Notes under the pieces: generated by a model | What the model was told of the DNA's origin: nothing | The model's input: the letters and a program-made list of their open reading frames with translations, nothing else | The model's database searches: none | Position numbers and translations under genes: made by a program | Assembly (NCBI RefSeq): GCF_947331465.1 | Contig: NZ_CAMZOK010000002.1 | Span: forward strand, 682,001 to 746,000 | Direction of reading: 5' to 3' | Source: Shimia sp. Alg240-R146 | Lineage (GTDB): Bacteria; Pseudomonadota; Alphaproteobacteria; Rhodobacterales; Rhodobacteraceae | DNA: 64,000 nt | In this document: piece by piece, positions 1-64,000 of the stretch | How the letters are laid out: every line of letters starts with the position of its first letter | How positions within the stretch are numbered: the first letter of the stretch is position 1

Positions 1-240
1 TGAACGCAGGTCAACGTCGTGTTGCCTAGGGCCGGAACTGGTTTGTGCAAAGGAGCCGTAAACCAGCAGTGTGTTGGGATCTTTCAAAGGGTCGGCATAG
101 AACAACCAATAGGCCGCTTGCTGATCCTTTTTCTCCTGCGGCCACTCTGGCGGATAGAAGTGGATGCCGGGACAAGACGTGGCGTTTGCCGGCAGTGCCT
201 GAAACAATACGGCGGCCAATGCGGCGAAAATAGGCTTCAT
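1..240 (-). CDS. Truncated exported protein of unknown function
   Basis: An open frame runs from an ATG at 240 down to the window edge without a stop, giving the first 80 residues. It starts MKPIFAALAAVLFQALPANA, a Sec signal peptide with a probable cut after ANA, followed by TSCPGIHFYPPEWP. The ATG overlaps the stop of the upstream methyltransferase gene as ATGA, so the two are probably translationally coupled. I do not recognise the mature part; the C-terminal region lies outside the window. Export is well supported; function is not. Confidence 0.6.
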   Translation of the reverse strand, partial: MKPIFAALAAVLFQALPANATSCPGIHFYPPEWPQEKKDQQAAYWLFYADPLKDPNTLLVYGSFAQTSSGPRQHDVDLRS

Positions 241-860
241 TCGGTGGGCTTCCTTGCCACAAAATCAATCAGCGCTGACATGCCGGAGTGGCCGCGGCCT
301 TCTTGGACCTCACGTTCATATTCGCGGCACTCAAGGATCTCCCAGCCGACAAAGGCGGCGCGCAAGATGACGTCGGTGTACATGTTTTCGCGAAACGGCG
401 GGCCGCCGGTGCCAAACTCCAGCTGTTTGGGCGTGTAGCCGTGCAGCATCACGAGACCGCCGGGTTTTGTGGCCTCTTTCATACGCTGAAACTGGATCCG
501 GCGGCCGTCAGGGCCGACGAACTGAATGAAGATGCCGGCGACAAGGTCGTAGGTCTCCGCGGGCCACGTATCGCGCAGGATGTCGGTTTGGCGGATGTCG
601 AGCGTCACGCCTTTGGCTGTGGCCAAATCATGGGCGCGGGCGATGGCGGTGGGGGCGAACTCGAGCGCGGTGACTTCAAGGCCCTTTTGCGCCATGTAGA
701 CCGAGTTGCGGCCTTCGCCGTCGGCCACCGCAAGCGCCGTGCGGCCAGCGGTCAGGTATTGGTTGTGATCGCGCAGGAATTGGGCGGGGGTGGTGCCAAA
801 GACGTAATCGTCGGAGCCGGAATAACGTTCTTCCCACATGGGGTATCTCAAATCACTCAA
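237..860 (-). CDS. Class I SAM-dependent methyltransferase (TehB-like)
   Basis: A 207-residue protein starting MSDLRYPMWEERYSGSDDY. It has the Rossmann glycine-rich loop of class I methyltransferases near residues 43-52 (AVADGEGRNS), an acidic residue ending strand 2 (VTALEFAPTA), and a post-I segment TYDLVAGIFIQF. The DGEGRNS loop is common in the tellurite/thiol methyltransferase-like group. The substrate cannot be read from sequence. It is transcribed away from infC with that gene's terminator in between, and it overlaps the following exported-protein gene by 4 nt. It could detoxify a small molecule, but that is a guess. Confidence 0.8.
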   Translation of the reverse strand: MSDLRYPMWEERYSGSDDYVFGTTPAQFLRDHNQYLTAGRTALAVADGEGRNSVYMAQKGLEVTALEFAPTAIARAHDLATAKGVTLDIRQTDILRDTWPAETYDLVAGIFIQFVGPDGRRIQFQRMKEATKPGGLVMLHGYTPKQLEFGTGGPPFRENMYTDVILRAAFVGWEILECREYEREVQEGRGHSGMSALIDFVARKPTE

Positions 861-865
861 GGCAA

Positions 866-899
866 AGAAAAACCCCCGCTCCGATATGGGCGGGGGTTG
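866..899 (-). terminator. Rho-independent terminator of infC
   Basis: AACCCCCGC (871-879) pairs with GCGGGGGTT (891-899) around a short loop. Read on the minus strand, a T-rich run follows at 870-866. It sits 8 nt past the infC stop and just before the methyltransferase start. Confidence 0.85.
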
Positions 900-906
900 A
901 AATAAC

Positions 907-1452
907 TTATTTAGGAAGCGGGCCGATCATCATGATCATCTGGCGGCCTTCCATCTTGGGCATGTTTTCGACCTTGCCCAATTCCTTGATGTCGACTGCG
1001 ACACGTTCCAAAAGTTCGCGTCCCAAGTTCTGGTGGGCCATTTCACGACCGCGGAAGCGTAGGGTGACTTTGACCTTGTCGCCGTTTTCCAGGAACTTGT
1101 AGACGTTGCGCATTTTGACTTCGTAGTCGTGGGTGTCCGTGTTGGGACGGAATTTGACCTCTTTGACCTCGATCGTCTTTTGCTTTTTGCGTGCCTCGGA
1201 CTCGCGTTTCTGCTGTTCATATTTGAACTTGCCGAAGTCCATGATTTTGCACACGGGCGGGTTGGCATTCGGAGAGATCTCTACGAGGTCGAGTCCTGCC
1301 TCAGCAGCCATGGTCATGGCCTGAGCGGGGGTGACGACGCCGACGTTTTCGCCTTCTGCACCGATAAGCCGGATTTCCGGAGAGCGGATACGGTCGTTTA
1401 CACGAGGGCCGGTATCGCGCTGGGGCGGTGCGTTATGGGGTCTGCGGGCTAT
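907..1452 (-). CDS. infC: Translation initiation factor IF-3, with ATA start codon
   Basis: IF-3 binds the 30S subunit, keeps 50S off and proofreads start-codon and initiator-tRNA choice. The first in-frame ATG (1317) would give only 136 residues and cut off most of the N domain. Extending upstream gives [20 protein letters not shown], then [19 protein letters not shown], the standard IF-3 N terminus, with a stop (TGA) five codons before ATA at 1450-1452. An AAGGA lies 8-9 nt before this ATA. The resulting 181 residues match the usual IF-3 length. The C domain contains [15 protein letters not shown] and ends [12 protein letters not shown]-3 genes are known to use rare starts for autoregulation (AUU in E. 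coli), which supports ATA here. rpmI and rplT do not follow it; the gene ends at a terminator. Confidence 0.93.
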
Positions 1453-1652
1453 GGTTTTGTTCCTTCAATAGCGGAGTGCTTATGGGGCGCTAAGGTATTC
1501 GCGGTTTACCGCCGTTACAACAGCCGAATTGCGCGAGATTGAGCCATTTACCGCCAGTTTCCCCCTTGAGGCTGGACGAAAGGGCAGGCAACTCATGAAA
1601 CTGAAGGCCCGGACGGTTGTGATCGGGGTGTGAGACAAGGGAGTTTTTGCTC

Positions 1653-2315
1653 ATGAAGAATCTTATTGCAGTGATTGTGTTGGTGGCGGCTGCGGCCGTT
1701 GCGTATTTTGTTTTGTCTCCAAAAGGTGCTGAAGAAGCGGCGCCGATGACCGAAACTGAAACTGTGCCAGCTGTCGAAGCGGTCACAGAAGAAGTCGAAG
1801 AAGCGGTTGAGACTGCAACAGATTTGGCCGAGGAAGCAGCCGACGCTGTGTCGGACGCCGTTGAAAGTGCGACGGACGCGGCAACTGATGCGGTTGAAGG
1901 GGCCACCGAGGCTGTGACAGACGCGGTGGATGAGGCCGTAGAAGACGCCACTGATGCCGCAACTGACGCCGTAAGCGGTGCGGTTGAAGGCGCAAGTGAT
2001 GCTGCGGATGCCGTGACAGATGCGGCGACCGACGCCACCGAGGCCGCGACGGAAACTGCCACCGAGGCAACTGAGGCCGCAACCGAGACTGTAGCTGAAG
2101 AAGCTGGCGAAGCGGCAACAGAAGGTACCGGCAGCATGCTGGACCTGTTGTCTCCTGAAGGGTTTGATTTCGACAAGGTCACCGAAATGGTGGACGGCTC
2201 CGAGCTTGACGTGATGAAGAAAACAGCACTGAAGGCCGCTCTGGAAAATGCCAAGGACAATCCTGAACTGCTGACCCAGGTTTTGGATCAAATCAAAGGC
2301 GCTTTGGGTCTGTAA
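1653..2315 (+). CDS. Membrane-anchored Ala/Thr/Glu/Asp-rich repeat protein
   Basis: A 220-residue protein. Residues 1-20 (MKNLIAVIVLVAAAAVAYFV) form a signal anchor or uncleaved signal peptide. About residues 45-150 are a low-complexity acidic repeat built from units such as DAATDAVEGATEAV and EATEAATETV with an Ala every 3-4 positions, which predicts a long amphipathic helix or coiled rod. The last 60 residues (from GSMLDLLSPEGFDFDKVTEM) look like a small folded helical domain. The ATG at 1653 has an AAGGGAG 9 nt upstream; a TTG at 1647 is the alternative. I cannot assign a function; a periplasm-facing spacer or stress protein of LEA-like type is possible. Confidence 0.7.
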   Translation: MKNLIAVIVLVAAAAVAYFVLSPKGAEEAAPMTETETVPAVEAVTEEVEEAVETATDLAEEAADAVSDAVESATDAATDAVEGATEAVTDAVDEAVEDATDAATDAVSGAVEGASDAADAVTDAATDATEAATETATEATEAATETVAEEAGEAATEGTGSMLDLLSPEGFDFDKVTEMVDGSELDVMKKTALKAALENAKDNPELLTQVLDQIKGALGL

Positions 2316-2336
2316 GATCTGTAGCCGACGAGTTTG

Positions 2337-2370
2337 ACGCCCCTGACCGACAGGTTGGGGGCGTTTTTTG
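2337..2370 (+). terminator. Rho-independent terminator of the repeat-protein gene
   Basis: ACGCCCC (2337-2343) pairs with GGGGCGT (2359-2365) and is followed by a T run ending at 2370, 22 nt after the stop of the Ala-rich protein gene. Confidence 0.85.
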
Positions 2371-3144
2371 TTTTGAAGGCAAGTTTACGGCCGCCGGCTA
2401 TTCCGGATTCAGGTGCTGCGCTCCGCAAAGTGGGGTGTAGATTCTCCCAAAAGCGGTGGTTTTGGTTTGATTCAAAAACAGGTTGAGACCGGGCGAAATG
2501 GGCTGATACCACGGCAGCTCACCACAAGCCACTCAGGCCGCACCGTGACGCTCTGGAATTCACCTGCATTAGGGTGCTACTCGGCCACGCCGGTGCTACA
2601 TTCCGAAGCACTGACTGCAAAACGGGGCCGAATGGAGCCAAATCGAAGCAAACACAGATGGCGCAGGAAAAAACCAAGAACACACTGGTTATTCTGACGT
2701 GCGGCACGTCTCCAATCCAATCGACCGCGAAGTCACGAGAGGGAACAGGCTGATTTGTTTTGGTTTTGGACCCATTGACGCGTAACGTAATGAAACAAAC
2801 ACGCATAAGGTATAGCCCGGCAAATGGGCTATGAAACCATAGGTTCGTTGGCATTGTGACGGACGGCTTCGACAAGGCTGTGGGTCCACCTCTTGTTGTC
2901 GAAGTAGTGATTATTGGGGTGTTGCTTACTGCGCATACTCAACTCAGCGCTTAAACAAACTTAGCTAAAAACGAAGGACGACAGGGGGGCTTCTCTGCTG
3001 TCTTTTCCGTTTGTCCTCCAACGCGTCGCGGTAAATGCGCCGCGCCATCAAAGTGGCGGGTGCACCGCACGCGAAAACATCCGATACCATCATAAAGCCT
3101 TCCAGTTTTCGAAAAACTTTGCTCGGACAACCTCAATTGCGATG
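2371..3144. other. Gene-free stretch
   Basis: Short open frames occur on both strands (for example 2519-2875 minus) but none has coding-like composition, a ribosome binding site or a recognisable domain. No tRNA-like arms were seen. The only structure I can support is the minus-strand terminator candidate at 2967-3012. Confidence 0.5.
2967..3012 (-). terminator. Candidate terminator of the RpiR-family gene
   Basis: On the minus strand AAACG and GACAG (3012-2998) pair with CTGTC and CGTTT (2984-2969), with an imperfect middle, then run into GTTTTT. It lies about 130 nt beyond the regulator's stop codon, so the assignment is tentative. Confidence 0.4.
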
Positions 3145-4017
3145 TTACGTGAATTTCCGAAACAAGCGCGTGTTGTCAAACATCTCTTCCAGTTCTTCGG
3201 CGCGGTCTTTTGTGTCTCCCCAGCAGAGGTTCTGCACGGTTGAAACCATTGCTTCGGTCAGCAGAAGCGTGGCGCTGATACTATCCCAAGCCGAGGGAAC
3301 AACGATACGACTGCTGAAGCTGATGTTGGCCAACCGATGCACAGGTGAGCGCCATTGGTCTGTAAACAGAATGAGTTTGGCCCCCTTTTGGTGTGCAATT
3401 TCAGCGAGCTTTAGCGTGTTGTTTTCGTATCTACGCATGTCAAAGATTACAAAAACATCGCCTTCCTTTACGTCGAGCAGATAGTGCGGCCACGCGTTTG
3501 AGGTCGATTGAATATGGACAACCTCGGGGCGGATCATTTGCATGTGTAAAAAGAGGTATTCCGCCAACGTGTGGGTGATCCGGCCGCCAACGATATAAAG
3601 GCGTCCCTTGGGGGCGGCCACCATCTCGCAGGCCTCATCAAACAGGGCAGGGTCAATCTGGCCAAGTGTGTTGCGGATGTTGTCTATGACCGCGTCTGTA
3701 AAGCGGTTGAGCATGTGGCCAGAGGGCGCGCCTTCGGCCCACGCGTCATGTTTCGCAACGGGCCCACGTGCGGCAGCTTTTAGCTCTTCTCGCAGCTCTG
3801 CCTGGAATTCGGGATAGCCTTTGAATCCCAGTTTCTGCACCATTCGGGCCACGGTTGGCACCGAAACCTCTGCTTCTGTCGCCAGCGCTGCAAGTGGGCC
3901 CAGACCTGAGGCGGGATAATTTTCAAGAATAGAATCAGCAAGTTGGCGTTCAGCCCTCGTCAGATCGTCCAGCTTCTCGTGGATGCGATCCGAAATTGTA
4001 CTTGTGGGTTCCGACAT
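3145..4017 (-). CDS. MurR/RpiR-family transcriptional regulator
   Basis: A 290-residue protein with the two-domain RpiR layout. An N-terminal HTH (about residues 5-75) has the family core LTRAERQLADSILENYP and a recognition helix SVPTVARMVQKLGFKGYPEF. A C-terminal SIS domain (about 120-260) contains GRLYIVGGRITHTLAEYLF and DVFVIFDMRRYENNTLKLAE. SIS domains bind phosphosugars or related ligands. It is transcribed divergently from the hydrolase/TRAP/ligase cluster at 4137, which it very likely controls. The ATG at 4017 is preferred over an in-frame TTG at 4029 because of the upstream GAGAGCAGAG. The effector is unknown, and sugar phosphates look unlikely given the neighbours. Confidence 0.88.
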   Translation of the reverse strand: MSEPTSTISDRIHEKLDDLTRAERQLADSILENYPASGLGPLAALATEAEVSVPTVARMVQKLGFKGYPEFQAELREELKAAARGPVAKHDAWAEGAPSGHMLNRFTDAVIDNIRNTLGQIDPALFDEACEMVAAPKGRLYIVGGRITHTLAEYLFLHMQMIRPEVVHIQSTSNAWPHYLLDVKEGDVFVIFDMRRYENNTLKLAEIAHQKGAKLILFTDQWRSPVHRLANISFSSRIVVPSAWDSISATLLLTEAMVSTVQNLCWGDTKDRAEELEEMFDNTRLFRKFT

Positions 4018-4059
4018 CTCTGCTCTCAATTTGATCGATAAAATAACAAAGTCACGTGT

Positions 4060-4077
4060 TGTGAGAAAAACTTTACA
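4060..4077. promoter_or_regulatory. Imperfect inverted repeat, possible RpiR operator
   Basis: TGTGAGAAAAACTTTACA lies between the two divergent start codons. Its outer bases are symmetric (TGTnA...TnACA) and the centre is AT-rich. It is the only dyad I noticed in this gap. Operator function is inferred from position alone. Confidence 0.25.
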
Positions 4078-4136
4078 GAATTTGATTGACAGAATCTACC
4101 GCTGAGCAGCAGTTTGTTGCCGTGAGGGACGGAAAA

Positions 4137-4928
4137 ATGACCAAAGCGCAGCCAAAGGACCAAGCAGGTCCTTCAAAAGACTTCTCGTCTGTCGAGACCA
4201 TTCCCGGAGGCTCGTCGGTGGTGCTTGTGTGCGAACATGCCTCGCGTTTTATCCCTGCTGAATTCGGAACGCTCGGCCTAGATGACGCCGCCCGGCAAAG
4301 CCACGTGGCCTGGGATCCCGGAGCTTTGGCCGTGGCGGAGCGTATGGCGACTTTGTTGGATGCCACGCTTGTGGCTGGCAAGGTGTCTCGGTTGATTTAC
4401 GACTGCAATCGGCCGCCACACGCGCCTGACGCGATGCCCGAGCACAGCGAAGTTTTTGACATTTCAGGGAATGCAGATCTGAGCACAGCGGACAGAGAAA
4501 GACGCGTGGAAGCGATATATGCGCCGTTCAAAGAAAGCCTGCAGCATGCGGTTGCTGGTGTGAAGGCTCCGGTCATCGTCACGATCCACAGCTTTACACC
4601 GGTTTACAACGGCGCGCGGAGATCTGTTGAGATCGGCATTCTGCACGACACTGACGGCCGTTTGGCAGATGCAATGCTGACTCTCGCGCCGAAGTACACG
4701 CAGGCGAACACCCAACGAAATCAGCCTTATGGTCCCGAAAATGGCGTCACACACACCTTGAAGGAACATGCGATCCCAGCAGGCCATCTGAATGTCATGT
4801 TGGAAATTCGCAACGATCTGATCGAGAGCCAATCACAACAGTCCGACATCGCTACACAGCTGGCTGCTTGGGTGGCTGAAGCATGCGCAGTCGCTGGAGC
4901 CGAGGGGTTGGTGCAATGCAAGGCGTGA
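4137..4928 (+). CDS. N-formylglutamate amidohydrolase family hydrolase
   Basis: A 263-residue member of the FGase/HutG-like zinc amidohydrolase family. Visible family blocks are VCEHASRFIPAEFG near the N terminus, AWDPGALAVAERMA, SRLIYDCNRPP, VIVTIHSFTPVYNG and HLNVMLEIRNDLI. The His and Glu in the first and last blocks are the expected metal ligands. Classical substrates are N-formylglutamate and similar N-acylated glutamates. No other histidine-degradation gene is nearby. Instead it heads a cluster with a glutamine-synthetase-like ligase, suggesting cleavage of a gamma-glutamyl or N-acyl amide (inference). ATG 4137 is preferred over TTG 4086 because an AGGG precedes it; it overlaps the next gene by 13 nt. 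Confidence 0.85.
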   Translation: MTKAQPKDQAGPSKDFSSVETIPGGSSVVLVCEHASRFIPAEFGTLGLDDAARQSHVAWDPGALAVAERMATLLDATLVAGKVSRLIYDCNRPPHAPDAMPEHSEVFDISGNADLSTADRERRVEAIYAPFKESLQHAVAGVKAPVIVTIHSFTPVYNGARRSVEIGILHDTDGRLADAMLTLAPKYTQANTQRNQPYGPENGVTHTLKEHAIPAGHLNVMLEIRNDLIESQSQQSDIATQLAAWVAEACAVAGAEGLVQCKA

Positions 4929-5485
4929 TGCGCGGCTACATCAGCACCGTCGATGCGGTGAACCGCCGAATAGGGCGGTTCGTGATGTATGGGATTTTTG
5001 TCCTAATGGGCATTCTGCTTTGGTCGTCCATAAGCAAGACGTTTTTTCTACCGTCACTCTGGACGCTTGAAATGGCTCAGTTTGTGATGGTCGGCTACTA
5101 TATCCTTGGTGGTCCATATTCGATCCAGATGGGGTCAAATGTGCGGATGGACTTGCTCTATGGCGAGTGGAACCTGCGTCGGAAGGCCTGGTTCGATTTG
5201 GCCACCGTGCTTTTGTTGATCTTCTACCTCTGTGTGCTGCTTTACGGAGCCGTCAGTTCCACGGCCTATTCGCTTGGGTATTGGGGCTCCGAGCCAGTGT
5301 CCTTTTTGGCTGGTGTCGTTTTCGGAACCGAAGAAGTAGGGCGGCTAGAACGGTCTCCTACCGCGTGGCGCCCCTATATCTGGCCGATCAAAGTCGTGAT
5401 GATTTTTGGCATGATCCTAATGATCCTTCAGTGTTTTTCGGAATTCTTGAAGGACGTCCTGCGTCTGACGGGTGAGGACTGCTGA
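4916..5485 (+). CDS. TRAP transporter small permease (DctQ type)
   Basis: A 189-residue membrane protein with four hydrophobic segments: about residues 22-42 (MYGIFVLMGILLWSSISKTF), 53-73, 98-120 and 155-178. The first pair and the motif YYILGGPYSIQMGSNVRMD match the DctQ fold, including the GGP...VRVD-like signature. DctQ pairs with DctM to form the sodium-driven permease that takes ligand from a periplasmic binding protein. ATG 4916 has GAGGGG 8 nt before it. The stop overlaps the dctM start (TGATG). Confidence 0.9.
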   Translation: MQGVMRGYISTVDAVNRRIGRFVMYGIFVLMGILLWSSISKTFFLPSLWTLEMAQFVMVGYYILGGPYSIQMGSNVRMDLLYGEWNLRRKAWFDLATVLLLIFYLCVLLYGAVSSTAYSLGYWGSEPVSFLAGVVFGTEEVGRLERSPTAWRPYIWPIKVVMIFGMILMILQCFSEFLKDVLRLTGEDC

Positions 5486-6813
5486 TGTCGTATGAATTGA
5501 TCGCAACTCTGATGTTTTCGACCCTGATGCTGATGCTTCTTACGGGGCAGCGGGTGTTCGGGGCCATTGGGTTTGTGGCGGTCGTCGCGGCCCTGCTGCT
5601 TTGGGGTGATCGGGGCGGCTTTGACCTTGGCTTTTCGGCGGCGATGAAGCTGATGAAATGGTATCCGCTTCTGACGCTGCCGATGTTTATCTTCATGGGG
5701 TATGTGCTCTCGGAGAGCAAAATTGCCGATGATCTTTACAAGATGTTCCATGTTTGGATGGGCGGATTGCGCGGTGGATTGGCCATCGGCACAATCGGTT
5801 TGATGGTGCTGATTTCGGCGATGAACGGTCTTAGCGTGGCTGGCATGGCCATCGGCTCAACAATTGCGCTGCCTGAACTTCTGAAGCGGGGCTACGACAA
5901 ACGCATGGTCACGGGTGTCATTCAGGCGGGATCAAGCCTTGGCATTCTGGTGCCGCCTTCGGTGGTGTTGGTGCTTTACGCAATGATTGCGCGCCAGCCT
6001 GTTGGCCAATTGTGGTTGGCGGGGGTGGTTCCGGGGCTGATGATGGCCGGATTGTTCATCCTCTACATCGTCGTGCGGTGCCGGATAAACCCAGCTTTGG
6101 GGCCTGTTTTGCGGTCGGAGGAACGCGACATGCCGCGGGCCGAAAAACTTCGCCTGCTGCGGTCTGGTTTGCTGCCGGTTGTGATTTTTGCGACGATGAT
6201 GGTGCCCTTTGTCAACGGATGGACGTCGTTGGTGGAGAGCTCTGCAATTGGCGCGCTCACCGCCTTTTTGGCGGCGGTTCTGAAAGGCCGGATGACGCGA
6301 GAGGTCTTTGAGAACTCTGTTCGCAACACGCTTGGCATCACCTGCATGTTCATGTGGATTATTCTGGCGGCGCTGGCATTTGGGGCAGTTTTTGATGGGC
6401 TTGGCGCGGTAAAGGCAATCGAAACGCTGTTTACCGACCGGCTAAGCCTAAGCCCTTGGATGATCCTGATCCTGATGCAGCTGAGCTTCATCCTGATGGG
6501 GACGTTCTTGGATGACACAGCCATGCTTGTCATCGTGGCGCCACTGTATGTGCCTTTGGTCGATGCCCTTGGTTTTGACCTCATCTGGTATGGCATTCTT
6601 TATACGATCACGACGCAGATTGCCTATATGACGCCGCCGTTTGGTTACAACCTCTTCCTGATGCGGGCCATGGCGCCACCGGAGATTTCGCTGCGCGATA
6701 TCTACAGTTCGATCACGCCGTTTGTGCTGGTCATGGTGCTGGCCCTGATCCTCGTAATGGTCTTTCCAGGTCTCGCGACTTGGTTGCCCGAATACATTTA
6801 CAACAAGCCCTAG
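5485..6813 (+). CDS. TRAP transporter large permease (DctM type)
   Basis: A 442-residue polytopic protein of normal DctM length with about 12 hydrophobic segments. Recognisable stretches are GAIGFVAVVAALLLWGD, MNGLSVAGMAIGSTIALPEL, the conserved IQAGSSLGILVPPSVVLVLY, and LMGTFLDDTAMLVIVAPLYV. Near the C terminus TTQIAYMTPPFGYNLFLMR is typical of the family. It forms the transport channel with the DctQ protein encoded just upstream. Confidence 0.93.
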   Translation: MSYELIATLMFSTLMLMLLTGQRVFGAIGFVAVVAALLLWGDRGGFDLGFSAAMKLMKWYPLLTLPMFIFMGYVLSESKIADDLYKMFHVWMGGLRGGLAIGTIGLMVLISAMNGLSVAGMAIGSTIALPELLKRGYDKRMVTGVIQAGSSLGILVPPSVVLVLYAMIARQPVGQLWLAGVVPGLMMAGLFILYIVVRCRINPALGPVLRSEERDMPRAEKLRLLRSGLLPVVIFATMMVPFVNGWTSLVESSAIGALTAFLAAVLKGRMTREVFENSVRNTLGITCMFMWIILAALAFGAVFDGLGAVKAIETLFTDRLSLSPWMILILMQLSFILMGTFLDDTAMLVIVAPLYVPLVDALGFDLIWYGILYTITTQIAYMTPPFGYNLFLMRAMAPPEISLRDIYSSITPFVLVMVLALILVMVFPGLATWLPEYIYNKP

Positions 6814-6858
6814 AAGAGCCGCAAAAAGTGGCCGTATTTCCAACAAAGGAGAATGACA

Positions 6859-7890
6859 ATGACGACAAGACGTAAGTTTATTCAGGGGGCCGCAGTGGCG
6901 GCTCCAGCGGCGCTGGCCACACCGGCTTTGGCGCAGAGCACAATCAAGTGGCGCATGCAAACCTATGCGGGCGCTGCTTTGGCAGAACACGTTCTGGTGC
7001 CAGCGGTTGAGATGTTCAACAAAATCGCCGGCGATCGCATGCAGATCGAGTTGTTTTTTGCAGACCAGCTCGTGCCAACTGGTGAGCTGTTTCAGGCTAT
7101 GCAGCGTGGCACCATCGACGCTGTGCAGTCTGACGACGACTCGATGGCGTCGCCAACCGACGTCACGGTGTTTGGCGGGTACTTCCCTTTTGCGTCGCGC
7201 TATTCGCTGGATGTGCCGGTGTTGTTCAATCAGTACGGCCTGAACGAGATCTGGGACGAAGAGTATTCCGCTGTTGGCGTCAAGCACATCAGCGCCGGTG
7301 CGTGGGATCCATGCCACTTTGCCACCAAGGATCCGATCCGCAGTCTTGAAGACCTTAAAGGCAAACGTGTCTTTACCTTCCCGACCGCAGGCCGTTTCCT
7401 AAGCCAGTTCGGCGTCATTCCGGTCAACCTGCCTTGGGAGGACATCGAAGTCGCTATGCAAACCGGCGAGTTGGATGGCATCGCATGGTCGGGCATCACC
7501 GAAGACTACACAGTTGGCTGGGCGGATGTGACCAACTACTTCCTTACCAACAACATTTCCGGCGCTTGGGCTGGCTCTTTCTTTGCCAACATGGAGCGTT
7601 GGAACGAGCTGCCTGAAGATCTGCAAACGCTGTTCCGCGTGTGCTGTGATCAGTCGCACTATTATCGCCAGTGGTGGTATTGGGGCGGAGAAGCCAACCT
7701 GCGCGTCAACGGGCCAAAAATGGAATTGACCTCGATCCCAGACGACGAATGGGCCACAGTCGAAGCCAAAGCTTTCGAATTCTGGGAAGAGATTGCCGCA
7801 GAATCCGACACCAAGCGTCGGGTTGTGGACATCATCAAGAAATACAACGCGGACATGGTCAAAGCTGGCCGTCCGTACCGCTACTCTTAA
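6859..7890 (+). CDS. TRAP transporter substrate-binding protein (DctP type)
   Basis: A 343-residue periplasmic protein. The N terminus MTTRRKFIQGAAVAAPAALA carries a twin-arginine-like RR followed by a hydrophobic stretch and an ALA cut site before QSTIKW. The body has DctP hallmarks: FFADQLVPTGELFQAMQRGT, the LEDLKGKRVFTFPTAGRFL loop with an Arg in the ligand pocket, and GELDGIAWSGITEDYTVGW. TRAP ligands are usually organic anions or zwitterions; the exact one cannot be read. The AAAGGAG at 6845-6851 is too close to ATG 6853, so ATG 6859 is the better start. A strong hairpin follows the gene. Confidence 0.9.
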   Translation: MTTRRKFIQGAAVAAPAALATPALAQSTIKWRMQTYAGAALAEHVLVPAVEMFNKIAGDRMQIELFFADQLVPTGELFQAMQRGTIDAVQSDDDSMASPTDVTVFGGYFPFASRYSLDVPVLFNQYGLNEIWDEEYSAVGVKHISAGAWDPCHFATKDPIRSLEDLKGKRVFTFPTAGRFLSQFGVIPVNLPWEDIEVAMQTGELDGIAWSGITEDYTVGWADVTNYFLTNNISGAWAGSFFANMERWNELPEDLQTLFRVCCDQSHYYRQWWYWGGEANLRVNGPKMELTSIPDDEWATVEAKAFEFWEEIAAESDTKRRVVDIIKKYNADMVKAGRPYRYS

Positions 7891-7899
7891 ACCCCTTCT

Positions 7900-7922
7900 G
7901 GGGGCGGCGTCACGCCGCCCCC
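7900..7922 (+). other. Intercistronic hairpin after the TRAP binding-protein gene
   Basis: GGGGGCGGCG (7900-7909) and CGCCGCCCCC (7913-7922) form a perfect 10-bp stem with a TCA loop, 10 nt after the dctP-type stop. No T run follows, so it is more likely an mRNA-stabilising or partial-termination element than a full terminator. Confidence 0.75.
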
Positions 7923-7947
7923 AAACCTCTCAGCAAGTGGATACGAC

Positions 7948-9312
7948 ATGCCCGGCACACTCTCTTTTGACGATCTGAAATCCCGTGTCACGGATGGCAC
8001 TATTGATACGGTTCTGGTGTGTCTTATCGACATGCAGGGGCGTTTGATGGGCAAACGTTTCCATGCGGTCAATTTCGTTGAGAGCTCCTACAAAGAAACG
8101 CATTGCTGCAATTATCTGCTGGCAACTGATTTGGAGATGGCCACGCCGGATGGCTATGCCTCGACCAGCTGGCAAGCTGGCTATGGCGACTATGTGATGA
8201 AGCCGGATCTGGGAACGATCCGTTTGATTCCATGGCTCGAAGGGACTGCAATGGTGTTGTGTGATGTGATCGATCATCACACGCATGAACCCGTGCCACA
8301 CTCGCCACGCGCGGTGTTGAAAAAGCAGATCGCGCGAGCCGAAGCGATGGGGCTGGACGTGATGATGGCGACCGAGTTGGAGTTCTTTTTGTTTGAGAAG
8401 AGCTTTGACCAGATCCGCAAAGAGGGCTTCCGAGATCTGGAGCCGATCAGCGGTTACAATGAAGATTACCACATTCTGCAGACCACCAAAGAAGAGAACG
8501 TGATGCGGCCGATCCGCAATCACCTTTTTGCCGCTGGATTGCCTATCGAGAACTCGAAGGGCGAAGCAGAGGCCGGTCAGGAAGAGCTGAACATTCGGTA
8601 TGACAAAGCGCTGAATTGTGCGGATCACCACACGATTGCGAAGCACGCGATCAAAGAAATTGCATGGCAAAATGGCCATGCCGCAACTTTTCTGCCCAAG
8701 TGGCACCAAGATCGGGTTGGGTCCTCGTCGCATGTGCACCAATCCGTCTGGAAAGACGGCGAGCCGCTTTTCTATGACAAGTCTGACAAACTGGGCATGT
8801 CCGAGCTGATGAAAAACTACATGGCCGGATTGATCGCTTATTCTTCGGACTACACTTATTTTCTCGCGCCTTACGTAAACAGCTACAAACGCTTTGCCAA
8901 AGGGTCGTTTGCGCCGACCAAAGCCGTTTGGTCGGTCGACAACCGGACCGCAAGTTTCCGCCTATGTGGTGACGGAACCAAGTCGGTGCGGGTGGAATGT
9001 CGCATCGGCGGCGCGGACATGAACCCCTATCTTGCGCAGGCAGCCATGTTGGCCGCCGGCCTAAAGGGGATTGAAGACAAGATGGAACTGGCCCCCGCAG
9101 CTGCAGGCGATGCCTATGTCAACGAGATCGCCAAGGACGTTCCCCGCACGTTGAACGCAGCGATGGACACATTGAAAAACTCTGCGTTTCTGCGTGAGGC
9201 CTTTGGCGACGACGTTGTGGATCACTACACACGCGCTGCTGAATGGGAGCAGGAAGAATTTGACCGCGCGGTCACCGACTGGGAAGTCGCGCGCGGCTTT
9301 GAAAGGGCCTAA
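7948..9312 (+). CDS. Glutamine synthetase family gamma-glutamyl-amine ligase
   Basis: A 454-residue GS-fold enzyme. ATP-dependent ligases of this fold join the gamma-carboxyl of glutamate to an amine. Seen motifs: ATELEFFLFE (metal-binding Glu), IENSKGEAEAGQEELNIRY, GSSSHVHQSVWKDGEP (the HxH block), FAPTKAVWSVDNRTASFRL (ATP-binding region) and RVECRIGGADMNPYLA (C-terminal active-site strand). The conserved GS adenylylation loop is not evident, and the gene sits between transporters and dehydrogenases, so ammonia assimilation is unlikely. PuuA-, GMAS- and ethanolamine-type ligases are the closest functional models. The amine substrate is unknown. Confidence 0.85.
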   Translation: MPGTLSFDDLKSRVTDGTIDTVLVCLIDMQGRLMGKRFHAVNFVESSYKETHCCNYLLATDLEMATPDGYASTSWQAGYGDYVMKPDLGTIRLIPWLEGTAMVLCDVIDHHTHEPVPHSPRAVLKKQIARAEAMGLDVMMATELEFFLFEKSFDQIRKEGFRDLEPISGYNEDYHILQTTKEENVMRPIRNHLFAAGLPIENSKGEAEAGQEELNIRYDKALNCADHHTIAKHAIKEIAWQNGHAATFLPKWHQDRVGSSSHVHQSVWKDGEPLFYDKSDKLGMSELMKNYMAGLIAYSSDYTYFLAPYVNSYKRFAKGSFAPTKAVWSVDNRTASFRLCGDGTKSVRVECRIGGADMNPYLAQAAMLAAGLKGIEDKMELAPAAAGDAYVNEIAKDVPRTLNAAMDTLKNSAFLREAFGDDVVDHYTRAAEWEQEEFDRAVTDWEVARGFERA

Positions 9313-9315
9313 GGC

Positions 9316-10689
9316 ATGACGATTACTTGTATTTCCCCGATTGACGGATCCGTATATGCGACCCGCGAAACTTTGGACGCTGGGCAAGCGCAAGAAAGTG
9401 TCGCGCGTGCAAAGTTAGCCCAAAAGGCTTGGGCGGCGCGTCCCCTAGAGGACCGTATTGCGCTTGTACGCGACGGTGTGGCCCGCGTGGGTGCGATGAA
9501 CGACGAGATCGTGCCCGAGATCGCATGGCAGATGGGCCGTCCCGTCCGCTATGGCGGTGAGTTTGGTGGCTTCAACGAACGCGCCAGCTATATGGCGGAT
9601 ATCGCAACCGACGCTTTGGCGCCCATCGAGGTCGAAGACAGCGACGCCTTCCGCCGCGTGATCAAGCGGGTGCCGCATGGCGTCGTGTTTGTCGTAGCGC
9701 CGTGGAATTATCCCTATATGACGGCGATCAACACAGTTGCTCCAGCCCTGATTGCGGGCAACGCCGTCATTCTGAAACATGCCTCTCAAACACCGTTGGT
9801 CGGTGAGCGCATGGTTTCAGCTTTTGTTGCTGCGGGCGTGCCAGAAGACGTATTCCAGAACGTGTTTCTGGACCACGACACGACGTCCGATCTGATCGCC
9901 GCACGCGCTTTTGATTTTGTGAACTTCACCGGCTCCGTCGGTGGCGGCAAGGCGATGGAGGCCGCGGCAAGCGGTACATTTACCGGATTGGGGTTGGAGC
10001 TTGGTGGCAAAGACCCGGGATACGTCATGGACGACGCCGATCTGGACGCTGCGGTCGATACTCTGATTGACGGCGCGATGTTCAACTCGGGGCAATGCTG
10101 CTGCGGAATTGAGCGGATTTACGTCGCTGAGAGCTTGTTTGACGCTTTTGTCGAAAAGGCCGTTGCGATTGTGAACGCCTACAAGTTGGGCAACCCGCTT
10201 GAGGCCGACACCACAATGGGACCGATGGCGCATGTGCGTTTTGCTGAAGAGGTCCGCGGGCAGGTGGCTGAGGCGGTGGCAGCAGGTGCCACAGCGCACA
10301 TTGATCCGGCAAACTTCCCAGAGGATGGCGGTGCATACTTGATGCCGCAAATCTTGACCGACGTGACACATGATATGCGCGTGATGCGTGAAGAAAGCTT
10401 TGGTCCTGTTGTGGGGATTATGCCCGTCAAAGACGACGCCCATGCGATTGCCTTGATGAATGATAGCGACTTTGGTCTGACGGCGTCGCTGTGGACCCAA
10501 GACGCCGACCGTGCCGAAGCCATCGCGGATCAGATCGAAACCGGCACAGTGTTTATGAACCGTGCCGACTATCTTGATCCCGGTCTGTGCTGGACCGGAT
10601 GCAAAGACACCGGTCGCGGCGGCGGCCTGTCGATCATCGGCTATCACAACCTGACACGTCCAAAATCTTATCACCTGAAAAAGGGCTGA
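9316..10689 (+). CDS. NAD(P)-dependent aldehyde dehydrogenase
   Basis: A 457-residue ALDH, on the short side of the family. The cofactor site shows APWNYPYMTAIN and NFTGSVGGGKAM. The general base Glu lies in GLELGGKDPGYVMDDADLD, and the catalytic Cys lies in MFNSGQCCCGIERIYV. The late motif MREESFGPVVGIM is also present. It starts 4 nt after the ligase gene and ends 4 nt before the iron alcohol dehydrogenase, so the three are one transcription unit. In context it should oxidise the aldehyde made by the next gene's product to an acid. Confidence 0.9.
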   Translation: MTITCISPIDGSVYATRETLDAGQAQESVARAKLAQKAWAARPLEDRIALVRDGVARVGAMNDEIVPEIAWQMGRPVRYGGEFGGFNERASYMADIATDALAPIEVEDSDAFRRVIKRVPHGVVFVVAPWNYPYMTAINTVAPALIAGNAVILKHASQTPLVGERMVSAFVAAGVPEDVFQNVFLDHDTTSDLIAARAFDFVNFTGSVGGGKAMEAAASGTFTGLGLELGGKDPGYVMDDADLDAAVDTLIDGAMFNSGQCCCGIERIYVAESLFDAFVEKAVAIVNAYKLGNPLEADTTMGPMAHVRFAEEVRGQVAEAVAAGATAHIDPANFPEDGGAYLMPQILTDVTHDMRVMREESFGPVVGIMPVKDDAHAIALMNDSDFGLTASLWTQDADRAEAIADQIETGTVFMNRADYLDPGLCWTGCKDTGRGGGLSIIGYHNLTRPKSYHLKKG

Positions 10690-10692
10690 CCC

Positions 10693-11838
10693 ATGTCACT
10701 TACTGCTAACTGGTCCTATCCCACGGCTGTGCGCTTTGGCGCAGGCCGTATCTCGGAAATCGCGGATGCCTGCGCGGCCGCTGGCATTTCCAAACCGTTG
10801 CTCATCACAGATCGCGGTCTGGCAGACATGGACATCACCACCCGCACGCTGGATTTTTTGGAGGCGGCGGGATTGGGGCGTGCGATCTTTGCTGACGTCG
10901 ACCCAAACCCCAACGAGAAGAACGCCGAAGCTGGCGTGAAAGCCTTCAACGATGGCGGACATGATGGCGTTGTCGCCTTTGGCGGCGGCTCCGGTCTGGA
11001 CCTTGGTAAGCTGGTCGCCTTCTTGGCAGGGCAAACCCGTCCGTTGTGGGATTTTGAAGACATCGGTGATTGGTGGACACGCGCGGATTCTGACGCGATC
11101 GCGCCTATTGTCGCGGTGCCGACTACTGCCGGAACAGGGTCGGAAGTTGGTCGTGCTTCGGTGATCACCAACTCCGAAACCGAAGAGAAGAAGATCATCT
11201 TCCATCCGAAGTTTCTGCCATCTGTGGTTATCTGTGACCCTGAACTGACCGTGGGCATGCCCAAATTCATCACAGCGGGCACCGGTCTTGATGCCTTTGC
11301 CCATTGCGTCGAGGCTTTTTGTTCGCCGCATTACCACCCAATGTCGCAAGGCATGGCGTTGGAAGGTATGCGTTTGGTCAAGGAATACCTGCCGCGCGCC
11401 TATGCAGACGGCACCGATATAGAGGCGCGCGCGCATATGATGTCGGCTGCGGCGATGGGCGCGACCGCCTTTCAAAAAGGTCTGGGCGCGATCCACGCAT
11501 TGTCGCATCCGATCGGCGCGATCTATCACACCCACCACGGCACAACCAACGCCGTTTGCATGCCGGCGGTGTTGCAGTTCAACAAACCGGCCGCAGAAGG
11601 TGTGTTGACGCAAGCGGCAAACTATCTTGGTATCGAAGGCGGCTTTGACGGCTTTTGTGCTTATGTGGATGCGTTGAATGACTCGATGGGAATTCCCAAA
11701 ACTCTTAAAGGGCTTGGCATCGAAAATCCTGACATCGACCGCATCGTTCAAGGCGCTCTGAAGGACCCAAGCACAGGCGGAAACCCCGTTGAGATGACAC
11801 AAGACAACACACGTGAGCTGTTGTTAAAGATTGTGTGA
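10693..11838 (+). CDS. Iron-containing (group III) alcohol dehydrogenase
   Basis: A 381-residue protein of the Fe-ADH family. The NAD-binding part has VAFGGGSGLDLGKLVAF and VPTTAGTGSEVGRASVI. The metal site is formed by GLDAFAHCVEAF and HALSHPIGAIYHTHHGTTNA, whose Asp and His residues are the expected ligands. Such enzymes interconvert alcohols and aldehydes, including hydroxy- and amino-substituted ones. Placement directly after the ligase and ALDH genes suggests it oxidises the hydroxyl of a gamma-glutamylated amino alcohol (inference). Confidence 0.9.
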   Translation: MSLTANWSYPTAVRFGAGRISEIADACAAAGISKPLLITDRGLADMDITTRTLDFLEAAGLGRAIFADVDPNPNEKNAEAGVKAFNDGGHDGVVAFGGGSGLDLGKLVAFLAGQTRPLWDFEDIGDWWTRADSDAIAPIVAVPTTAGTGSEVGRASVITNSETEEKKIIFHPKFLPSVVICDPELTVGMPKFITAGTGLDAFAHCVEAFCSPHYHPMSQGMALEGMRLVKEYLPRAYADGTDIEARAHMMSAAAMGATAFQKGLGAIHALSHPIGAIYHTHHGTTNAVCMPAVLQFNKPAAEGVLTQAANYLGIEGGFDGFCAYVDALNDSMGIPKTLKGLGIENPDIDRIVQGALKDPSTGGNPVEMTQDNTRELLLKIV

Positions 11839-11896
11839 TGGGTCAAAAGTTCTGTCACAAATTCTACGTAAACCTTTGTTATTTAATATCAATAAT

Positions 11897-11980
11897 GCGG
11901 AGTGAGGATTGCCTGACAGGATTCAAAACTCCGCGATCACGCGTTCGGCCAAGGTTTGACACAGAACCTTTGACCGAACG
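11897..11980 (+). promoter_or_regulatory. Structured leader: two successive stem-loops before the polyamine-type ABC operon
   Basis: The first stem pairs GCGGAGT (11897-11903) with ACTCCGC (11928-11934) and encloses a small CCT-GAC-AGG hairpin. The second pairs CGTTCGG (11942-11948) with CCGAACG (11974-11980) and, inside it, AAGGTT (11951-11956) with AACCTT (11965-11970). No T run follows. They occupy the 199-nt gap before the binding-protein gene. They could be an attenuator, operator or riboswitch-like leader; I match them to no known class. Confidence 0.5.
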
Positions 11981-12037
11981 ATCAAACTCTAGGAAACTGG
12001 CACTTTAGCCAATCAATCAAAAACGGGGAATTAGAAA

Positions 12038-13108
12038 ATGACCAAACAATCCTTTGCACTTTCGACGGCGGTTACCGTTGCTCTCATGGGCGGCGCGACA
12101 GTTGCCAACGCCGACACGCTGCGTCTTTTGACCTGGGGCGGATATGCACCCGAAGATGTGGTGGCCAAGTTTGAAGCCGAAACCGGCCACACCGTCAAAG
12201 TGACCAAGTCCAACAACGAAGAAATGATCGCCAAGCTGCGCGCCACCGGCGGCGGCGGATTTGACCTTGCCCAGCCGAGCCAAGACCGGATCGCGGGGCC
12301 TCAGGAAGAATTTGGCATCTACAAGCCCATGGACATGTCCAAAATCGACATGAGCCTGTTCATTCCTTCGATGCTGGAAGCCACTAAGGGCAACACCACT
12401 GTCGGCAGCGACGTTTACGGCGTGCCACACGTCTGGGGCACCAGCGGCCTGGTCGTCGACACGGCCAACGCAGGCATGGTCAAAGACTATACAGACCTTT
12501 GCGGTGCTGATGTTGCTGGCAAAGTTTCTTATCGCCTGAAGCGCCCGACATTGATCGGCTTCGCGTTCTCGATGGGGCTGGATCCATTTGCAGCCTATAG
12601 CGACGAAGCAGCCTATACCGACATCATGGCGCAAGTAGAGGCCAAGCTGATCGAATGTAAGCCTGGCGTCAAAACCTATTGGGGTGGCGGTGACGAGCTG
12701 ATGGGTCTGCTGCGCTCTGGCGAAGTAGTGGCCTCTATGGCTTGGGACACCGGTGGCTGGAAGTTGAACGATGACAACTCCGACATCACCTTTGTCGCGC
12801 CTGCAGCCGGTGCTCTGGGTTGGGTAGACACATTTGTTCTGCCAGCCAAAGGCAAAGCAGACGACGCGGCATACGCTTGGATCAACTTTGTGATGCAGCC
12901 AGAAGTCGCGGCGATGATCACCGCTGCTGCTGGTAACTTTACGGCGTCGCAAGGCGCAGCTGAGTTTGCGGACGATGGGTTGAAAGCCAAGTACAAAGCT
13001 AGCTTCCCGCAAGAAGCGATCGACAACATCAAATGGTATCCTCCGGTTCCTGCGGGTCTGGAAGCCATCGAAGGCGGCGTTCTTGACCGTGTAAAAGCAG
13101 CCAACTAA
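12038..13108 (+). CDS. Polyamine-type ABC transporter substrate-binding protein (PotD/PotF-like)
   Basis: A 356-residue periplasmic protein. A signal peptide of about 25 residues ends ATVANA before DTLRLLTWGGYAPEDVVAKF, the usual start of PotD/PotF-like proteins. AWINFVMQPEVAAMITAAAG near residue 285 is the family's conserved C-terminal helix. WDTGGWKLNDD and FVAPAAGALGWVDTFVLP line the pocket. Ligands of this family are amines and polyamines. It begins the potD-A-B-C order and is followed by a hairpin that should keep its level above that of the permease genes. Confidence 0.9.
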   Translation: MTKQSFALSTAVTVALMGGATVANADTLRLLTWGGYAPEDVVAKFEAETGHTVKVTKSNNEEMIAKLRATGGGGFDLAQPSQDRIAGPQEEFGIYKPMDMSKIDMSLFIPSMLEATKGNTTVGSDVYGVPHVWGTSGLVVDTANAGMVKDYTDLCGADVAGKVSYRLKRPTLIGFAFSMGLDPFAAYSDEAAYTDIMAQVEAKLIECKPGVKTYWGGGDELMGLLRSGEVVASMAWDTGGWKLNDDNSDITFVAPAAGALGWVDTFVLPAKGKADDAAYAWINFVMQPEVAAMITAAAGNFTASQGAAEFADDGLKAKYKASFPQEAIDNIKWYPPVPAGLEAIEGGVLDRVKAAN

Positions 13109-13127
13109 GCCTCTAAAACTACTTTTG

Positions 13128-13153
13128 AGCGCCCGCCGACATTGGCGGGCGCT
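13128..13153 (+). other. Intercistronic hairpin after the polyamine-type binding-protein gene
   Basis: AGCGCCCGCC (13128-13137) and GGCGGGCGCT (13144-13153) make a perfect 10-bp stem with a 6-nt loop, followed by only TTTC. It probably acts as a partial terminator or 3' end protector, with read-through into the ATPase gene. Confidence 0.75.
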
Positions 13154-13176
13154 TTCGACTATCTGGGAGTTCTCGC

Positions 13177-14277
13177 GTGACAGCTGATCTTGAATGCATC
13201 GATTTGGAAAAACGCTTCGGCGACACTGTGGCTGTGGACCGCGTTTCGTTTTCCGTTCCGCAGGGGTCTTTCTTTTCTATCTTGGGCCCATCCGGCTGTG
13301 GCAAAACCACGATCATGCGGATGATTGCGGGTTTTCTTGACCCAAGCGACGGTGACATTCTTATCAAGGGAAAATCTGTTCTCGACGTAGCGCCGAACAA
13401 GCGTCCCGTGAACATGGTGTTCCAGCATCTCGCGTTGTTCCCAATGATGAACATCGCTGACAATATCGGGTACGGCCTGCGCCGAACGGGAATGGGTAAG
13501 GCCGACATCAACCGCAAAGTTGACGAAGCACTCGACCGTATTGGCCTGCCTGGAATTGGCCAGCGCAAAGTGGATGAGCTGTCCGGTGGGCAAAAGCAGC
13601 GCGTGGCCATTGCCCGTTGCATGGTGCTTGAGCCGGATGTGCTGTTGCTGGACGAGCCGCTTGGCGCGCTTGATCTGAAATTGCGCGAACGTATGAAAGT
13701 AGAGCTGAAAGCGCTGCAATCGGCGTTTGACACAACTTTCGTTTACATCACCCACGATCAATCCGAAGCGTTGGTCATGTCTGACAACATTGCTGTGATG
13801 AACGAAGGCCGATTTGAACAGGTCGGCACCGCACGGGATCTGTATTACCGCCCTGACACCGCTTTTGTTGCTGGCTTTGTGGGCGACAGCAACCGGTGGC
13901 GCGGACGTGTGACAAAACTGGACGGCCAAGATCTTGAATTGCTGTCAGACACAGGCATGCCTTTGCGTGGCGCGATACAAGGTCGAACCCTGAACGTTGG
14001 CGATATGGCGGATGTCTTTGTCCGCCCCGAGGCGATCAAAATCGCCCACGTCAAAGGCGAGCTGTCTCAGTTTGATAATCAACTCTCTGGCACGGTGACC
14101 TCGCTGTTGTTCAACGGCGCCGCCAGCCGAGTCATCATTGCAAGTGACACCGGCCACGGCGAAGTCGAAGTGAACCTGCCGCAGTCTGGCGAATTCGCGG
14201 ATCTGGTGAAGGGGTCCGAGGTGCACATTGGTTGGGGCAGTGATCAAGGCAATTGCTTTGCCGCGGAGGCGAGCTGA
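13177..14277 (+). CDS. Polyamine-type ABC transporter ATP-binding protein (PotA-like)
   Basis: A 366-residue ATPase. Walker A is GPSGCGKTT (about residues 39-47), the signature is DELSGGQKQRVAIARCMVL, Walker B is VLLLDEPLGALD, and the switch His is in VYITHDQSEAL. After residue 240 a TOBE-type regulatory domain follows (FVRPEAIKIAHV). It energises the two permeases encoded next. The start is GTG at 13177 with GGGAG upstream. Its stop directly abuts the next ATG. Confidence 0.92.
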   Translation: MTADLECIDLEKRFGDTVAVDRVSFSVPQGSFFSILGPSGCGKTTIMRMIAGFLDPSDGDILIKGKSVLDVAPNKRPVNMVFQHLALFPMMNIADNIGYGLRRTGMGKADINRKVDEALDRIGLPGIGQRKVDELSGGQKQRVAIARCMVLEPDVLLLDEPLGALDLKLRERMKVELKALQSAFDTTFVYITHDQSEALVMSDNIAVMNEGRFEQVGTARDLYYRPDTAFVAGFVGDSNRWRGRVTKLDGQDLELLSDTGMPLRGAIQGRTLNVGDMADVFVRPEAIKIAHVKGELSQFDNQLSGTVTSLLFNGAASRVIIASDTGHGEVEVNLPQSGEFADLVKGSEVHIGWGSDQGNCFAAEAS

Positions 14278-15135
14278 ATGCGCGCCGAAGCCAAACTTGG
14301 GCTCGCCCTTTTGCTGACACCGCTTTTGATGTGGTTGTCTTTGCTGATTTTCATTCCACACGTCGATGTGTTTCTAGTTTCACTGCGCGAGCGCGTGGGC
14401 GTCGGCCAATATCAAATAAGCTTTGCAAACTATCTGACGTTCTTTCAGGAGCCGCTATATTTGTGGACTTTCCTGCGCACGGCCGTGATGTCATCGCTTG
14501 CAACGTTGATGACGCTGATAATCGCCTTTCCGGTGTCTTACTATATCGCCAAGATGATCAAGGGGCGGGCGCAATCAGCGCTGTTTCTGCTGTGCCTGGT
14601 GCCATTTTGGGTGTCCGAATTGGTGCGCACCTTCGGCTGGATGATCTTGCTGCGCGAAACCGGTGTCATTTCAAATGTCTTGCAATACCTCGGGCTGGTC
14701 GATGGCCCGGTAGAGATGCTCTATAACGACGGCGCCATCATGATCGGGCTGGTCTATACGTCGATGCTTTTCATGGTTGTACCACTGGTCACAACGCTTG
14801 AAAGCCTGCCCGATGAAGTGATTGAAGCGGGTTATGATCTTGGTGGCAATGGCGTCAGCGTGTTGCGCGAGATCATCATTCCGCACGCCATGCCGGGCAT
14901 CGTGTCGGGCTGCATCGTGGTCTTTATGCTGAGCCTTGGCAACTACCTGACGCCCACCATGCTGGGCGGCAAGGAGAGCCTTTGGTTCACCGAGCTGATC
15001 TATTCCCAGTTCATCGTTCGCTTCAACTGGGAACTCGGCGCGGCCTTTGGCTTTATGCTGTTGATCCTGTCGTCAGCGATTGTCTGGGGCATGCTCAAGC
15101 TTACCGGTCAATCCCTTGAAAAGACTATGGGATAG
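14278..15135 (+). CDS. Polyamine-type ABC transporter permease (PotB-like)
   Basis: A 285-residue membrane protein with six predicted helices. The first is at about residues 8-28 (LGLALLLTPLLMWLSLLIFI). The EAA loop that contacts the ATPase reads EAGYDLGGNGVSVLREIIIP around residues 182-201. GNYLTPTMLGG is the typical PotB/PotH stretch. It pairs with the PotC-like protein 11 nt downstream. Confidence 0.92.
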   Translation: MRAEAKLGLALLLTPLLMWLSLLIFIPHVDVFLVSLRERVGVGQYQISFANYLTFFQEPLYLWTFLRTAVMSSLATLMTLIIAFPVSYYIAKMIKGRAQSALFLLCLVPFWVSELVRTFGWMILLRETGVISNVLQYLGLVDGPVEMLYNDGAIMIGLVYTSMLFMVVPLVTTLESLPDEVIEAGYDLGGNGVSVLREIIIPHAMPGIVSGCIVVFMLSLGNYLTPTMLGGKESLWFTELIYSQFIVRFNWELGAAFGFMLLILSSAIVWGMLKLTGQSLEKTMG

Positions 15136-15146
15136 GAGACGCCAAT

Positions 15147-15998
15147 ATGATCCCTTCGATCCCCCAACCAAGGTTTTTGACCGCCGCCTACACGGCCTAT
15201 GTGACACTGTTCTTTGTCTTTTTGGCTTTGCCGCTAGTTGTCGTCGCGGTCTTTGCCTTTAACGACAGTCAATTTCCCTCTCTGCCGTGGGAAGGATTCA
15301 CTTGGAACTGGTTCTTTGGCTCTGAACGTCCGATGATCGGTGTGTTTCACGAACGCGGTATCCTCGGCGCGATTGGCACGTCTGTATTGGTGGCCGTGGT
15401 GGTGTCGGCGATGTCCGTTTTTGTCGGCATGACCAACGCGTTCTTGTTCAATCGCTACAAATTCCGCGGCCAAAGCGTGCTATATGTCTTCATGCTTTTG
15501 CCGCTGGTTATTCCCGGCATTGTGTTGGGTATTTCCATTTTGGTTTTTTCGAGCCGTGTCGCAAACGGCCTTTGGGACGGCTTTGAGATCGACGTAGAAG
15601 CCCTGCGCCCGGGCTTGTGGCTGGTGATATTGGGTCAGTTTTCATTCATTACGACGATCGCGACCTTGGTCATTGGTGCGCGCTTGCAAAAGTTCGATCG
15701 CACGTTGGAAGAAGCTGCGCTGAACCTTGGCGCGGGCAAGTTGACGGCCATACGCACCGTGACATTACCGTATCTGGCACCGGCCATGATCGGGGCCTTT
15801 GTGGTGGCCTTCCTGATGAGCTTTGAGAACTTCAACACCACTTTGATGTTGGTGGGGTCCGACGCTCCGCTGACCATCGCCATGTTTGATCGGCTCAAGG
15901 AAGGGTCAACGCCTTTGCTAAATGCGGTGTCTTTGCTGTTGATGATCGGCTCGTCCTGTTTGGCCCTCGTGATGATTGCCTTTCAGCGAAAGTCATAA
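15147..15998 (+). CDS. Polyamine-type ABC transporter permease (PotC-like)
   Basis: A 283-residue inner-membrane permease with six hydrophobic helices. The EAA loop is EEAALNLGAGKLTAIRTVTL (about residues 191-210), and MSFENFNTTLMLVGSDAPLT matches PotC/PotI. It is the last gene of the amine-related cluster on this strand. A stem-loop follows at 16037-16060. Confidence 0.92.
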   Translation: MIPSIPQPRFLTAAYTAYVTLFFVFLALPLVVVAVFAFNDSQFPSLPWEGFTWNWFFGSERPMIGVFHERGILGAIGTSVLVAVVVSAMSVFVGMTNAFLFNRYKFRGQSVLYVFMLLPLVIPGIVLGISILVFSSRVANGLWDGFEIDVEALRPGLWLVILGQFSFITTIATLVIGARLQKFDRTLEEAALNLGAGKLTAIRTVTLPYLAPAMIGAFVVAFLMSFENFNTTLMLVGSDAPLTIAMFDRLKEGSTPLLNAVSLLLMIGSSCLALVMIAFQRKS

Positions 15999-16036
15999 AC
16001 CGAAAAGCTTGGCCGGTCAGTCGACGCAATTGGCGC

Positions 16037-16060
16037 GCGGGTGTTCTCAAGATCACCCGC
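16037..16060 (+). terminator. Possible terminator hairpin of the polyamine-type ABC operon
   Basis: GCGGGTG (16037-16043) pairs with CACCCGC (16054-16060), 38 nt after the last permease gene. No T run follows, so termination may need Rho. Confidence 0.45.
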
Positions 16061-16176
16061 ATTCCACCAACAAAACACTAGTCATCCTCGCTGTGCAGTA
16101 GGGGCTTTGCGCACCAACACTCTCGGAGTGTCCCTTCGAGAAACAACACAAAATGTACTTTAAGCAAAAAAAACAG

Positions 16177-16206
16177 TTGACCGACTCGCTGAATGTTTTT
16201 TATGGA
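16177..16206 (+). promoter_or_regulatory. Candidate sigma-70-type promoter for the sugar ABC operon
   Basis: TTGACC (16177-16182) is separated by 18 nt from TATGGA (16201-16206), 48 nt before the ATPase start. An ACACTC/GAGTGT dyad at 16117-16131 lies upstream and could be an activator or repressor site. Both are read by eye. Confidence 0.35.
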
Positions 16207-16254
16207 ATAAGAACCAAATCGTGGTGCGCAACGCGCTACGTAGGGGAGGGACGC

Positions 16255-17034
16255 ATGACCAAACAGGACGCCGACAAAATCATTTTGCAGGCCCGTGGCT
16301 TGAGCAAACGCTATGGCGGCGTTGTCGCGCTTGAGGATGTGGATCTGGAATTACGGCAAGGCGAAGTGCTTGCGGTTGTTGGTGACAATGGCGCGGGTAA
16401 GTCGACGCTCATCAAAGCATTGACGGGTGCAATCGCAAAAACCGCGGGCCGCGTTGAGATTGACGGGCAGGAAGTCCACATCGACTCTCCGACGCAAGCA
16501 AAGGCGGTGGGTATCGAAACCGTTTACCAAGATCTTGCGCTTGTTGACGAGTTGTCGATCACCAAAAACATGTTTTTAGGGCGCGAGATCAAACGTAAAG
16601 ACGTCTTTGGTCGGCTGTTTGGGACGCTTGATTTCGCCAAAATGGACACCGAAATTCGCGCGCTTTTCCAAAAGCTCGACATCCGGATTGCCGACATTTA
16701 CCGCGAGGCAGAAGCCTTTTCCGGGGGACAACGCCAAGCGGTGGCGCTGGCCAAAACCGTGATGTTTGGCAAGCGCATCGCAATTTTGGATGAGCCGACC
16801 GCAGCACTTGGTGTGCGCGAAAGCAAGATGGCCATGGATCTGGTCAATTCTCTGAAAGATCATGGTTTGTCCGTGATCATGATCACCCACAACATGCAGC
16901 ATGTGATGAACTATTGCGATCGCGTCATGGTGCTGCGCCTAGGCCGTCTTGCGGCGGTGCGCGACGTCAAGGATGTCGATGGGGACACGCTTGTGGGCCT
17001 GATCACCGGCACCGTTGAAGACAAGGCCGCATGA
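16255..17034 (+). CDS. Sugar ABC transporter ATP-binding protein (FrcA/RbsA-like, single domain)
   Basis: A 259-residue ATPase with one nucleotide-binding domain, as in FrcA, rather than the tandem RbsA form. Walker A is GDNGAGKSTLIKALTG, the signature is AFSGGQRQAVALAKTVMF, Walker B is RIAILDEPTAALGV, and the switch region is ITHNMQHVM. The carbohydrate-uptake subfamily is indicated by AILDEPTAALGVRES. ATG 16255 follows a GGGGAGGG at 16243-16250. An open frame extends farther upstream to 16153 but with non-coding-like content. Its partners follow in the order ATPase, permease, binding protein. Confidence 0.92.
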   Translation: MTKQDADKIILQARGLSKRYGGVVALEDVDLELRQGEVLAVVGDNGAGKSTLIKALTGAIAKTAGRVEIDGQEVHIDSPTQAKAVGIETVYQDLALVDELSITKNMFLGREIKRKDVFGRLFGTLDFAKMDTEIRALFQKLDIRIADIYREAEAFSGGQRQAVALAKTVMFGKRIAILDEPTAALGVRESKMAMDLVNSLKDHGLSVIMITHNMQHVMNYCDRVMVLRLGRLAAVRDVKDVDGDTLVGLITGTVEDKAA

Positions 17035-17035
17035 G

Positions 17036-18028
17036 ATGACTGACATGACACAATCGTCCTCGACACAAATTTCTACACCTTCGGCGACAAGCTCGAGCTT
17101 TGACATTCTGCGGCACCAGTTTCTGCAGATCTGGCAAGTTCTGGCGGCTTTGGTGTTGATTTACCTGACATTTTTTGTGCTTTCGGAACCTTTCCGAAGC
17201 TTGGACACGTTGCTTTCGATCTTTGGGCAAGCTTCCATTCTGGCCATTCTGGCGTGCGGCACGACCGTTGTTCTTATCTCGGGTGGGCTGGATCTTTCCG
17301 TGGGATCAATCTTTGCCGTTGTCGGTGTGATCGTCGGGATTGCATTGGCAGAATACCAGCTGCCGGTCATTGTGGCGGTTGTGATCGGCTTGGCCGCCGG
17401 TGCGTTCATGGGCGCTTTAAACGGCACCATTCAGGTGTTCACGAAAGTGCCTGCCTTTATCGTCACGCTTGGCGGATTGACGGCCTATAAAGGGATCGCA
17501 GAGATCCTTGCCAGTGGGCGAGATCTGTCGCGGTTCCCCGAGAGTTTTCAGATGTTGGGATCGGGGTATCTGGTGCCGATGACCATTATGTTCGCAGTGG
17601 CGCTTGTGACAGGTCTTTTTCTGACCAAGACGCAACTGGGCAACCATGCTTTTGCGGTCGGTGGCAACGAGGAAGTGGCGCGTCTGTCTGGCGTGAACGT
17701 GCGCAAGAGCCGCATTTATTATTACATGATTGGCGGCCTTTTGGCGGCGACTGCGGCCATCCTTGAGGTGTCCAAACTCAACTTTGCCATGCCAGCGCGG
17801 GGACAAAGCTATGAGCTTTTTGCCATCGCGGCTGTTGTGATTGGTGGCACCAGTTTGTTTGGCGGCCGCGGTGGCGTGGGAAAGACGCTGATCGGCATGC
17901 TGATCATGCAAACCATCATCGTCGGCCTGTCCTATTTGGGCGTGGGCACATCGGTGCAACGCATCGCAATCGGCATCATCATTATCCTGGCTGTATATTG
18001 GGACGTCTGGCGACGACCGACCCGCTAA
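17036..18028 (+). CDS. Sugar ABC transporter permease (RbsC/FrcC-like)
   Basis: A 330-residue membrane protein of the RbsC type. It has a Ser/Thr-rich cytosolic N terminus and then 8-10 hydrophobic segments. LISGGLDLSVGSIFAVVGV and KVPAFIVTLGGLTAYKGIA are hallmark stretches, as is GNEEVARLSGVNVRKSRIY, the cytosolic loop docking to the ATPase. ATG 17036 lies 2 nt after the ATPase stop with AAGG upstream inside that gene; ATG 17045 is the alternative. Confidence 0.92.
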   Translation: MTDMTQSSSTQISTPSATSSSFDILRHQFLQIWQVLAALVLIYLTFFVLSEPFRSLDTLLSIFGQASILAILACGTTVVLISGGLDLSVGSIFAVVGVIVGIALAEYQLPVIVAVVIGLAAGAFMGALNGTIQVFTKVPAFIVTLGGLTAYKGIAEILASGRDLSRFPESFQMLGSGYLVPMTIMFAVALVTGLFLTKTQLGNHAFAVGGNEEVARLSGVNVRKSRIYYYMIGGLLAATAAILEVSKLNFAMPARGQSYELFAIAAVVIGGTSLFGGRGGVGKTLIGMLIMQTIIVGLSYLGVGTSVQRIAIGIIIILAVYWDVWRRPTR

Positions 18029-18128
18029 GCCGCTGAATTCAAGAAATTCTGATGGGTGTGGAGGAACGCTCACAGGACAAGTCCGGCCCAAGTCCGGGCA
18101 TCTATTACCCAAAGGGAGGAGAAAGAAA

Positions 18129-19034
18129 ATGACAGCTTTTAAAACGATGGCAGCCACGGTTGCCCTCAGCGTGTCGATGGCGGGAGCCGCGTTTGCCGCG
18201 GATTTGCGCATCGCTTACACTGGGTATTCCACAGACAACACGTTCTGGATCGGTGTGGCCAAGGCCGCTGCGGCGCAAGCGGATGAAATGGGTGTTGAAT
18301 TGCTTGATCTGACGGCATCGTCGCCGGATGCCGCCGCACAGAAAGACGCAGTGGACCGTGCCATCAACATGGGCGTCGACGGCATCATCATTGGTTCTGT
18401 AGACAACCGCGCGTTTGACGCGTCTTTGGACAATGCCAAGCGCAAAGGCATACCCGTTGTCGCGGTCGACACCGGAATTGAGCACGATCACGTGGCGAGC
18501 CTTGTGCAAACTGACAACCTCGCGGCCGCGTCGATTGCGGGTGGCTATATCGTTGACCAATTGGACGCAGGTACCGTGCTTATTCTTGGAGGCAGCGCAG
18601 GGCACCAGACAGGCAACGCGCGTCGGGATGGCGTGAAAAACGCAGCCGAGGCTGCAGGTCACGAGGTGATTTTCCAGATCTGTGATTGGCAGGACGCCTG
18701 CGCCTATGAAACAACCGTCAACTTCCTGCAGTCAAACTCGGACATCAAAGCGATCTTTTCCGCGTGGGATCCGGGTGCGTTGGCTGCGGTGTCGGCTGCC
18801 AGCGAATTGGGGAAACTGGACGATCTCGTGATCGTGGGTTTTGACGGCAACCCAGCCAATCTGGTGTCCATCGAAGCGGGTGAACAGGCCGCAACGATCA
18901 AGCAGGACAACACCCGTATGGGCGTTGAGGCGGTGTCCAACCTTATCGGCCTGATAAAGGGCGAAGAGGTGGCAGCATTCACTCCGATCGACGGTATTTT
19001 GATCACATCAGACAACGTGGCGGACTTTAAGTAA
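18129..19034 (+). CDS. Periplasmic sugar-binding protein (RbsB-like)
   Basis: A 301-residue periplasmic-binding-protein-like fold I protein. The signal peptide ends MAGAAFAADL. The mature start DLRIAYTGYSTDNTFWIGVA gives the ligand-facing Phe/Trp loop. DGIIIGSVDNRAFDASLDNA, VVAVDTGI and NARRDGVKNAAEAAG are also typical, and FDGNPANLVSIEAGEQAATI is the late hinge region. The context suggests a deoxysugar or aldose ligand. A GC-rich hairpin follows the gene. Confidence 0.92.
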   Translation: MTAFKTMAATVALSVSMAGAAFAADLRIAYTGYSTDNTFWIGVAKAAAAQADEMGVELLDLTASSPDAAAQKDAVDRAINMGVDGIIIGSVDNRAFDASLDNAKRKGIPVVAVDTGIEHDHVASLVQTDNLAAASIAGGYIVDQLDAGTVLILGGSAGHQTGNARRDGVKNAAEAAGHEVIFQICDWQDACAYETTVNFLQSNSDIKAIFSAWDPGALAAVSAASELGKLDDLVIVGFDGNPANLVSIEAGEQAATIKQDNTRMGVEAVSNLIGLIKGEEVAAFTPIDGILITSDNVADFK

Positions 19035-19049
19035 CGCCATTTGACCAAC

Positions 19050-19074
19050 GGCTGCCCGTCTGATACGGGCGGCC
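19050..19074 (+). other. Intercistronic hairpin after the sugar-binding-protein gene
   Basis: GGCTGCCCGT (19050-19059) pairs with ACGGGCGGCC (19065-19074), a 10-bp stem with one G-T pair and a 5-nt loop, 15 nt after the stop. There is no T run; read-through into the dehydrogenase genes is expected. Confidence 0.7.
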
Positions 19075-19112
19075 GCCCCCCCAAGTTTCACATCCAAGGA
19101 CACACCCGTTTT

Positions 19113-20147
19113 ATGCAAGCTTTGGCAATCACATCCATTGGCGAGACCGCCTTTCAAACGGTTGAAACACCAAGGCCGGGTGCAGGGGATGTGTTGATTG
19201 ACGTGGGCTGTGTCGGCTTGTGTGGAAGTGACCTCAATACCTTCAAGGGGCTGAACCCGCTGGCGACGTTGCCACGCATTCCCGGCCATGAAATTGGTGG
19301 TACGATCTTGGATGTCGGGCCGGATGTGCCATCGACATTCAGACGCGGCACACGGGCTGTCGTGGTGCCTTATACCGCGTGCGGACAGTGCGCTGCTTGT
19401 AAAAACGGCCGCCCCAACGCGTGCAAACACAACCAAACACTTGGCGTGCAGCGCCATGGCGGTATGGCGGACCGGCTGGTGGTGCCGCATACGCATCTTA
19501 TTCTCAATGACCACCTTTCTTTGCGGGAACTGGCTTTGGTCGAACCTTTGTCCGTTGGCTTTCACGCGGTGACGCGCGGCTCTGTGGCTGCGGGAGACGC
19601 TGTTGTGGTGCTTGGCGCAGGCATGATTGGTCTGGGCGCCATTTTGGGTGCTCTGGCAAAAGGCGCACATGTGATTGTGGTCGAGATCAGCGAAAACAAA
19701 CGCGAAATGCTCAAGGCGCTGGGGGTTCGCGACGTTGTAAACCCGACCACCGAGAACTTGCCTGACCGTGTGGCTGAGCTGACCGACGGGCACGGAGCCG
19801 ACGTGGTGATCGAAGCGGTTGGGCTGCCGGAAACCTTTCGCTCCGCCGTCGACTTGGCATGTTTTTCAGGACGTATCGTGTATGTCGGCTACGCCAAATC
19901 CGAAGTCAGCTACAACACCGCGATTTTTAACCTGAAAGAGTTGGACATCATGGGGTCTCGCAATGCCACACGCGCTGATTTTGAGGCCGTCATTGCGTTT
20001 CTGGAAACCCAACCGACCCTTGCGGAGCATTTGATCTCGCGGGTTTTTCCTTGGGCGGAAGCGGACCAAGCCTTTGGCTATTGGGACGCAAACCGCCAAA
20101 ACACATTCAAAGTCATGATCGATATGCAGGACCAACCACATGCCTAA
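19113..20147 (+). CDS. Zinc-dependent MDR-family dehydrogenase
   Basis: A 344-residue medium-chain dehydrogenase. The catalytic zinc site is GLCGSDLNTFKG plus PGHEIGG. The structural zinc cluster is CGQCAACKNGRPNACKH (four Cys, about residues 90-110). The NAD-binding loop is VVLGAGMIGLGAILGALA with an acidic VVEIS after the second strand, favouring NAD. The family includes sorbitol, L-threonine and L-galactonate dehydrogenases. In this cluster it probably oxidises a sugar-acid intermediate; the exact step is open. It overlaps the SDR gene by 8 nt. Confidence 0.88.
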   Translation: MQALAITSIGETAFQTVETPRPGAGDVLIDVGCVGLCGSDLNTFKGLNPLATLPRIPGHEIGGTILDVGPDVPSTFRRGTRAVVVPYTACGQCAACKNGRPNACKHNQTLGVQRHGGMADRLVVPHTHLILNDHLSLRELALVEPLSVGFHAVTRGSVAAGDAVVVLGAGMIGLGAILGALAKGAHVIVVEISENKREMLKALGVRDVVNPTTENLPDRVAELTDGHGADVVIEAVGLPETFRSAVDLACFSGRIVYVGYAKSEVSYNTAIFNLKELDIMGSRNATRADFEAVIAFLETQPTLAEHLISRVFPWAEADQAFGYWDANRQNTFKVMIDMQDQPHA

Positions 20148-20919
20148 CAACGCGGCGCTTGCGCAACAATACGGACTAACGGGACAGACTGCGCTGGTCA
20201 CCGGAGGCGGCACAGGGCTTGGAAAGGCCATTGCAACCAGTCTGGCGCAAAGTGGAGCGCAGGTGGTGATTGCGGGCCGTCGAGAGGATGTCTTGCAAGC
20301 GGCATGCGAAGAGATTGGGCATGGCACGACGTATTGCGTGTTGGATCTTTCGGACGTGGCGCAACTGGCGGAAAAGGCGGATCAGTTGCATGGGAAATCT
20401 GGGGCTTTTGATATCCTTGTGAACAACGCCGGCAACACGGTGAAAAAGGCTTTCTTGGACTCCACTCTAAAGGATTTCGACGGTGTTTTTGATGTCCACG
20501 TGCGAGGTGCGCTGGAATTGAGCCGCTATGTTATGGCGCGTATGTCTGAGGCGGGGAAAGACGGCTCTGTGCTCTTTATCTCTTCGATGACAGCCTACAT
20601 CGGGCAGCCGAATGTGCACGGCTATACAATTGCAAAGACGGCCATCAATGGCGTCGTTCGAGCGCTTTCGGCGGAGTTCGCGCAAGCCGGCATTCGGGTG
20701 AATGGTGTGGCGCCTGGGTGGATCGACACGGATGTGTTTCGCACTGCGACCAAAGGTGACCCCGAGCGCAAAGCCAAGATTATGGGGCGCATCCCGATGG
20801 GCAAATTGGGCACGCCGGAGGACATTGGCTGGACCTGTGCCTTTCTGTGTGCGTCATCCGCAAAATACATCACCGGCCAGGTCATTTTGGTCGATGGTGG
20901 CGGGGCGACAGGTTTTTGA
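20140..20919 (+). CDS. Short-chain dehydrogenase/reductase (gluconate 5-dehydrogenase-like)
   Basis: A 259-residue classical SDR. The TGxxxGxG loop is VTGGGTGLGKAIATSLAQ, followed by IAGRRED. The NNAG motif is ILVNNAGNTVKK. The catalytic Ser and Tyr-x-x-x-Lys are in FISSMTAYIGQPNVHGYTIA and the Lys that follows. A likely role is oxidation of 2-keto-3-deoxy-L-fuconate to the 2,4-diketo acid, by analogy with known non-phosphorylating L-fucose and L-rhamnose routes (inference). Confidence 0.88.
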   Translation: MPNNAALAQQYGLTGQTALVTGGGTGLGKAIATSLAQSGAQVVIAGRREDVLQAACEEIGHGTTYCVLDLSDVAQLAEKADQLHGKSGAFDILVNNAGNTVKKAFLDSTLKDFDGVFDVHVRGALELSRYVMARMSEAGKDGSVLFISSMTAYIGQPNVHGYTIAKTAINGVVRALSAEFAQAGIRVNGVAPGWIDTDVFRTATKGDPERKAKIMGRIPMGKLGTPEDIGWTCAFLCASSAKYITGQVILVDGGGATGF

Positions 20920-20929
20920 GGAGAGCAAC

Positions 20930-21601
20930 ATGACCGACAAAGAGCTTTTTGCACTTGTGAAGGACAAGCTGTTCACCGCCGTGTTGGGTGACGCTTTAGA
21001 TGCGCTTGGATATCGAAAGCAATTCTTGCCGCAACCGATCAAACCGTTGGTAGCTGGTACAAAACTGGTGGGGCGTGCGATGACAGTTCTGGAAGCAGAC
21101 TACGCCGAAGGTGAGGGCAAAGGACCACTTGCGGACCACCCGTTCGGGATCATGTTTGAAGCCTTGGACAGTTTGCAGGAAGACGAGATTTACATCGCCT
21201 CAGGATCATCGTTCTCCTTTGCACTTTGGGGCGGTCTTATGTCGACACGGGCACAGCATTTGAAATCCGCTGGCGCCGTGTTGGACGGGTATGTCCGAGA
21301 CACTGATGAAATTCGCCAACTTGAATTTCCCGTTTTCTCGCGCGGGTCTTTCGCACAGGATCAGGGCGTACGTGGCAAAGTGATCGACTATCGTGTGCCA
21401 ATCGACGTCGAAGGGGTGCGCGTCAGTAGCGGGGATCTGATTTTTGCTGACGATGAAGGGGTTTTGATCGTTCCCCAAGAGGCGGAAAGAGAGGCGGTCC
21501 AGAACGCGCTGGAGAAAGCCAGCACCGAAAATCAAGTGGCCAAGGCCATTCGTGCAGGCATGTCATCACAAGAAGCTTTTGCAACTTTTGGCGTTATGTA
21601 A
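20930..21601 (+). CDS. RraA-like family protein, possible keto-acid aldolase
   Basis: A 223-residue member of the RraA/HMG-aldolase fold. It has the AVLGDALDALGYRK start, VGRAMTVLEADYAEG, LWGGLMSTRAQHLKSAGAV (the GGL...A..G core) and LDGYVRDTDEIRQLEFPVFS with the metal-binding Arg-Asp pair. Family members are class II pyruvate aldolases for 4-hydroxy-2-oxo acids, while E. coli RraA itself regulates RNase E. Inside a sugar-acid cluster, an aldolase that splits a 2-oxo acid to pyruvate is more likely. The frame extends upstream to 20702, but ATG 20930 with GAGGAGAG before it is the start. Confidence 0.85.
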   Translation: MTDKELFALVKDKLFTAVLGDALDALGYRKQFLPQPIKPLVAGTKLVGRAMTVLEADYAEGEGKGPLADHPFGIMFEALDSLQEDEIYIASGSSFSFALWGGLMSTRAQHLKSAGAVLDGYVRDTDEIRQLEFPVFSRGSFAQDQGVRGKVIDYRVPIDVEGVRVSSGDLIFADDEGVLIVPQEAEREAVQNALEKASTENQVAKAIRAGMSSQEAFATFGVM

Positions 21602-21640
21602 AACACTTAGAGCGAGTTTGTTAGGTCGGTAGAACGCATA

Positions 21641-22543
21641 ATGTCACGAGACAATTCCACATATAAAGATAGCCTCAATCGCAGCCTCGATTATGTCGCT
21701 GAGCTGCGTATCGACGACACGTTGCCGTCTGAAGTTGATCTGACCCAACGCCTTGGCATCAGCCGCACAACTGTGCGGGCTGTTTTGACTCATTTGAACG
21801 AGATTGGCGTCATCAATTGGTCGGGCCGCGCCAAAACGGTTCTCAGAAAACCCAAGGCGTCAGACTACTATGCCAAAGAGGAAACGCTTTCGACAAGCGA
21901 ACGTGTCGAGACGCAGTTCATGGAGTTCATTCTTGGCGGAGATTTGAAGCCCGGCGCGATCCTGCATGAAAGCGAAATGGTGCGGGCTTTTGGCGCAAGC
22001 ACATCGGTATTGCGGGAGTGCCTAATCAAGTTTTCACGCTTTGGGCTGATCGAAAAAGAACCAAACAGACATTGGGTGCTGCGCGGGTTCACTCGCGAAT
22101 TCGCCATCGAGTTGTTCGATGTCCGAGAGATGTTTGAATTGAGGGCGTTTCAGACGTTGCTGGATCAAGGCTCTGACAGTTCCGGTTTCGCGCGTTTGGT
22201 CGACTTGAGCGGGCCGCACGAGGAAATCATCGCCAATATTGATGCGGAATACCTTAGCTTTCCAAGGTTGGATGAGCAGTTCCACCGTGCTTTGACCGAC
22301 GGGCTTGGCAATCGGTTTGTCGATGACTTTTATGAATTGGTTTCAGTGATCTTTCACTATCACTATCGATGGAACAAACGAGATGAGCGCGAGCGCAACC
22401 ACATTGCCGCGCAGCAGCACCTTGATGTGATCCATGCGGTGCAAGCGGGTGACAAGTCCAAGGCTATGGCGTTGTTCCAAAACCACTTGAACGCCGCAAG
22501 AACCACCTTGTTGAACTCGGTGACGTGGGACAATGAGCCATGA
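21641..22543 (+). CDS. GntR-family regulator with tandem winged helices and FCD domain
   Basis: A 300-residue regulator. Residues about 27-65 read as a first GntR winged helix (LPSEVDLTQRLGISRTTVRA). Residues about 85-150 are a second, standard FadR-type one (LKPGAILHESEMVRAFGAST, then SVLRECLIKFSRFGLIEKE). An all-helical FCD ligand domain follows from about 155 (FDVREMFELRAF), with the His-rich positions FHRAL, HLDVIHAV and NHLNAAR that usually bind a metal. FCD regulators sense sugar acids and other carboxylates. It lies within the operon it probably controls; its last 4 nt overlap the next start. Confidence 0.87.
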   Translation: MSRDNSTYKDSLNRSLDYVAELRIDDTLPSEVDLTQRLGISRTTVRAVLTHLNEIGVINWSGRAKTVLRKPKASDYYAKEETLSTSERVETQFMEFILGGDLKPGAILHESEMVRAFGASTSVLRECLIKFSRFGLIEKEPNRHWVLRGFTREFAIELFDVREMFELRAFQTLLDQGSDSSGFARLVDLSGPHEEIIANIDAEYLSFPRLDEQFHRALTDGLGNRFVDDFYELVSVIFHYHYRWNKRDERERNHIAAQQHLDVIHAVQAGDKSKAMALFQNHLNAARTTLLNSVTWDNEP

Positions 22544-22839
22544 CCGATGCATTGCAGACTGATCCACGCCTTTTGGTTCTCGCGCAGGGCGACAATATCG
22601 CCGTTCTCAAAGCGACAATCAAAGCCGGTGAAGACATTCTGATCGCAGGAAATGAGGTTCATGTGGGCAGCACGCTTGGGCTTGGGCACAAGCTTGCGGT
22701 CGTTGCGATCCAAGGTGGGGACGATGTCGTTAAATACGGCTTTCCAATTGGGTTTGCGGTCGCGGATATCCCGCTGGGCGCGCATGTGCATGTGCACAAT
22801 CTGGCCAGCAGATACACAACCGTTGAGATCATGGAGTAG
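22540..22839 (+). CDS. UxaA-family dehydratase, small SAF-domain subunit
   Basis: A 99-residue protein equal to the N-terminal SAF domain of altronate dehydratase. It has the pattern DNIAVLKATIKAGEDILIAG, HVGSTLGLGHKLAVVAI and DDVVKYGFPIGFAVADIPLG, ending HVHVHNLASRYT. In E. coli UxaA this is fused to the catalytic part; here it is a separate gene with an ATGA overlap to the regulator and 3 nt before the large subunit. The pair should dehydrate a sugar acid to its 2-keto-3-deoxy form. Confidence 0.88.
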   Translation: MTDALQTDPRLLVLAQGDNIAVLKATIKAGEDILIAGNEVHVGSTLGLGHKLAVVAIQGGDDVVKYGFPIGFAVADIPLGAHVHVHNLASRYTTVEIME

Positions 22840-22842
22840 CAC

Positions 22843-24039
22843 ATGCCCGAAATGATGGCCTGGCCCAGGCAAGATGGGCGCAAAGGAATTCGCAACGTTG
22901 TGTTGGTCGCATATTTAGTGGAATGCGCCCACCATGTCTGCAAACAGATTGCCCGTCCTTTTGATGAGAGCGACGTTCAGGTCATTGGCTTTTCCGGATG
23001 TTTTCCTTCCGAATATGGCCAAGACATGATGACGGCATTGTGCACGCATCCCAATGTTGGCGCGGTGCAGCTGGTGTCTTTGGGCTGCGAGAATTTCAAG
23101 AAGTCCCAATTGGCCGAAAGCGTGCGCGCGTCTGGGCGGCCGGTGAATGTGGTGACAATTCAAGAAGCAGGCGGCACGGCAGCTGCGGTTGAAGCAGGGC
23201 GGGCTTGGGTGGCGCAAACCCGTGCCGAGCTACAAAACCTGCCCATGGTGGCGATGCAGCCCTCGGAATTGGTGATTGGCACGATCTGTGGCGGGTCTGA
23301 TGCAACATCAGGCATCACTGGAAATCCGGCCGCCGGGGTCGCCTTCGATCGGTTGGTGTCAGAAGGGGCCACCTGTATCTTTGAGGAGACCGGCGAGCTG
23401 ATCGGGTGCGAACATGTTATGGCCGAGCGCGCCGCCACGGATGCGCTTCGGCCAGCGATTGTCGATACCGTTGCCAAAGCTGCGCGATACTACGCGGATA
23501 TGGGGTATGGGTCTTTTTCCAACGGAAACGCGACGGGTGGGTTGTCCACCATCGAGGAAAAATCGCTTGGCGCCTATGCAAAGTCCGGACAAAGCCAGAT
23601 CTGCGGTATTTTGCGACCCGCGCAGCGGCCTGCGACAGGTGGGCTATATCTGCTGGATGTGGTGCCTGATGGGCCGCCAAAACACGGCTTTCCGAATATC
23701 AATGACAATGCAGAGATCATCGAGCTGATCTCTTGTGGTGCGCATGCTGTGATCTTTGTCACAGGGCGCGGATCCGTCGTAGGATCTGCCATATCGCCTG
23801 TCCTCAAGGTTTGCGCCAATCCGGAAACCTTTACCCATATGTCAGGAGACATGGATGTGAACGCCGGGCGGATCTTGGATGGTGGTGGGCAGCTGCATGA
23901 TGTGGGTACCGAAATCTATGAAAAGCTTGTTGCTTTGGGCGCGGGCGCTCGCACAGCCAGCGAGGCTTTGGGGCATGTAGAGTTCGTTTTGACCTATAAG
24001 TCCCAATCGCCTTCAAACCCCGCATGTTACCCAAATTAG
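22843..24039 (+). CDS. UxaA-family dehydratase, large catalytic subunit
   Basis: A 398-residue altronate/galactarate-dehydratase C-terminal domain. Typical stretches are GIRNVVLVAYLVECAHHVC, HPNVGAVQLVSLGCE, VIGTICGGSDATSGITGNPA, FEETGELIGCEH and GLYLLDVVPDGPPKHGF. The Cys residues in SLGCE, TICGG and ELIGCEH fit metal-cluster ligands. Known substrates of the family include D-altronate, galactarate and, for some split members, L-fuconate. No enolase-type dehydratase is nearby, so this should carry the dehydration step of the cluster (inference). Confidence 0.88.
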   Translation: MPEMMAWPRQDGRKGIRNVVLVAYLVECAHHVCKQIARPFDESDVQVIGFSGCFPSEYGQDMMTALCTHPNVGAVQLVSLGCENFKKSQLAESVRASGRPVNVVTIQEAGGTAAAVEAGRAWVAQTRAELQNLPMVAMQPSELVIGTICGGSDATSGITGNPAAGVAFDRLVSEGATCIFEETGELIGCEHVMAERAATDALRPAIVDTVAKAARYYADMGYGSFSNGNATGGLSTIEEKSLGAYAKSGQSQICGILRPAQRPATGGLYLLDVVPDGPPKHGFPNINDNAEIIELISCGAHAVIFVTGRGSVVGSAISPVLKVCANPETFTHMSGDMDVNAGRILDGGGQLHDVGTEIYEKLVALGAGARTASEALGHVEFVLTYKSQSPSNPACYPN

Positions 24040-24048
24040 AGGCTAGTG

Positions 24049-25014
24049 ATGCTGACTGACAAACATCGCCTGTCTTTGGGCACTGCTGCGCTCGCGGGGC
24101 TTTATCGACCGGTGTCCCGCGAGGCGGCCGAGGAGGTTTTGGCGACGGCTTGGTACAATGGCATCCGGTTTTTCGATACCGCGCCGCATTATGGCAATGG
24201 CGCATCCGAAGGTTTGATCGGCGATTTCCTACGTGATCGGGACGGTTGGGTTTTGTCGACAAAAGTCGGGCGTGTGTTGTCGCCGGATGCCAGCCCGCCG
24301 CCGGTGGTAAACGGTTTTCACAATGCATGGCCGTTAAAGCAACGTTTTGACTTCACCTACGACGGCATCATGCGATCTGTCGAGGACAGTTTTCAGCGTC
24401 TTGGGTTGAACCGCATAGATATTCTCTTTGTGCATGACATTGGAGATCCTGATGCCGGTACAGATACTGACCAACATCGCGCACAGTTGTTGGACAGTGG
24501 CGTTCGCGCGCTGGAGGCGTTGAAAACAGATGGTACAATTGGCGCTGTGGGTCTTGGCGTGAACACCGTTGAGATCTGCGAAGAGCTTGTTGGGCAATTT
24601 GAAATGGACCTGATTTTGCTGGCCGGTCGGTACACATTGCTAGACCAATCGGCGCGTCTGAGGTTGTTTCCCAAGCTGGTTGAGCACAACATCCGATTGG
24701 TGATCGGGGGCGTGTTCAATTCCGGAATTCTCGCCACGGGTCCTGTTGAAGGCGCGCACTACAACTATAGCCCCGCGCCGCCAGACGTGCTGGAGAGGGT
24801 TGCCAAGATCGAAGCCATTTGTTCGGCTCATGATGTTGGGCTGTCTGCTGCGGCAATTCAGTTTCCAGACCAGTCGCCCCTGGTGGCATCAACACTCATA
24901 GGCACCGCCAAAGCGTCGTCTTTGCTGCGCAACATCACTCAATTCAACAAATCCTTGCCAGACGCATTGTGGCGAGAGTTGTGCGCCGAGGGTTTCATTG
25001 GAGACATGCTGTGA
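24049..25014 (+). CDS. Aldo/keto reductase, L-fucose/D-threo-aldose 1-dehydrogenase-like
   Basis: A 321-residue AKR. The catalytic tetrad is visible: Asp in FFDTAPHYGNGASEG with the Tyr 5 residues later, Lys in VLSTKVGRVL, and His in ILFVHDIGD. The start SLGTAALAGLYRPVSREAAE and the layout match D-threo-aldose 1-dehydrogenase / L-fucose dehydrogenase. These enzymes oxidise the C1 of L-fucose and similar aldoses to the lactone with NAD(P). The next gene encodes a lactonase, which supports this. ATG 24049 is chosen over GTG 24046. It ends in a 4-nt overlap with the lactonase gene. Confidence 0.85.
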   Translation: MLTDKHRLSLGTAALAGLYRPVSREAAEEVLATAWYNGIRFFDTAPHYGNGASEGLIGDFLRDRDGWVLSTKVGRVLSPDASPPPVVNGFHNAWPLKQRFDFTYDGIMRSVEDSFQRLGLNRIDILFVHDIGDPDAGTDTDQHRAQLLDSGVRALEALKTDGTIGAVGLGVNTVEICEELVGQFEMDLILLAGRYTLLDQSARLRLFPKLVEHNIRLVIGGVFNSGILATGPVEGAHYNYSPAPPDVLERVAKIEAICSAHDVGLSAAAIQFPDQSPLVASTLIGTAKASSLLRNITQFNKSLPDALWRELCAEGFIGDML

Positions 25015-25847
25015 TCATCGATGCACATCAGCATTTTTGGACGTTGTCTCGGGGGGATTACCCGTGGCCAAATGACAGTGTTGCAGCGATTTTTCGTGAT
25101 TTCGGCCCGGAAGATCTGGCACCGCTTTTGGCGGCTACAGGGGTTGATAAAACAATACTCGTGCAGGCCACTGACACTGTGGCAGAGACCACGTTTTTGC
25201 TCGACGTCGCAGCCAATACCGAGTGGGTGGCCGGCGTCGTAGGATGGGTGGATTTTTCGGCAGCCGATGCCATTGATCAGATCGAAGTTCTTCGCAAGGA
25301 TCCGACCCTTAAAGGGTTGCGTCCGATGTTGCAGAACATTGCCGATACAAATTGGATTTTGTCGGCATCTTTCACACCGGTACTTGCGCATATGGAAGCG
25401 GTGGGTTTGTGTTTTGACGCCCTAATCCAGCCAAGGCATTTGGTCGCGATCCAAGAAATCGCGGCGCGCCATCCCGCACTGAAAATTGTGGTCGACCATA
25501 TCGCAAAACCAGCTATGGGCGGTGGTCAGGGACCTTCACTGGCGTGGCAAAATGGGATGGCCGCGCTTGCCCAATCGGCGAATGTGCACTGTAAATTGTC
25601 CGGCGTCGTCACCGAAATTGGTGCCCAGTGGGAGCCGGCGGACATCGCGCCTTTTGTCGATCATGTGCTGGATTCTTTCGGCGCGCAAAAAGTCATTTTT
25701 GGCAGCGACTGGCCCGTCGTCAATTTGGCCAGTTCTTACGCAATTTGGCATGAAACGGTTCAGGAGCGCCTTTCTCAAATGTCTGCGGCTGATCGTGCTG
25801 GAATTATGGGTGCCAACGCCATCAAGTTTTACGGCCTAAAGCCATGA
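25011..25847 (+). CDS. Amidohydrolase-family lactonase (L-fuconolactonase-like)
   Basis: A 278-residue amidohydrolase_2 protein. It starts at GTG 25011 inside the previous gene's stop (GTGA) and reads VIIDAHQHFW, the HxH metal site. LRKDPTLKGLRPMLQ, KIVVDHIAKPAMGGG and VIFGSDWPVVNLASSYAIW follow; the last holds the conserved Asp. The family hydrolyses aldonolactones such as L-fucono-, L-rhamnono- and galactaro-lactones. Together with the upstream AKR it would convert aldose to free aldonate. Confidence 0.85.
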   Translation: MIIDAHQHFWTLSRGDYPWPNDSVAAIFRDFGPEDLAPLLAATGVDKTILVQATDTVAETTFLLDVAANTEWVAGVVGWVDFSAADAIDQIEVLRKDPTLKGLRPMLQNIADTNWILSASFTPVLAHMEAVGLCFDALIQPRHLVAIQEIAARHPALKIVVDHIAKPAMGGGQGPSLAWQNGMAALAQSANVHCKLSGVVTEIGAQWEPADIAPFVDHVLDSFGAQKVIFGSDWPVVNLASSYAIWHETVQERLSQMSAADRAGIMGANAIKFYGLKP

Positions 25848-25865
25848 GCAACCGGGGGAGAGAAA

Positions 25866-26198
25866 ATGGTACAGCGAATGGGAATGGTGATCGGTATCAG
25901 CGCGGAGAAAATTGCGGAATACACCGAATTGCATGCCAATGTTTGGCCGGAAGTCCTGGAGCGTCTGAAGCAATCAAACATTTCAAACTACACGATTTTC
26001 CTACGTGAACCCGAAAATCTGCTTTTCAGCTATTGGGAATACACCGGGAGTGATTTCGATGCGGACATGGCCGCGGTGTCAGCGCATGAGGTGACCCAAA
26101 AATGGTGGGCTTTGTGCGGTCCGATGCAGAGACCGCTGGAAACGAGGGTTGAGGGCGAATGGTGGGCCGCGATGCAGCCGGTGTTTCATTTGGCTTGA
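25866..26198 (+). CDS. L-rhamnose mutarotase family protein (RhaM/YiiL-like)
   Basis: A 110-residue protein of family length. The active-site segment EYTELHANVWPEVLERLKQS gives Tyr19 and His23, equivalent to the catalytic pair in RhaM. LFSYWEYTGSDFDADMAAV and TQKWWALCGPMQRPLE are family blocks. RhaM-type enzymes interconvert alpha and beta anomers of L-rhamnose; relatives act on L-fucose. Here it probably feeds the aldose dehydrogenase. It is the last gene of the cluster. Confidence 0.9.
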   Translation: MVQRMGMVIGISAEKIAEYTELHANVWPEVLERLKQSNISNYTIFLREPENLLFSYWEYTGSDFDADMAAVSAHEVTQKWWALCGPMQRPLETRVEGEWWAAMQPVFHLA

Positions 26199-26798
26199 GG
26201 TCTTTCGACTATTGGTACTAAACGGAATTTCGCCGAGGTGGGGTCGTGGTCCATCCTAAATAGTGCCGATCCAAAGCGCCACGAATGGTTTTTGCGGCGC
26301 AGCGGATTGATGAACTGATTTCGTTTACAGAAACAGATAGAGCCTGGCACAGTCCCAATTCTCCGACACCGGCCGATGCTATCGATTTGTGTTACAGAAG
26401 TGTGCTGTAACCAGAGCGACCAGTGGCGCAGGTGCAGAGAAACGGCGCTTTGTCCGCTAACCAGTCGTCTGGCGTGGCTGTTTGAATGTCCGTTTCAGAC
26501 ATTGCACCGCGTGGAGGCACAGTCTGCTTCGGGCTGGGACCGGTCATTCGTTGGGATTCCCAGCGATCGCGACTTTGGGCCGCTCACGCGGTTTTGCAAC
26601 CTCCGCTTCCTGCGGAAAACCGACCTACAAGTGTTCATAGAAAGGCTTGCGGTAGACTGGCCACTTGTAGACAAGCTCTTAATTGTATGACTTCGGCGAT
26701 TATTAGTATGACACTGGGGCATACACTGTTTTATTTTGGCTGTTTTTAGCCCCCATTTTTGATAGTGGTGTGCATCTGACAAAACGATGAGCTTGTAA
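26199..26798. other. Gene-free stretch
   Basis: About 600 nt between the sugar cluster and dusA. An ORF of 104 codons (26376-26690) is present but has Cys/Arg/Leu-rich content typical of a random frame and no clear ribosome binding site. I see no RNA gene or repeat. Confidence 0.5.
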
Positions 26799-27803
26799 GT
26801 GACTGATAATAATAGAGAAAAAATCTGGCGTCACGCACGTTTAAGCTGTGCACCGATGATGGATTGGACCGACCGTCACTGCCGGTATTTGCACCGGCTG
26901 CTGTCGCGCGAAACGTTGCTTTATACGGAAATGGTGACCGCACCGGCTTTGGTGCGGGGTGGGGCGGTTCATCTGCTGGACTTCTCTGATGAGGAACACC
27001 CCGTCGCGTTGCAACTTGGCGGGTCAGATCCAGCCGAATTGGCAACTGCCGCCAAGCTGTGCGAGGCGCGTGGCTATGATGAAATCAATCTAAATGTCGG
27101 CTGCCCGTCTGATCGTGTGCAATCAGGCACGTTTGGCGCGGTCCTTATGAAAACCCCGCAGCTGGTCGCCGACTGTGTGAAAGCCATGCAAGATGCGGTT
27201 TCCGTTGAGGTCACGGTGAAATGCCGCATCGGGGTGGATGATCAGGACACAGAAAAGGTATTGCCCGACTTTCTGGACCAGATGGTTCGCGCCGGCGTGT
27301 CACGCGTCGCGGTGCACGCCCGAAAAGCGTGGCTTCAGGGGCTGAGCCCCAAGGAAAATCGCGATATCCCGCCGCTTGATTATCCTCTGGTGTACCAGAT
27401 GAAGCGTGACTTTGCGGACATGCATCTGTCGATCAACGGCGGCATTGCCACGCTGGACGAAGCCGAGGCGCATCTGGCCGCCGGCATGGACGGGGTGATG
27501 ATCGGGCGGGCGGCCTACCAAAACCCCGCGGATGTGCTGTGTGCCGCGGACCGGCGTATTTTTGGTGCCGGCACAGACAGCGATCCGATTGAGGTGGTGC
27601 GTCAGATGCTGCCATACATCGAAGCCCACCTCCTGGCTGGCGGCAAGCTGCATCAGGTCACGCGCCACATGTTGGGATTGTTCTCCGGGCGTCCCGGTGC
27701 GCGGGCGTGGCGGCGGTATCTGAGCGAAAACGCCCCATCGGCGCAAGCGGGGCCTCAAACCGTCGAAGCGGCGCTCGCTTTCGTTGAACGCGCCGCTGCC
27801 TGA
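26799..27803 (+). CDS. dusA: tRNA-dihydrouridine synthase A
   Basis: A 334-residue FMN enzyme that reduces uridines in the tRNA D-loop. APMMDWTDRHCRYLHRLLS is the DusA start, LYTEMVTAPALVRGG binds FMN, and INLNVGCPSDRVQSGTFGAV holds the catalytic Cys. SINGGIATLDEAEAHL and GVMIGRAAYQNPA form the phosphate site. The C-terminal helical domain carries HMLGLFSGRPGARAWRRYL. The start is GTG at 26799 without a strong ribosome binding site. Confidence 0.93.
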   Translation: MTDNNREKIWRHARLSCAPMMDWTDRHCRYLHRLLSRETLLYTEMVTAPALVRGGAVHLLDFSDEEHPVALQLGGSDPAELATAAKLCEARGYDEINLNVGCPSDRVQSGTFGAVLMKTPQLVADCVKAMQDAVSVEVTVKCRIGVDDQDTEKVLPDFLDQMVRAGVSRVAVHARKAWLQGLSPKENRDIPPLDYPLVYQMKRDFADMHLSINGGIATLDEAEAHLAAGMDGVMIGRAAYQNPADVLCAADRRIFGAGTDSDPIEVVRQMLPYIEAHLLAGGKLHQVTRHMLGLFSGRPGARAWRRYLSENAPSAQAGPQTVEAALAFVERAAA

Positions 27804-27918
27804 TCTGCGCTGTGTTGGTGACGGTGCGGAGCCACGCACGGCTGCGCCTTGCGGGATCACAAAAATTCCGGTTTAGCTGCGTGCAGACGTAAAGAAGAGA
27901 CCGCCCGGAGGCCCATTT

Positions 27919-28746
27919 ATGACCGCTGATCCCATGCTGCTTGTGCAGATGCTGATACTTTTGCTGGTAATCGGGGCGCTTGCCGGTGTTCTGGCAGGCC
28001 TTTTGGGCGTGGGGGGCGGCATCGTGCTGGTTCCGGCGTTTTTCTACGCGTTCACTGCCTTAGGGTATGATGGGCCGCAATTGATGCAGATCTGTTTGGC
28101 AACCTCGCTGGCCACGATCATTGTGACGTCGGTGCGCTCTGTCATGAGCCACAACAAGAAGGGCGCTGTGGATTGGCAGATCCTGCGCAGTTGGGCCCCC
28201 GGCATTGTGATTGGCGCGATTGTGGGCGTGATGGTGGCGTCAAATCTGCGCTCCGTCACCTTGCAGCTTGTGTTTGGCTGTCTCGCGTTGGTGATCGGCG
28301 CTTACATGGGGCTGGGGCGGGCAGATTGGCGGTTGGGGCAAGCCATGCCCAAAGGCCTTTTGCGAGCCATTCTAAGCCCGCTTGTCGGGTTTCTCTCGGT
28401 GCTGATGGGCATTGGCGGTGGCAGCTTCGGCGTGCCGTTGATGAGCCTATATAACACCCCAATTCACCGCGCGGTTGCAACCGCAGCTGGCTTTGGGGTG
28501 ACCATCGCTGTGCCGTCGGTGATCGGGTTTTTGCTTTTGCCGGTTGATCCGGCTTACCGGCCGCCATTTACCATTGGGGCGGTCAATCTGGTGGCCTTCT
28601 TTATCATCATTGCGATGACCTTGATGACCGCGCCAATTGGCGTACGCATCGCCCATGCGATGGACCCCAAGCCGCTTAAACGGGTGTTTGCGGTGTTCTT
28701 GACGTTGGTCGCGTTCAACATGCTGCGCAAGGCTTTGGGCTGGTAA
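27919..28746 (+). CDS. TauE/SafE family permease
   Basis: A 275-residue protein with about eight hydrophobic segments. The two family repeats show as GLLGVGGGIVLVPAFFYAF near the N terminus and SVLMGIGGGSFGVPLMSLYN in the second half. Family members export or import sulfite, sulfoacetate or other small anions; the substrate is not readable. It stands alone on its transcript as far as I can see, with AGGAGGC-like bases (cggaggccc) before its ATG. A second, unrelated-position TauE-type gene begins at 63564. Confidence 0.9.
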   Translation: MTADPMLLVQMLILLLVIGALAGVLAGLLGVGGGIVLVPAFFYAFTALGYDGPQLMQICLATSLATIIVTSVRSVMSHNKKGAVDWQILRSWAPGIVIGAIVGVMVASNLRSVTLQLVFGCLALVIGAYMGLGRADWRLGQAMPKGLLRAILSPLVGFLSVLMGIGGGSFGVPLMSLYNTPIHRAVATAAGFGVTIAVPSVIGFLLLPVDPAYRPPFTIGAVNLVAFFIIIAMTLMTAPIGVRIAHAMDPKPLKRVFAVFLTLVAFNMLRKALGW

Positions 28747-29263
28747 CGACCTTCGGCGGGTAAGGGCGCAATGCTGGATATGGTGACGGGTGTGATCACT
28801 GCATAACCTACGCCGTGCCTTGCTGGCCGCGCCTTGCGCTGCTGGCCCTTGGTTGGCACGCGACTGGATGTAATTTGGGCCCTAAAAAGGTGTTGCGCGA
28901 CGTCCTGCAAACCTGTGGTAGATGCGTGTCAGCGGTCAGTCCGTCGCGTGCAGTTTCTCGCATCGGTTGTTTGGTCGGAATGCGGCGCCGGAGCGCGCCG
29001 CAGACGCTTGATGAGCGAAACCAGAGAATTTGGTCGCGATGCTCTCTTTTGGGCCGCCTGTCGAATTGCCGAAATGGCCGTTGCATTACTCAATCAGGAA
29101 TTGATTCTTGTCGTTTCTGGTTGCCGTTTGGAAACAGAAAAACCAATTGAACGGGATCGGTGCTTATAGGGAAACAATCACACAAACTCCTGTAATTGAG
29201 GCAAAAATGTGTTAAATATTAGTGAACTATGTGTCGGGTGGAAAAATCCGGGGGGATTTGAAA
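28747..29263. other. Gene-free stretch upstream of the RTX gene
   Basis: About 500 nt. Two overlapping 111-codon frames exist but have no coding-like features. The last 100 nt before the RTX gene are AT-rich (around tgtgttaaatattag) and may contain its promoter, though I cannot fix the boxes. Confidence 0.5.
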
Positions 29264-30706
29264 ATGCTATTAACTTTAAGTTTGCTGCTGGGAGTAGGTT
29301 TGGTCGTTTGGGCCATTGATGAAAGCGGAAGCGATGGTGGATCTTCCGTTAACGATGATGACGGCGGTGGCGATGATGAACCTGTAGATCCTGTAGACCC
29401 TGCGGATCCCTCGACGGATATCCTGGGAACACTGTCTGACGACGAAATCTCGGGGACCGAGGATGGCGAGGCCATTCAAGGCGATGACGGCAACGATACA
29501 ATCAATGGCCTGGGCGGCAACGACCTTGTGTGGGGCGGTGGCGGCGAGGACAGCCTGACGGGTGGCTCCGGCAACGATTTGGTTGGCGGCGGAGACGGCG
29601 ACGACTGGATCGCGGGTCGCAACGGCGATGATACCCTGATTGGTGGCGACGGCGACGACCGCATTATTGGCGGCTTTGGCGATGACGTGATGAATGGCGG
29701 CAATGGTGATGACGCGCTTAGCGGACGTGAAGGCGATGACCTGATCCGCGGCGGATCGGGCGACGACCTGATCGACGATGAAGAAGGTGAAAACACACTT
29801 CTTGGTGGTCTGGGCGATGACACCATTCTTGCCGGCGTTGGCGACGACATCATTGGTGGTGGGTACGGAAACGATAGCGTTGATGGCGGTGAAGGTGCTG
29901 ATCTGATCGGCGGCGGCGAGGGCCACGATGTCCTCAACGGCGGCGTTGGTGATGATACTCTGGACGGTGGCCTTGATAACGACATGCTGGATGGCGGCGA
30001 CGGCAATGACATGCTGGATGGCGGCGACGGCGACGATGTGCTGGAAGGTGGCATCGGGAACGACACACTGATGGCGGGCCTTGGCGACGACACTGCGAAC
30101 GGCGGCGGCGGCAATGATGAGCTGTCCGGCGGCATGGGCGATGACTCTCTTTCGGGCGAGGGCGGTGACGACACTCTGTCCGGTGACGAGGGCGACGACA
30201 CCTTGCTGGGCGGCGCGGGCGCCGACACGCTGACTGGCGGCCTTGGCGCCGACGTTCTAAACGGAGGGGCAGACGCGGATGTGCTGTTTGGCCTGAGCGT
30301 TGCGCCTCCACCAGAAAACCTGCCGGATGCTGGCCTGACGCTGGAAGACGATGGATCTGGCGACACGCTCGTCGGTGGCGATGGTGAAGACATGCTTTGG
30401 CTCGGTGCAGGAGATTCCGGTACGGGCGGCGAAGGCGGCGACAATTTTGTGTTGTCCATGCTGGAGTTTGAGGATGATGAGGTCTCACCTGTGATCGAAG
30501 ACTTTGACCGGTTCGAAGATCAGATCATGGTGGTTGTGCCCTTCGGCGTGATCGGCACGATCGAAGTGACCGAAGATCCTGAAACACCAGGTGTGGCTAT
30601 GATCAACTACGGCGGCGAAGTTCTGGCGTCGGTTGTGGGCGGCTACCCGTCATTGGCGGCGTCTGACGTGGTCATTGAAATCGCCACCGACACGACCGTG
30701 CCATGA
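29264..30706 (+). CDS. RTX-repeat calcium-binding protein with N-terminal membrane anchor
   Basis: A 480-residue protein. Residues 1-18 (MLLTLSLLLGVGLVVWAI) form a transmembrane or signal-anchor segment. An acidic Asp/Gly/Pro linker follows. From about residue 55 to 340 there are some 30 RTX nonapeptides of the GGxGxDxLx type (for example GGDGDDRIIGGFGDD), which fold into a calcium-loaded beta-roll. The last 130 residues, including VIEDFDRFEDQIMVVVPF, resemble the serralysin-type C-terminal region. Classic RTX proteins lack an N-terminal anchor and use type I secretion; no such genes are nearby. ATG 29264 has GGGGGA 8 nt upstream. Confidence 0.88.
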   Translation: MLLTLSLLLGVGLVVWAIDESGSDGGSSVNDDDGGGDDEPVDPVDPADPSTDILGTLSDDEISGTEDGEAIQGDDGNDTINGLGGNDLVWGGGGEDSLTGGSGNDLVGGGDGDDWIAGRNGDDTLIGGDGDDRIIGGFGDDVMNGGNGDDALSGREGDDLIRGGSGDDLIDDEEGENTLLGGLGDDTILAGVGDDIIGGGYGNDSVDGGEGADLIGGGEGHDVLNGGVGDDTLDGGLDNDMLDGGDGNDMLDGGDGDDVLEGGIGNDTLMAGLGDDTANGGGGNDELSGGMGDDSLSGEGGDDTLSGDEGDDTLLGGAGADTLTGGLGADVLNGGADADVLFGLSVAPPPENLPDAGLTLEDDGSGDTLVGGDGEDMLWLGAGDSGTGGEGGDNFVLSMLEFEDDEVSPVIEDFDRFEDQIMVVVPFGVIGTIEVTEDPETPGVAMINYGGEVLASVVGGYPSLAASDVVIEIATDTTVP

Positions 30707-30837
30707 GTTTTCTGGCTGATCTTCTCGCACAGCTTAATTGGGGGGCGCTGGTGTTTCTGGCGCCCATCCCGGTGGTGCTGCGCGCGGCAACACTGGCAAC
30801 AGTGGCTGCACGTCTCTCAGAGCGCAACGCCCCCTAA
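30703..30837 (+). CDS. 44-residue hydrophobic mini-protein overlapping the RTX gene
   Basis: ATG 30703 overlaps the RTX stop as ATGA and opens a 44-codon frame, MSFLADLLAQLNWGALVFLA and so on, ending SERNAP before TAA at 30835. The middle is one hydrophobic helix (about residues 12-35). A terminator follows 24 nt later, so the frame fits exactly between gene and terminator. Coding is plausible from the overlap and position but not proven; it might be a chance frame. Confidence 0.4.
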   Translation: MSFLADLLAQLNWGALVFLAPIPVVLRAATLATVAARLSERNAP

Positions 30838-30860
30838 GCGATCTCAGACAAACACACAAA

Positions 30861-30889
30861 AAAACCGCGTCCCTTGGGGCGCGGTTTTT
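30861..30889. terminator. Bidirectional terminator between RTX operon and DUF1289 gene
   Basis: AAAACCGCG (30861-30869) pairs with CGCGGTTTT (30880-30888) with A and T runs on both sides, so it can end the plus-strand RTX transcript and the converging minus-strand operon. Confidence 0.85.
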
Positions 30890-30912
30890 GCTTTGGTCCT
30901 GCGGTTTGGGCG

Positions 30913-31146
30913 TCAGCGCTTGAGCCGCGCGTTCCGCCCACCGCGGCGTTTGCGCAAAAGCGGTGCGCGGCTTGGAAGCTCGGCCATAATGGCGCTGCGC
31001 TCGGTGGGTTCCATCTTGGACCAACGGGTGATTTCATCAATCGAGCGCAAGCATCCGGTGCAGATGCGCTCCTCAGGGTGCACCACACAAACTTGGATAC
31101 ACGGGCTCTCCACCTCGTTGCGTTTCCAGACGATGTCCTTGCTCAC
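30913..31146 (-). CDS. DUF1289 domain protein
   Basis: A 77-residue protein with the DUF1289 core ESPCIQVCVVHPEERICTGC (four Cys spaced C-x3-C-x9-C-x2-C) and then RSIDEITRWSKM. The four Cys suggest a zinc or iron-sulfur site. The C terminus is very basic (RKRRGGRNARLKR). Function of the family is unknown to me. It overlaps the ruvX stop by 4 nt and is the last gene of the ccmI-ruvX-DUF1289 unit. Confidence 0.85.
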   Translation of the reverse strand: MSKDIVWKRNEVESPCIQVCVVHPEERICTGCLRSIDEITRWSKMEPTERSAIMAELPSRAPLLRKRRGGRNARLKR

Positions 31147-31625
31147 GATGCGCTCCTGATGTGCTTCAATCGGTCGAGGCTTCCTTGAAGGATATACCCG
31201 GCGGCCACGTGATCGATAACCTCTGCGCGACGTTTTCGTGTCGTATCCGCCTCAAGAAGAGCCCTTTCTGCAGCAACTGTCGACAATCTCTCGTCCCAAA
31301 ACCCGATCGGGCAGGGCACCAGAGGCAACAGATTGCGGGCAAACGCGCGGGTCGATTGCGCGCGCGGGCCTTCGGATCCATCCATGTTGCGTGGCAAGCC
31401 AAGCACAATGCCAGCGATCTGGCGGTCTTTGACAAGCTCCACCAGCCGCTGTGCATCCAGCGTGAATTTCTTGCGCTTTACAGTTTCGATTGGTGTGGCC
31501 ACGGTTTGCATCACATCCGACACTGCAACCCCAATGGTTTTCGTGCCTAGATCCAACCCCATCAGCGCCTGCATCTGGGGCAGGGCGGCAGCCATCTCTT
31601 CGAAGGAGTCGTAGATCACTGTCAC
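31143..31625 (-). CDS. ruvX: Holliday junction resolvase-like / pre-16S rRNA nuclease RuvX (YqgF)
   Basis: A 160-residue RNase H-fold nuclease. The acidic catalytic residues sit in LMGLDLGTKTIGVAVSD, FWDERLSTVAAERALLEAD and DHVAAGYILQGSLDR. GIVLGLPRNMDGSEGPRAQS is the conserved loop. In E. coli the homologue trims the 5' end of 16S rRNA. Its start overlaps the ccmI stop, and its stop overlaps the DUF1289 gene, so all three are coupled. Confidence 0.92.
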   Translation of the reverse strand: MTVIYDSFEEMAAALPQMQALMGLDLGTKTIGVAVSDVMQTVATPIETVKRKKFTLDAQRLVELVKDRQIAGIVLGLPRNMDGSEGPRAQSTRAFARNLLPLVPCPIGFWDERLSTVAAERALLEADTTRKRRAEVIDHVAAGYILQGSLDRLKHIRSAS

Positions 31626-32863
31626 GGCGCCACACCTGCGTTGCGCGCCCCTTCGCGCACCGTTTCCAGCGCAGCGGCATTGGACCCGAAGACCTCCTGC
31701 GCCTCTTCCCAGATCAGCGCGGCGCGCTCCCGTTCACCCAGCACTCCATAAGCCGAAATCAACCGCGCCCATTCTTCGGGCGAGCCGCCTTCGGTGGCAA
31801 GGCGTTCGGCAAGTTGCGCAACCATGTTGCTGATCATTTCCTGACGGTCGCCTGCCTCCATATCTTCAGCCGCTTCCATGTCTTCTGCCGTCGGGCCAGA
31901 CAGGCCGGAACCGTGTGGGCCAGCGGCGGGAGGCAGTTGATAATCCTTCACCCCGGCAAACCACGACAGATCAAGAATGCGTTGCCGGATCGGCGCCACC
32001 CAAGGCGCATCCGGTGGGCTTTGTAGCAGAACCTGATCCCAAATGCGGAAGGTGGCGTCAGGCCTGCCGTTCTGCATCATCATCAGCCCCCAGTAATATC
32101 GTCCCAAAAGGCTGGTAGGTTCCAAGGCCAGTGACGCCTCCAGCGCGGCCTGTGCCTCGGGTGAGACATAGCCGTTGGTCGCGGAAATCAAGGTGTTGGC
32201 ATAAACAAGGTAGTCCGAAGCTGTGGCCTCGTCGCCTTTAAGTCGAATAACCTGCGCCTGCGCTTGGTGGGACGCCACCAGATTGTTCAGGCTCGCCTCA
32301 TTTCGCGCCAGCAACTGATAGCCGCGCAGATCATCGGGGCTTTCTTTCACGGCCGCGCGCAGCTTGTCCATCAGGGCGGCAAATTCCGGATCGGGTGTGA
32401 TCGGCTCGCGCTTTGGCAAATTGCTTTCAACCTCTGCCTGCGAGGTTCGGTTGTCCATGCGGGCTTGCGCGTCGGCATGGCGCAATTGCAACGGCTGATC
32501 CGCCGCGCCGAGTTCGCCGATCGCAAAGTAGAGCCCAAAACTGCCCGCCAGCACGACACCCGCAAGCACGGCCACCAAAACCCGCTGCGCAGGCCCGCCG
32601 GAGCCGCCTTGGCTGCTTTCGGCCTGCAGTTGGGCGTCTGCGGTCAAAATACGGCGCGAGACCTCGGTGCGGATGCGCACGGCGTCGCCTTCATTGATCA
32701 CGCCACGTGCGAGATCTTTGTCCACCTCTTTGAGCTGATCGCGATAAACGCGCAGGTCATAGGCTGCCGGATGCTCCTCATGCGCGGGGCGGCGCAGAAC
32801 GGCCAGCGCGATCAACGTACAACAAACAACGGCAAAAGCGGCTGCGACTATCCAAAAAAGCAT
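31622..32863 (-). CDS. ccmI: c-type cytochrome biogenesis protein CcmI
   Basis: A 413-residue CcmI. Two membrane helices flank a cytoplasmic loop: MLFWIVAAAFAVVCCTLIAL and, at about residues 96-115, VLVAVLAGVVLAGSFGLYFA. The loop has the CcmI pattern AAYDLRVYRDQLKEVDKDLA. A periplasmic TPR domain follows (GYQLLARNEASLNNLVASHQ). It handles apocytochrome c for heme ligation. The ATG at 32863 has GGAGG 4 nt upstream; an in-frame ATG farther up (32926) lacks one. Other ccm genes are not in the window. Confidence 0.9.
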   Translation of the reverse strand: MLFWIVAAAFAVVCCTLIALAVLRRPAHEEHPAAYDLRVYRDQLKEVDKDLARGVINEGDAVRIRTEVSRRILTADAQLQAESSQGGSGGPAQRVLVAVLAGVVLAGSFGLYFAIGELGAADQPLQLRHADAQARMDNRTSQAEVESNLPKREPITPDPEFAALMDKLRAAVKESPDDLRGYQLLARNEASLNNLVASHQAQAQVIRLKGDEATASDYLVYANTLISATNGYVSPEAQAALEASLALEPTSLLGRYYWGLMMMQNGRPDATFRIWDQVLLQSPPDAPWVAPIRQRILDLSWFAGVKDYQLPPAAGPHGSGLSGPTAEDMEAAEDMEAGDRQEMISNMVAQLAERLATEGGSPEEWARLISAYGVLGERERAALIWEEAQEVFGSNAAALETVREGARNAGVAP

Positions 32864-32963
32864 CGGACCTCCAGAAGTTAGCCTCACATCTAATGCCGAC
32901 AGGCGGCAGGCAAAAGAGAAAATCACGCAACCGTCACCTCATGTCGCAACCGGATCGCAAATA

Positions 32964-33030
32964 GGCGCTTTAATCAGGGTGCGCCCCGATGCTGAGAGGG
33001 CATAAAATGACGAAAGTCCCGCCGTATCGG
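32964..33030 (+). promoter_or_regulatory. Possible structured 5' leader of the sarcosine oxidase operon
   Basis: GGCGC (32964-32968) pairs with GCGCC (32981-32985). CCGAT (32986-32990) can pair with ATCGG (33026-33030) across a loop containing an ATGC/GCAT mini-stem. soxB itself has no obvious ribosome binding site after this. A GGGTGC...GCTGAGA stretch recalls part of a TPP riboswitch, but the remaining conserved bases are missing. The class is unknown. Confidence 0.35.
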
Positions 33031-33041
33031 AATCACTGCTC

Positions 33042-34289
33042 ATGAGACGTTATTCAGCATTTGCCATCGCCCGCGAAGCCGCCCGGTTTCACACCGGTTG
33101 GGAACGCGCGTGGCGCTCCCCCGAACCCAAGAAGAAATACGATGTGATCATCGTCGGCGCGGGCGGGCATGGCCTCGCCACCGCGTTCTATCTGGGCAAG
33201 AATTTCGGCATCACCAATGTGGCGATCATCGAAAAAGGCTGGCTGGGTGGCGGCAACACGGGGCGCAACACCACGATCATCCGCTCCAACTATCTGCAGG
33301 ACAGCTCGGCAGCGCTTTATGAAAAAGCGCGCTCGCTTTATGAGACCATGTCGCAGGATCTGAACTACAATGTGATGTTCAGCCCGCGTGGCGTGATCAT
33401 GCTGGCGCAGACCGAAAGCGAAATTCGCGGCTATCAACGCACAGCGCACGCCAACGCGTTGCAAGGCGTGACCACCGAATTCATCGGGCCGGAGCGGGTC
33501 AAAGAGCTGGTGCCGATCATCAACATCGATGGGCCGCGCTATCCTGTTCTGGGTGGTCTTTGGCAGGCGCGCGGCGGTACAGGTCGTCATGATGCTGTGG
33601 CTTGGGGCTATGCGCGGGCGTGCTCTGATATGGGCATGGACATCATCCAGAAATGCGAAGTCACCGGAGTGCGCCAAGAGGGCGGCAAGGTGACGGGTGT
33701 CGACACCACCAAAGGCGCCATTGATTGTGACAAGCTTGGGCTTGTCGTGGCTGGCAACTCGGGTGACTTGGCTAATATGGCGGGTTTCCGTCTGCCGATG
33801 GAATCGGTGGCGTTGCAAGCGCTTGTCAGTGAGCCGATCAAGCCCTGTATGGATGTGGTGGTGATGGCCAACACCGTACACGGCTATATGTCTCAGTCAG
33901 ACAAGGGTGAGATGGTGATTGGCGGCGGAACCGACGGGTTCAACAACTACACCCAACGCGGCAGCTTCCATCACATCGAGGAAACCGTTCGCGCGCTTTG
34001 TGAAACCTTCCCGATGGTCAGCCGTCTCAAGATGCTGCGCCAGTGGGGCGGCATTGTCGACGTTACCGGCGACCGCTCGCCAGTGATTGGCAAAACGCCT
34101 CTGGGCAACTGCTTTATCAACGCGGGTTGGGGCACTGGCGGCTTCAAAGCCATTCCGGGCGGCGGCTGGGCCACTGCCGAGTTGATTGCGAAGGGTGAGC
34201 CGGGTCCGTTGAGCGCGGAGTTTGGTATGGAGCGGTTTATTGAGGGCCGGTTTATTGATGAGAGCGTGGCAGCGGGGGTGGCGCACTGA
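33042..34289 (+). CDS. soxB: Sarcosine oxidase beta subunit
   Basis: A 415-residue flavoprotein subunit. It begins MRRYSAFAIAREAARFHTGW, the usual start in this group. YDVIIVGAGGHGLATAFYLG binds the FAD ADP part, and NTGRNTTIIRSNY is the conserved flavin-attachment region. VDVTGDRSPVIGKTPLGNCF and GWGTGGFKAIPGGG are C-terminal flavin motifs. The alpha-beta-gamma-delta enzyme demethylates sarcosine to glycine and passes the one-carbon unit to tetrahydrofolate. Normally soxD follows directly; here an extra gene intervenes. Confidence 0.95.
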   Translation: MRRYSAFAIAREAARFHTGWERAWRSPEPKKKYDVIIVGAGGHGLATAFYLGKNFGITNVAIIEKGWLGGGNTGRNTTIIRSNYLQDSSAALYEKARSLYETMSQDLNYNVMFSPRGVIMLAQTESEIRGYQRTAHANALQGVTTEFIGPERVKELVPIINIDGPRYPVLGGLWQARGGTGRHDAVAWGYARACSDMGMDIIQKCEVTGVRQEGGKVTGVDTTKGAIDCDKLGLVVAGNSGDLANMAGFRLPMESVALQALVSEPIKPCMDVVVMANTVHGYMSQSDKGEMVIGGGTDGFNNYTQRGSFHHIEETVRALCETFPMVSRLKMLRQWGGIVDVTGDRSPVIGKTPLGNCFINAGWGTGGFKAIPGGGWATAELIAKGEPGPLSAEFGMERFIEGRFIDESVAAGVAH

Positions 34290-34633
34290 TGGCGTTCAGT
34301 GAGACACAATTGCAAGAACTGTTGACGGCAGGGAGTAGTGCAAAAGGCATGCCCGCAATGTCGCTCATTGAGGTCGAAGGAATTGTCCCACTGCTACACG
34401 ATCGAGGTTTCGTGGTTCAAAGCATGGAAGCATATGAAATCGTCGAAAGAGGTGAGCGCCATCCCTTGAATTTGGACGTTTCTCTCTTGGGACTGGAAGC
34501 CAAGGAAGAACAATTGGCGGCTAAGACAAAGACAGGAAACGCAGAGATCGTTTTCGATAAGATTGCACGTGCGCGAAAAACGGGTCGGGAATTCGAGCTT
34601 GTCCTGTGGATCGACGACATGGAGGACAAATAA
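34289..34633 (+). CDS. Unknown protein inserted between soxB and soxD
   Basis: A 114-residue soluble protein starting MAFSETQLQELLTAGSSAKG and ending LVLWIDDMEDK. It is charged, has no signal peptide, Cys or membrane segment, and looks alpha/beta. I do not recognise a family. Its ATG overlaps the soxB stop by one base (TGATG) and its stop overlaps the soxD ATG (TAATG), so translation of the operon is kept continuous. By eye its codons are clearly more AT-rich than those of soxB, soxD and soxA, suggesting recent acquisition. An immunity-type or metabolic accessory role is possible but unsupported. Confidence 0.7.
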   Translation: MAFSETQLQELLTAGSSAKGMPAMSLIEVEGIVPLLHDRGFVVQSMEAYEIVERGERHPLNLDVSLLGLEAKEEQLAAKTKTGNAEIVFDKIARARKTGREFELVLWIDDMEDK

Positions 34634-34962
34634 TGCTAACCCTTCAATGCCCCTATTGCGGCGTTTGGGCCGAGGAAACCGAGCTTCACGCCGAAGGTGA
34701 GGCTCATCTGAAGCGCTTTGGTCCCGAGAGCGACGACGCGGATTTCGAGAGCTACCTCTTCATGCGCGAAAACCCCAAGGGGGTGCATTTTGAGCGCTGG
34801 CGGCACGCATCAGGCTGCGGCAAATTCTTCCACGCGGCGCGCTCCACGACGACGCTTGAGGTGTTTGGCACCTATTCGGCGCAAACGCTGGAGCCGCCCA
34901 AAGACATCAAAGACAAAATCTCGGCCAAATATCCCGGTTGGTCGTGGAGGGAGTTCTCATGA
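34633..34962 (+). CDS. soxD: Sarcosine oxidase delta subunit
   Basis: A 109-residue zinc-binding subunit. The site is formed by QCPYCGVWAEETEL (two Cys), a His in RWRHASGCGKFFHAARSTTT and the Cys in SGCGKFF. The C terminus KYPGWSWREFS is typical. It stabilises the alpha-beta-gamma complex. The start overlaps the preceding unknown gene's stop, and the stop overlaps soxA (ATGA). Confidence 0.95.
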   Translation: MLTLQCPYCGVWAEETELHAEGEAHLKRFGPESDDADFESYLFMRENPKGVHFERWRHASGCGKFFHAARSTTTLEVFGTYSAQTLEPPKDIKDKISAKYPGWSWREFS

Positions 34963-37900
34963 GCACACGCCTCGCCACTGGCGGCCGTCTGTTGAACAAA
35001 GCCAAGCAGGTCACGTTCAGCTTTAACGGCAAGCAACTCACCGGATACGAGGGCGACACGCTCGCCTCAGCTCTTCTGGCCAACGACCAGATGCTGATGG
35101 GCCGCTCGTTCAAATACCACCGCCCGCGTGGCGTTGTCGCCTCGGGCGCCGAAGAGCCAAACGCGCTGGTGAACCTTGGCGCTGGTGGCAAATTTGAGCC
35201 CAACCAACGCGCCACCACGACAGAGCTTTACGACGGGCTGAGCGCCACCAGCCAGAACCACTGGCCGTCGCTTGAGTTTGACGTGGGCGTCGTTAACAAC
35301 TACGCCGCGCGGGCCTTGCCCGCGGGGTTTTACTACAAAACCTTCATGGCGCCCGCAGCGGCGTGGAAACACGTCTTTGAACCGATCGTGCGCCACTCCG
35401 CCGGTCTGGGCAAGGCGCCCAAAGATCGTGATGCCGACCGCTATGAACATTACTACGCCTTCTTTGACGTTGTGATCGTCGGCGGCGGTGTCGCTGGTCT
35501 GCAAGCTGCCAAAACCGCAGGACTGGCGGGTGCCTCTGTGCTCCTGATGGAACAGACTGCGTTTTGGGGTGGCCGTGCGCCTGTTGATGGCGGCGAAATC
35601 GATGGCAAAGCTACCGACGACTTCATCGACGCGACCGTGACTGAGCTGGAAGCGATGGACAACGTTACGCTCAGAAACCGGATGATGGGGGCAGGGGTCT
35701 ATGACCACGGCTATCTCCTTGGCTATGAACGTCTGACCGATCACGCGCCTGCTTTGGCTGGTCCGCGTCACCGACTGTGGCGCATCCGTGCAAAACAGAT
35801 CGTGACCGCGACAGGTGCCATCGAACGTCCATTGTCGTTTGCTGGCAACGACATTCCCGGCGTCATGCTGGCGAGCGCCGTGCGCGACTATGTGGCGAAC
35901 TTTGGGGTTTCTGCGGGCGACCGCACCGTGGTTGTGACCAACAATGACGATGCCTACCGCACAGCGATTGCGTTGAAAAACGCGGGCCTTGATGTGCCGG
36001 TGATATTGGATGCCCGCGCCACAGGCGGTGGCGCCTTGGCGGAGGAAGCCAAGGCACTTGGTATCCGCGTGGAAAACGGCAAGGCCATTGCCAAAGTCAA
36101 AGGCGGCAAGCGCGTGACTGGCGTGGCAATTTGTGCGCAAGCGGGCGAAGGATCTGTGTTGGAGGACATTGCCTGTGATGCGGTGGCCATGTCTGGCGGT
36201 TGGTCGCCAGTGGTGCACCTGTGGTCGCACTGTGGCGGCAAGCTGAACTGGAACGAAAAATACGCGATGTTCCAACCCGATCCCAACCGCCCACCTCTAA
36301 GTCACGATGGTAATCCATTTGTGGTGCCAGCCGGATCAGCGGCAGGCGCACAAACCGATACGGACTACGAAGGTTTTTCTCTTTTTGAAACACTGAGAAC
36401 GGCCCATGACGCTGCCAACAAGGTTTGTCAGGCTTTGGGTCTAAACGTGCCGGACTTAAAAACTCCGAGTGTGTCAGAGCATGATGAAGTGGCATTGGAG
36501 CCTGTCTGGCTGATGCCACAGGGCGCAGGGACAAAACTGCGCATGAAGGCCTGGTTGGATTATCAAAACGACGTGAAAGTGTCCGATGTTCGGCTTGCGG
36601 CCCAAGAAGGCTATGAAAGCGTTGAGCACACAAAACGCTACACCACTTTGGGTATGGCGACCGATCAGGGTAAATTGAGTAACATCAACGGTCTCGCCGT
36701 GCTTTCTGATGCGCTCAATCAGCCCATTCCAGCGACGGGCACAACCACGTTCCGTCCGCCATACACACCGATCTCGATGGGATCGATTGCCGGCGAGGCC
36801 CGCGACGAGGTGTTCCAACCGCTGCGCCGCACGCCGATCCATGACTGGCACGAAGCCAACGGTGCGTTCTTTGAACCAGTCGGCCAATGGCGTCGCCCGT
36901 ATTGCTTCCCGCGTGGCAGTGAAACCCACGCCGACGCGGTAAAGCGCGAGATCAACCAGACCCGCAATTCCGTGGGCCTTCTGGATGCATCGACGCTTGG
37001 CAAGATCATCGTCAAAGGCCCGGACGCGGGTAAATTCCTCGACATGATGTACACCAACATGATGTCCACCCTGAAGCCGGGCAAATGCCGCTATGGCCTG
37101 GTGTGCAACGAGAACGGGTTCCTGATCGATGACGGAGTTGTGGCGCGCATCGATGAGGACACGTTCCTGTGTCACACCACCACCGGCGGCGCCGAGCGCA
37201 TTCACGGCTGGATGGAAGACTGGCTGCAATGTGAATGGTGGGATTGGCAGGTGTTCACCGCCAATGTGACCGAGCAATACGCGCAAATTGCCATCGTCGG
37301 ACCTAATGCTCGCAATCTGATCGAGAAACTCGGCGGCGACATGGATGTGTCCGAAGAGGCGCTGCCCTTTATGGCGTGGAAAGACGGCAAGATCGGCGCG
37401 TTTGACGCGCGGGCCTATCGTATCTCTTTCTCAGGGGAGCTCAGCTATGAAATCGCTGTTCCGGCAAGTCAGGGTCGCGCCTTTTGGGATGTTGTCATGG
37501 AATTCGGCAAAGAGTTCGACATCATGCCATACGGAACCGAAGCGCTGCATGTGATGCGTGCCGAGAAGGGCTTTATCATGATTGGCGACGAAACTGACGG
37601 TACGGTCATTCCGCAGGATCTCAACATGCAGTGGGCGATTTCCAAAAAGAAAGGAGACTTCCTTGGCAAACGCGCGCAGCTGCGCGATCACATGGCCAGC
37701 CCGGATCGCTGGAAACTGGCCGGTTTTGAAACGCTGGATGGGTCTGTCATTCCGGACGGGTCTTATATCGTGGCTGAGGGCAAAAACGCCAACAATCAGC
37801 GCAACGTGCAGGGCCGTGTCACCTCGACCTACTATTCGCCGACACTGGACCGTGGCATCGCCATGGGGCTGGTGCATGGCGGCATGAACCGATTGGACGA

Positions 37901-37997
37901 CGTGGTGGAGTTCAACAAGGTGGACGGCGGCACAGTCGCGGCCCGCGTGGTCGATCCGGTGTTTTATGACAAAGACGGGGAGAAGCAAAATGTCTGA
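34959..37997 (+). CDS. soxA: Sarcosine oxidase alpha subunit
   Basis: A 1012-residue multidomain subunit. The N-terminal ferredoxin-like part has VTFSFNGKQLTGYEGDTLAS and MGRSFKYHRPRGVVASGAEE. A central NAD-binding flavoprotein domain shows DVVIVGGGVAGLQAAKTAGL (about residues 170-190). The C-terminal 400 residues are a GcvT-like folate domain (from TPIHDWHEANGAFFEPVGQW) with MRAEKGFIMIGDETDGTVIP. The folate domain takes the methylene group. Length and order match the family. Confidence 0.95.
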   Translation: MSTRLATGGRLLNKAKQVTFSFNGKQLTGYEGDTLASALLANDQMLMGRSFKYHRPRGVVASGAEEPNALVNLGAGGKFEPNQRATTTELYDGLSATSQNHWPSLEFDVGVVNNYAARALPAGFYYKTFMAPAAAWKHVFEPIVRHSAGLGKAPKDRDADRYEHYYAFFDVVIVGGGVAGLQAAKTAGLAGASVLLMEQTAFWGGRAPVDGGEIDGKATDDFIDATVTELEAMDNVTLRNRMMGAGVYDHGYLLGYERLTDHAPALAGPRHRLWRIRAKQIVTATGAIERPLSFAGNDIPGVMLASAVRDYVANFGVSAGDRTVVVTNNDDAYRTAIALKNAGLDVPVILDARATGGGALAEEAKALGIRVENGKAIAKVKGGKRVTGVAICAQAGEGSVLEDIACDAVAMSGGWSPVVHLWSHCGGKLNWNEKYAMFQPDPNRPPLSHDGNPFVVPAGSAAGAQTDTDYEGFSLFETLRTAHDAANKVCQALGLNVPDLKTPSVSEHDEVALEPVWLMPQGAGTKLRMKAWLDYQNDVKVSDVRLAAQEGYESVEHTKRYTTLGMATDQGKLSNINGLAVLSDALNQPIPATGTTTFRPPYTPISMGSIAGEARDEVFQPLRRTPIHDWHEANGAFFEPVGQWRRPYCFPRGSETHADAVKREINQTRNSVGLLDASTLGKIIVKGPDAGKFLDMMYTNMMSTLKPGKCRYGLVCNENGFLIDDGVVARIDEDTFLCHTTTGGAERIHGWMEDWLQCEWWDWQVFTANVTEQYAQIAIVGPNARNLIEKLGGDMDVSEEALPFMAWKDGKIGAFDARAYRISFSGELSYEIAVPASQGRAFWDVVMEFGKEFDIMPYGTEALHVMRAEKGFIMIGDETDGTVIPQDLNMQWAISKKKGDFLGKRAQLRDHMASPDRWKLAGFETLDGSVIPDGSYIVAEGKNANNQRNVQGRVTSTYYSPTLDRGIAMGLVHGGMNRLDDVVEFNKVDGGTVAARVVDPVFYDKDGEKQNV

Positions 37998-38559
37998 GGC
38001 AGTGAGCGCGCTCTCCGGCGCAGAATTCAAAGGCTTTGCATCGGTCACCGAAACCGGTCTTCGCGGCATGATAACCGTGCGTGGCGATCTTGCATCCAAG
38101 GCAATGACCGCTGCGATCAAAGCGGCAACAGGCGCGGATGTGCCGGCGCAACGCAAAGTGGCAGTCGGCGGCAAGGGCAAGGTCGCGTGGATGTCTCCGG
38201 ATGAACTGTTGGTGGTCGTGGACTACGCCACTGTGCTGGACACAGTCGCCACATTGAACGCCGCGCTCTCGGGCGGTCACGCGCTTGTCGCCAACGTCTC
38301 TGATGCACGGGCAGTGTTTGAAATCCGCGGGGTTGGCTGTCGCGATGTGTTGGCGAAACTGGCACCGGTTGACCTTTCGCACAGCCGCTTTGCTGCAGAT
38401 GAAATCCGCCGCACCCGCATTGCCCAAGTGCCCGCCGCATTCTGGCAAACAGAGTCAGACGCGTTTGAGGTGATCTGTTTCCGCTCTGTCGCGCAATACG
38501 TGTTTGATGTGCTACGCTTGTCGGCAACAAAAGGCGGCGAAGTCCACCATTTGGGGTAA
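37990..38559 (+). CDS. soxG: Sarcosine oxidase gamma subunit
   Basis: A 189-residue GcvT-fold subunit. Recognisable parts are VAVGGKGKVAWMSPDELLVV, NVSDARAVFEIRGVGCRDVL and the C-terminal SVAQYVFDVLR. It completes the heterotetramer. ATG 37990 overlaps the end of soxA by 8 nt. No folate-metabolism gene follows. Confidence 0.92.
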   Translation: MSEAVSALSGAEFKGFASVTETGLRGMITVRGDLASKAMTAAIKAATGADVPAQRKVAVGGKGKVAWMSPDELLVVVDYATVLDTVATLNAALSGGHALVANVSDARAVFEIRGVGCRDVLAKLAPVDLSHSRFAADEIRRTRIAQVPAAFWQTESDAFEVICFRSVAQYVFDVLRLSATKGGEVHHLG

Positions 38560-38851
38560 TCCAACAACGCAAAAAGTGACCGGCCGGCGGCACACTTGGT
38601 CGAGACGGGGTCCGTTAAACCATAGTTTTGCGGCATTTGACCTTGACGCTTCTTAGCGTCGGGTCCCAAATAGCCGCCATAAATAGGAGATTTCCGGTAT
38701 TCGCGATTCTATTTTTGCGATAGTGACTTCGGATATTTCTGTGACAAATGGGGGATGCGCTTTGGGACGGCGCTTTGATGCGAAACTGTTTTCGCAATTT
38801 CGCACGCCTGTATCCATGCAAAACCCGCGAAAGATCAAACGGAAGATACTA
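38560..38851. other. Intergenic region before the secreted-protein array
   Basis: About 290 nt. It holds a short perfect hairpin, GACGCT-TCTT-AGCGTC (38645-38660), which may end the sox transcript, and AT-rich bases near 38700-38745 that may be a promoter. An in-frame extension of the next gene to 38723 lacks coding features. Confidence 0.45.
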
Positions 38852-39283
38852 ATGAATAAACTTGCTCTTGCTGCAACTCTTGCAACTGGCCTCGCAACCT
38901 TGGCCGGACCTGTTTTGGCAGCTGAAAAGGCGTTTGTCTGTGAATACAGCAGCCGCGGATATGGCGGCTGGGTCGGCGACGCGGCGCTCTTTATCTTTGA
39001 TGAGGAAAAAGGCACTGCACAGGCTTATGACGGCTATATCAAAGAGATGCACGGCAAACCGATCGACGTAAGGATGAAACGCGCCTCGACGAAACGGATG
39101 GAATTCTATTGGGAACTAAAGGACATTCCGTCCAGATTTACCAGCGGCGAAACGATCCCCGTGGATGTAAAATATCGCGGCTCAATCAACCTGAAAACAA
39201 TGCAGGGCACCTTGCGGGCAACGCCTTCTATTGACGTTCGCAACAACACAAAGGCGGCCGGAAAATGTCGCCCTGCCAAATAG
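38852..39283 (+). CDS. Secreted protein, first of three tandem paralogues
   Basis: A 143-residue protein with a signal peptide (MNKLALAATLATGLATLAGP, cut near VLAA). The mature form begins EKAFVCEYSSRGYGGWVGD. Cys30 and Cys139 (GKCRPAK) are the only cysteines and probably form a disulfide. The core pattern TKRMEFYWELKDIPSRF recurs in the two following genes. Sequence suggests a small beta-rich periplasmic or extracellular protein. I do not recognise the family and give no function. Confidence 0.7.
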   Translation: MNKLALAATLATGLATLAGPVLAAEKAFVCEYSSRGYGGWVGDAALFIFDEEKGTAQAYDGYIKEMHGKPIDVRMKRASTKRMEFYWELKDIPSRFTSGETIPVDVKYRGSINLKTMQGTLRATPSIDVRNNTKAAGKCRPAK

Positions 39284-39366
39284 TTTGCACAACTCGGTAA
39301 GTATTTTTTGGGCGGCACAAGATTAATTTCCTGTGCCGTTAATTCCCAACCGAAAGACCAACACTC

Positions 39367-39798
39367 ATGACTAAATCCGGATCCGGCGTCGCAGCATTTG
39401 CGACTGTCTTTCTATCCGCCGCTGCGGTCTTTGCAGCGCCTGTTGAATATCACTGCGACTACAAAGTGCACGGACAGGGCGGCTTTCTGTCTGAAAAGGC
39501 CATTTTCTTTGTGGACGAAGCCAAAGGCACTGCAAAGGCCTTCGACAACTTGGTTTCAGCCTTTCACAGAAAACCGATAACGGCGGAGCTGTCCCATCCT
39601 ACCAAGAAGCGGATTCAACTCGATTGGAAAGTTGAGAACGTACCAATTAACACCGATTTCAAAGAAAACTTTGAGGTGAATATTACCTACAAAGCGACGA
39701 TCAATGTCACTAACAATACGTCGAAGGTCAAAGCTCGGATAGACCGCGAACTCCGTAACAATCTCAGCGCATCAGGTCGCTGCACGGTCAAAAAGTGA
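39367..39798 (+). CDS. Secreted protein, second of three tandem paralogues
   Basis: A 143-residue protein with a signal peptide ending VFAA. It matches its left neighbour over the whole mature part: YHCDYKVHGQGGFLSEKAIF against FVCEYSSRGYGGWVGDAALF, and KKRIQLDWKVENVP against TKRMEFYWELKDIP. Cys30 and Cys139 are conserved. The DEAKGTAKAFDN stretch equals DEEKGTAQAYDG in the first copy. Function unknown. Confidence 0.7.
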   Translation: MTKSGSGVAAFATVFLSAAAVFAAPVEYHCDYKVHGQGGFLSEKAIFFVDEAKGTAKAFDNLVSAFHRKPITAELSHPTKKRIQLDWKVENVPINTDFKENFEVNITYKATINVTNNTSKVKARIDRELRNNLSASGRCTVKK

Positions 39799-39906
39799 TC
39801 CGTGACGCGGCTGGGTTTGGCACCAACTGGTTGCTCCAGACTTGATTTAATCATCCGGACAGGGCCTCTTATCGTAGCAAGACTAAACCTACGGAAAGGG
39901 ATGTCC

Positions 39907-40326
39907 ATGAAGTCATTCACCCTAACATGTTTGGCCGCTGTGGTCTGTGCGCCCTTGGCGGTCGCGCAGACCTTTGACTGCAGTTTCCCGCGGCAAGGCG
40001 CCAACGAATGGATCCGCAGCCGAATTGTTGTTGCTATCGATGGCGGCAACGTCACCGTTTTTGACAGTTTGATAAATCAGGAAAATGGCGGTCCCATTCC
40101 TGCGACAGTGCAGACGAATACAGAAAAACGCCTGACCCTGCGCTGGAAACTCAAAGGGGTGAAAACCGAATTGGGTTACGGTCCATCGCTGAATTATTCG
40201 CTGAGTTATTTCAAACAACGAGACAAGGCGACCGCCAACCTGAACGCTCCGGGGATCGATGTTCTGAATTATCTGGGCGTGTCACCGGAATATTTCAGCG
40301 CCCAAGGCACCTGCAAACGGCGCTAA
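39907..40326 (+). CDS. Secreted protein, third and most divergent tandem paralogue
   Basis: A 139-residue protein with a signal peptide ending PLAVAQ. It keeps the early Cys (TFDCSFPRQGANEW, Cys25), the final Cys136 (GTCKRR) and the core EKRLTLRWKLKGVK, but lacks the DExKGTA segment. ATG 39907 is preferred over 39901 because GGAAAGGG ends at 39900. The spacing of 83 and 108 nt between the three copies allows one transcript or separate ones. Function unknown. Confidence 0.68.
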   Translation: MKSFTLTCLAAVVCAPLAVAQTFDCSFPRQGANEWIRSRIVVAIDGGNVTVFDSLINQENGGPIPATVQTNTEKRLTLRWKLKGVKTELGYGPSLNYSLSYFKQRDKATANLNAPGIDVLNYLGVSPEYFSAQGTCKRR

Positions 40327-40422
40327 AACACAGGTCAAATCCCCGCTTTAGACTTGACCTCACCCCAAAATCCCCCGCATCTGGGGGCAGACAAAATTCG
40401 CGCAACAGAAGAGGATGCTGCA

Positions 40423-41022
40423 ATGGCTTTTCAACTCCCTGATCTTCCCTACGCCCACGACGCTCTGGCTGACAAAGGCATGTCCGCCGAGACGCTGGAA
40501 TTCCACCACGATCTGCACCACAACGCCTATGTGACCAACGGCAACGCTGCGATTGCTGGCACCGAGTGGGACGGCAAGTCGCTGGAAGAAATCATCGTTG
40601 GTACATATGACGCCAACGCGGTTGCCCAGAACGGCATCTTCAACAACATCTCCCAGCTGTGGAACCACAACCAGTTCTGGGAAATGATGGGCCCTGGCGC
40701 AAACGCCATGCCATCTGAGCTGGAAAAAGCTCTGGTTGAATCCTTCGGCTCGGTTGACGATTTCAAAAAGCAGTTCTCCGCCGCAGGTGCTGGTCAGTTC
40801 GGTTCCGGCTGGTGCTGGCTTGTGAAAAACGCAGACGGCTCGCTGGCAGTGACCAAGACTGAAAACGGCGTGAACCCGCTGTGCTTCAACCAGACTGCAC
40901 TGCTTGGTTGTGATGTTTGGGAACACTCCTACTACATCGACTTCCGCAACAAGCGTCCTGTTTACCTGTCCAACTTCCTGGACAACCTAGTGAACTGGGA
41001 AAACGTCGCATCGCGCATGTGA
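40423..41022 (+). CDS. sodB: Superoxide dismutase, iron type
   Basis: A 199-residue Fe/Mn superoxide dismutase. Metal ligands are His in EFHHDLHHNAYV, His in SQLWNHNQFWEMM, and Asp and His in GCDVWEHSYYIDF. AGQFGSGWCWLV and the WNHNQFW context favour iron. It removes superoxide in the cytosol. ATG 40423 is preceded by GAGGA at about 11 nt. A clear terminator follows. Confidence 0.95.
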   Translation: MAFQLPDLPYAHDALADKGMSAETLEFHHDLHHNAYVTNGNAAIAGTEWDGKSLEEIIVGTYDANAVAQNGIFNNISQLWNHNQFWEMMGPGANAMPSELEKALVESFGSVDDFKKQFSAAGAGQFGSGWCWLVKNADGSLAVTKTENGVNPLCFNQTALLGCDVWEHSYYIDFRNKRPVYLSNFLDNLVNWENVASRM

Positions 41023-41040
41023 TCTGCTAACGCATCAAGG

Positions 41041-41076
41041 AAAAGCCCGCCGACAGAGATGTCCGGCGGGCTTTTT
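41041..41076 (+). terminator. Rho-independent terminator of sodB
   Basis: AAAAGCCCGCCG (41041-41052) pairs perfectly with CGGCGGGCTTTT (41064-41075), 11-nt loop, followed by T-rich sequence, 18 nt after the stop. Confidence 0.92.
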
Positions 41077-41281
41077 CTTTTCGAGTTCGCAAGTGGATTT
41101 GGTTCCGATAGTTTCAATGCAGGCACTAGATCGACTGCGGCGAATGACTGCGCTGAGCATAAATTGCATGAGTTCTGCATTGCAGCGAATGTCCGGTCCT
41201 AGGACTAGTGTGCTTGTGTCTCACCGTTCTGTTACTCTAGATGCGGCGATGGTTCAGGAAACTTGGAGGAAATACCACAGC

Positions 41282-41683
41282 ATGAAGACTTTTCGCATCG
41301 ACGGTGAACAGTTCTCGACGCTTGAGGAATTTTACGACGAGGTCAGCAGTGTTCTCATTCCTGGGACCGAATGGGGCCACAATCTGGATGCCTTCAACGA
41401 CATATTGCGTGGTGGTTTCGGTACGCCGGACCAAGGCTTTATCTTAATTTGGGAAAACTCTGAGGCTTCGAAACGGCGTTTGGGATACTCGGAAACCGTT
41501 CGCCAATTGGAGCAGCGTCTCGAACGGTGCCATCCAACGAACCGAAGTTCAGTCAAAGAGCAATTGAGACAGGCACAGAACAACGAAGGACCAGTTGTTT
41601 TCGACTGGCTAGTTGGGATTGTCCGTGCGCACGGAGTTGATGGGGAAGAGGCAGAGGATAATGTGATCCTCAAACTGCGATAG
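41282..41683 (+). CDS. Barstar-family (ribonuclease inhibitor-like) protein
   Basis: A 133-residue protein. The first 80 residues follow the barstar pattern: MKTFRIDGEQFSTLEEFYDE, then WGHNLDAFNDILRGGF and FILIWENSEASKRRLG. In barstar this fold blocks barnase. The extra 50 C-terminal residues (GPVVFDWLVGIVRAHGVDGE) are less familiar. GGAGG lies 11 nt before ATG 41282. No ribonuclease or toxin gene lies beside it, so it is an orphan immunity-like gene. Its base composition looks lower in GC than sodB's. Confidence 0.78.
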   Translation: MKTFRIDGEQFSTLEEFYDEVSSVLIPGTEWGHNLDAFNDILRGGFGTPDQGFILIWENSEASKRRLGYSETVRQLEQRLERCHPTNRSSVKEQLRQAQNNEGPVVFDWLVGIVRAHGVDGEEAEDNVILKLR

Positions 41684-41818
41684 CAAAGCCGCCATTGGTG
41701 CGAGCGTAGGGAATTCACACTATGTCCCGCACAGCAGACTTTGGTTCTGATCTCTGCGAATGACCGTTTATCTCTCGCCAAAACGGTTTGTGGACACCCC
41801 CTTTAAGAGTTTGGATGA

Positions 41819-42370
41819 TCAGCCGAACGCCTGCGTCAGGCGCAATTCAAGCTCCGTCACCGTGTCCACCACCTGCACAAAGCCCTTGAGGCTTTCCTCG
41901 GCAAAGCCCTGTTCAATGACGTGATCCAATAGCCCCACCAGCGGGTTCCAAAACCCGTTTACGTTCAACAACAGGATCGGTTTTTCGTGCAGCCCCAACT
42001 GACGCCATGTCAGCACTTCAAAAAACTCATCCAACGAGCCCGCGCCGCCCGGCAAAACCACCAAAGCGTCGGAATTCATGTACATCACCTTTTTGCGCTC
42101 GTGCATGTTTTCGGTGACGATGAAGCGGTTGAGGTCGCGCTTGCCAACCTCCCAGTCCAGCAGGTGCGTTGGGATCACGCCAAATGTCTCGGCCCCCGCC
42201 GCCTGCGCTGCATTGGCCACAGCACCCATCAACCCAACGTCGCCGGCGCCATAAACCAGCCGCCAATCATGCGCCGCCAGCCGTGCGCCTAGCGCATCAG
42301 CCGCGTCCAAATAGGCCGGATCAGCCCCCGCACGTGAGCCACAAAAGACACAGACAGAACGCTTGGTCAT
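41819..42370 (-). CDS. LOG-family nucleotide phosphoribohydrolase
   Basis: A 183-residue Rossmann-fold protein of the TIGR00730/LOG type, which removes ribose 5-phosphate from nucleotides including cytokinin precursors. SVCVFCGSRAGADPAYLDAA is the N-terminal signature, and VVLPGGAGSLDEFFEVLTWR is the PGGxGTxxE catalytic motif with Thr replaced by Ser. MHERKKVMYMNSDAL holds the conserved Arg. The start is at 42370 with GAGGAAAA upstream. It is divergent from the LysM gene. Confidence 0.9.
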   Translation of the reverse strand: MTKRSVCVFCGSRAGADPAYLDAADALGARLAAHDWRLVYGAGDVGLMGAVANAAQAAGAETFGVIPTHLLDWEVGKRDLNRFIVTENMHERKKVMYMNSDALVVLPGGAGSLDEFFEVLTWRQLGLHEKPILLLNVNGFWNPLVGLLDHVIEQGFAEESLKGFVQVVDTVTELELRLTQAFG

Positions 42371-42397
42371 GATTTTCCTCAATATGTTCAAACTCTT

Positions 42398-42426
42398 TTG
42401 ACCAGCATTACCCCTGTTGCTAATGT
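42398..42426 (+). promoter_or_regulatory. Candidate promoter of the LysM gene
   Basis: TTGACC (42398-42403), a 17-nt spacer and TAATGT (42421-42426) lie in the divergent gap, 43 nt before the LysM start. The -10 match is weak. Confidence 0.3.
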
Positions 42427-42468
42427 CGCTCAACCAAGATGAACGCCGAATTCGGGGGATGAGGGCGG

Positions 42469-44109
42469 ATGAGCAAGATCGCGACATTTATAAGCAGCAA
42501 TGCAGCATTGGTCGGCGGCGGTGTCGCCGCGACCGCGGTCGCCGTGATTGCTCTGGTGGCCTCCGGTGTGCTGACAGCCCCCGAAGAGGCGGCTCCAGAT
42601 CCACAAGACACCACCGTAGCCGCTCCGGTGACAGACGAGGCCACGGCCCCGATTGCCGAGGTCAACGAGGACGCGGCTGACCCTGCGGCGACGCCTGCGC
42701 CAGTGGTGCAAGAAACACCGTCGGAAGAAGTGGCAACATCTGAGCCCGAGCCTGAGGAGGAGACGCCAGAGGCTGACGCGGCACCGGACGAGGTCGCTGC
42801 TGTGGCCACGCCAGATCCTGCGCCGGAACGGACGATCGCTGAACCCGTGATTTTGCCGGCTTTCGATCTGGTGCGCATCGCGCCGGATGGCGAAGGTCAG
42901 ATCGCAGGCACCGCCGCGCCAAACGCAGAAGTCGTCCTGCTTTTGAATGGTGTTGAAATCGCCAAATCTGCGACTGACAGCGCTGGAAAATTCTTTACTT
43001 TCATATCTTTGGGGCCCAATCCTCAACCGAGCGAACTCCTGCTTGTCGAGCGACGTGAAGATGGCGATCTGATGTCGGAAAGCGCGTTTCTTGTGGCCCC
43101 GATTGCCGCACCAGTGGTGGTGGCAGAGGCCGCAGAGCCGGAGGATGAACCTAAGGTCGCCGAACAGGTTGTCACCGCTGAGGCCGAACCCGCGAACGCC
43201 ACGCCCGATGTCACGACAAAGCCTGCTGAAGAAACGTCTGAGGAAAGTGCTCCTGACCAAAACGTCGCCGCACAGGACGTTGTGGAAACGGCTGAAGAGG
43301 AAACCGCTGCGGCCGCGCAACCTGAAACCCCGAAAGCACCTGCTGTTCTGGTGTCTGACGCTGACGGTGTGCGGGTGGTGCAACCTGCAACGGCTTCGGA
43401 TGCGGCTGATGTGACCTCAGCAGTTTCGATTGATGCCATCAGCTATTCCGACAGCGGTGCGGTTGTCGTTGCCGGTCGCGGCCTCGCCGAAGGGTTTGTG
43501 CGGCTTTACTTGAACAACGCGCCGGTCGAAACAGCGCCTGTTGATGAGGCCGGACAATGGCAGGCAGAGCTGCTGGACATCGACGCAGGCCTTTACACGT
43601 TGCGCGCGGATGAAGTGGACGCATCCGGCAAAGTGCTGAGCCGTGTCGAAACGCCATTCAAACGCGAAACGCCCGAACGCGTGGCCCAGGCCCGTCAGTT
43701 GACCGAAACCGGCGAGGAACCGCAGGCCGATCCCGAGGTCACGACCACAAGTGCCGCTCAGGAGAGCGCCGAGGAGGTCGCATCGCAGCCTGAAGCCGAA
43801 ACAGTGGTCGCAAGCGAGCCCGAAGCGCCGAAAGTTGAAGAGGCACCTCAACCTGTTGCTGCATCGCAGCCTGAAACGGCTGCGGAGCAACCAACACCAG
43901 CGCCAACTCCGGCACCTCAGACTGCTGAGACGCCGAAACAGCCAGCGGTTCAGATCATCACAGTCCAACCGGGCTCGTCCCTTTGGGCGATCGCGCGCGA
44001 ACGCTACGGCGAAGGCCCGATGTATGTGCGTGTTTTTGAAGCCAACAAAGACAAAATCCGCGATCCCGATCTGATTTATCCGGGGCAGGTGTTCACCGTT
44101 CCAGAGTGA
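42469..44109 (+). CDS. LysM domain protein with membrane anchor and Ig-like repeats
   Basis: A 546-residue envelope protein. A single membrane helix lies at about residues 12-35 (ALVGGGVAATAVAVIALVAS). Long Ala/Pro/Glu-rich linkers alternate with two Ig-like modules of about 75 residues, one near 128-205 (GQIAGTAAPNAEVVLLLNGV) and one near 322-400 (SGAVVVAGRGLAEGFVRLYL). A C-terminal LysM (about 497-545) reads IITVQPGSSLWAIARERYGE and ends DLIYPGQVFTVPE. The LysM binds peptidoglycan, so the protein should span from inner membrane to cell wall. Confidence 0.9.
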   Translation: MSKIATFISSNAALVGGGVAATAVAVIALVASGVLTAPEEAAPDPQDTTVAAPVTDEATAPIAEVNEDAADPAATPAPVVQETPSEEVATSEPEPEEETPEADAAPDEVAAVATPDPAPERTIAEPVILPAFDLVRIAPDGEGQIAGTAAPNAEVVLLLNGVEIAKSATDSAGKFFTFISLGPNPQPSELLLVERREDGDLMSESAFLVAPIAAPVVVAEAAEPEDEPKVAEQVVTAEAEPANATPDVTTKPAEETSEESAPDQNVAAQDVVETAEEETAAAAQPETPKAPAVLVSDADGVRVVQPATASDAADVTSAVSIDAISYSDSGAVVVAGRGLAEGFVRLYLNNAPVETAPVDEAGQWQAELLDIDAGLYTLRADEVDASGKVLSRVETPFKRETPERVAQARQLTETGEEPQADPEVTTTSAAQESAEEVASQPEAETVVASEPEAPKVEEAPQPVAASQPETAAEQPTPAPTPAPQTAETPKQPAVQIITVQPGSSLWAIARERYGEGPMYVRVFEANKDKIRDPDLIYPGQVFTVPE

Positions 44110-44138
44110 TCTGTGCATCTGCACGGGTGGTATTCCGA

Positions 44139-44170
44139 TGAGCCGGGCAGTAACGTCGCCCGGCTCATTT
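44139..44170 (+). terminator. Terminator of the LysM gene
   Basis: TGAGCCGGGC (44139-44148) pairs with GCCCGGCTCA (44158-44167), then TTTATTTTG. It lies 30 nt after the LysM stop and 20 nt before the next start. Confidence 0.8.
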
Positions 44171-44189
44171 ATTTTGCAAGGCAGGCAGC

Positions 44190-46010
44190 ATGGCCCAGTG
44201 GCACACCGCATCTGACGAAGAACTCGCGCGAAATGAACAGCGCTCTGGCTGGCGCACCGTACGCAAAGTGGCGCCGTATCTTTGGCCAAAGGATCAGGCG
44301 TGGGTAAAATACCGTGTGGTGCTGGCGATGCTGGCGCTTTTGGCGTCCAAGGCAATCGCCGTCTACACCCCCATGCTTTACAAAGGCGCCGTCGATGCGC
44401 TGGCCGAGGAGGCCGTATCTCCATTGGTTCTGGGCGCCGTTGGCCTGACGATTGCTTATGGTTTGGCCCGGCTGATGGCCAACGGGTTTCAGCAACTGCG
44501 CGATGCGGTTTTTGCCAAGGTGGCACAGCGTGCCCTGCGTCAGCTCGCACTGGAGACCTTTGAGCACATTCACCGCCTCTCGATGCGCTATCACATCACT
44601 CGCAAAACAGGTGGCCTGAGCCGCATCATCGAACGTGGTGTCAAAGGCGTCGAATTCCTGTTGCGCTTTATGCTGTTTTCTATCGGTCCGCTGATATTGG
44701 AACTGCTGCTGATCGGCGTGATCCTTGCGGTGGTGTTTGACATCTGGTATCTGGTGGTGGTCGCGGTCACCATCGGGACGTATGTGGCATTTACGTTCAA
44801 GGTCACTGAATGGCGGGTAAAGCTGCGCCGCCAGATGAACGATCAGGACACCGACGCCAACCAAAAGGCCATCGACAGCCTGCTGAATTTCGAGACCGTC
44901 AAATATTTTGGGGCCGAGAAACGCGAAGCCGCCCGCTATGACGCCGCTATGGCCGGCTATGAAGAAGCCGCCCTCAAGACGTCTTATTCATTGGCGTTCC
45001 TGAACTTTGGCCAATCTTTTCTGATCACCACCGGTCTTGTTGTGGTGATGGTCATGGCGGCCAACGGTGTTGAGAACGGCACGTTGACGGTGGGCGATTT
45101 TGTCATGGTGAACGCCTATATGATCCAGATCACCATGCCGCTGAATTTCCTTGGCACGGTGTATCGTGAAATCCGCCAAAGCCTTGTGGACATGGGCGAA
45201 ATGTTTGATTTGCTGGGCCAGCCCAGCGAAGTGTCAGACAAGCCAGACGCAAAGCCGGTTGATGTCTCAAAGGGGCGGATCGAACTGGATAGTGTGGCCT
45301 TTGGTTATGATCCGGAGCGCGCCATCCTAAAGGGCGTCAGCCTCACGGTTGAGGGCGGCAAAACCGTCGCAATTGTAGGCGCGTCGGGGTCGGGGAAATC
45401 CACCATCGGTCGGCTTCTTTTCCGGTTTTATGACGTACAGGGCGGAGCCCTGCGCATCGATGGCCAGGACGTACGTGATGTGACACAGGAGAGCCTGCAT
45501 GACGCAATTGGTGTGGTGCCGCAGGACACGGTGCTGTTTAACGACACCATTCGCTACAACATCGCTTACGGGCGCGACGGCGCCACCGAGGACGATATCA
45601 TTGCCGCCGCCAAGGCCGCGCAGATACATGACTTTATCGCATCGCTGCCGGAAGGCTATGAAACAGCCGTTGGTGAGCGGGGGCTCAAGCTGTCGGGGGG
45701 TGAAAAGCAACGTGTCGGCATTGCCCGCACGCTGCTGAAAAATCCACCGCTGCTGTTGCTGGACGAGGCCACATCGGCGCTTGATACCGAGACCGAGCAA
45801 GACATCAAAGAAGCGCTGGCGCATGCGGGGCAGGGGCGCACGGTGATCACCATCGCCCATCGCCTGAGCACCATCGCCGAAGCCGACCGGATTGTGGTGC
45901 TGGAAAATGGCGAAGTCGTGGAAGAAGGCACGCACTCTGATCTGCTGGACCGGCGTGGACGCTACGCCCAGCTTTGGCAACGACAACTGAGCGAAGACGC
46001 CGTTGGCTGA
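44190..46010 (+). CDS. ABC exporter, Atm1/HMT1-type fused permease-ATPase
   Basis: A 606-residue half-transporter. Six membrane helices occupy residues 40-310. The Atm1 subgroup is suggested by LNFETVKYFGAEKREAARYD. The ATPase has Walker A VGASGSGKSTIGRLLFRFYD, signature LSGGEKQRVGIARTLL, Walker B LLLLDEATSALD and switch IAHRLSTIAEADRIVV. Bacterial Atm1 relatives export glutathione-linked or heavy-metal compounds. It works as a homodimer. A perfect terminator follows. Confidence 0.92.
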   Translation: MAQWHTASDEELARNEQRSGWRTVRKVAPYLWPKDQAWVKYRVVLAMLALLASKAIAVYTPMLYKGAVDALAEEAVSPLVLGAVGLTIAYGLARLMANGFQQLRDAVFAKVAQRALRQLALETFEHIHRLSMRYHITRKTGGLSRIIERGVKGVEFLLRFMLFSIGPLILELLLIGVILAVVFDIWYLVVVAVTIGTYVAFTFKVTEWRVKLRRQMNDQDTDANQKAIDSLLNFETVKYFGAEKREAARYDAAMAGYEEAALKTSYSLAFLNFGQSFLITTGLVVVMVMAANGVENGTLTVGDFVMVNAYMIQITMPLNFLGTVYREIRQSLVDMGEMFDLLGQPSEVSDKPDAKPVDVSKGRIELDSVAFGYDPERAILKGVSLTVEGGKTVAIVGASGSGKSTIGRLLFRFYDVQGGALRIDGQDVRDVTQESLHDAIGVVPQDTVLFNDTIRYNIAYGRDGATEDDIIAAAKAAQIHDFIASLPEGYETAVGERGLKLSGGEKQRVGIARTLLKNPPLLLLDEATSALDTETEQDIKEALAHAGQGRTVITIAHRLSTIAEADRIVVLENGEVVEEGTHSDLLDRRGRYAQLWQRQLSEDAVG

Positions 46011-46017
46011 GACCACG

Positions 46018-46056
46018 AAAAAGGGCCAAACCTTCGCTGAAGGTTTGGCCCTTTTT
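46018..46056. terminator. Bidirectional terminator between the Atm1-type and RND genes
   Basis: AAAAAGGGCCAAACCTTC (46018-46035) and its exact complement (46039-46056) form an 18-bp stem with a GCT loop, with A and T runs on the two sides. It serves both converging transcripts. Confidence 0.95.
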
Positions 46057-46109
46057 CTATCTGCGCAACAACAGGCCTTCTGAAAAGACCCTTGGCCCGT
46101 TTGACCGTC

Positions 46110-49100
46110 TTACTCTGCCGCCTGAAGCCCGTCAGGCCCCTTGCGCGGTGTCTCGTCGCCGTCCTTCGCATCCCGTGGTGCTTCGACCTCCGGTGCAAGT
46201 TCCTGCGCCTGATCAGTCAGCGCCGCCTCGGCAGCAGCAATATCTTCGGCAGTTGGTTCAGGCTTGGCAGGCGCATCGTCTGTCGCCGCTTCGAGCGGAG
46301 TGTCCTCGTCCCAAAGCAATACTGGCTGCTTCACCTTGCGCGCGGCACGTCGCAGCGCCCAATCCTGACCGGCTTTGCTGGCACTGCCAAGAGACAGACG
46401 TTTGAGCAGCATCATCATCCACTGGAAATATGTGCCTGCCCAAACGCGGATCGCCAACATTGACGGCGTGAACACCAGCGTCAGCACGGTGGCGATGCCA
46501 AGTCCAAACACCACAGCTGTCGCCAGCTGCTTCCACCACAGTGACGTCGGGCTGTCGATCGCATAGCCGCCATTGATGAAATCAAGGCTAAGCCCGTACA
46601 TCATCGGCGCCAGACCGGCCATCGTGGTGATGGTGGTCAGCAACACCGGACGGATCCGGCTCTGTGCTGTGCGCACGATGGCTTCAATGCGCGGCATATA
46701 TCGCGAATATTCCTGATAGGTGTCGATCAGAACAATGTTGTTGTTCACCACAATCCCCGCCAAGGCCACGATGCCGGTGCCTGTCATGATGATCGAAAAC
46801 GCCTGATCCATGACCAGCATGCCAATCAACACACCCGTGGTCGACAAAACCACAGCCAGCAACACGAGGAACGCGTTGTAGAAGCTGTTGAACTGCGCCA
46901 GCAGGATGATGAACATCAAAAACAATGCGCCCATAAAGGCCGAGCTGAGGAATGCCTGACTTTCGGCCTCGTCCTCTTGATCGCCGGTCCATTCCCAGGC
47001 AACGCCCATCGGCAACGGGTTGGTTTCAAGCCATTGCGTCAATGTGTTGATGCGTTCGTTAGGGGTCATGACTTCGGCCACAAACCCCTTGTCGGCCCAC
47101 TCCTGTTTGAGCGCTTCATCGCCGTTCCAAATTTCGGTCTCGATGGCTTCGCGCTCGTTGGTCTCTGGATTATGCAAAATCGTCAGCCCACTGCTCACGC
47201 CTGCTTTGACGTCGAAATAGCGGGTCTGATCGACGCGGTTGATCTCGGCCAGTTTGGCCACCGGCTTGCGGGTGACAAAATTGGACAGCGGCACCAGCCC
47301 TTCGGCGGTGCGTACCTTGAGCGTATCTAGCGTGCTCAGGAAACGGTCCTCTTCCGGCAAACGTACACGGATCTCGATCTCTTCATCCGAACTGTCCACG
47401 CGCATGGTGTCCAGCAAGATACCGCGGGTCACCAGCTGTACCATACCGCCGACGGTGGCAACGTTGGCGCCATACCGACCAGCCTTGGCCACATCCACCG
47501 AAACCTCCCAGTCGATGCCCGGCAGGGGGCGGGTGTCTTCGATGTTGATCAGGCCAGCGGTCTGATCCATTTCCGTGCGCACCAGCGTCGCCGCCGTGAT
47601 CAGGTCTTCCCAATCGTCGCCCTTAACCCGCAAGTGCACGGGCTTGGCAGAGGCCGGACCGCGCGACGCTTCGAGAATTTCGATCTTTACACCGGGGATT
47701 TTTTCAAGCTCGGCGGTCAGCTCGTTCAAAATGCGGTGGCCGCCAAACCGCTCGTCTTTCACTTCGCGGTTGATGGCATAGTTGATGCCCGGAATGGTGA
47801 TCCAAGGCTCAGAGCGTATCGGGCGATCTTCCCACGGAATCGTCTCGATCTGGATCTGACCAATCATGTCCTTGGGCGCCTGTGCGCCGCCCGTGTTGGT
47901 GTTCAACCCGCCCTCGCCAGCAAAGGCGAACGACGACTGAATTCCCGGGTGGGCAAGCACAACGCTTTCGGCCTGTTTGACCAAAGCATCTTTTTGTTCC
48001 AACGACAGGTTGCCGCGTGCGAGCACATAAACAATCGCCTGTTCGGGTTCGGATTCCACAAAGAACTCAACGCCTTTGTTGTTTTCTCCAAAATAAGAGA
48101 AGACAGTCATCACCACAGCGATGACCGCAGCGACAGACACCAATGGCATGATGGGGTTACCCGCGATCAGCTTGATGAACCAGCCAAAGGGCGACAAGCG
48201 GTAGCCAGCTTTGACTTTGTTGCGCTTGCGTTCAATCCGCGCCGCGCCCAACGTGACCGACGCTGCGAAAGCGCCCGCAAGAAAAATTACGAAGCCCGGC
48301 AAGATTGAGGCGATGCCTTCGACGGGTGGCTGGCCGTCAAACAAATAGCCTGGGTTTATGATCTGCAACGCGCCGATAAACACCAGATAAAGCGACGGCG
48401 GCACCAATGCGGCCCGAACGAGCCAAGGTGTACGCGCCCGAAGCCCTTCGGAAGCATTGTGAAACACGCGGCTCAAACGGCCGGAAACACCGCCCATAAC
48501 CGGCAAGTAAACCAAGGCCACCACCAGTGAGGCTGACAGAACAAAGATCAGCGTAACGGGCAGCATGCCCATGAACTGACCCGGCACACCGGGCCAGAAC
48601 AGCATTGGCAAGAACGCACAAAGCGTTGTCGCGGTTGAGCTGACAATCGGCCAGAACATCCGCTTCGCAGCTTCGACATAGGCGTGCATCGGGCCCACAC
48701 CGGCTTTGATCCGTTTGTCGGCGTATTCCACAACAACAATGGCGCCATCCACCAGCATCCCCACAGCCAGAATGAGGCCGAACATCACGATGTTTGAGAT
48801 GGTGATTTCCATCGCTGCCAGCAGCGCGAAACACAAAAGGAACGAGGTCGGGATGGCAAAACCAACCAACAGCGCGGCGCGGGTGCCAAGGGCTGTCAGA
48901 ACCACAATCATCACCAGCGCAATCGCCGTCAGAACCGAGCCTTCAAGCTGGCTCACCATCGAGCCGACAACGCGGCTTTGGTCGTTGGACGTGCCGACAT
49001 GAACTGCGGACTGCAATTCCGACGGCCAGTCGGCACTGGCGTTTTCCACAAGGGTGCGCACTTCGGCGGCCGTGTCGATCAGGTTAAAGCCTTTGCGCTT

Positions 49101-49952
49101 CACCACCTGCAACGCCACAGTGGACTCGCCGTTAAACCGCGCGGTACCGGCGCGGTCTTCAAACGTCAGATTGATTTCCGCCAGATCGCCCAACGTGACC
49201 ACGCGGTCGCCATTTGTCTTGACCGGCAAGCCATAGACATCGCGCGGCTCGCTAAAGGAGGACGGGATTTTAACTGCGAATGTACCCTGCGCGCTGTCGA
49301 TTTCGCCGGCGGCAATCAACTGGTTGTTCTGCACAACCACGTCGATCAGCTCTTGCGCGGTAACGTTGTAGCTTTCGAGCCGCAACGGGTCGATCACCAC
49401 CTCCAACATCTCGTCGCGCTGTCCGGCAATACCGGCCTCAAGCACCGCATCAAGCCCTTCGATCTTGTCTTGCAAGTCTTTGGCAATGCGGAACATTGTG
49501 CGTTCCGGCACACGTCCGGTCAGGTTCACGATTACAATCGGGAACTCAGAGAAGTTGATCTCGTTAATCGTATATTTTTCAAAGCCTTCGGGGAACTTCC
49601 CTTCGGCTGTGTTCATGGCCTCGCGCACGTCGGCCATGGTTTTGGACTTGTCCCAGCCGAATTCGAACTCAAGGAAAATACCGGCATAGTTTTCCGATGC
49701 GGTGGCCGACATTTTGTCGAGCCCGTCCAGATCGGACAGCTCGGTTTCCATCGGTTTGACCAGCATCGACTCGCTGTCGGCTGCGGAAATGCCGGGGAAG
49801 GGGACAGAGACAAACAGGCCAGGGATCTGAATGTCCGGTTCACCTTCTTTGGGCAGGCCCCAATAGGCATAGCCGCCCACCACAAGGGACAGCACGATAA
49901 AGGCCAGAACCATACGGGCCCGTTCAGCGGCCCAATCGACGATACCAACCAT
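46110..49952 (-). CDS. RND efflux transporter, inner-membrane pump subunit
   Basis: A 1280-residue RND pump, longer than the usual 1030-1050. The 12-helix layout with two large periplasmic loops is clear. In TM4 the proton-relay segment reads GLILAVGMLVDGAIVVVEYA, with one Asp (D402) where AcrB has Asp-Asp. The matching TM10 stretch ALAGIVVNNNIVLIDTYQEY has Asn in place of the AcrB Lys. An additional hydrophobic block lies at about residues 505-565. The final 70 residues are an Ala/Glu/Pro-rich tail ending DGDETPRKGPDGLQAAE. The substrate is unknown. It is encoded after its adaptor with a TGATG overlap; no TolC gene is adjacent. Confidence 0.92.
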   Translation of the reverse strand: MVGIVDWAAERARMVLAFIVLSLVVGGYAYWGLPKEGEPDIQIPGLFVSVPFPGISAADSESMLVKPMETELSDLDGLDKMSATASENYAGIFLEFEFGWDKSKTMADVREAMNTAEGKFPEGFEKYTINEINFSEFPIVIVNLTGRVPERTMFRIAKDLQDKIEGLDAVLEAGIAGQRDEMLEVVIDPLRLESYNVTAQELIDVVVQNNQLIAAGEIDSAQGTFAVKIPSSFSEPRDVYGLPVKTNGDRVVTLGDLAEINLTFEDRAGTARFNGESTVALQVVKRKGFNLIDTAAEVRTLVENASADWPSELQSAVHVGTSNDQSRVVGSMVSQLEGSVLTAIALVMIVVLTALGTRAALLVGFAIPTSFLLCFALLAAMEITISNIVMFGLILAVGMLVDGAIVVVEYADKRIKAGVGPMHAYVEAAKRMFWPIVSSTATTLCAFLPMLFWPGVPGQFMGMLPVTLIFVLSASLVVALVYLPVMGGVSGRLSRVFHNASEGLRARTPWLVRAALVPPSLYLVFIGALQIINPGYLFDGQPPVEGIASILPGFVIFLAGAFAASVTLGAARIERKRNKVKAGYRLSPFGWFIKLIAGNPIMPLVSVAAVIAVVMTVFSYFGENNKGVEFFVESEPEQAIVYVLARGNLSLEQKDALVKQAESVVLAHPGIQSSFAFAGEGGLNTNTGGAQAPKDMIGQIQIETIPWEDRPIRSEPWITIPGINYAINREVKDERFGGHRILNELTAELEKIPGVKIEILEASRGPASAKPVHLRVKGDDWEDLITAATLVRTEMDQTAGLINIEDTRPLPGIDWEVSVDVAKAGRYGANVATVGGMVQLVTRGILLDTMRVDSSDEEIEIRVRLPEEDRFLSTLDTLKVRTAEGLVPLSNFVTRKPVAKLAEINRVDQTRYFDVKAGVSSGLTILHNPETNEREAIETEIWNGDEALKQEWADKGFVAEVMTPNERINTLTQWLETNPLPMGVAWEWTGDQEDEAESQAFLSSAFMGALFLMFIILLAQFNSFYNAFLVLLAVVLSTTGVLIGMLVMDQAFSIIMTGTGIVALAGIVVNNNIVLIDTYQEYSRYMPRIEAIVRTAQSRIRPVLLTTITTMAGLAPMMYGLSLDFINGGYAIDSPTSLWWKQLATAVVFGLGIATVLTLVFTPSMLAIRVWAGTYFQWMMMLLKRLSLGSASKAGQDWALRRAARKVKQPVLLWDEDTPLEAATDDAPAKPEPTAEDIAAAEAALTDQAQELAPEVEAPRDAKDGDETPRKGPDGLQAAE

Positions 49953-51193
49953 CAGGCGGGCTCCTCATAAAACGGCGCGACGGCGACGCCTTTTTCGACG
50001 TATTCCTGACCGATGATAATGATGTTGGCTTCATCAGGTGGCCCTTCGACCCAAATACCTTCCGGCACATCGCGCAACAATTCAACCGCAACAAAATCGA
50101 CAATGTCGCCTTCGCCCACCAACCGGACGCCAAGCGTGCCTTCGTCGTTCAACGTCAGTGCCGATTGCGGGATCAGATGTGCTTCGGCACCGTCTGACGC
50201 GATGTAGATCTCGGCGGTTTGCCCGTCGCGGATGCGCAGATCATCGTTGGGAACGGCAACTTCGACGCGGAATGTGCGGGTCAACGGGTCTGCCGAGCGT
50301 GACACAAAGGTCACCTGACCGGTCACTTGCTCACCGGTGGTCAGCTTTGCACCCGCCAAAGCGCCGACGTTCACGCGGTTGACCTCGGTTTCCGGCACAA
50401 AGCCGACGATGCGGATCGGATTAAGCTGAATGACGGTTGCGCAAAGGTTGCCCGACTGAACGAGGCTGCCCAATTCTGCGGTGTCGCTTTCCAAAAGTCC
50501 GGCGAATGGCGCCGTCACGGTCAGCCGTTCGATATCGCGCTGTGCCGCCGCCACCAACGCTTCCGCTGATTCGATGCCCGCTTGCGTAGACTCCAAACCG
50601 GAACGCGCCGACTGTACGCCGGCTTCTGCCGCGCGCACAGACGCCGCTGCAGAGGCCACGCGGGTCGAGGAGGCAAAGCCGCCTTCGGACAGTTTTCGCG
50701 CCGCATTGTCGTTTATCATCGCTTCTTCAAGGCGGGCTTCGGCCTCGGCCACAGCTGCCTGAGTTGACGGTCCGCGCGCCACCGCTTCGGCCAGCCGCGC
50801 CTTCGCTTCGGCCAGGATAGCCGTCCGTGTGCCGGCTTCGAGGCGGCACAATTCCTGGCCCCGCTCCACATGCGAACCGCGGCGCAGCGGCTCGGATATC
50901 ACCAGCCCACCGGTTTCGGCGCGCACTTCCACGGAGCGGTTGGCCTGGGTTTCGCCGCGCAAAACGACCGCGCTGTCGATCGAGGTGGTGACGGACCGAA
51001 TGGCCACAACCCGCACCTTGCCGTCCGCGACGTCGGTGCTCGGTGTCTCGGGGGCGTCGGTGGTTTCTGTTGCCTCGTCCGTGGTCGCGCTGGCCCCGCC
51101 AGACGCAAAGCTGCGCAGCATGTCGCGTTCCACAACCAAAACAAAAAGAAAAACGGTCACAAGGATCGCTGTGAGTGCCGGAATCAGGCGCAT
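49952..51193 (-). CDS. RND efflux periplasmic adaptor subunit (membrane fusion protein)
   Basis: A 413-residue adaptor. It has an N-terminal anchor (MRLIPALTAILVTVFLFVLV), an acidic Thr-rich linker, and then the lipoyl half-motif VVLRGETQANRSVEVRAETG. A long Ala-rich coiled-coil hairpin follows (AKARLAEAVARGPSTQAAVA), then the beta-barrel part VAVPNDDLRIRDGQTAEIYI. It links the RND pump to an outer-membrane channel. ATG 51193 is preceded by AGGGAA; an ATG at 51235 lacks a ribosome binding site. Confidence 0.92.
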   Translation of the reverse strand: MRLIPALTAILVTVFLFVLVVERDMLRSFASGGASATTDEATETTDAPETPSTDVADGKVRVVAIRSVTTSIDSAVVLRGETQANRSVEVRAETGGLVISEPLRRGSHVERGQELCRLEAGTRTAILAEAKARLAEAVARGPSTQAAVAEAEARLEEAMINDNAARKLSEGGFASSTRVASAAASVRAAEAGVQSARSGLESTQAGIESAEALVAAAQRDIERLTVTAPFAGLLESDTAELGSLVQSGNLCATVIQLNPIRIVGFVPETEVNRVNVGALAGAKLTTGEQVTGQVTFVSRSADPLTRTFRVEVAVPNDDLRIRDGQTAEIYIASDGAEAHLIPQSALTLNDEGTLGVRLVGEGDIVDFVAVELLRDVPEGIWVEGPPDEANIIIIGQEYVEKGVAVAPFYEEPA

Positions 51194-51416
51194 GTGATAT
51201 TCCCTGTCAGTTCGCGCAAAATCTTTCACCGACATATTGGGTACAACATCGGCGGAAACAAGCTCATCTGCGAAAAACTGAACTGATGGGTTCAGATTTT
51301 TTCAATTTTTGTCCAAGCGCAAGCGAAGTTGTTGCCGATTTGCCGCGCCCCTTGGCAGGTCGGAGACAAACGGATAAGAGGGTGCAAACTCAACAATAAT
51401 GCGGCGGGAGAGCGGC

Positions 51417-52094
51417 GTGAGCGACACAGACAGTTTCATCGAAGAAGTGACCGAAGAGGTCAAACGCGACAAGCTTTTTGCGATGATCCGACGCTATGGC
51501 TGGGTGCCGGTGCTGCTCGTGCTTCTGATTGTAGGCGGAGCTGCCTACAACGAGGTGCGCAAGTCGCAACAGCAAACGGCAGCTCAGGCCAGCGGCGATG
51601 CGATTCTGGCGGCCCTTCAAAGCAACGACAGCAACGCCGCCGCTTCGCTTGAGTCGCTCAAGACCGACTCGGCACAGGCACAAGTGGTTGCGGATCTGCT
51701 GCTTGGTGCCGAACAGATCGGTGCGGGTGATGCCGCCAGCGCCGCTGAAACATTTGACGCGATCGCTCTGTCGGGCGGAGACGTCCCGGCAATTTATCGC
51801 GATATCGCGGCCTTCAAATCCATTCTGGCCCGCGCGGGCGATCTGCCAATGGCTGAACGCCGCTCCGCCCTTGAAGCATTGGCAAATCCCGGCGCGCCGC
51901 TGTCGCTTTTGGCGCAGGAACAGCTGGCACTCGCAGACATCGAAGACGGCGATCAGGAAGGCGCAATTGCGCGTTTGAACGGCATCGTTGAAGACGCATC
52001 TGTAACCGCAGGCTTGCGTCGTCGCGCTTCTCAGTTGATTGTGGCGTTGGGGGGAACACCCGCGGACGTCTCAGGCGCCGGATTTGATCAATAA
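51417..52094 (+). CDS. YfgM-like tetratricopeptide membrane protein
   Basis: A 225-residue protein with one membrane helix (YGWVPVLLVLLIVGGAAY) after a charged cytosolic N terminus FIEEVTEEVKRDKLFAMIRR, and a periplasmic Ala-rich TPR-like domain. This is the layout of YfgM, which in E. coli works with SecYEG and periplasmic chaperones. The neighbours bamB and der are the same as in E. coli, which supports the assignment. The start is probably GTG 51417 (GGGAGAG upstream); ATG 51399 is possible. Confidence 0.85.
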   Translation: MSDTDSFIEEVTEEVKRDKLFAMIRRYGWVPVLLVLLIVGGAAYNEVRKSQQQTAAQASGDAILAALQSNDSNAAASLESLKTDSAQAQVVADLLLGAEQIGAGDAASAAETFDAIALSGGDVPAIYRDIAAFKSILARAGDLPMAERRSALEALANPGAPLSLLAQEQLALADIEDGDQEGAIARLNGIVEDASVTAGLRRRASQLIVALGGTPADVSGAGFDQ

Positions 52095-52119
52095 GAATTA
52101 CCTGGTGGGGGCCGGAGCA

Positions 52120-53418
52120 GTGAATAGCAAGACATGGATCATGGCGGCTGTGAGCGTGGCGCTTGTGGCCTCCTGCGCGAAAAAGGAAGTCGTACTTCCG
52201 GGTGAACGTGAAGATCTGCGGACGCTCGCGGCGGAAATTGAAAACACAGCACCAGCCATCAGCCTCGCAAGTCAGACCAAAAATTCCAGCTGGACCCATC
52301 GCATTGGCACGCAGAAATATCGGGTCAACAATGCTGCGCTCTCGGCCACGCCGTCGCTGGCTTGGTCCGCACCCGTTGGCAAAGGTAACAGCCGCAAAAA
52401 CCGGATCACCGCAGACCCTGTGGTCGTGGAAGGTCGCATCTTCACGATGGATTCCGAGGCCACACTGACCGCGACCTCTACCGGTGGCGCCATGCTTTGG
52501 ACCCGCGATCTGACACCAGCACGCGACAAGGCGGACAACGCCTCGACCGGCGGATTGGCCTACGGAGAAGGCCTTCTTTTTGCCACCACCGGCTTTGGCT
52601 CGGTGCGCGCGTTTGATCCAAAAACCGGCGCTGATGTGTGGGAGCAAAAGCTGCAAGCGGTCGGAAGCGGCACGCCCACGGTTTTTGGCGGCATTGTTTA
52701 TGTCGTGTCCGGTGATGCGACTGGCTGGGCGATAGACGCCAAAACCGGCAAAGTCATCTGGCAAGCAATTTCACTGCCCAACGTGCAAAACGTTCAAAGC
52801 CCGGCAGCCCCTGCCGTCAGCGACCGCTTTGTGTTTTTCCCATTTGGATCCGGTGAATTGCAGGCCGCTTTCCGTCGTGGCGGCGTCAGTCGCTGGAACG
52901 CGGGCCTGTCTGACACCCGTCCGGGACGCGCCTCAAATCGGGTTGGCGACATCTCGAGCGATCCCGTTGTTGTTGGCTCCCGCCTGTATTTGGCCAACCA
53001 TTCCGGTCGTATGGTCGCGCTGGACACGGAAACCGGTGAACGCATCTGGACCGCAGACGAAGGCGCGCTCAGCCCGGTGTTTCCAGCCAGCAACTCGTTG
53101 TTCTTTGTCTCTGACCGCAACCGCCTGATCCGGATGGACGCACGCGACGGCACCCCGATCTGGAACATCGAACTGCCATATTTCGTCAAAGACAAGCCGC
53201 GGCGTCAGGCAGAACTGCATGCCCATTACGGGCCGATCATCGCAGGCAGCCGTCTTGTGGTGGCCTCCTCTGACGAGATGTTGCGTCTTTTTGATCCCAA
53301 GTCTGGTGAGCAAGTCTACAGCGCCGAAATCCCCGGTGGGGCAGCAACAAATCCGGTTGTGGCCAATGGTGTGCTCTACATCGTCAGCCGCAAGGGGCAA
53401 TTGCACGCTTTCCGTTGA
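52120..53418 (+). CDS. bamB: Outer membrane assembly lipoprotein BamB
   Basis: A 432-residue lipoprotein. The lipobox VASC ends the signal peptide (VSVALVASCAKKEVVLPG). The rest is a PQQ-type beta-propeller with repeats such as GRIFTMDSEATLTATSTGGA, GSVRAFDPKTGADVWEQKLQ and GRMVALDTETGERIWTADEG. BamB is the propeller component of the BAM complex that folds outer-membrane proteins. GTG 52120 with GGAG just upstream is the preferred start; ATG 52141 would still keep most of the signal. It lies between yfgM and der. Confidence 0.92.
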   Translation: MNSKTWIMAAVSVALVASCAKKEVVLPGEREDLRTLAAEIENTAPAISLASQTKNSSWTHRIGTQKYRVNNAALSATPSLAWSAPVGKGNSRKNRITADPVVVEGRIFTMDSEATLTATSTGGAMLWTRDLTPARDKADNASTGGLAYGEGLLFATTGFGSVRAFDPKTGADVWEQKLQAVGSGTPTVFGGIVYVVSGDATGWAIDAKTGKVIWQAISLPNVQNVQSPAAPAVSDRFVFFPFGSGELQAAFRRGGVSRWNAGLSDTRPGRASNRVGDISSDPVVVGSRLYLANHSGRMVALDTETGERIWTADEGALSPVFPASNSLFFVSDRNRLIRMDARDGTPIWNIELPYFVKDKPRRQAELHAHYGPIIAGSRLVVASSDEMLRLFDPKSGEQVYSAEIPGGAATNPVVANGVLYIVSRKGQLHAFR

Positions 53419-53466
53419 CGCAATAATACTATATCGGAGCGACTTCAGACGTTCCGGAGACCTGTT

Positions 53467-54945
53467 ATGAGTTTCAGCCTCGCCATCGTGGGCCGCCCAA
53501 ATGTGGGCAAATCCACGCTGTTTAACCGCCTTGTTGGCAAAAAGCTGGCGTTGGTCGATGACCAACCCGGGGTCACGCGCGATTTGCGCGAAGGCGAGGG
53601 ACGTCTTGCAGACCTTCGGTTCACGGTGATTGACACTGCAGGCCTTGAAGATGCCACCGACAATAGCCTCGAAGGCCGCATGCGCCGCCTGACCGAGCGT
53701 GCGGTGGATATGGCGGACGTGTGCCTGTTCATGATCGACGCCCGTGCAGGTGTGACGCCGACTGACATGATTTTCGCGGAAATCCTGCGCAAACGCTCGG
53801 CCCATGTGATCCTTGCCGCCAACAAAGGCGAAGGCTCGGCTGCAGATGCGGGGGTGATCGAGGCCTATTCTCTGGGACTGGGCGAGCCGATTCGCCTGTC
53901 AGCGGAACATGGCGAAGGTTTGAACGATCTTTACACGCATCTGATGCCCATCGCGGATGAGTTTGCAAAACGTGCCGAAGATGCCGACGACGAGATCGAG
54001 ATCGACGTCGATCTGGACGAAGACGCGGAATATGACGAAGACGCGGCTTTGCCGTCCGAGCTGATCACAGAGCGGCGTCCTTTGCAGATCGCCGTGGTTG
54101 GTCGCCCGAACGCGGGTAAGTCCACTTTGATCAACAAGATCGTTGGCGAGGACCGCCTGTTGACCGGTCCCGAGGCGGGCATCACCCGTGACGCCATCAG
54201 CCTGCGCACCGAATGGTCCGGCACACCGATGCGGATTTTTGACACCGCCGGTATGCGTAAAAAGGCCAAGGTACAGGACAAGCTGGAAAAGCTGTCGGTT
54301 TCGGACGGCTTGCGCGCTGTGAAGTTTGCCGAGGTCGTCGTGGTTCTTCTGGACGCAGCGATTCCTTTTGAACAACAAGACCTGCGCATCGCCGATCTGG
54401 CCGAGCGCGAAGGCCGGGCCGTAGTCGTGGCCGTGAACAAATGGGATGTTGAGGACGCCAAGCAGGAAAAACTGCGCGACCTCAAAGAGTCCTTCGCCCG
54501 TTTGCTCCCACAACTTCGAGGCGCCCCGCTGATCACCGTGTCGGCCAAGACGGGCCGCGGTCTGGAGCGTCTGCATGATGCCATTCTGCGCGCCTATGAT
54601 GTGTGGAACCGCCGCGTGTCGACTGCGCATCTCAACCGCTGGCTCTCGGGCATGCTTGAGCAGCACCCGCCGCCCGCACCACAGGGCAAGCGCATCAAGC
54701 TGCGGTATATGACGCAGGCCAAAACCCGTCCGCCGGGTTTCGTGGTGATGTGCAGCCATCCCGACAAAATGCCGGACAGCTATTCCCGCTATTTGGTCAA
54801 TGGGTTGCGCGAAGATTTCGATATGCCAGGCACACCGATCCGCCTGACAATGCGCGGGCAGGGGGACAAGAACCCGTTCAAAGGCCGGAAAAAATCTACG
54901 CCTTCGCGTCTGCGCAAACACATCCACGGCCGCGATTCCCGCTAA
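53467..54945 (+). CDS. der: Ribosome biogenesis GTPase Der (EngA)
   Basis: A 492-residue double GTPase that acts in 50S assembly. The first G domain has [20 protein letters not shown] (residues 7-26), VIDTAGLED and AANKGEG, where the usual NKxD Asp is replaced, as is common in this group. The second has [32 protein letters not shown] and [14 protein letters not shown]-like C-terminal domain ends with [17 protein letters not shown]. An acidic linker ([16 protein letters not shown]) joins the G domains. Confidence 0.96.
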
Positions 54946-54987
54946 CGCGCGGGGATTGCATGTGTTTCGGGTCGGGTAGCCCCCCAT

Positions 54988-55041
54988 TTGGCAAGCGCAA
55001 TTTTCGCGCTATAGTCGCGGCAACGTGATCCAGTCACGTTG
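54988..55041 (+). promoter_or_regulatory. Candidate promoter and overlapping inverted repeat for the desaturase gene
   Basis: TTGGCA (54988-54993), a 16-nt spacer and TATAGT (55010-55015) form a plausible promoter. An 8-bp perfect dyad, CAACGTGA-tccag-TCACGTTG (55021-55041), begins at the expected transcription start, the right place for a repressor site. Both were read by eye. Confidence 0.45.
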
Positions 55042-55116
55042 TCGATACGTATTTTGAAAGCCACCCGTCGAAGACGGTTAAGCCAACAACACTTTTGAAA
55101 CAGAGCGAGGGTCACG

Positions 55117-56100
55117 GTGGAAATTCGTGCGCGTCTGAAAGACTACACAGTGCAGGACGACCGCCTCGGCGCCGTCAGCTTTTTTGGCACTTTTGCCTTC
55201 TATTTCTTGACGTTGTATCTGGCGATTGCCAATCAAGGTACGTGGTGGATTTTGATCCCGATGATGGTGCTGAATGGCCTGTCGGCTGTGCGGCTTTATG
55301 TGTTGCAGCATGACACCGGCCACGCGTCCCTTTTTGTGTCCCGCAGGCACAATGATTGGGCAGGCGAGGCGCTGTCAGTTGTTACCTTCGCGCCGTATGC
55401 CGCGATGCGCCACAATCACAATATGCACCACAACCACCTTGGCAATCTTGACCACCGCGACACGGGTGAAATCCACACGATGACGCTGCGCGAATGGAAC
55501 GAGGCCGGGTTCTGGAGCCGCTTGCAATACCGGCTTTATCGCAACCCGTTTGTGCTGATCCCGCTGGGCAGCCTGTTCACCTATTTCATCCGCTACCGCT
55601 GGCCCAAGAGCGCCCATACCATGTGGCGATCCGTGCTGCTGCACAATGTGGTGGTCTTTGCCTATATGGGCGCGATCTATGCGCTTTCGGGCTGGAACGG
55701 CGTGCTGATCTGGTTCCTTGCCAGCCTGTTTGGCGGCATGGTCGGCGTCTTCATGGTTTATCTTCAGCACAATTTTGAGGACACCTATTGGGACCGTCGC
55801 CCCGATCTGGACCCGCGCATCGCCGCCCTACAAGGTTCGTCCGCGCTTGATCTGGGCTGGTGGATGGATCTGGCCAGCGCCAATATCGCGTATCACGACA
55901 TCCACCACTTCAACGCCCGCATCCCGCACTACAATCTGCGCAAGTGCCATCAGATGTTGCGCGAGGAATTCGACTTGCCGACCATCGAATGGCCCGAGGC
56001 AATCCGCTCGTTTTCGCTCAAGCTTTGGGACGAAGAGCAGGGACGCTTGGTGCCGTTTCCGAAACGCGGCGACACACAAACGGCGGTTCCTGCGGAATAA
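55117..56100 (+). CDS. Membrane fatty acid desaturase
   Basis: A 327-residue di-iron membrane desaturase. The three His boxes are QHDTGHASLF (about residue 64), MRHNHNMHHNHLG (about 104) and YHDIHHFNARIPHYN (about 258). Hydrophobic pairs lie before the first box and between the second and third. It inserts a double bond into an acyl chain, and the exact lipid or carotenoid-like substrate is unknown. The start is GTG 55117 with GAGGG upstream. The leader carries a dyad at the likely transcription start. Confidence 0.9.
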   Translation: MEIRARLKDYTVQDDRLGAVSFFGTFAFYFLTLYLAIANQGTWWILIPMMVLNGLSAVRLYVLQHDTGHASLFVSRRHNDWAGEALSVVTFAPYAAMRHNHNMHHNHLGNLDHRDTGEIHTMTLREWNEAGFWSRLQYRLYRNPFVLIPLGSLFTYFIRYRWPKSAHTMWRSVLLHNVVVFAYMGAIYALSGWNGVLIWFLASLFGGMVGVFMVYLQHNFEDTYWDRRPDLDPRIAALQGSSALDLGWWMDLASANIAYHDIHHFNARIPHYNLRKCHQMLREEFDLPTIEWPEAIRSFSLKLWDEEQGRLVPFPKRGDTQTAVPAE

Positions 56101-56104
56101 TGCG

Positions 56105-56138
56105 GGAGTCGCTCTGAAACGCAGAGACAGCTCCTTCG
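56105..56138 (+). terminator. Terminator of the desaturase gene
   Basis: GGAG and CTCTG (56105-56116) pair with CAGAG and CTCC (56122-56134) with a small internal bulge, followed by TTCGTTTT. It fills the short gap between two converging genes. Confidence 0.5.
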
Positions 56139-56140
56139 TT

Positions 56141-57259
56141 TTATGCAGTTTTCAGGAACGCCGACACACGCGCCAGCCCTTCGTGTAAAATCGCGGGCGT
56201 GTTGGCATAGCCAATCCGCACATAGCCTTCCATATTCAGTGCCGATCCGGGCGTGAACATCACGCCGCTGTCCTTCAACAACGCTATGCAAAAATCGCGC
56301 GACGACATTGGCAGGTCATATTTGAGCAAAGCCGTCGTGCCCGAACGTGGCTTCACCCAAGTGATACGCGGCTCCTGATCGACCCAGTCCGAAAGATAGG
56401 CGAGGTTGCCGCGGGTGATCGCCTGAGACCGCGCCAAAACCTTGTCGCGGTGCTCCAACGCCAGTGCCGCAAAATGGTCGTCGATCATGCCCACGGAAAT
56501 CGTGTCGTAGTCGCGGTGGATCGATACCGCCTCGATGACCTTCTTGGGCGCAGCAATCCAGCCAAGGCGCAAACCAGCCAGCGAATAGGCTTTGGACATG
56601 CCCGCCGTGCTGATGCCTTTTTCATAGACGTCCGCGATCGACACCGTCATGCCGCTGCCTTCTTGATCGGTGCCGCGATAGACCTCGTCGCATAAAATCC
56701 ACGCATCAGCGGCACGCGCGATTTCGGCGATATCCTCCAGCATCACGCGATCCATCAAGGCACCCGTAGGATTGTTGGGATTGTTCAACGCAATCAATTG
56801 CGTATCCGGCGTCACCAACGCCCGCAGAGCGTCCAAATCGGGCAGGAACCCGTCTTCCTCTTGCAGGGTCAACTTATGCACATCCGCACCGATACTGGTC
56901 GGAATGGAATAATGCTGTTGATAGGTGGGCACCACCGCGACCACCCGATCGCCGCGCGACACAAGTGTCTTGTGCACCAGCATATTGGCGCCAATTGTGC
57001 CGTGGGTGACCACGGTGTTTTCCGGATTTTGCGCCTCATAAAGCGCCGCAATTGCGGTGCGCAGGCGCATGGAGCCTTCGATTTCGCCATATGTCATCTT
57101 CATCGCCAGAAGCTCGGACAGGTTGGTGTCGTTCTTGCCTGTCAGATGTAGCAACTGGCCAATTGTCAGGCTCTCGACACAGGTTTCTGCGAGGTTCCAC
57201 TCACATTTGGTCTCCCATTCGTTCATCCAGATTTCGACGCCAAAAGGTTCGATATACAT
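56141..57259 (-). CDS. PLP-dependent class I/II aminotransferase
   Basis: A 372-residue fold-type I aminotransferase. The substrate-site start MYIEPFGVEIWMNEWETKCE is followed by THGTIGANMLVHKTL. ALNNPNNPTGALMDR holds the conserved Asn-Pro, ILCDEVYRG the Asp-Tyr pair, and STAGMSKAYSLAGLRLGWIA the PLP-lysine. VMFTPGSALNMEGYVRIGYA holds the Arg for the carboxylate. The amino donor and acceptor are not clear. ATG 57259 has AAAGGAG upstream; a farther ATG at 57292 is disfavoured. Confidence 0.9.
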   Translation of the reverse strand: MYIEPFGVEIWMNEWETKCEWNLAETCVESLTIGQLLHLTGKNDTNLSELLAMKMTYGEIEGSMRLRTAIAALYEAQNPENTVVTHGTIGANMLVHKTLVSRGDRVVAVVPTYQQHYSIPTSIGADVHKLTLQEEDGFLPDLDALRALVTPDTQLIALNNPNNPTGALMDRVMLEDIAEIARAADAWILCDEVYRGTDQEGSGMTVSIADVYEKGISTAGMSKAYSLAGLRLGWIAAPKKVIEAVSIHRDYDTISVGMIDDHFAALALEHRDKVLARSQAITRGNLAYLSDWVDQEPRITWVKPRSGTTALLKYDLPMSSRDFCIALLKDSGVMFTPGSALNMEGYVRIGYANTPAILHEGLARVSAFLKTA

Positions 57260-57392
57260 GGGAGGCTCCTTTGTGATCGTGATGTGCACCAAAACACGCT
57301 AGCGCGGGGTGTTGGCGGAGGGAAGGGAGGGGCAAGCCCTTCTTGACCCGAAGGGGCCAATTCACCCCGGGATATTTTTGGCAAGAGGAAAC

Positions 57393-57424
57393 AAAAGCGC
57401 GGCGAGCATAATTGCCGCCGCGCC
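57393..57424 (-). terminator. Terminator of serS
   Basis: On the minus strand GCGCGGCG (57424-57417) pairs with CGCCGCGC (57404-57397), followed by TTTTG. It lies 25 nt after the serS stop. Confidence 0.8.
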
Positions 57425-57449
57425 CCTTTGATTTGATGGGCCGGACGGC

Positions 57450-58742
57450 TTAAACCAGAAAGCCCTCAGCGCTCAGCGTGGTTTTGCCACCCAGATAAGG
57501 TGTCAGCGCTTCGGGCAGTGTGACGGAACCATCCGCATTCTGACCGTTCTCCAGCACCGCAATAAGGCAGCGGCCCACAGCGAGACCCGAGCCATTGAGC
57601 GTGTGCACATATTCCGGCTTGCCGCCATCGGTGGGGCGGAAGCGTGCATTCATGCGGCGCGCCTGAAAGGCGCCGGTTGTGGAAACCGAGCTGATCTCGC
57701 GGAAAGTGTTCTGACCGGGAATCCAGGCTTCGATGTCATAGGTGCGGCGCGCGCCAAAACCCATGTCGCCGGTGCACAGAACCACGGTGCGATAAGGCAC
57801 ACCCAGACGTTCCAGCATATCCTCGGCGCAACGCAGCATGCGCTTTTGCTCGTTGTCACTTTCCTCGGGATGCACCACGGACACCATCTCGACCTTCTCG
57901 AACTGGTGTTGGCGCAGCATGCCGGATGTGTCTTTGCCAGCGCTGCCCGCCTCGCTGCGGAAACACAGAGTGTGCGCTGTCATGCGGATCGGCAGCGCGG
58001 CTTCGTCGAGAATGTCTCCGGCAACCGAATAGGTTAGCGGCACCTCGGATGTCGGCACCAGCCACCAACCGTTGGTGGTCTGATAGCTGTCTTCGCCAAA
58101 TTTCGGCAATTTATCAGTGCCATACATCGCCTCATCGCGCACCAAAACGGGCGAGTTGACCTCGAGCAGGCCGTTTTCATCCACATGGGTGTCGATCATG
58201 AACTGCGCCAGGGCGCGGTGAATGCGCGCCACGGCGCCTTTGAGCATCACAAACCGGGCGCCGGAAATTTTGGCGGCGGTTTCGAAATCCATTGCGGCGG
58301 ACACGCCTTTGATGTCGAAATGCTCAACCGGCGCAAAGTCCATCTCGCGCGGGGTGCCCCAGCGGGTGACCTCGACATTGTCGTCCTCGCCACCGCCATC
58401 CGGCACATCGTCGGCTGGCAGGTTAGCAATGCGGGCCAGCGCGTCGGTCAGCTTGGCGTCGATGTCTTTGGCGTCGGTCTGCATGGCGGCGACTTCGGCC
58501 TTTTTCTCGCCCACCAGCGCGCGCAGCCGCTCGAATTCGGCCTCGTCGCCTTTGGCTTTGGCGGCACCAACGTCTTTGGCAGCGGCCTTTTGTGCGGCTT
58601 GTGCAGCTTCGGCAGCGCCAATCTTGGCGCGGCGCTCTTCATCAAGGGCCAAAAGGGACGACGAGACAGGCGCGTCCCCACGGCGGGTCAGGGCGGCGTC
58701 GAAAGCGGCCGGGTTTTCGCGGATCGCTTTAATGTCGTGCAT
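57450..58742 (-). CDS. serS: Serine--tRNA ligase
   Basis: A 430-residue class II synthetase charging tRNA-Ser and tRNA-Sec. It starts [20 protein letters not shown], then a long coiled-coil arm ([20 protein letters not shown]) that grips the tRNA variable arm. Motif 2 is [20 protein letters not shown]. Motif 3 is [20 protein letters not shown]. The C terminus is [21 protein letters not shown] 58742 matches the family; the frame extends upstream to 58802 without support. Confidence 0.96.
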
Positions 58743-58818
58743 CGGTCTTGTCCTTTGGATCGTGTGAATCTGTAGGGCCTTATATGCCGAAACGATGCGC
58801 AAAGGGGAAGGGTGGTAA

Positions 58819-60342
58819 TCAAAATGGAATCTCCTCTTCTGGCAACTCTACGCCCAAGCCTGCCGCCCATTTGCGCCATTCGGTATAAAAGTCACTGAAC
58901 TCAGGATTACCTGAATACCAATGAGACGGATGCGAAGTATTCGGTGGAAGAACTGTAGAAGAATCCCCAAATAATTCAGGTAGATATTTGGGAATTCCTT
59001 GAACGTCTTTGAAATCTGCTGAGCGAACCGAAGTACCTCTCAGATTGACTCCCTGCAGTAGTGTATTCTTGTCAAGCTTTGCTCCAACCAACTCCATCCC
59101 CTGCATATATGAATGCGCAAAGATTGTTCCGCGTAAGTTTGCGTGGGAGGCTTTAACCGCATTCATGGTCGCATACCTGAAAACAGCGCTTTGAAGCTTG
59201 GTTTCCGTTAGTACAGCTGCCCTCATGTCCGACGATTGGAAATTTGTTTCTCGTAAATCTGCTCCTGAAAAATTTGCGAACCGACACTGAGAGTTTAGAA
59301 AGTTTGCCTTTCGTAGGTCGGCTCCTTTGAAGTTTGCCTCTCTTGAGTTTGTGCTCGAGAAGTCCGCCTCCTGTAGGTTGGCCTCCCTAAAGTTTGCAAA
59401 ACTGATACTTGCGGCAAAAAAGTCGGCGTTAAGAAGGTTAGCATCAGAAAAATGAGCCGCCTCGAGATTTGCTTCGGAGAAGTTGGTATTCCCGAATTCA
59501 AGGTTTCGTAAGTTCATTGCTTGCAAGTTCGCTTTTTGAAGGTCGACTTCCAAAGACATAGGGGCGACGCCCTCGATCTTCGCTAGTCGCCCCAAAACCT
59601 GCACCGCGTTCTGCATGTCCGACCGGGGGATACTCAATTGGTGGGCCCAATTTCGCAGCGCTTTCACATCGTCCGTGTCTGGCGTCGGCTGTGCCGGGAT
59701 TTCATCCGACAGTTCCCGCACATAGACGCTGAGCAGGCGGGCGACGCGACCGGCCTCGCTGGGTTGTTCATCGCGCACCAACCCTTCGAGCCGGTCAATC
59801 GCCGCATTGCGGCGCACTACGTCGTCTTCCCAGACGCTTTCCCAATTTTTGCCGGATTTCTTGGAAATCTGGCGTTGTGCATGCAAGTCGGCGGCGGCTT
59901 CGGTGATCTTGTCGTTAAACAGCGACGCCTTGGCAGTCTCTGTTTGTTCGTTGGTGAGTTTCAGACGCAAAATTGTAAAGGGCAGGGCAACGGTTGCGCC
60001 AAGGGTGGCGGTGAGTGCGGCGAGTTGGATGAGAGGCAAGCGGTCGAGCTGCGTGGTGCCATCCATTCCGGCCACTTGACTCGTGATTATTCCGATCGTG
60101 ACGAGCAATCCCACGAGCAAGAACAGCAAGAGCAGCGCCCATAGTGCCAAGAGAGAGCGAAAAAGCGATTTTGATAGGTTGCCATCTGCCCCCAATGCTT
60201 TTTGCAAACCGTCCAATGGGGAGAGGTCGATCTTTCTGGCGACCCAAACCAGCGCACCGCCAAAGAGTAGAAACGCAGCTATGTTCGCCGCATCCTGTGC
60301 ACTGATTGAAAACTCGATAGGGAACATCATGGCTGCGTGCAT
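58819..60342 (-). CDS. Membrane-anchored pentapeptide-repeat protein
   Basis: A 507-residue protein. The N-terminal third has three hydrophobic helices (about residues 18-35, 62-86 and 105-125). A helical linker with [20 protein letters not shown] follows. From about 265 to 440 it is a run of pentapeptide repeats of A(D/N)LxxA(D/N)Fxx form, such as [20 protein letters not shown] and [20 protein letters not shown], which fold into a square beta-helix. The last 50 residues include [20 protein letters not shown]. By eye the repeat half is more AT-rich than the N-terminal half. Function unknown. Confidence 0.85.
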
Positions 60343-60600
60343 CGCGTTTCAATCTTTGGGTTAGTCAAATTCACCAGACCCTCGCATTGCGGCAGTATTC
60401 GGTCAAGCAATGGTGTCGCCGGACGGCCATGTAAGGCGCCTCAAAAGCGGCCTAGCCACCGCTGCACTCTGAAATCCCGCGTTCCAATGTAAAACTTGCG
60501 CGTATAGCGGCTTGGGGCTGCTTGCAATGCAGTCATCCAGCGCATAGGTTCCGTCAAAATTCGCGGGAGAGACCCGCGCACAGACAAAGGACGCCACACT
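60343..60600. other. Intergenic region upstream of yajC
   Basis: About 260 nt between the divergent pentapeptide gene and yajC. It should hold both promoters. A GTATAGC at about 60501-60507 could be a -10 box for yajC, but I see no convincing -35 partner. Confidence 0.4.
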
Positions 60601-60882
60601 ATGGAACAAATCGGTCAGTTTCTGCCGCTCATTCTGATCTTCGCGATCATGTATTTCCTGCTGATCCGCCCTCAGCAAAAGAAGGTCAAAGAACACCAAG
60701 GCATGGTGGATGCGCTGCGCAAGGGCGATCGGGTTGTGACCCAAGGTGGGCTGATTGGCAAAGTGGTCAAAGTCAAAGAAGACAACGAAGTCGAAGTCGA
60801 AGTGGCCGAGGGCGTCAAAGTGCGCGTGGTAAAGTCGACGATCGCGCAGGTTCTGTCCAAAACCGAACCGGCGAACGGCTGA
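60601..60882 (+). CDS. yajC: Preprotein translocase accessory subunit YajC
   Basis: A 93-residue protein with one membrane helix (LPLILIFAIMYFLLIRPQQK) followed by the conserved RPQQKKVKEHQ and a small soluble domain (VVTQGGLIGKVVKVKEDNEV). It associates with SecD-SecF and the SecYEG channel. The next genes are secD and secF, the standard order. Confidence 0.96.
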   Translation: MEQIGQFLPLILIFAIMYFLLIRPQQKKVKEHQGMVDALRKGDRVVTQGGLIGKVVKVKEDNEVEVEVAEGVKVRVVKSTIAQVLSKTEPANG

Positions 60883-60936
60883 ACCACTTAAATTCTGACG
60901 TCACGATCTGACACGACCTGACCGGGGGCTGCATTC

Positions 60937-62598
60937 ATGCTGCAAATCGACGGCTGGAAACGCGTATTGATCTTGCTTACCTGTGTGGTGGGCTTGCTCC
61001 TTGCTTTGCCAAATGCCTTTTATCCACGGGTTGAGGCCCACAACGACGCAGTAGCTGACCTCGAGGCCGGCATGTCCGGCAACGGGCTGGAAGAGCTGGC
61101 CGAAGGCTGGCCAAACTGGATGCCGTCGTCTCTGGTCAACCTCGGGCTTGATTTGCGCGGTGGTGCGCATTTGCTCGCCGAAGTGCAGGTCTCGGACGTC
61201 TATAAGGCGCGCATGACTGCGACGTGGCCCGAAGTGCGCGACTTGCTGCGCGAGGAACGTGCCACCATCGGCACCATTCGCCTGCAACCCGGCCCCGACG
61301 ATGAACTGCGTGTGAAAATCTCCAAACCAGAAGCCATTCAGGAGGCTGCGAGCCTCGTGCGCGGTCTGGCGCGGCCGGTTGTTTCACTTACCGGGGCAGG
61401 GGCCACCGACATTCAGGTCAGCACCGAAGGCGACACAATTGTTGTGCGCCTGTCAGAAGCAGAACGCCTCGCCACCGATCAGCGCACTGTTCAACAAGCG
61501 TTGGAAATTGTGCGCCGCCGGATCGACGAAGTGGGCACACGTGAACCGACCATTCAGCGCCAAGGTACTGACCGGATCCTGATTCAGGTGCCGGGCATCG
61601 GGTCGGCTTCCGAACTCAAAGACATCATCGGCACCACGGCTCAGCTGACGTTCCACCCCGTTCTTGGGCGTGGCGCCAATGCTGATGGCTCCGCTGGTAT
61701 TGGCAATCAAATTCTGCCGTCGCTGGATGAAGAGGGTGTCTTCTACACCGTTGAAAGCGCACCGGTTGTGACCGGCGAAGAACTGGTCGATGCCCAGCCG
61801 ACGTTTGACCAGAACGGGCGGCCTGCGGTGAACTTCCGCTTTAATCCCACAGGCGCGCGCAAATTCGGGGACTACACGGCCGAGAACATCGGCAGCCCGT
61901 TTGCCATCGTGCTTGACGGCGAAGTGGTCTCCGCGCCTACAATCCAAAGCCACATTCCAGGCGGCTCGGGCATCATCACCGGCCGCTTCTCGGTGGAAGA
62001 AACCACCAACCTCGCCGTTCTCTTGCGCGCGGGGGCATTGCCTGCCGAGCTGACCTTCCTTGAAGAACGCACCATCGGCCCGGAATTGGGTCAAGACAGC
62101 ATCGAGGCCGGGCGCATCGCCTGTATCGTCGCATTCGTGGGCATTCTGGTCTTTATGTTCCTCAGCTATGGCACGTTTGGCCTCTTCGCCAATATCGCGC
62201 TGATCATCAACGTGGGCATGATCTTTGGCCTGCTCAGCGTCATCGGCGCCACGCTGACGCTTCCGGGCATCGCTGGTATCGTGTTGACCATCGGTATGGC
62301 GGTGGATGCCAACGTGCTGGTGTTTGAACGTATCCGCGAAGAGCTCAAGACCTCCAAAGGCCCGGCGCGGGCCATCGATCTTGGCTATGAAAAAGCGCTT
62401 TCGGCCATTCTGGACGCCAATATCACCACATTCATCACCGCCGTGATCCTCTTTGCCGTGGGTTCCGGCCCAGTACGCGGCTTTGCCATCACGCTGGGGC
62501 TCGGCATTATGACATCTGTCTTTACCGCGATCTTCGTGACGCGTTTGATGGTTGTCATCTGGTTTGAACGCCGCCGACCCAAGACAATCGAGGTTTGA
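60937..62598 (+). CDS. secD: Protein translocase subunit SecD
   Basis: A 553-residue RND-like protein. The first helix is at about residues 7-25, and NLGLDLRGGAHLLAEVQVSD is the D1 motif. A large periplasmic P1 domain follows, then five helices starting near 390. GIVLTIGMAVDANVLVFERI contains the conserved Asp for proton coupling. With SecF it uses the proton gradient to pull exported proteins into the periplasm. Confidence 0.96.
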   Translation: MLQIDGWKRVLILLTCVVGLLLALPNAFYPRVEAHNDAVADLEAGMSGNGLEELAEGWPNWMPSSLVNLGLDLRGGAHLLAEVQVSDVYKARMTATWPEVRDLLREERATIGTIRLQPGPDDELRVKISKPEAIQEAASLVRGLARPVVSLTGAGATDIQVSTEGDTIVVRLSEAERLATDQRTVQQALEIVRRRIDEVGTREPTIQRQGTDRILIQVPGIGSASELKDIIGTTAQLTFHPVLGRGANADGSAGIGNQILPSLDEEGVFYTVESAPVVTGEELVDAQPTFDQNGRPAVNFRFNPTGARKFGDYTAENIGSPFAIVLDGEVVSAPTIQSHIPGGSGIITGRFSVEETTNLAVLLRAGALPAELTFLEERTIGPELGQDSIEAGRIACIVAFVGILVFMFLSYGTFGLFANIALIINVGMIFGLLSVIGATLTLPGIAGIVLTIGMAVDANVLVFERIREELKTSKGPARAIDLGYEKALSAILDANITTFITAVILFAVGSGPVRGFAITLGLGIMTSVFTAIFVTRLMVVIWFERRRPKTIEV

Positions 62599-62602
62599 CC
62601 CC

Positions 62603-63571
62603 ATGCGTTTGAGACTTGTTCCCCAGAATACCAAATGGGATTTCTTCTCCCGCCCTTTGCTGTGGCTTGGCATCTCCACTGCTCTGATGATTGCGGCGCT
62701 TGTCAGCTTTTCCCTTCAGGGACTGAACCTTGGCATCGATTTCACCGGCGGCACGACCATCCGGACCGAAAGCGCGCAACCAGTTGTGGTCGCAGAATAT
62801 CGCGAGGCTTTGACGCCGCTACAGCTGGGCGATGTGTCCATCGTCGAAGTGGATGATCTTAGTTTTACGGCTGATCAGAACGTCACAATCATTAAGTTTC
62901 AGGCCCAAGCCGGCGAAGAGGCGGTGTCTGCCGATCTGATCCGTCAAGTGCAGGCGCAACTGCAGACAGTGGTGCCTGACATCAGCTTTGTGGCGGTGGA
63001 ATCCGTTGGCCCCGAAGTGTCGGGTGAGTTGATCACCAAGGCCGTTTTGGCCGTCACTTTGGCGATTGCAGCAGTGCTGATCTATATCTGGCTGCGCTTT
63101 GAATGGCAGTTCGCGCTTGGCGCGGTGGCGGCGCTGGTGCACGATGTGGTGCTCACCATCGGCGTGTTTTCCGAACTGCAGATCAAGTTTGACCTTGCCA
63201 TTATTGCCGCGCTTCTGACCATCGTGGGCTACTCGCTCAACGATACGGTGGTGGTGTTTGACCGCGTTCGGGAAAACCTGCGCAAATACAAAAAGATGGA
63301 GTTGAAAGAGGTGCTGAACATCTCGATCAACGAAACCCTGAGCCGGACGGTGATGACCTCGGTAACAACACTGTTGGCGTTGATTTCGCTCTACGTGCTG
63401 GGCGGCGACGTGATCCGTGGCTTTGTATTCGCGATGATCTGGGGCGTGATTGTGGGGACCTATTCCTCGGTCTTCATTGCATCAGCGGTTCTGCTGAAAC
63501 TGGGCGTCAAGCGCGATTGGTCCAAGCCAGACAACACATCCGGCAACCAGTTTTCCAACGTGGATGCCTGA
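62603..63571 (+). CDS. secF: Protein translocase subunit SecF
   Basis: A 322-residue partner of SecD. LNLGIDFTGGTTIRTESAQP is the conserved FTGG motif, and IVGYSLNDTVVVFDRVRENL in TM4 is the SecF proton-path segment. The C-terminal helix RTVMTSVTTLLALISLYVLG is typical. ATG 62603 lies 4 nt after the secD stop. Its last 8 nt overlap the next gene. Confidence 0.96.
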   Translation: MRLRLVPQNTKWDFFSRPLLWLGISTALMIAALVSFSLQGLNLGIDFTGGTTIRTESAQPVVVAEYREALTPLQLGDVSIVEVDDLSFTADQNVTIIKFQAQAGEEAVSADLIRQVQAQLQTVVPDISFVAVESVGPEVSGELITKAVLAVTLAIAAVLIYIWLRFEWQFALGAVAALVHDVVLTIGVFSELQIKFDLAIIAALLTIVGYSLNDTVVVFDRVRENLRKYKKMELKEVLNISINETLSRTVMTSVTTLLALISLYVLGGDVIRGFVFAMIWGVIVGTYSSVFIASAVLLKLGVKRDWSKPDNTSGNQFSNVDA

Positions 63572-64000
63572 ACTTCTGACCCAGGCGCTGGCCTTTGAGG
63601 GCCTTGCCTGGGTTGCTTTGGCTGCCTTTGTCGCGGGCGTTGTGCGCGGCTTTTCAGGATTTGGGACCGCTCTGATCTATCTGCCGGTGGCAGCACAGGT
63701 CATGCCGCCTGTGTGGGCCATTCTATCGCTTGCCGCGATGGATGTGCTGGCGCCAGCCCCCAACATTCCCGCCGCCGTACGCAATGGCCATCCCCGTGAT
63801 CTGGCGCGGTTGATGGGAGGGGTAGTTCTCGTTCTGCCGGTTGGGCTCTGGGTTCTGACATTGGTCGACCCTGCGGTGTTTCGCTATGCGGTGTCTTTTG
63901 TGACTTTGGCAATGCTCGCAGTCTTGCTGTTTGGGCTGCGCTACCGTGGCGCAATCACGCGACGAATGGTCTGGGGCATCGGGGGCGCGGGCGGATTTAT
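63564..64000 (+). CDS. TauE/SafE family permease, truncated by the window edge
   Basis: A frame opens at ATG 63564 inside the last codons of secF and is still open at the window end, 145 codons read. It starts MPELLTQALAFEGLAWVALA and continues VAGVVRGFSGFGTALIYLPV, the glycine-rich first-repeat motif of TauE-type permeases. PRDLARLMGGVVLVLPVGLW and further hydrophobic segments follow. The 8-nt overlap suggests it is transcribed with secF. The substrate is unknown. Confidence 0.85.
   Translation, partial: MPELLTQALAFEGLAWVALAAFVAGVVRGFSGFGTALIYLPVAAQVMPPVWAILSLAAMDVLAPAPNIPAAVRNGHPRDLARLMGGVVLVLPVGLWVLTLVDPAVFRYAVSFVTLAMLAVLLFGLRYRGAITRRMVWGIGGAGGF

Follow-up and report, generated by a model that had tools for sequence, protein, structure and literature searches.

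Positions 3145-11838 of the 64,000-nucleotide stretch of Shimia sp. Alg240-R146 DNA analysed here (the window) very probably hold an ethanolamine (eto) utilisation operon of the kind described in Phaeobacter sp. MED193. We base this assignment on gene content and order, homology, synteny, the identity of the ethanolamine binder, and the residue pattern of the ligase. The core operon is already known, and the sole part beyond that description is the PotABCD transporter that adjoins it.

All the genes named in the original prediction (regulator, FGase, TRAP, GS-like, ALDH, Fe-ADH, and second transporter) were found as long open frames in the expected places. An RpiR/SIS-type transcriptional regulator (3145-4017, minus strand; Pfam HTH_6 and SIS) is divergent from the operon, and the regulator-operon intergenic region (4018-4136, plus strand) contains an operator predicted by intergenic alignment. 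The plus strand continues with an FGase-family hydrolase, predicted to be a gamma-glutamylglycine amidohydrolase (GGAH; 4137-4928; Pfam FGase E 8.7e-37, and E 6.7e-75 to Atu2144, PDB 2odf), the TRAP small permease DctQ (EtoV; 4916-5485; Pfam DctQ E 1.9e-13), the TRAP large permease DctM (EtoW; 5485-6813; Pfam DctM E 4.3e-68), and the TRAP binding protein DctP (EtoX; 6853-7890). Next are a GS-like ligase, the predicted ethanolamine gamma-glutamylase (ETAGA; 7948-9312, plus strand), an aldehyde dehydrogenase, the predicted gamma-glutamylacetaldehyde dehydrogenase (GAADDH; 9316-10689, plus strand; Pfam Aldedh E 5.8e-115), and an Fe-ADH, the predicted gamma-glutamylethanolamide dehydrogenase (GETADH; 10693-11838, plus strand; Pfam Fe-ADH and ADH_Fe_C); in the GS, ALDH, and Fe-ADH series, 3 bases separate each frame from the next. 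Alternative starts in the open reading frame listing place the FGase frame at 4086 and the DctQ frame at 4883.

The MED193 study gives the ethanolamine operon as MED193_10021 to 10056, in the order RpiR, GGAH, EtoV, EtoW, EtoX, ETAGA, GAADDH, GETADH (PMC10132767). All eight genes and their order are common to the window, with RpiR first, and the ALDH and Fe-ADH occupy the positions of MED193_10051 and MED193_10056. The same study reports that five of the operon proteins were raised on phosphorylethanolamine and that EtoX binds ethanolamine with a Kd of 7.9 uM, leaving phosphorylethanolamine, glycerol-1- or -3-phosphate, and phosphocholine unbound (PMC10132767).

In the pathway predicted from these sequences, the EtoVWX TRAP transporter would import ethanolamine, the GS-like ligase would use ATP to attach it to glutamate through the gamma-carboxyl, the Fe-ADH would convert gamma-glutamylethanolamide to the aldehyde, the ALDH would yield gamma-glutamylglycine, and the FGase-type hydrolase would split the latter into glutamate and glycine, with RpiR governing the operon from the divergent promoter. 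Each enzymatic step, the placing of the ADH before the ALDH, and the regulation are predictions. The route from ethanolamine to glutamate and glycine through gamma-glutamyl intermediates, as originally proposed, is supported by its publication for Phaeobacter sp. MED193, where the genes are ordered identically; for the same reason it cannot be counted as a new candidate (PMC10132767). The four-step gamma-glutamyl route has also been proposed in Streptomyces as the GlnA4 pathway of S. coelicolor, with the same chemistry from glutamylation through FGase-family hydrolysis to glycine, although the gene list there includes a short-chain dehydrogenase instead of the Fe-ADH, and other types of transporter and regulator (PMC6529630).

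The ligase lies very near the structure 5dm3 (E 4.7e-227), which we take to derive from Chromohalobacter salexigens, a gammaproteobacterium unlike the window host. The metal and glutamate residues of glutamine synthetase are kept in the window ligase. Four residues, D50, S53, Y179, and E327, presumably form the ammonium site of glutamine synthetase in this numbering, and the host's own GlnA retains all of them. In the ligase, the position of Glu327 is Phe in 81/81 sequences, S53 is replaced by Ala, and Y179 falls in a gap; a housekeeping glutamine synthetase was therefore rejected, although D50 is kept, which counts against the ethanolamine reading. Homology and residue pattern are compatible with a ligase that would act on ethanolamine.

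Evidence on the substrate comes from DctP, in which 261 of 318 aligned residues (82%) are identical to 4uab, the Chromohalobacter ethanolamine-binding structure, and the pocket segment GELDGIAWSGITEDYTVGWA is unchanged between the two. As described, 4uab is Csal_0678 of Chromohalobacter salexigens and binds ethanolamine via a platform Glu; the published Glu220 is not Glu in the chain numbering used here and was taken as Glu217, assuming an offset of 3. The window DctP thus appears by sequence to be an ethanolamine-type TRAP binding protein. Since its near relative was solved with ethanolamine bound, that compound is the more likely of the two substrates first put forward, ahead of 3-aminopropanol. 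It is very unlikely that another small amino alcohol, such as alaninol or isopropanolamine, is the substrate and is turned into alanine or another product in the style of the isopropylamine route. A small pocket could admit close analogues such as alaninol, but the closest characterised proteins are assigned to ethanolamine, which is moreover part of a lipid headgroup and has been found in a diatom metabolome.

Extremely unlikely, in turn, is a PuuA-type cluster for gamma-glutamylation of polyamines or 3-aminopropanol, in which PotABCD would bring in the polyamine. PotABCD does resemble polyamine importers, and E. coli PuuABCD likewise combines a GS-like ligase, an ALDH, and a hydrolase. The ligase also scores against the gamma-glutamylputrescine synthetase model (NCBIfam NF045547), but its 200.7 bits lie far under the cut-off of 650, and a PuuA identity was rejected on this ground. 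It shares 28% identity with E. coli PuuA but 74-93% with its counterparts in the 80 loci kept below, and two other GS-like genes of the genome are somewhat nearer PuuA (35 and 31%). Sequence comparison of the window FGase with E. coli PuuD gave no significant match. The putrescine route of E. coli proceeds by amine oxidation, not alcohol oxidation, and by pathway logic a diamine route needs no alcohol dehydrogenase. A much better PotF match lies elsewhere in the genome (C1:417609, 433 bits, below the cut-off of 636), and the window PotD is without E36, D168, and E171. The two other GS-like genes, at C2:484-487 kb, are accompanied by FAD oxidoreductase-like and amidotransferase-like genes, which suggests that polyamines are probably handled there, at a locus of their own. 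The eut ethanolamine ammonia-lyase pathway was rejected because the window's genome gave no match to EutB, for which E. coli alone was positive among 14 control genomes.

Conservation of the ethanolamine operon was assessed in 80 stretches, the best-ranked among at least 593 that carry a ligase relative. The order FGase-DctQ-DctM-DctP-GS-ALDH-FeADH on one strand was found in 62 of these 80 loci, arguing that the clustering is not due to chance, and a divergent RpiR precedes the complete operon in 60 of the 62. Of the 18 loci without the full set, seven come from records shorter than 12.5 kb and may be cut. Within the same best 80, the ALDH is absent from 6 loci despite downstream room and DctP from 8 despite upstream room, so parts of the operon appear replaceable. 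In a family sample of 295 genomes, the ligase was found in 180 (E 1e-150) and DctP in 160 (E 1e-100), these samples of loci and genomes being counted without correction for relatedness; another genome of the same genus (G210) gave no ligase match in the E 1e-150 search. Because the core operon has been described before, a further copy adds distribution data only.

Beginning 199 bases downstream of the Fe-ADH, all on the plus strand, are a PotD-like ABC substrate-binding protein whose pocket is altered (12038-13108), a PotA-like ATPase (13177-14277; ABC_tran and TOBE_2), a PotB-like permease (14278-15135; BPD_transp_1; 185.8 bits against the PotB model, under the cut-off of 348), and a PotC-like permease (15147-15998; BPD_transp_1). 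The two predicted uptake systems are thus both present, but the figure legend of the published operon includes no PotABCD. The unit belongs to the same transporter family as E. coli PotABCD/PotFGHI, with binding protein identities of 25% to PotD and 21% to PotF, and the PotD pocket residues W34, Y37, W229, W255, and D257 are common to the window. In PotD/PotF, the acidic residues E36, D168, E171, and D257 surround the polyamine amines, according to PMC11414716. Across the window PotD and 39 homologue rows (35 distinct), only D257 of these four carboxylates is retained, identical in 40/40 rows, while E36, D168, and E171 are Gly, Lys, and Thr throughout; a PotD/PotF polyamine-binding identity was rejected on this basis. 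The predicted structure has a mean pLDDT of 62.2, with pocket segments below 50.

This PotABCD-type unit (12038-15998) has a roughly even chance of being a further uptake system for ethanolamine or something related to it, and its cargo may be ethanolamine or a zwitterionic headgroup. A more specific proposal, which we consider improbable, is that it imports intact phosphoethanolamine or glycerophosphoethanolamine, with the amine held by the aromatic box and D257, and the anion by the K168-R169-P170-T171 loop, which is invariant in the PotD-like proteins.

PotABCD is a recurrent companion of the ethanolamine operon, lying next to or near it in 17 of the 80 best-ranked loci (from at least 593). 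In the family sample, 29 of the 32 genomes with a PotD-like gene also have the ligase, and in 13, the window's own included, PotD is within 10 kb of it (as read by eye from listings); in the other 19 it is on another contig (14), far away on the same contig (2), or in a genome without the ligase (3). The linked cases comprise at least four arrangements (downstream in the same direction, convergent, divergent from the ligase, and upstream), and linkage was also seen in two families besides the window's, in G515 (family f70) and in the Maritalea loci L068 and L073 (Devosiaceae). A general replacement of EtoX by PotABCD was rejected because only one of the 29 genomes with PotD and ligase (G106) is without an EtoX match. 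One locus (L060) has the ligase, Fe-ADH, and PotABCD with the TRAP genes absent.

It is possible, if rather doubtful, that PotABCD is unrelated to the ethanolamine operon and that the linkage was inherited from a few chance placements. The 19 unlinked genomes would fit such an origin, but the variety of arrangements and the two further families speak against it. So does a neighbour survey at a 40% identity threshold of 16 stretches (15 of the 19 unlinked family genomes and the linked G106): besides Pot, eto, and antisense frames, no neighbour family occurred in more than one of the 15 unlinked stretches, under a coarse open reading frame call whose greedy placing of antisense frames over some real genes means that weak neighbours may be missed.

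Regulatory signals upstream of potD also bear on this question. Aligning the window's intergenic region with those of 49 loci, 50 in all, predicts an operator with the consensus TGTGATAAATTTTTCACA, degenerate in the window and directly 5' of a -35-like TTGACA. With the 26-base matrix made from these 50 regions, a score of 10.6, reached by 46 of the 50 sites used in its own training, was attained upstream of potD in only 3 of 41 rows, five of which are repeated genes (L104, 19.3; L103, 14.9; L017, 13.1). The window is not among them (8.4, p 0.06 versus 100 shuffles), and other TTTGACC-type repeats occur upstream of potD in part of the set; both observations are in keeping with a chance placement. 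Still, with plain base shuffles as background, p 0.05 is passed by 19 of the 41 rows, which is above chance. We therefore lean against a predicted RpiR operator common to potABCD, with a weak related signal still possible. A promoter and terminator scan of 11700-13200 showed no excess over shuffles.

Through the core operon, as already described, phospholipid breakdown is connected with the nitrogen supply of marine bacteria, and the recurrent second transporter beside it is a possible addition. Should the cargo of PotABCD be a lipid headgroup, the unit would become a candidate for the Pho-independent uptake of headgroups left open by the MED193 authors, and would bear on their question of phosphate-independent headgroup use (PMC10132767).

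The genes named in the original prediction, which had proposed a gamma-glutamyl route from an amino alcohol such as ethanolamine to glutamate and glycine, were all found in the window on one strand with the RpiR regulator divergent (3145–15998). The frames of the GS-like ligase, the aldehyde dehydrogenase (ALDH), and the iron alcohol dehydrogenase (Fe-ADH) are spaced by 3 bases. The window was placed at G000:C2:682001-746000 in a genome of 4.19 Mb, and the closest named locus among the best 80 of at least 593 loci with related ligases is that of Shimia sp. SK013 (ligase 93% identical). Downstream of Fe-ADH lies a PotABCD unit (12038–15998), followed by a separate sugar-type cluster (16153–22543) with an ABC ATPase, BPD_transp_2 permease, Peripla_BP_4 binding protein, Zn-ADH, SDR, RraA-like protein, and GntR/FCD regulator.

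PMC10132767 describes consecutive genes in Phaeobacter sp. MED193 for RpiR, GGAH, EtoV, EtoW, EtoX, ETAGA, GAADDH, and GETADH, an order identical to that of the window. It reports higher levels of GGAH, EtoX, ETAGA, GAADDH, and GETADH on phosphorylethanolamine and a Kd of 7.9 µM for ethanolamine binding by EtoX, and it names C. salexigens and Agrobacterium tumefaciens C58 as having closely related genes. The same four steps are given for Streptomyces in PMC6529630, which refers to a C. salexigens prediction made earlier in silico. Given the shared MED193 order and the Streptomyces steps, the gamma-glutamyl ethanolamine pathway appears right as far as sequence can test it, and it is known.

The window's TRAP binding protein matched PDB 4uab/4xf5 (E 4.6e-189), with 261 of 318 aligned residues identical. 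According to PMC12410723 and PMC4646407, 4uab is the structure of Csal_0678 of Chromohalobacter salexigens with bound ethanolamine, which a platform acid, called Glu220, keeps in place; the protein is without the arginine usual for carboxylate-binding TRAP proteins. Position 220 is not Glu in the 4uab chain numbering used here; the segment around Glu217 is unchanged in the window, and Glu217 is present in 47/47 close and 21/21 more distant DctP matches from related loci. EtoX-like proteins of these loci form two classes, about 61–65% and 78–99% identical to the window's; the ligase beside them is of one kind, and both classes keep the Glu217 segment.

The ligase matched PDB 5dm3 (E 4.7e-227), and its residues were read, together with those of 80 related ligases, after aligning them with GlnA and PuuA of E. 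coli. The window ligase and 80/80 relatives share nine residues of the metal, glutamate, and related sites (E129, E131, E212, E220, H269, R321, R339, E357, and R359). At the ammonium site, Glu327 is Phe in 81/81 ligases, while D50 is retained by the window ligase and 58/80 relatives. This pattern is compatible with, and no proof of, a ligase that uses some amine instead of ammonia. EutB had no match in the genome, and its two other GS-like genes are 35 and 31% identical to PuuA. These two genes stand in a second locus (L116; G000:C2:484345-487421), accompanied by genes resembling an FAD oxidoreductase and an amidotransferase and by ABC permeases of the amino-acid type. The neighbours' best NCBIfam matches, FAD-type pipecolate oxidase and amidotransferase, all fall below cut-off and the amidotransferase shows only weak similarity to PuuD of E. 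coli (E 0.002); L116 is probably a gamma-glutamylpolyamine locus.

Among the best 80 of at least 593 loci, the seven-gene core is complete and in order in 62, 60 of them with divergent RpiR. The ligase occurs in 180/295 and DctP in 160/295 genomes of the family sample, and the ligase in 38/385 of the class sample (4 of the 38 from the window's family). Four loci (L035, L045, L056, L060) are short variants with Fe-ADH directly after the ligase and no matching ALDH; L035, L045, and L060 have no TRAP or FGase upstream of the ligase, and the L056 record starts 546 bases before it. In L081 and L083 (about 9277–13890) FGase directly precedes the ligase without TRAP genes, and another PotABCD-like set (31–44% identity) lies about 3.9 kb upstream.

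PotABCD adjoins or is near the operon in 17 of the best 80 of at least 593 loci (one recognised by PotC only), where it is downstream and codirectional, convergent, or upstream. PotD matches were found in 39/295 family genomes, 32 at ≥73% and 7 at ≤54% identity. The ligase is present in 29 of these 32, the window's included, versus 151/263 others (Fisher p 1e-4), and in 28/31 without the window's genome (p 1.5e-4). PotD lies within 10 kb of the ligase in 13/32, again including the window's; in G106 the two are divergent, about 230 bases apart. The order sample adds four PotD genomes (G306, G309, G314, G315), all with the ligase, which lies within 10 kb in G309 and G314. Outside the family, the class sample holds seven PotD genomes, with the ligase in 4/7 versus 30/373 (p 0.0016) and within 10 kb in one, G515. 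Counted against the link are the 19/32 family genomes without PotD and ligase inside 10 kb (in 14 the two are on different contigs, in two they are far apart on one contig, and three have no ligase) and the control regions, as just 3/41 rows, the window's not among them, have a strong RpiR-type site in front of potD.

That site derives from 50 intergenic regions, the window's and those of 49 loci with RpiR ≥65% identical. They contain TTGACA/T, preceded in most by an inverted repeat, consensus TGTGATAAATTTTTCACA, which is predicted to be the RpiR operator; 46/50 score 10.6 or more with the matrix built from them, and the window's copy is degenerate. Upstream of potD (11839–12037) the window contains TTTGACCGAACGATCAAA. 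In several unlinked loci, too, TTTGACC precedes potD, in some as TTTGACCATTTGGTC; such repeats, present in part of the set and likewise counted against the link, may serve a regulator other than RpiR.

Pocket residues of PotD, as listed in PMC11414716 and PMC8666671, were compared across the window's PotD-like protein (12038–13108) and 39 homologue rows (35 distinct). W34, Y37, W229, W255, and D257 are kept; E36 is replaced by Gly, D168 by Lys, E171 by Thr, Y85 by Asp, and N213 by Glu. By these aligned residues, the pocket is not PotD's polyamine pocket. Lys at 168 could face an anionic group, although new acids are present too and the alignment is at 25% identity. The predicted structure model was too poor to position side chains. 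No paper describing the PotABCD companion was found in the literature searched, which covered just part of what exists.

Two genomes of the same genus differ from the window: G315 has PotD at 88% and an eto ligase just 67% identical on another contig, whereas neither of the two is matched in G210. Across this genus the operon appears to be a mosaic of patchy occurrence. The core of the cluster is an ethanolamine operon already known, with the PotABCD unit as its companion.
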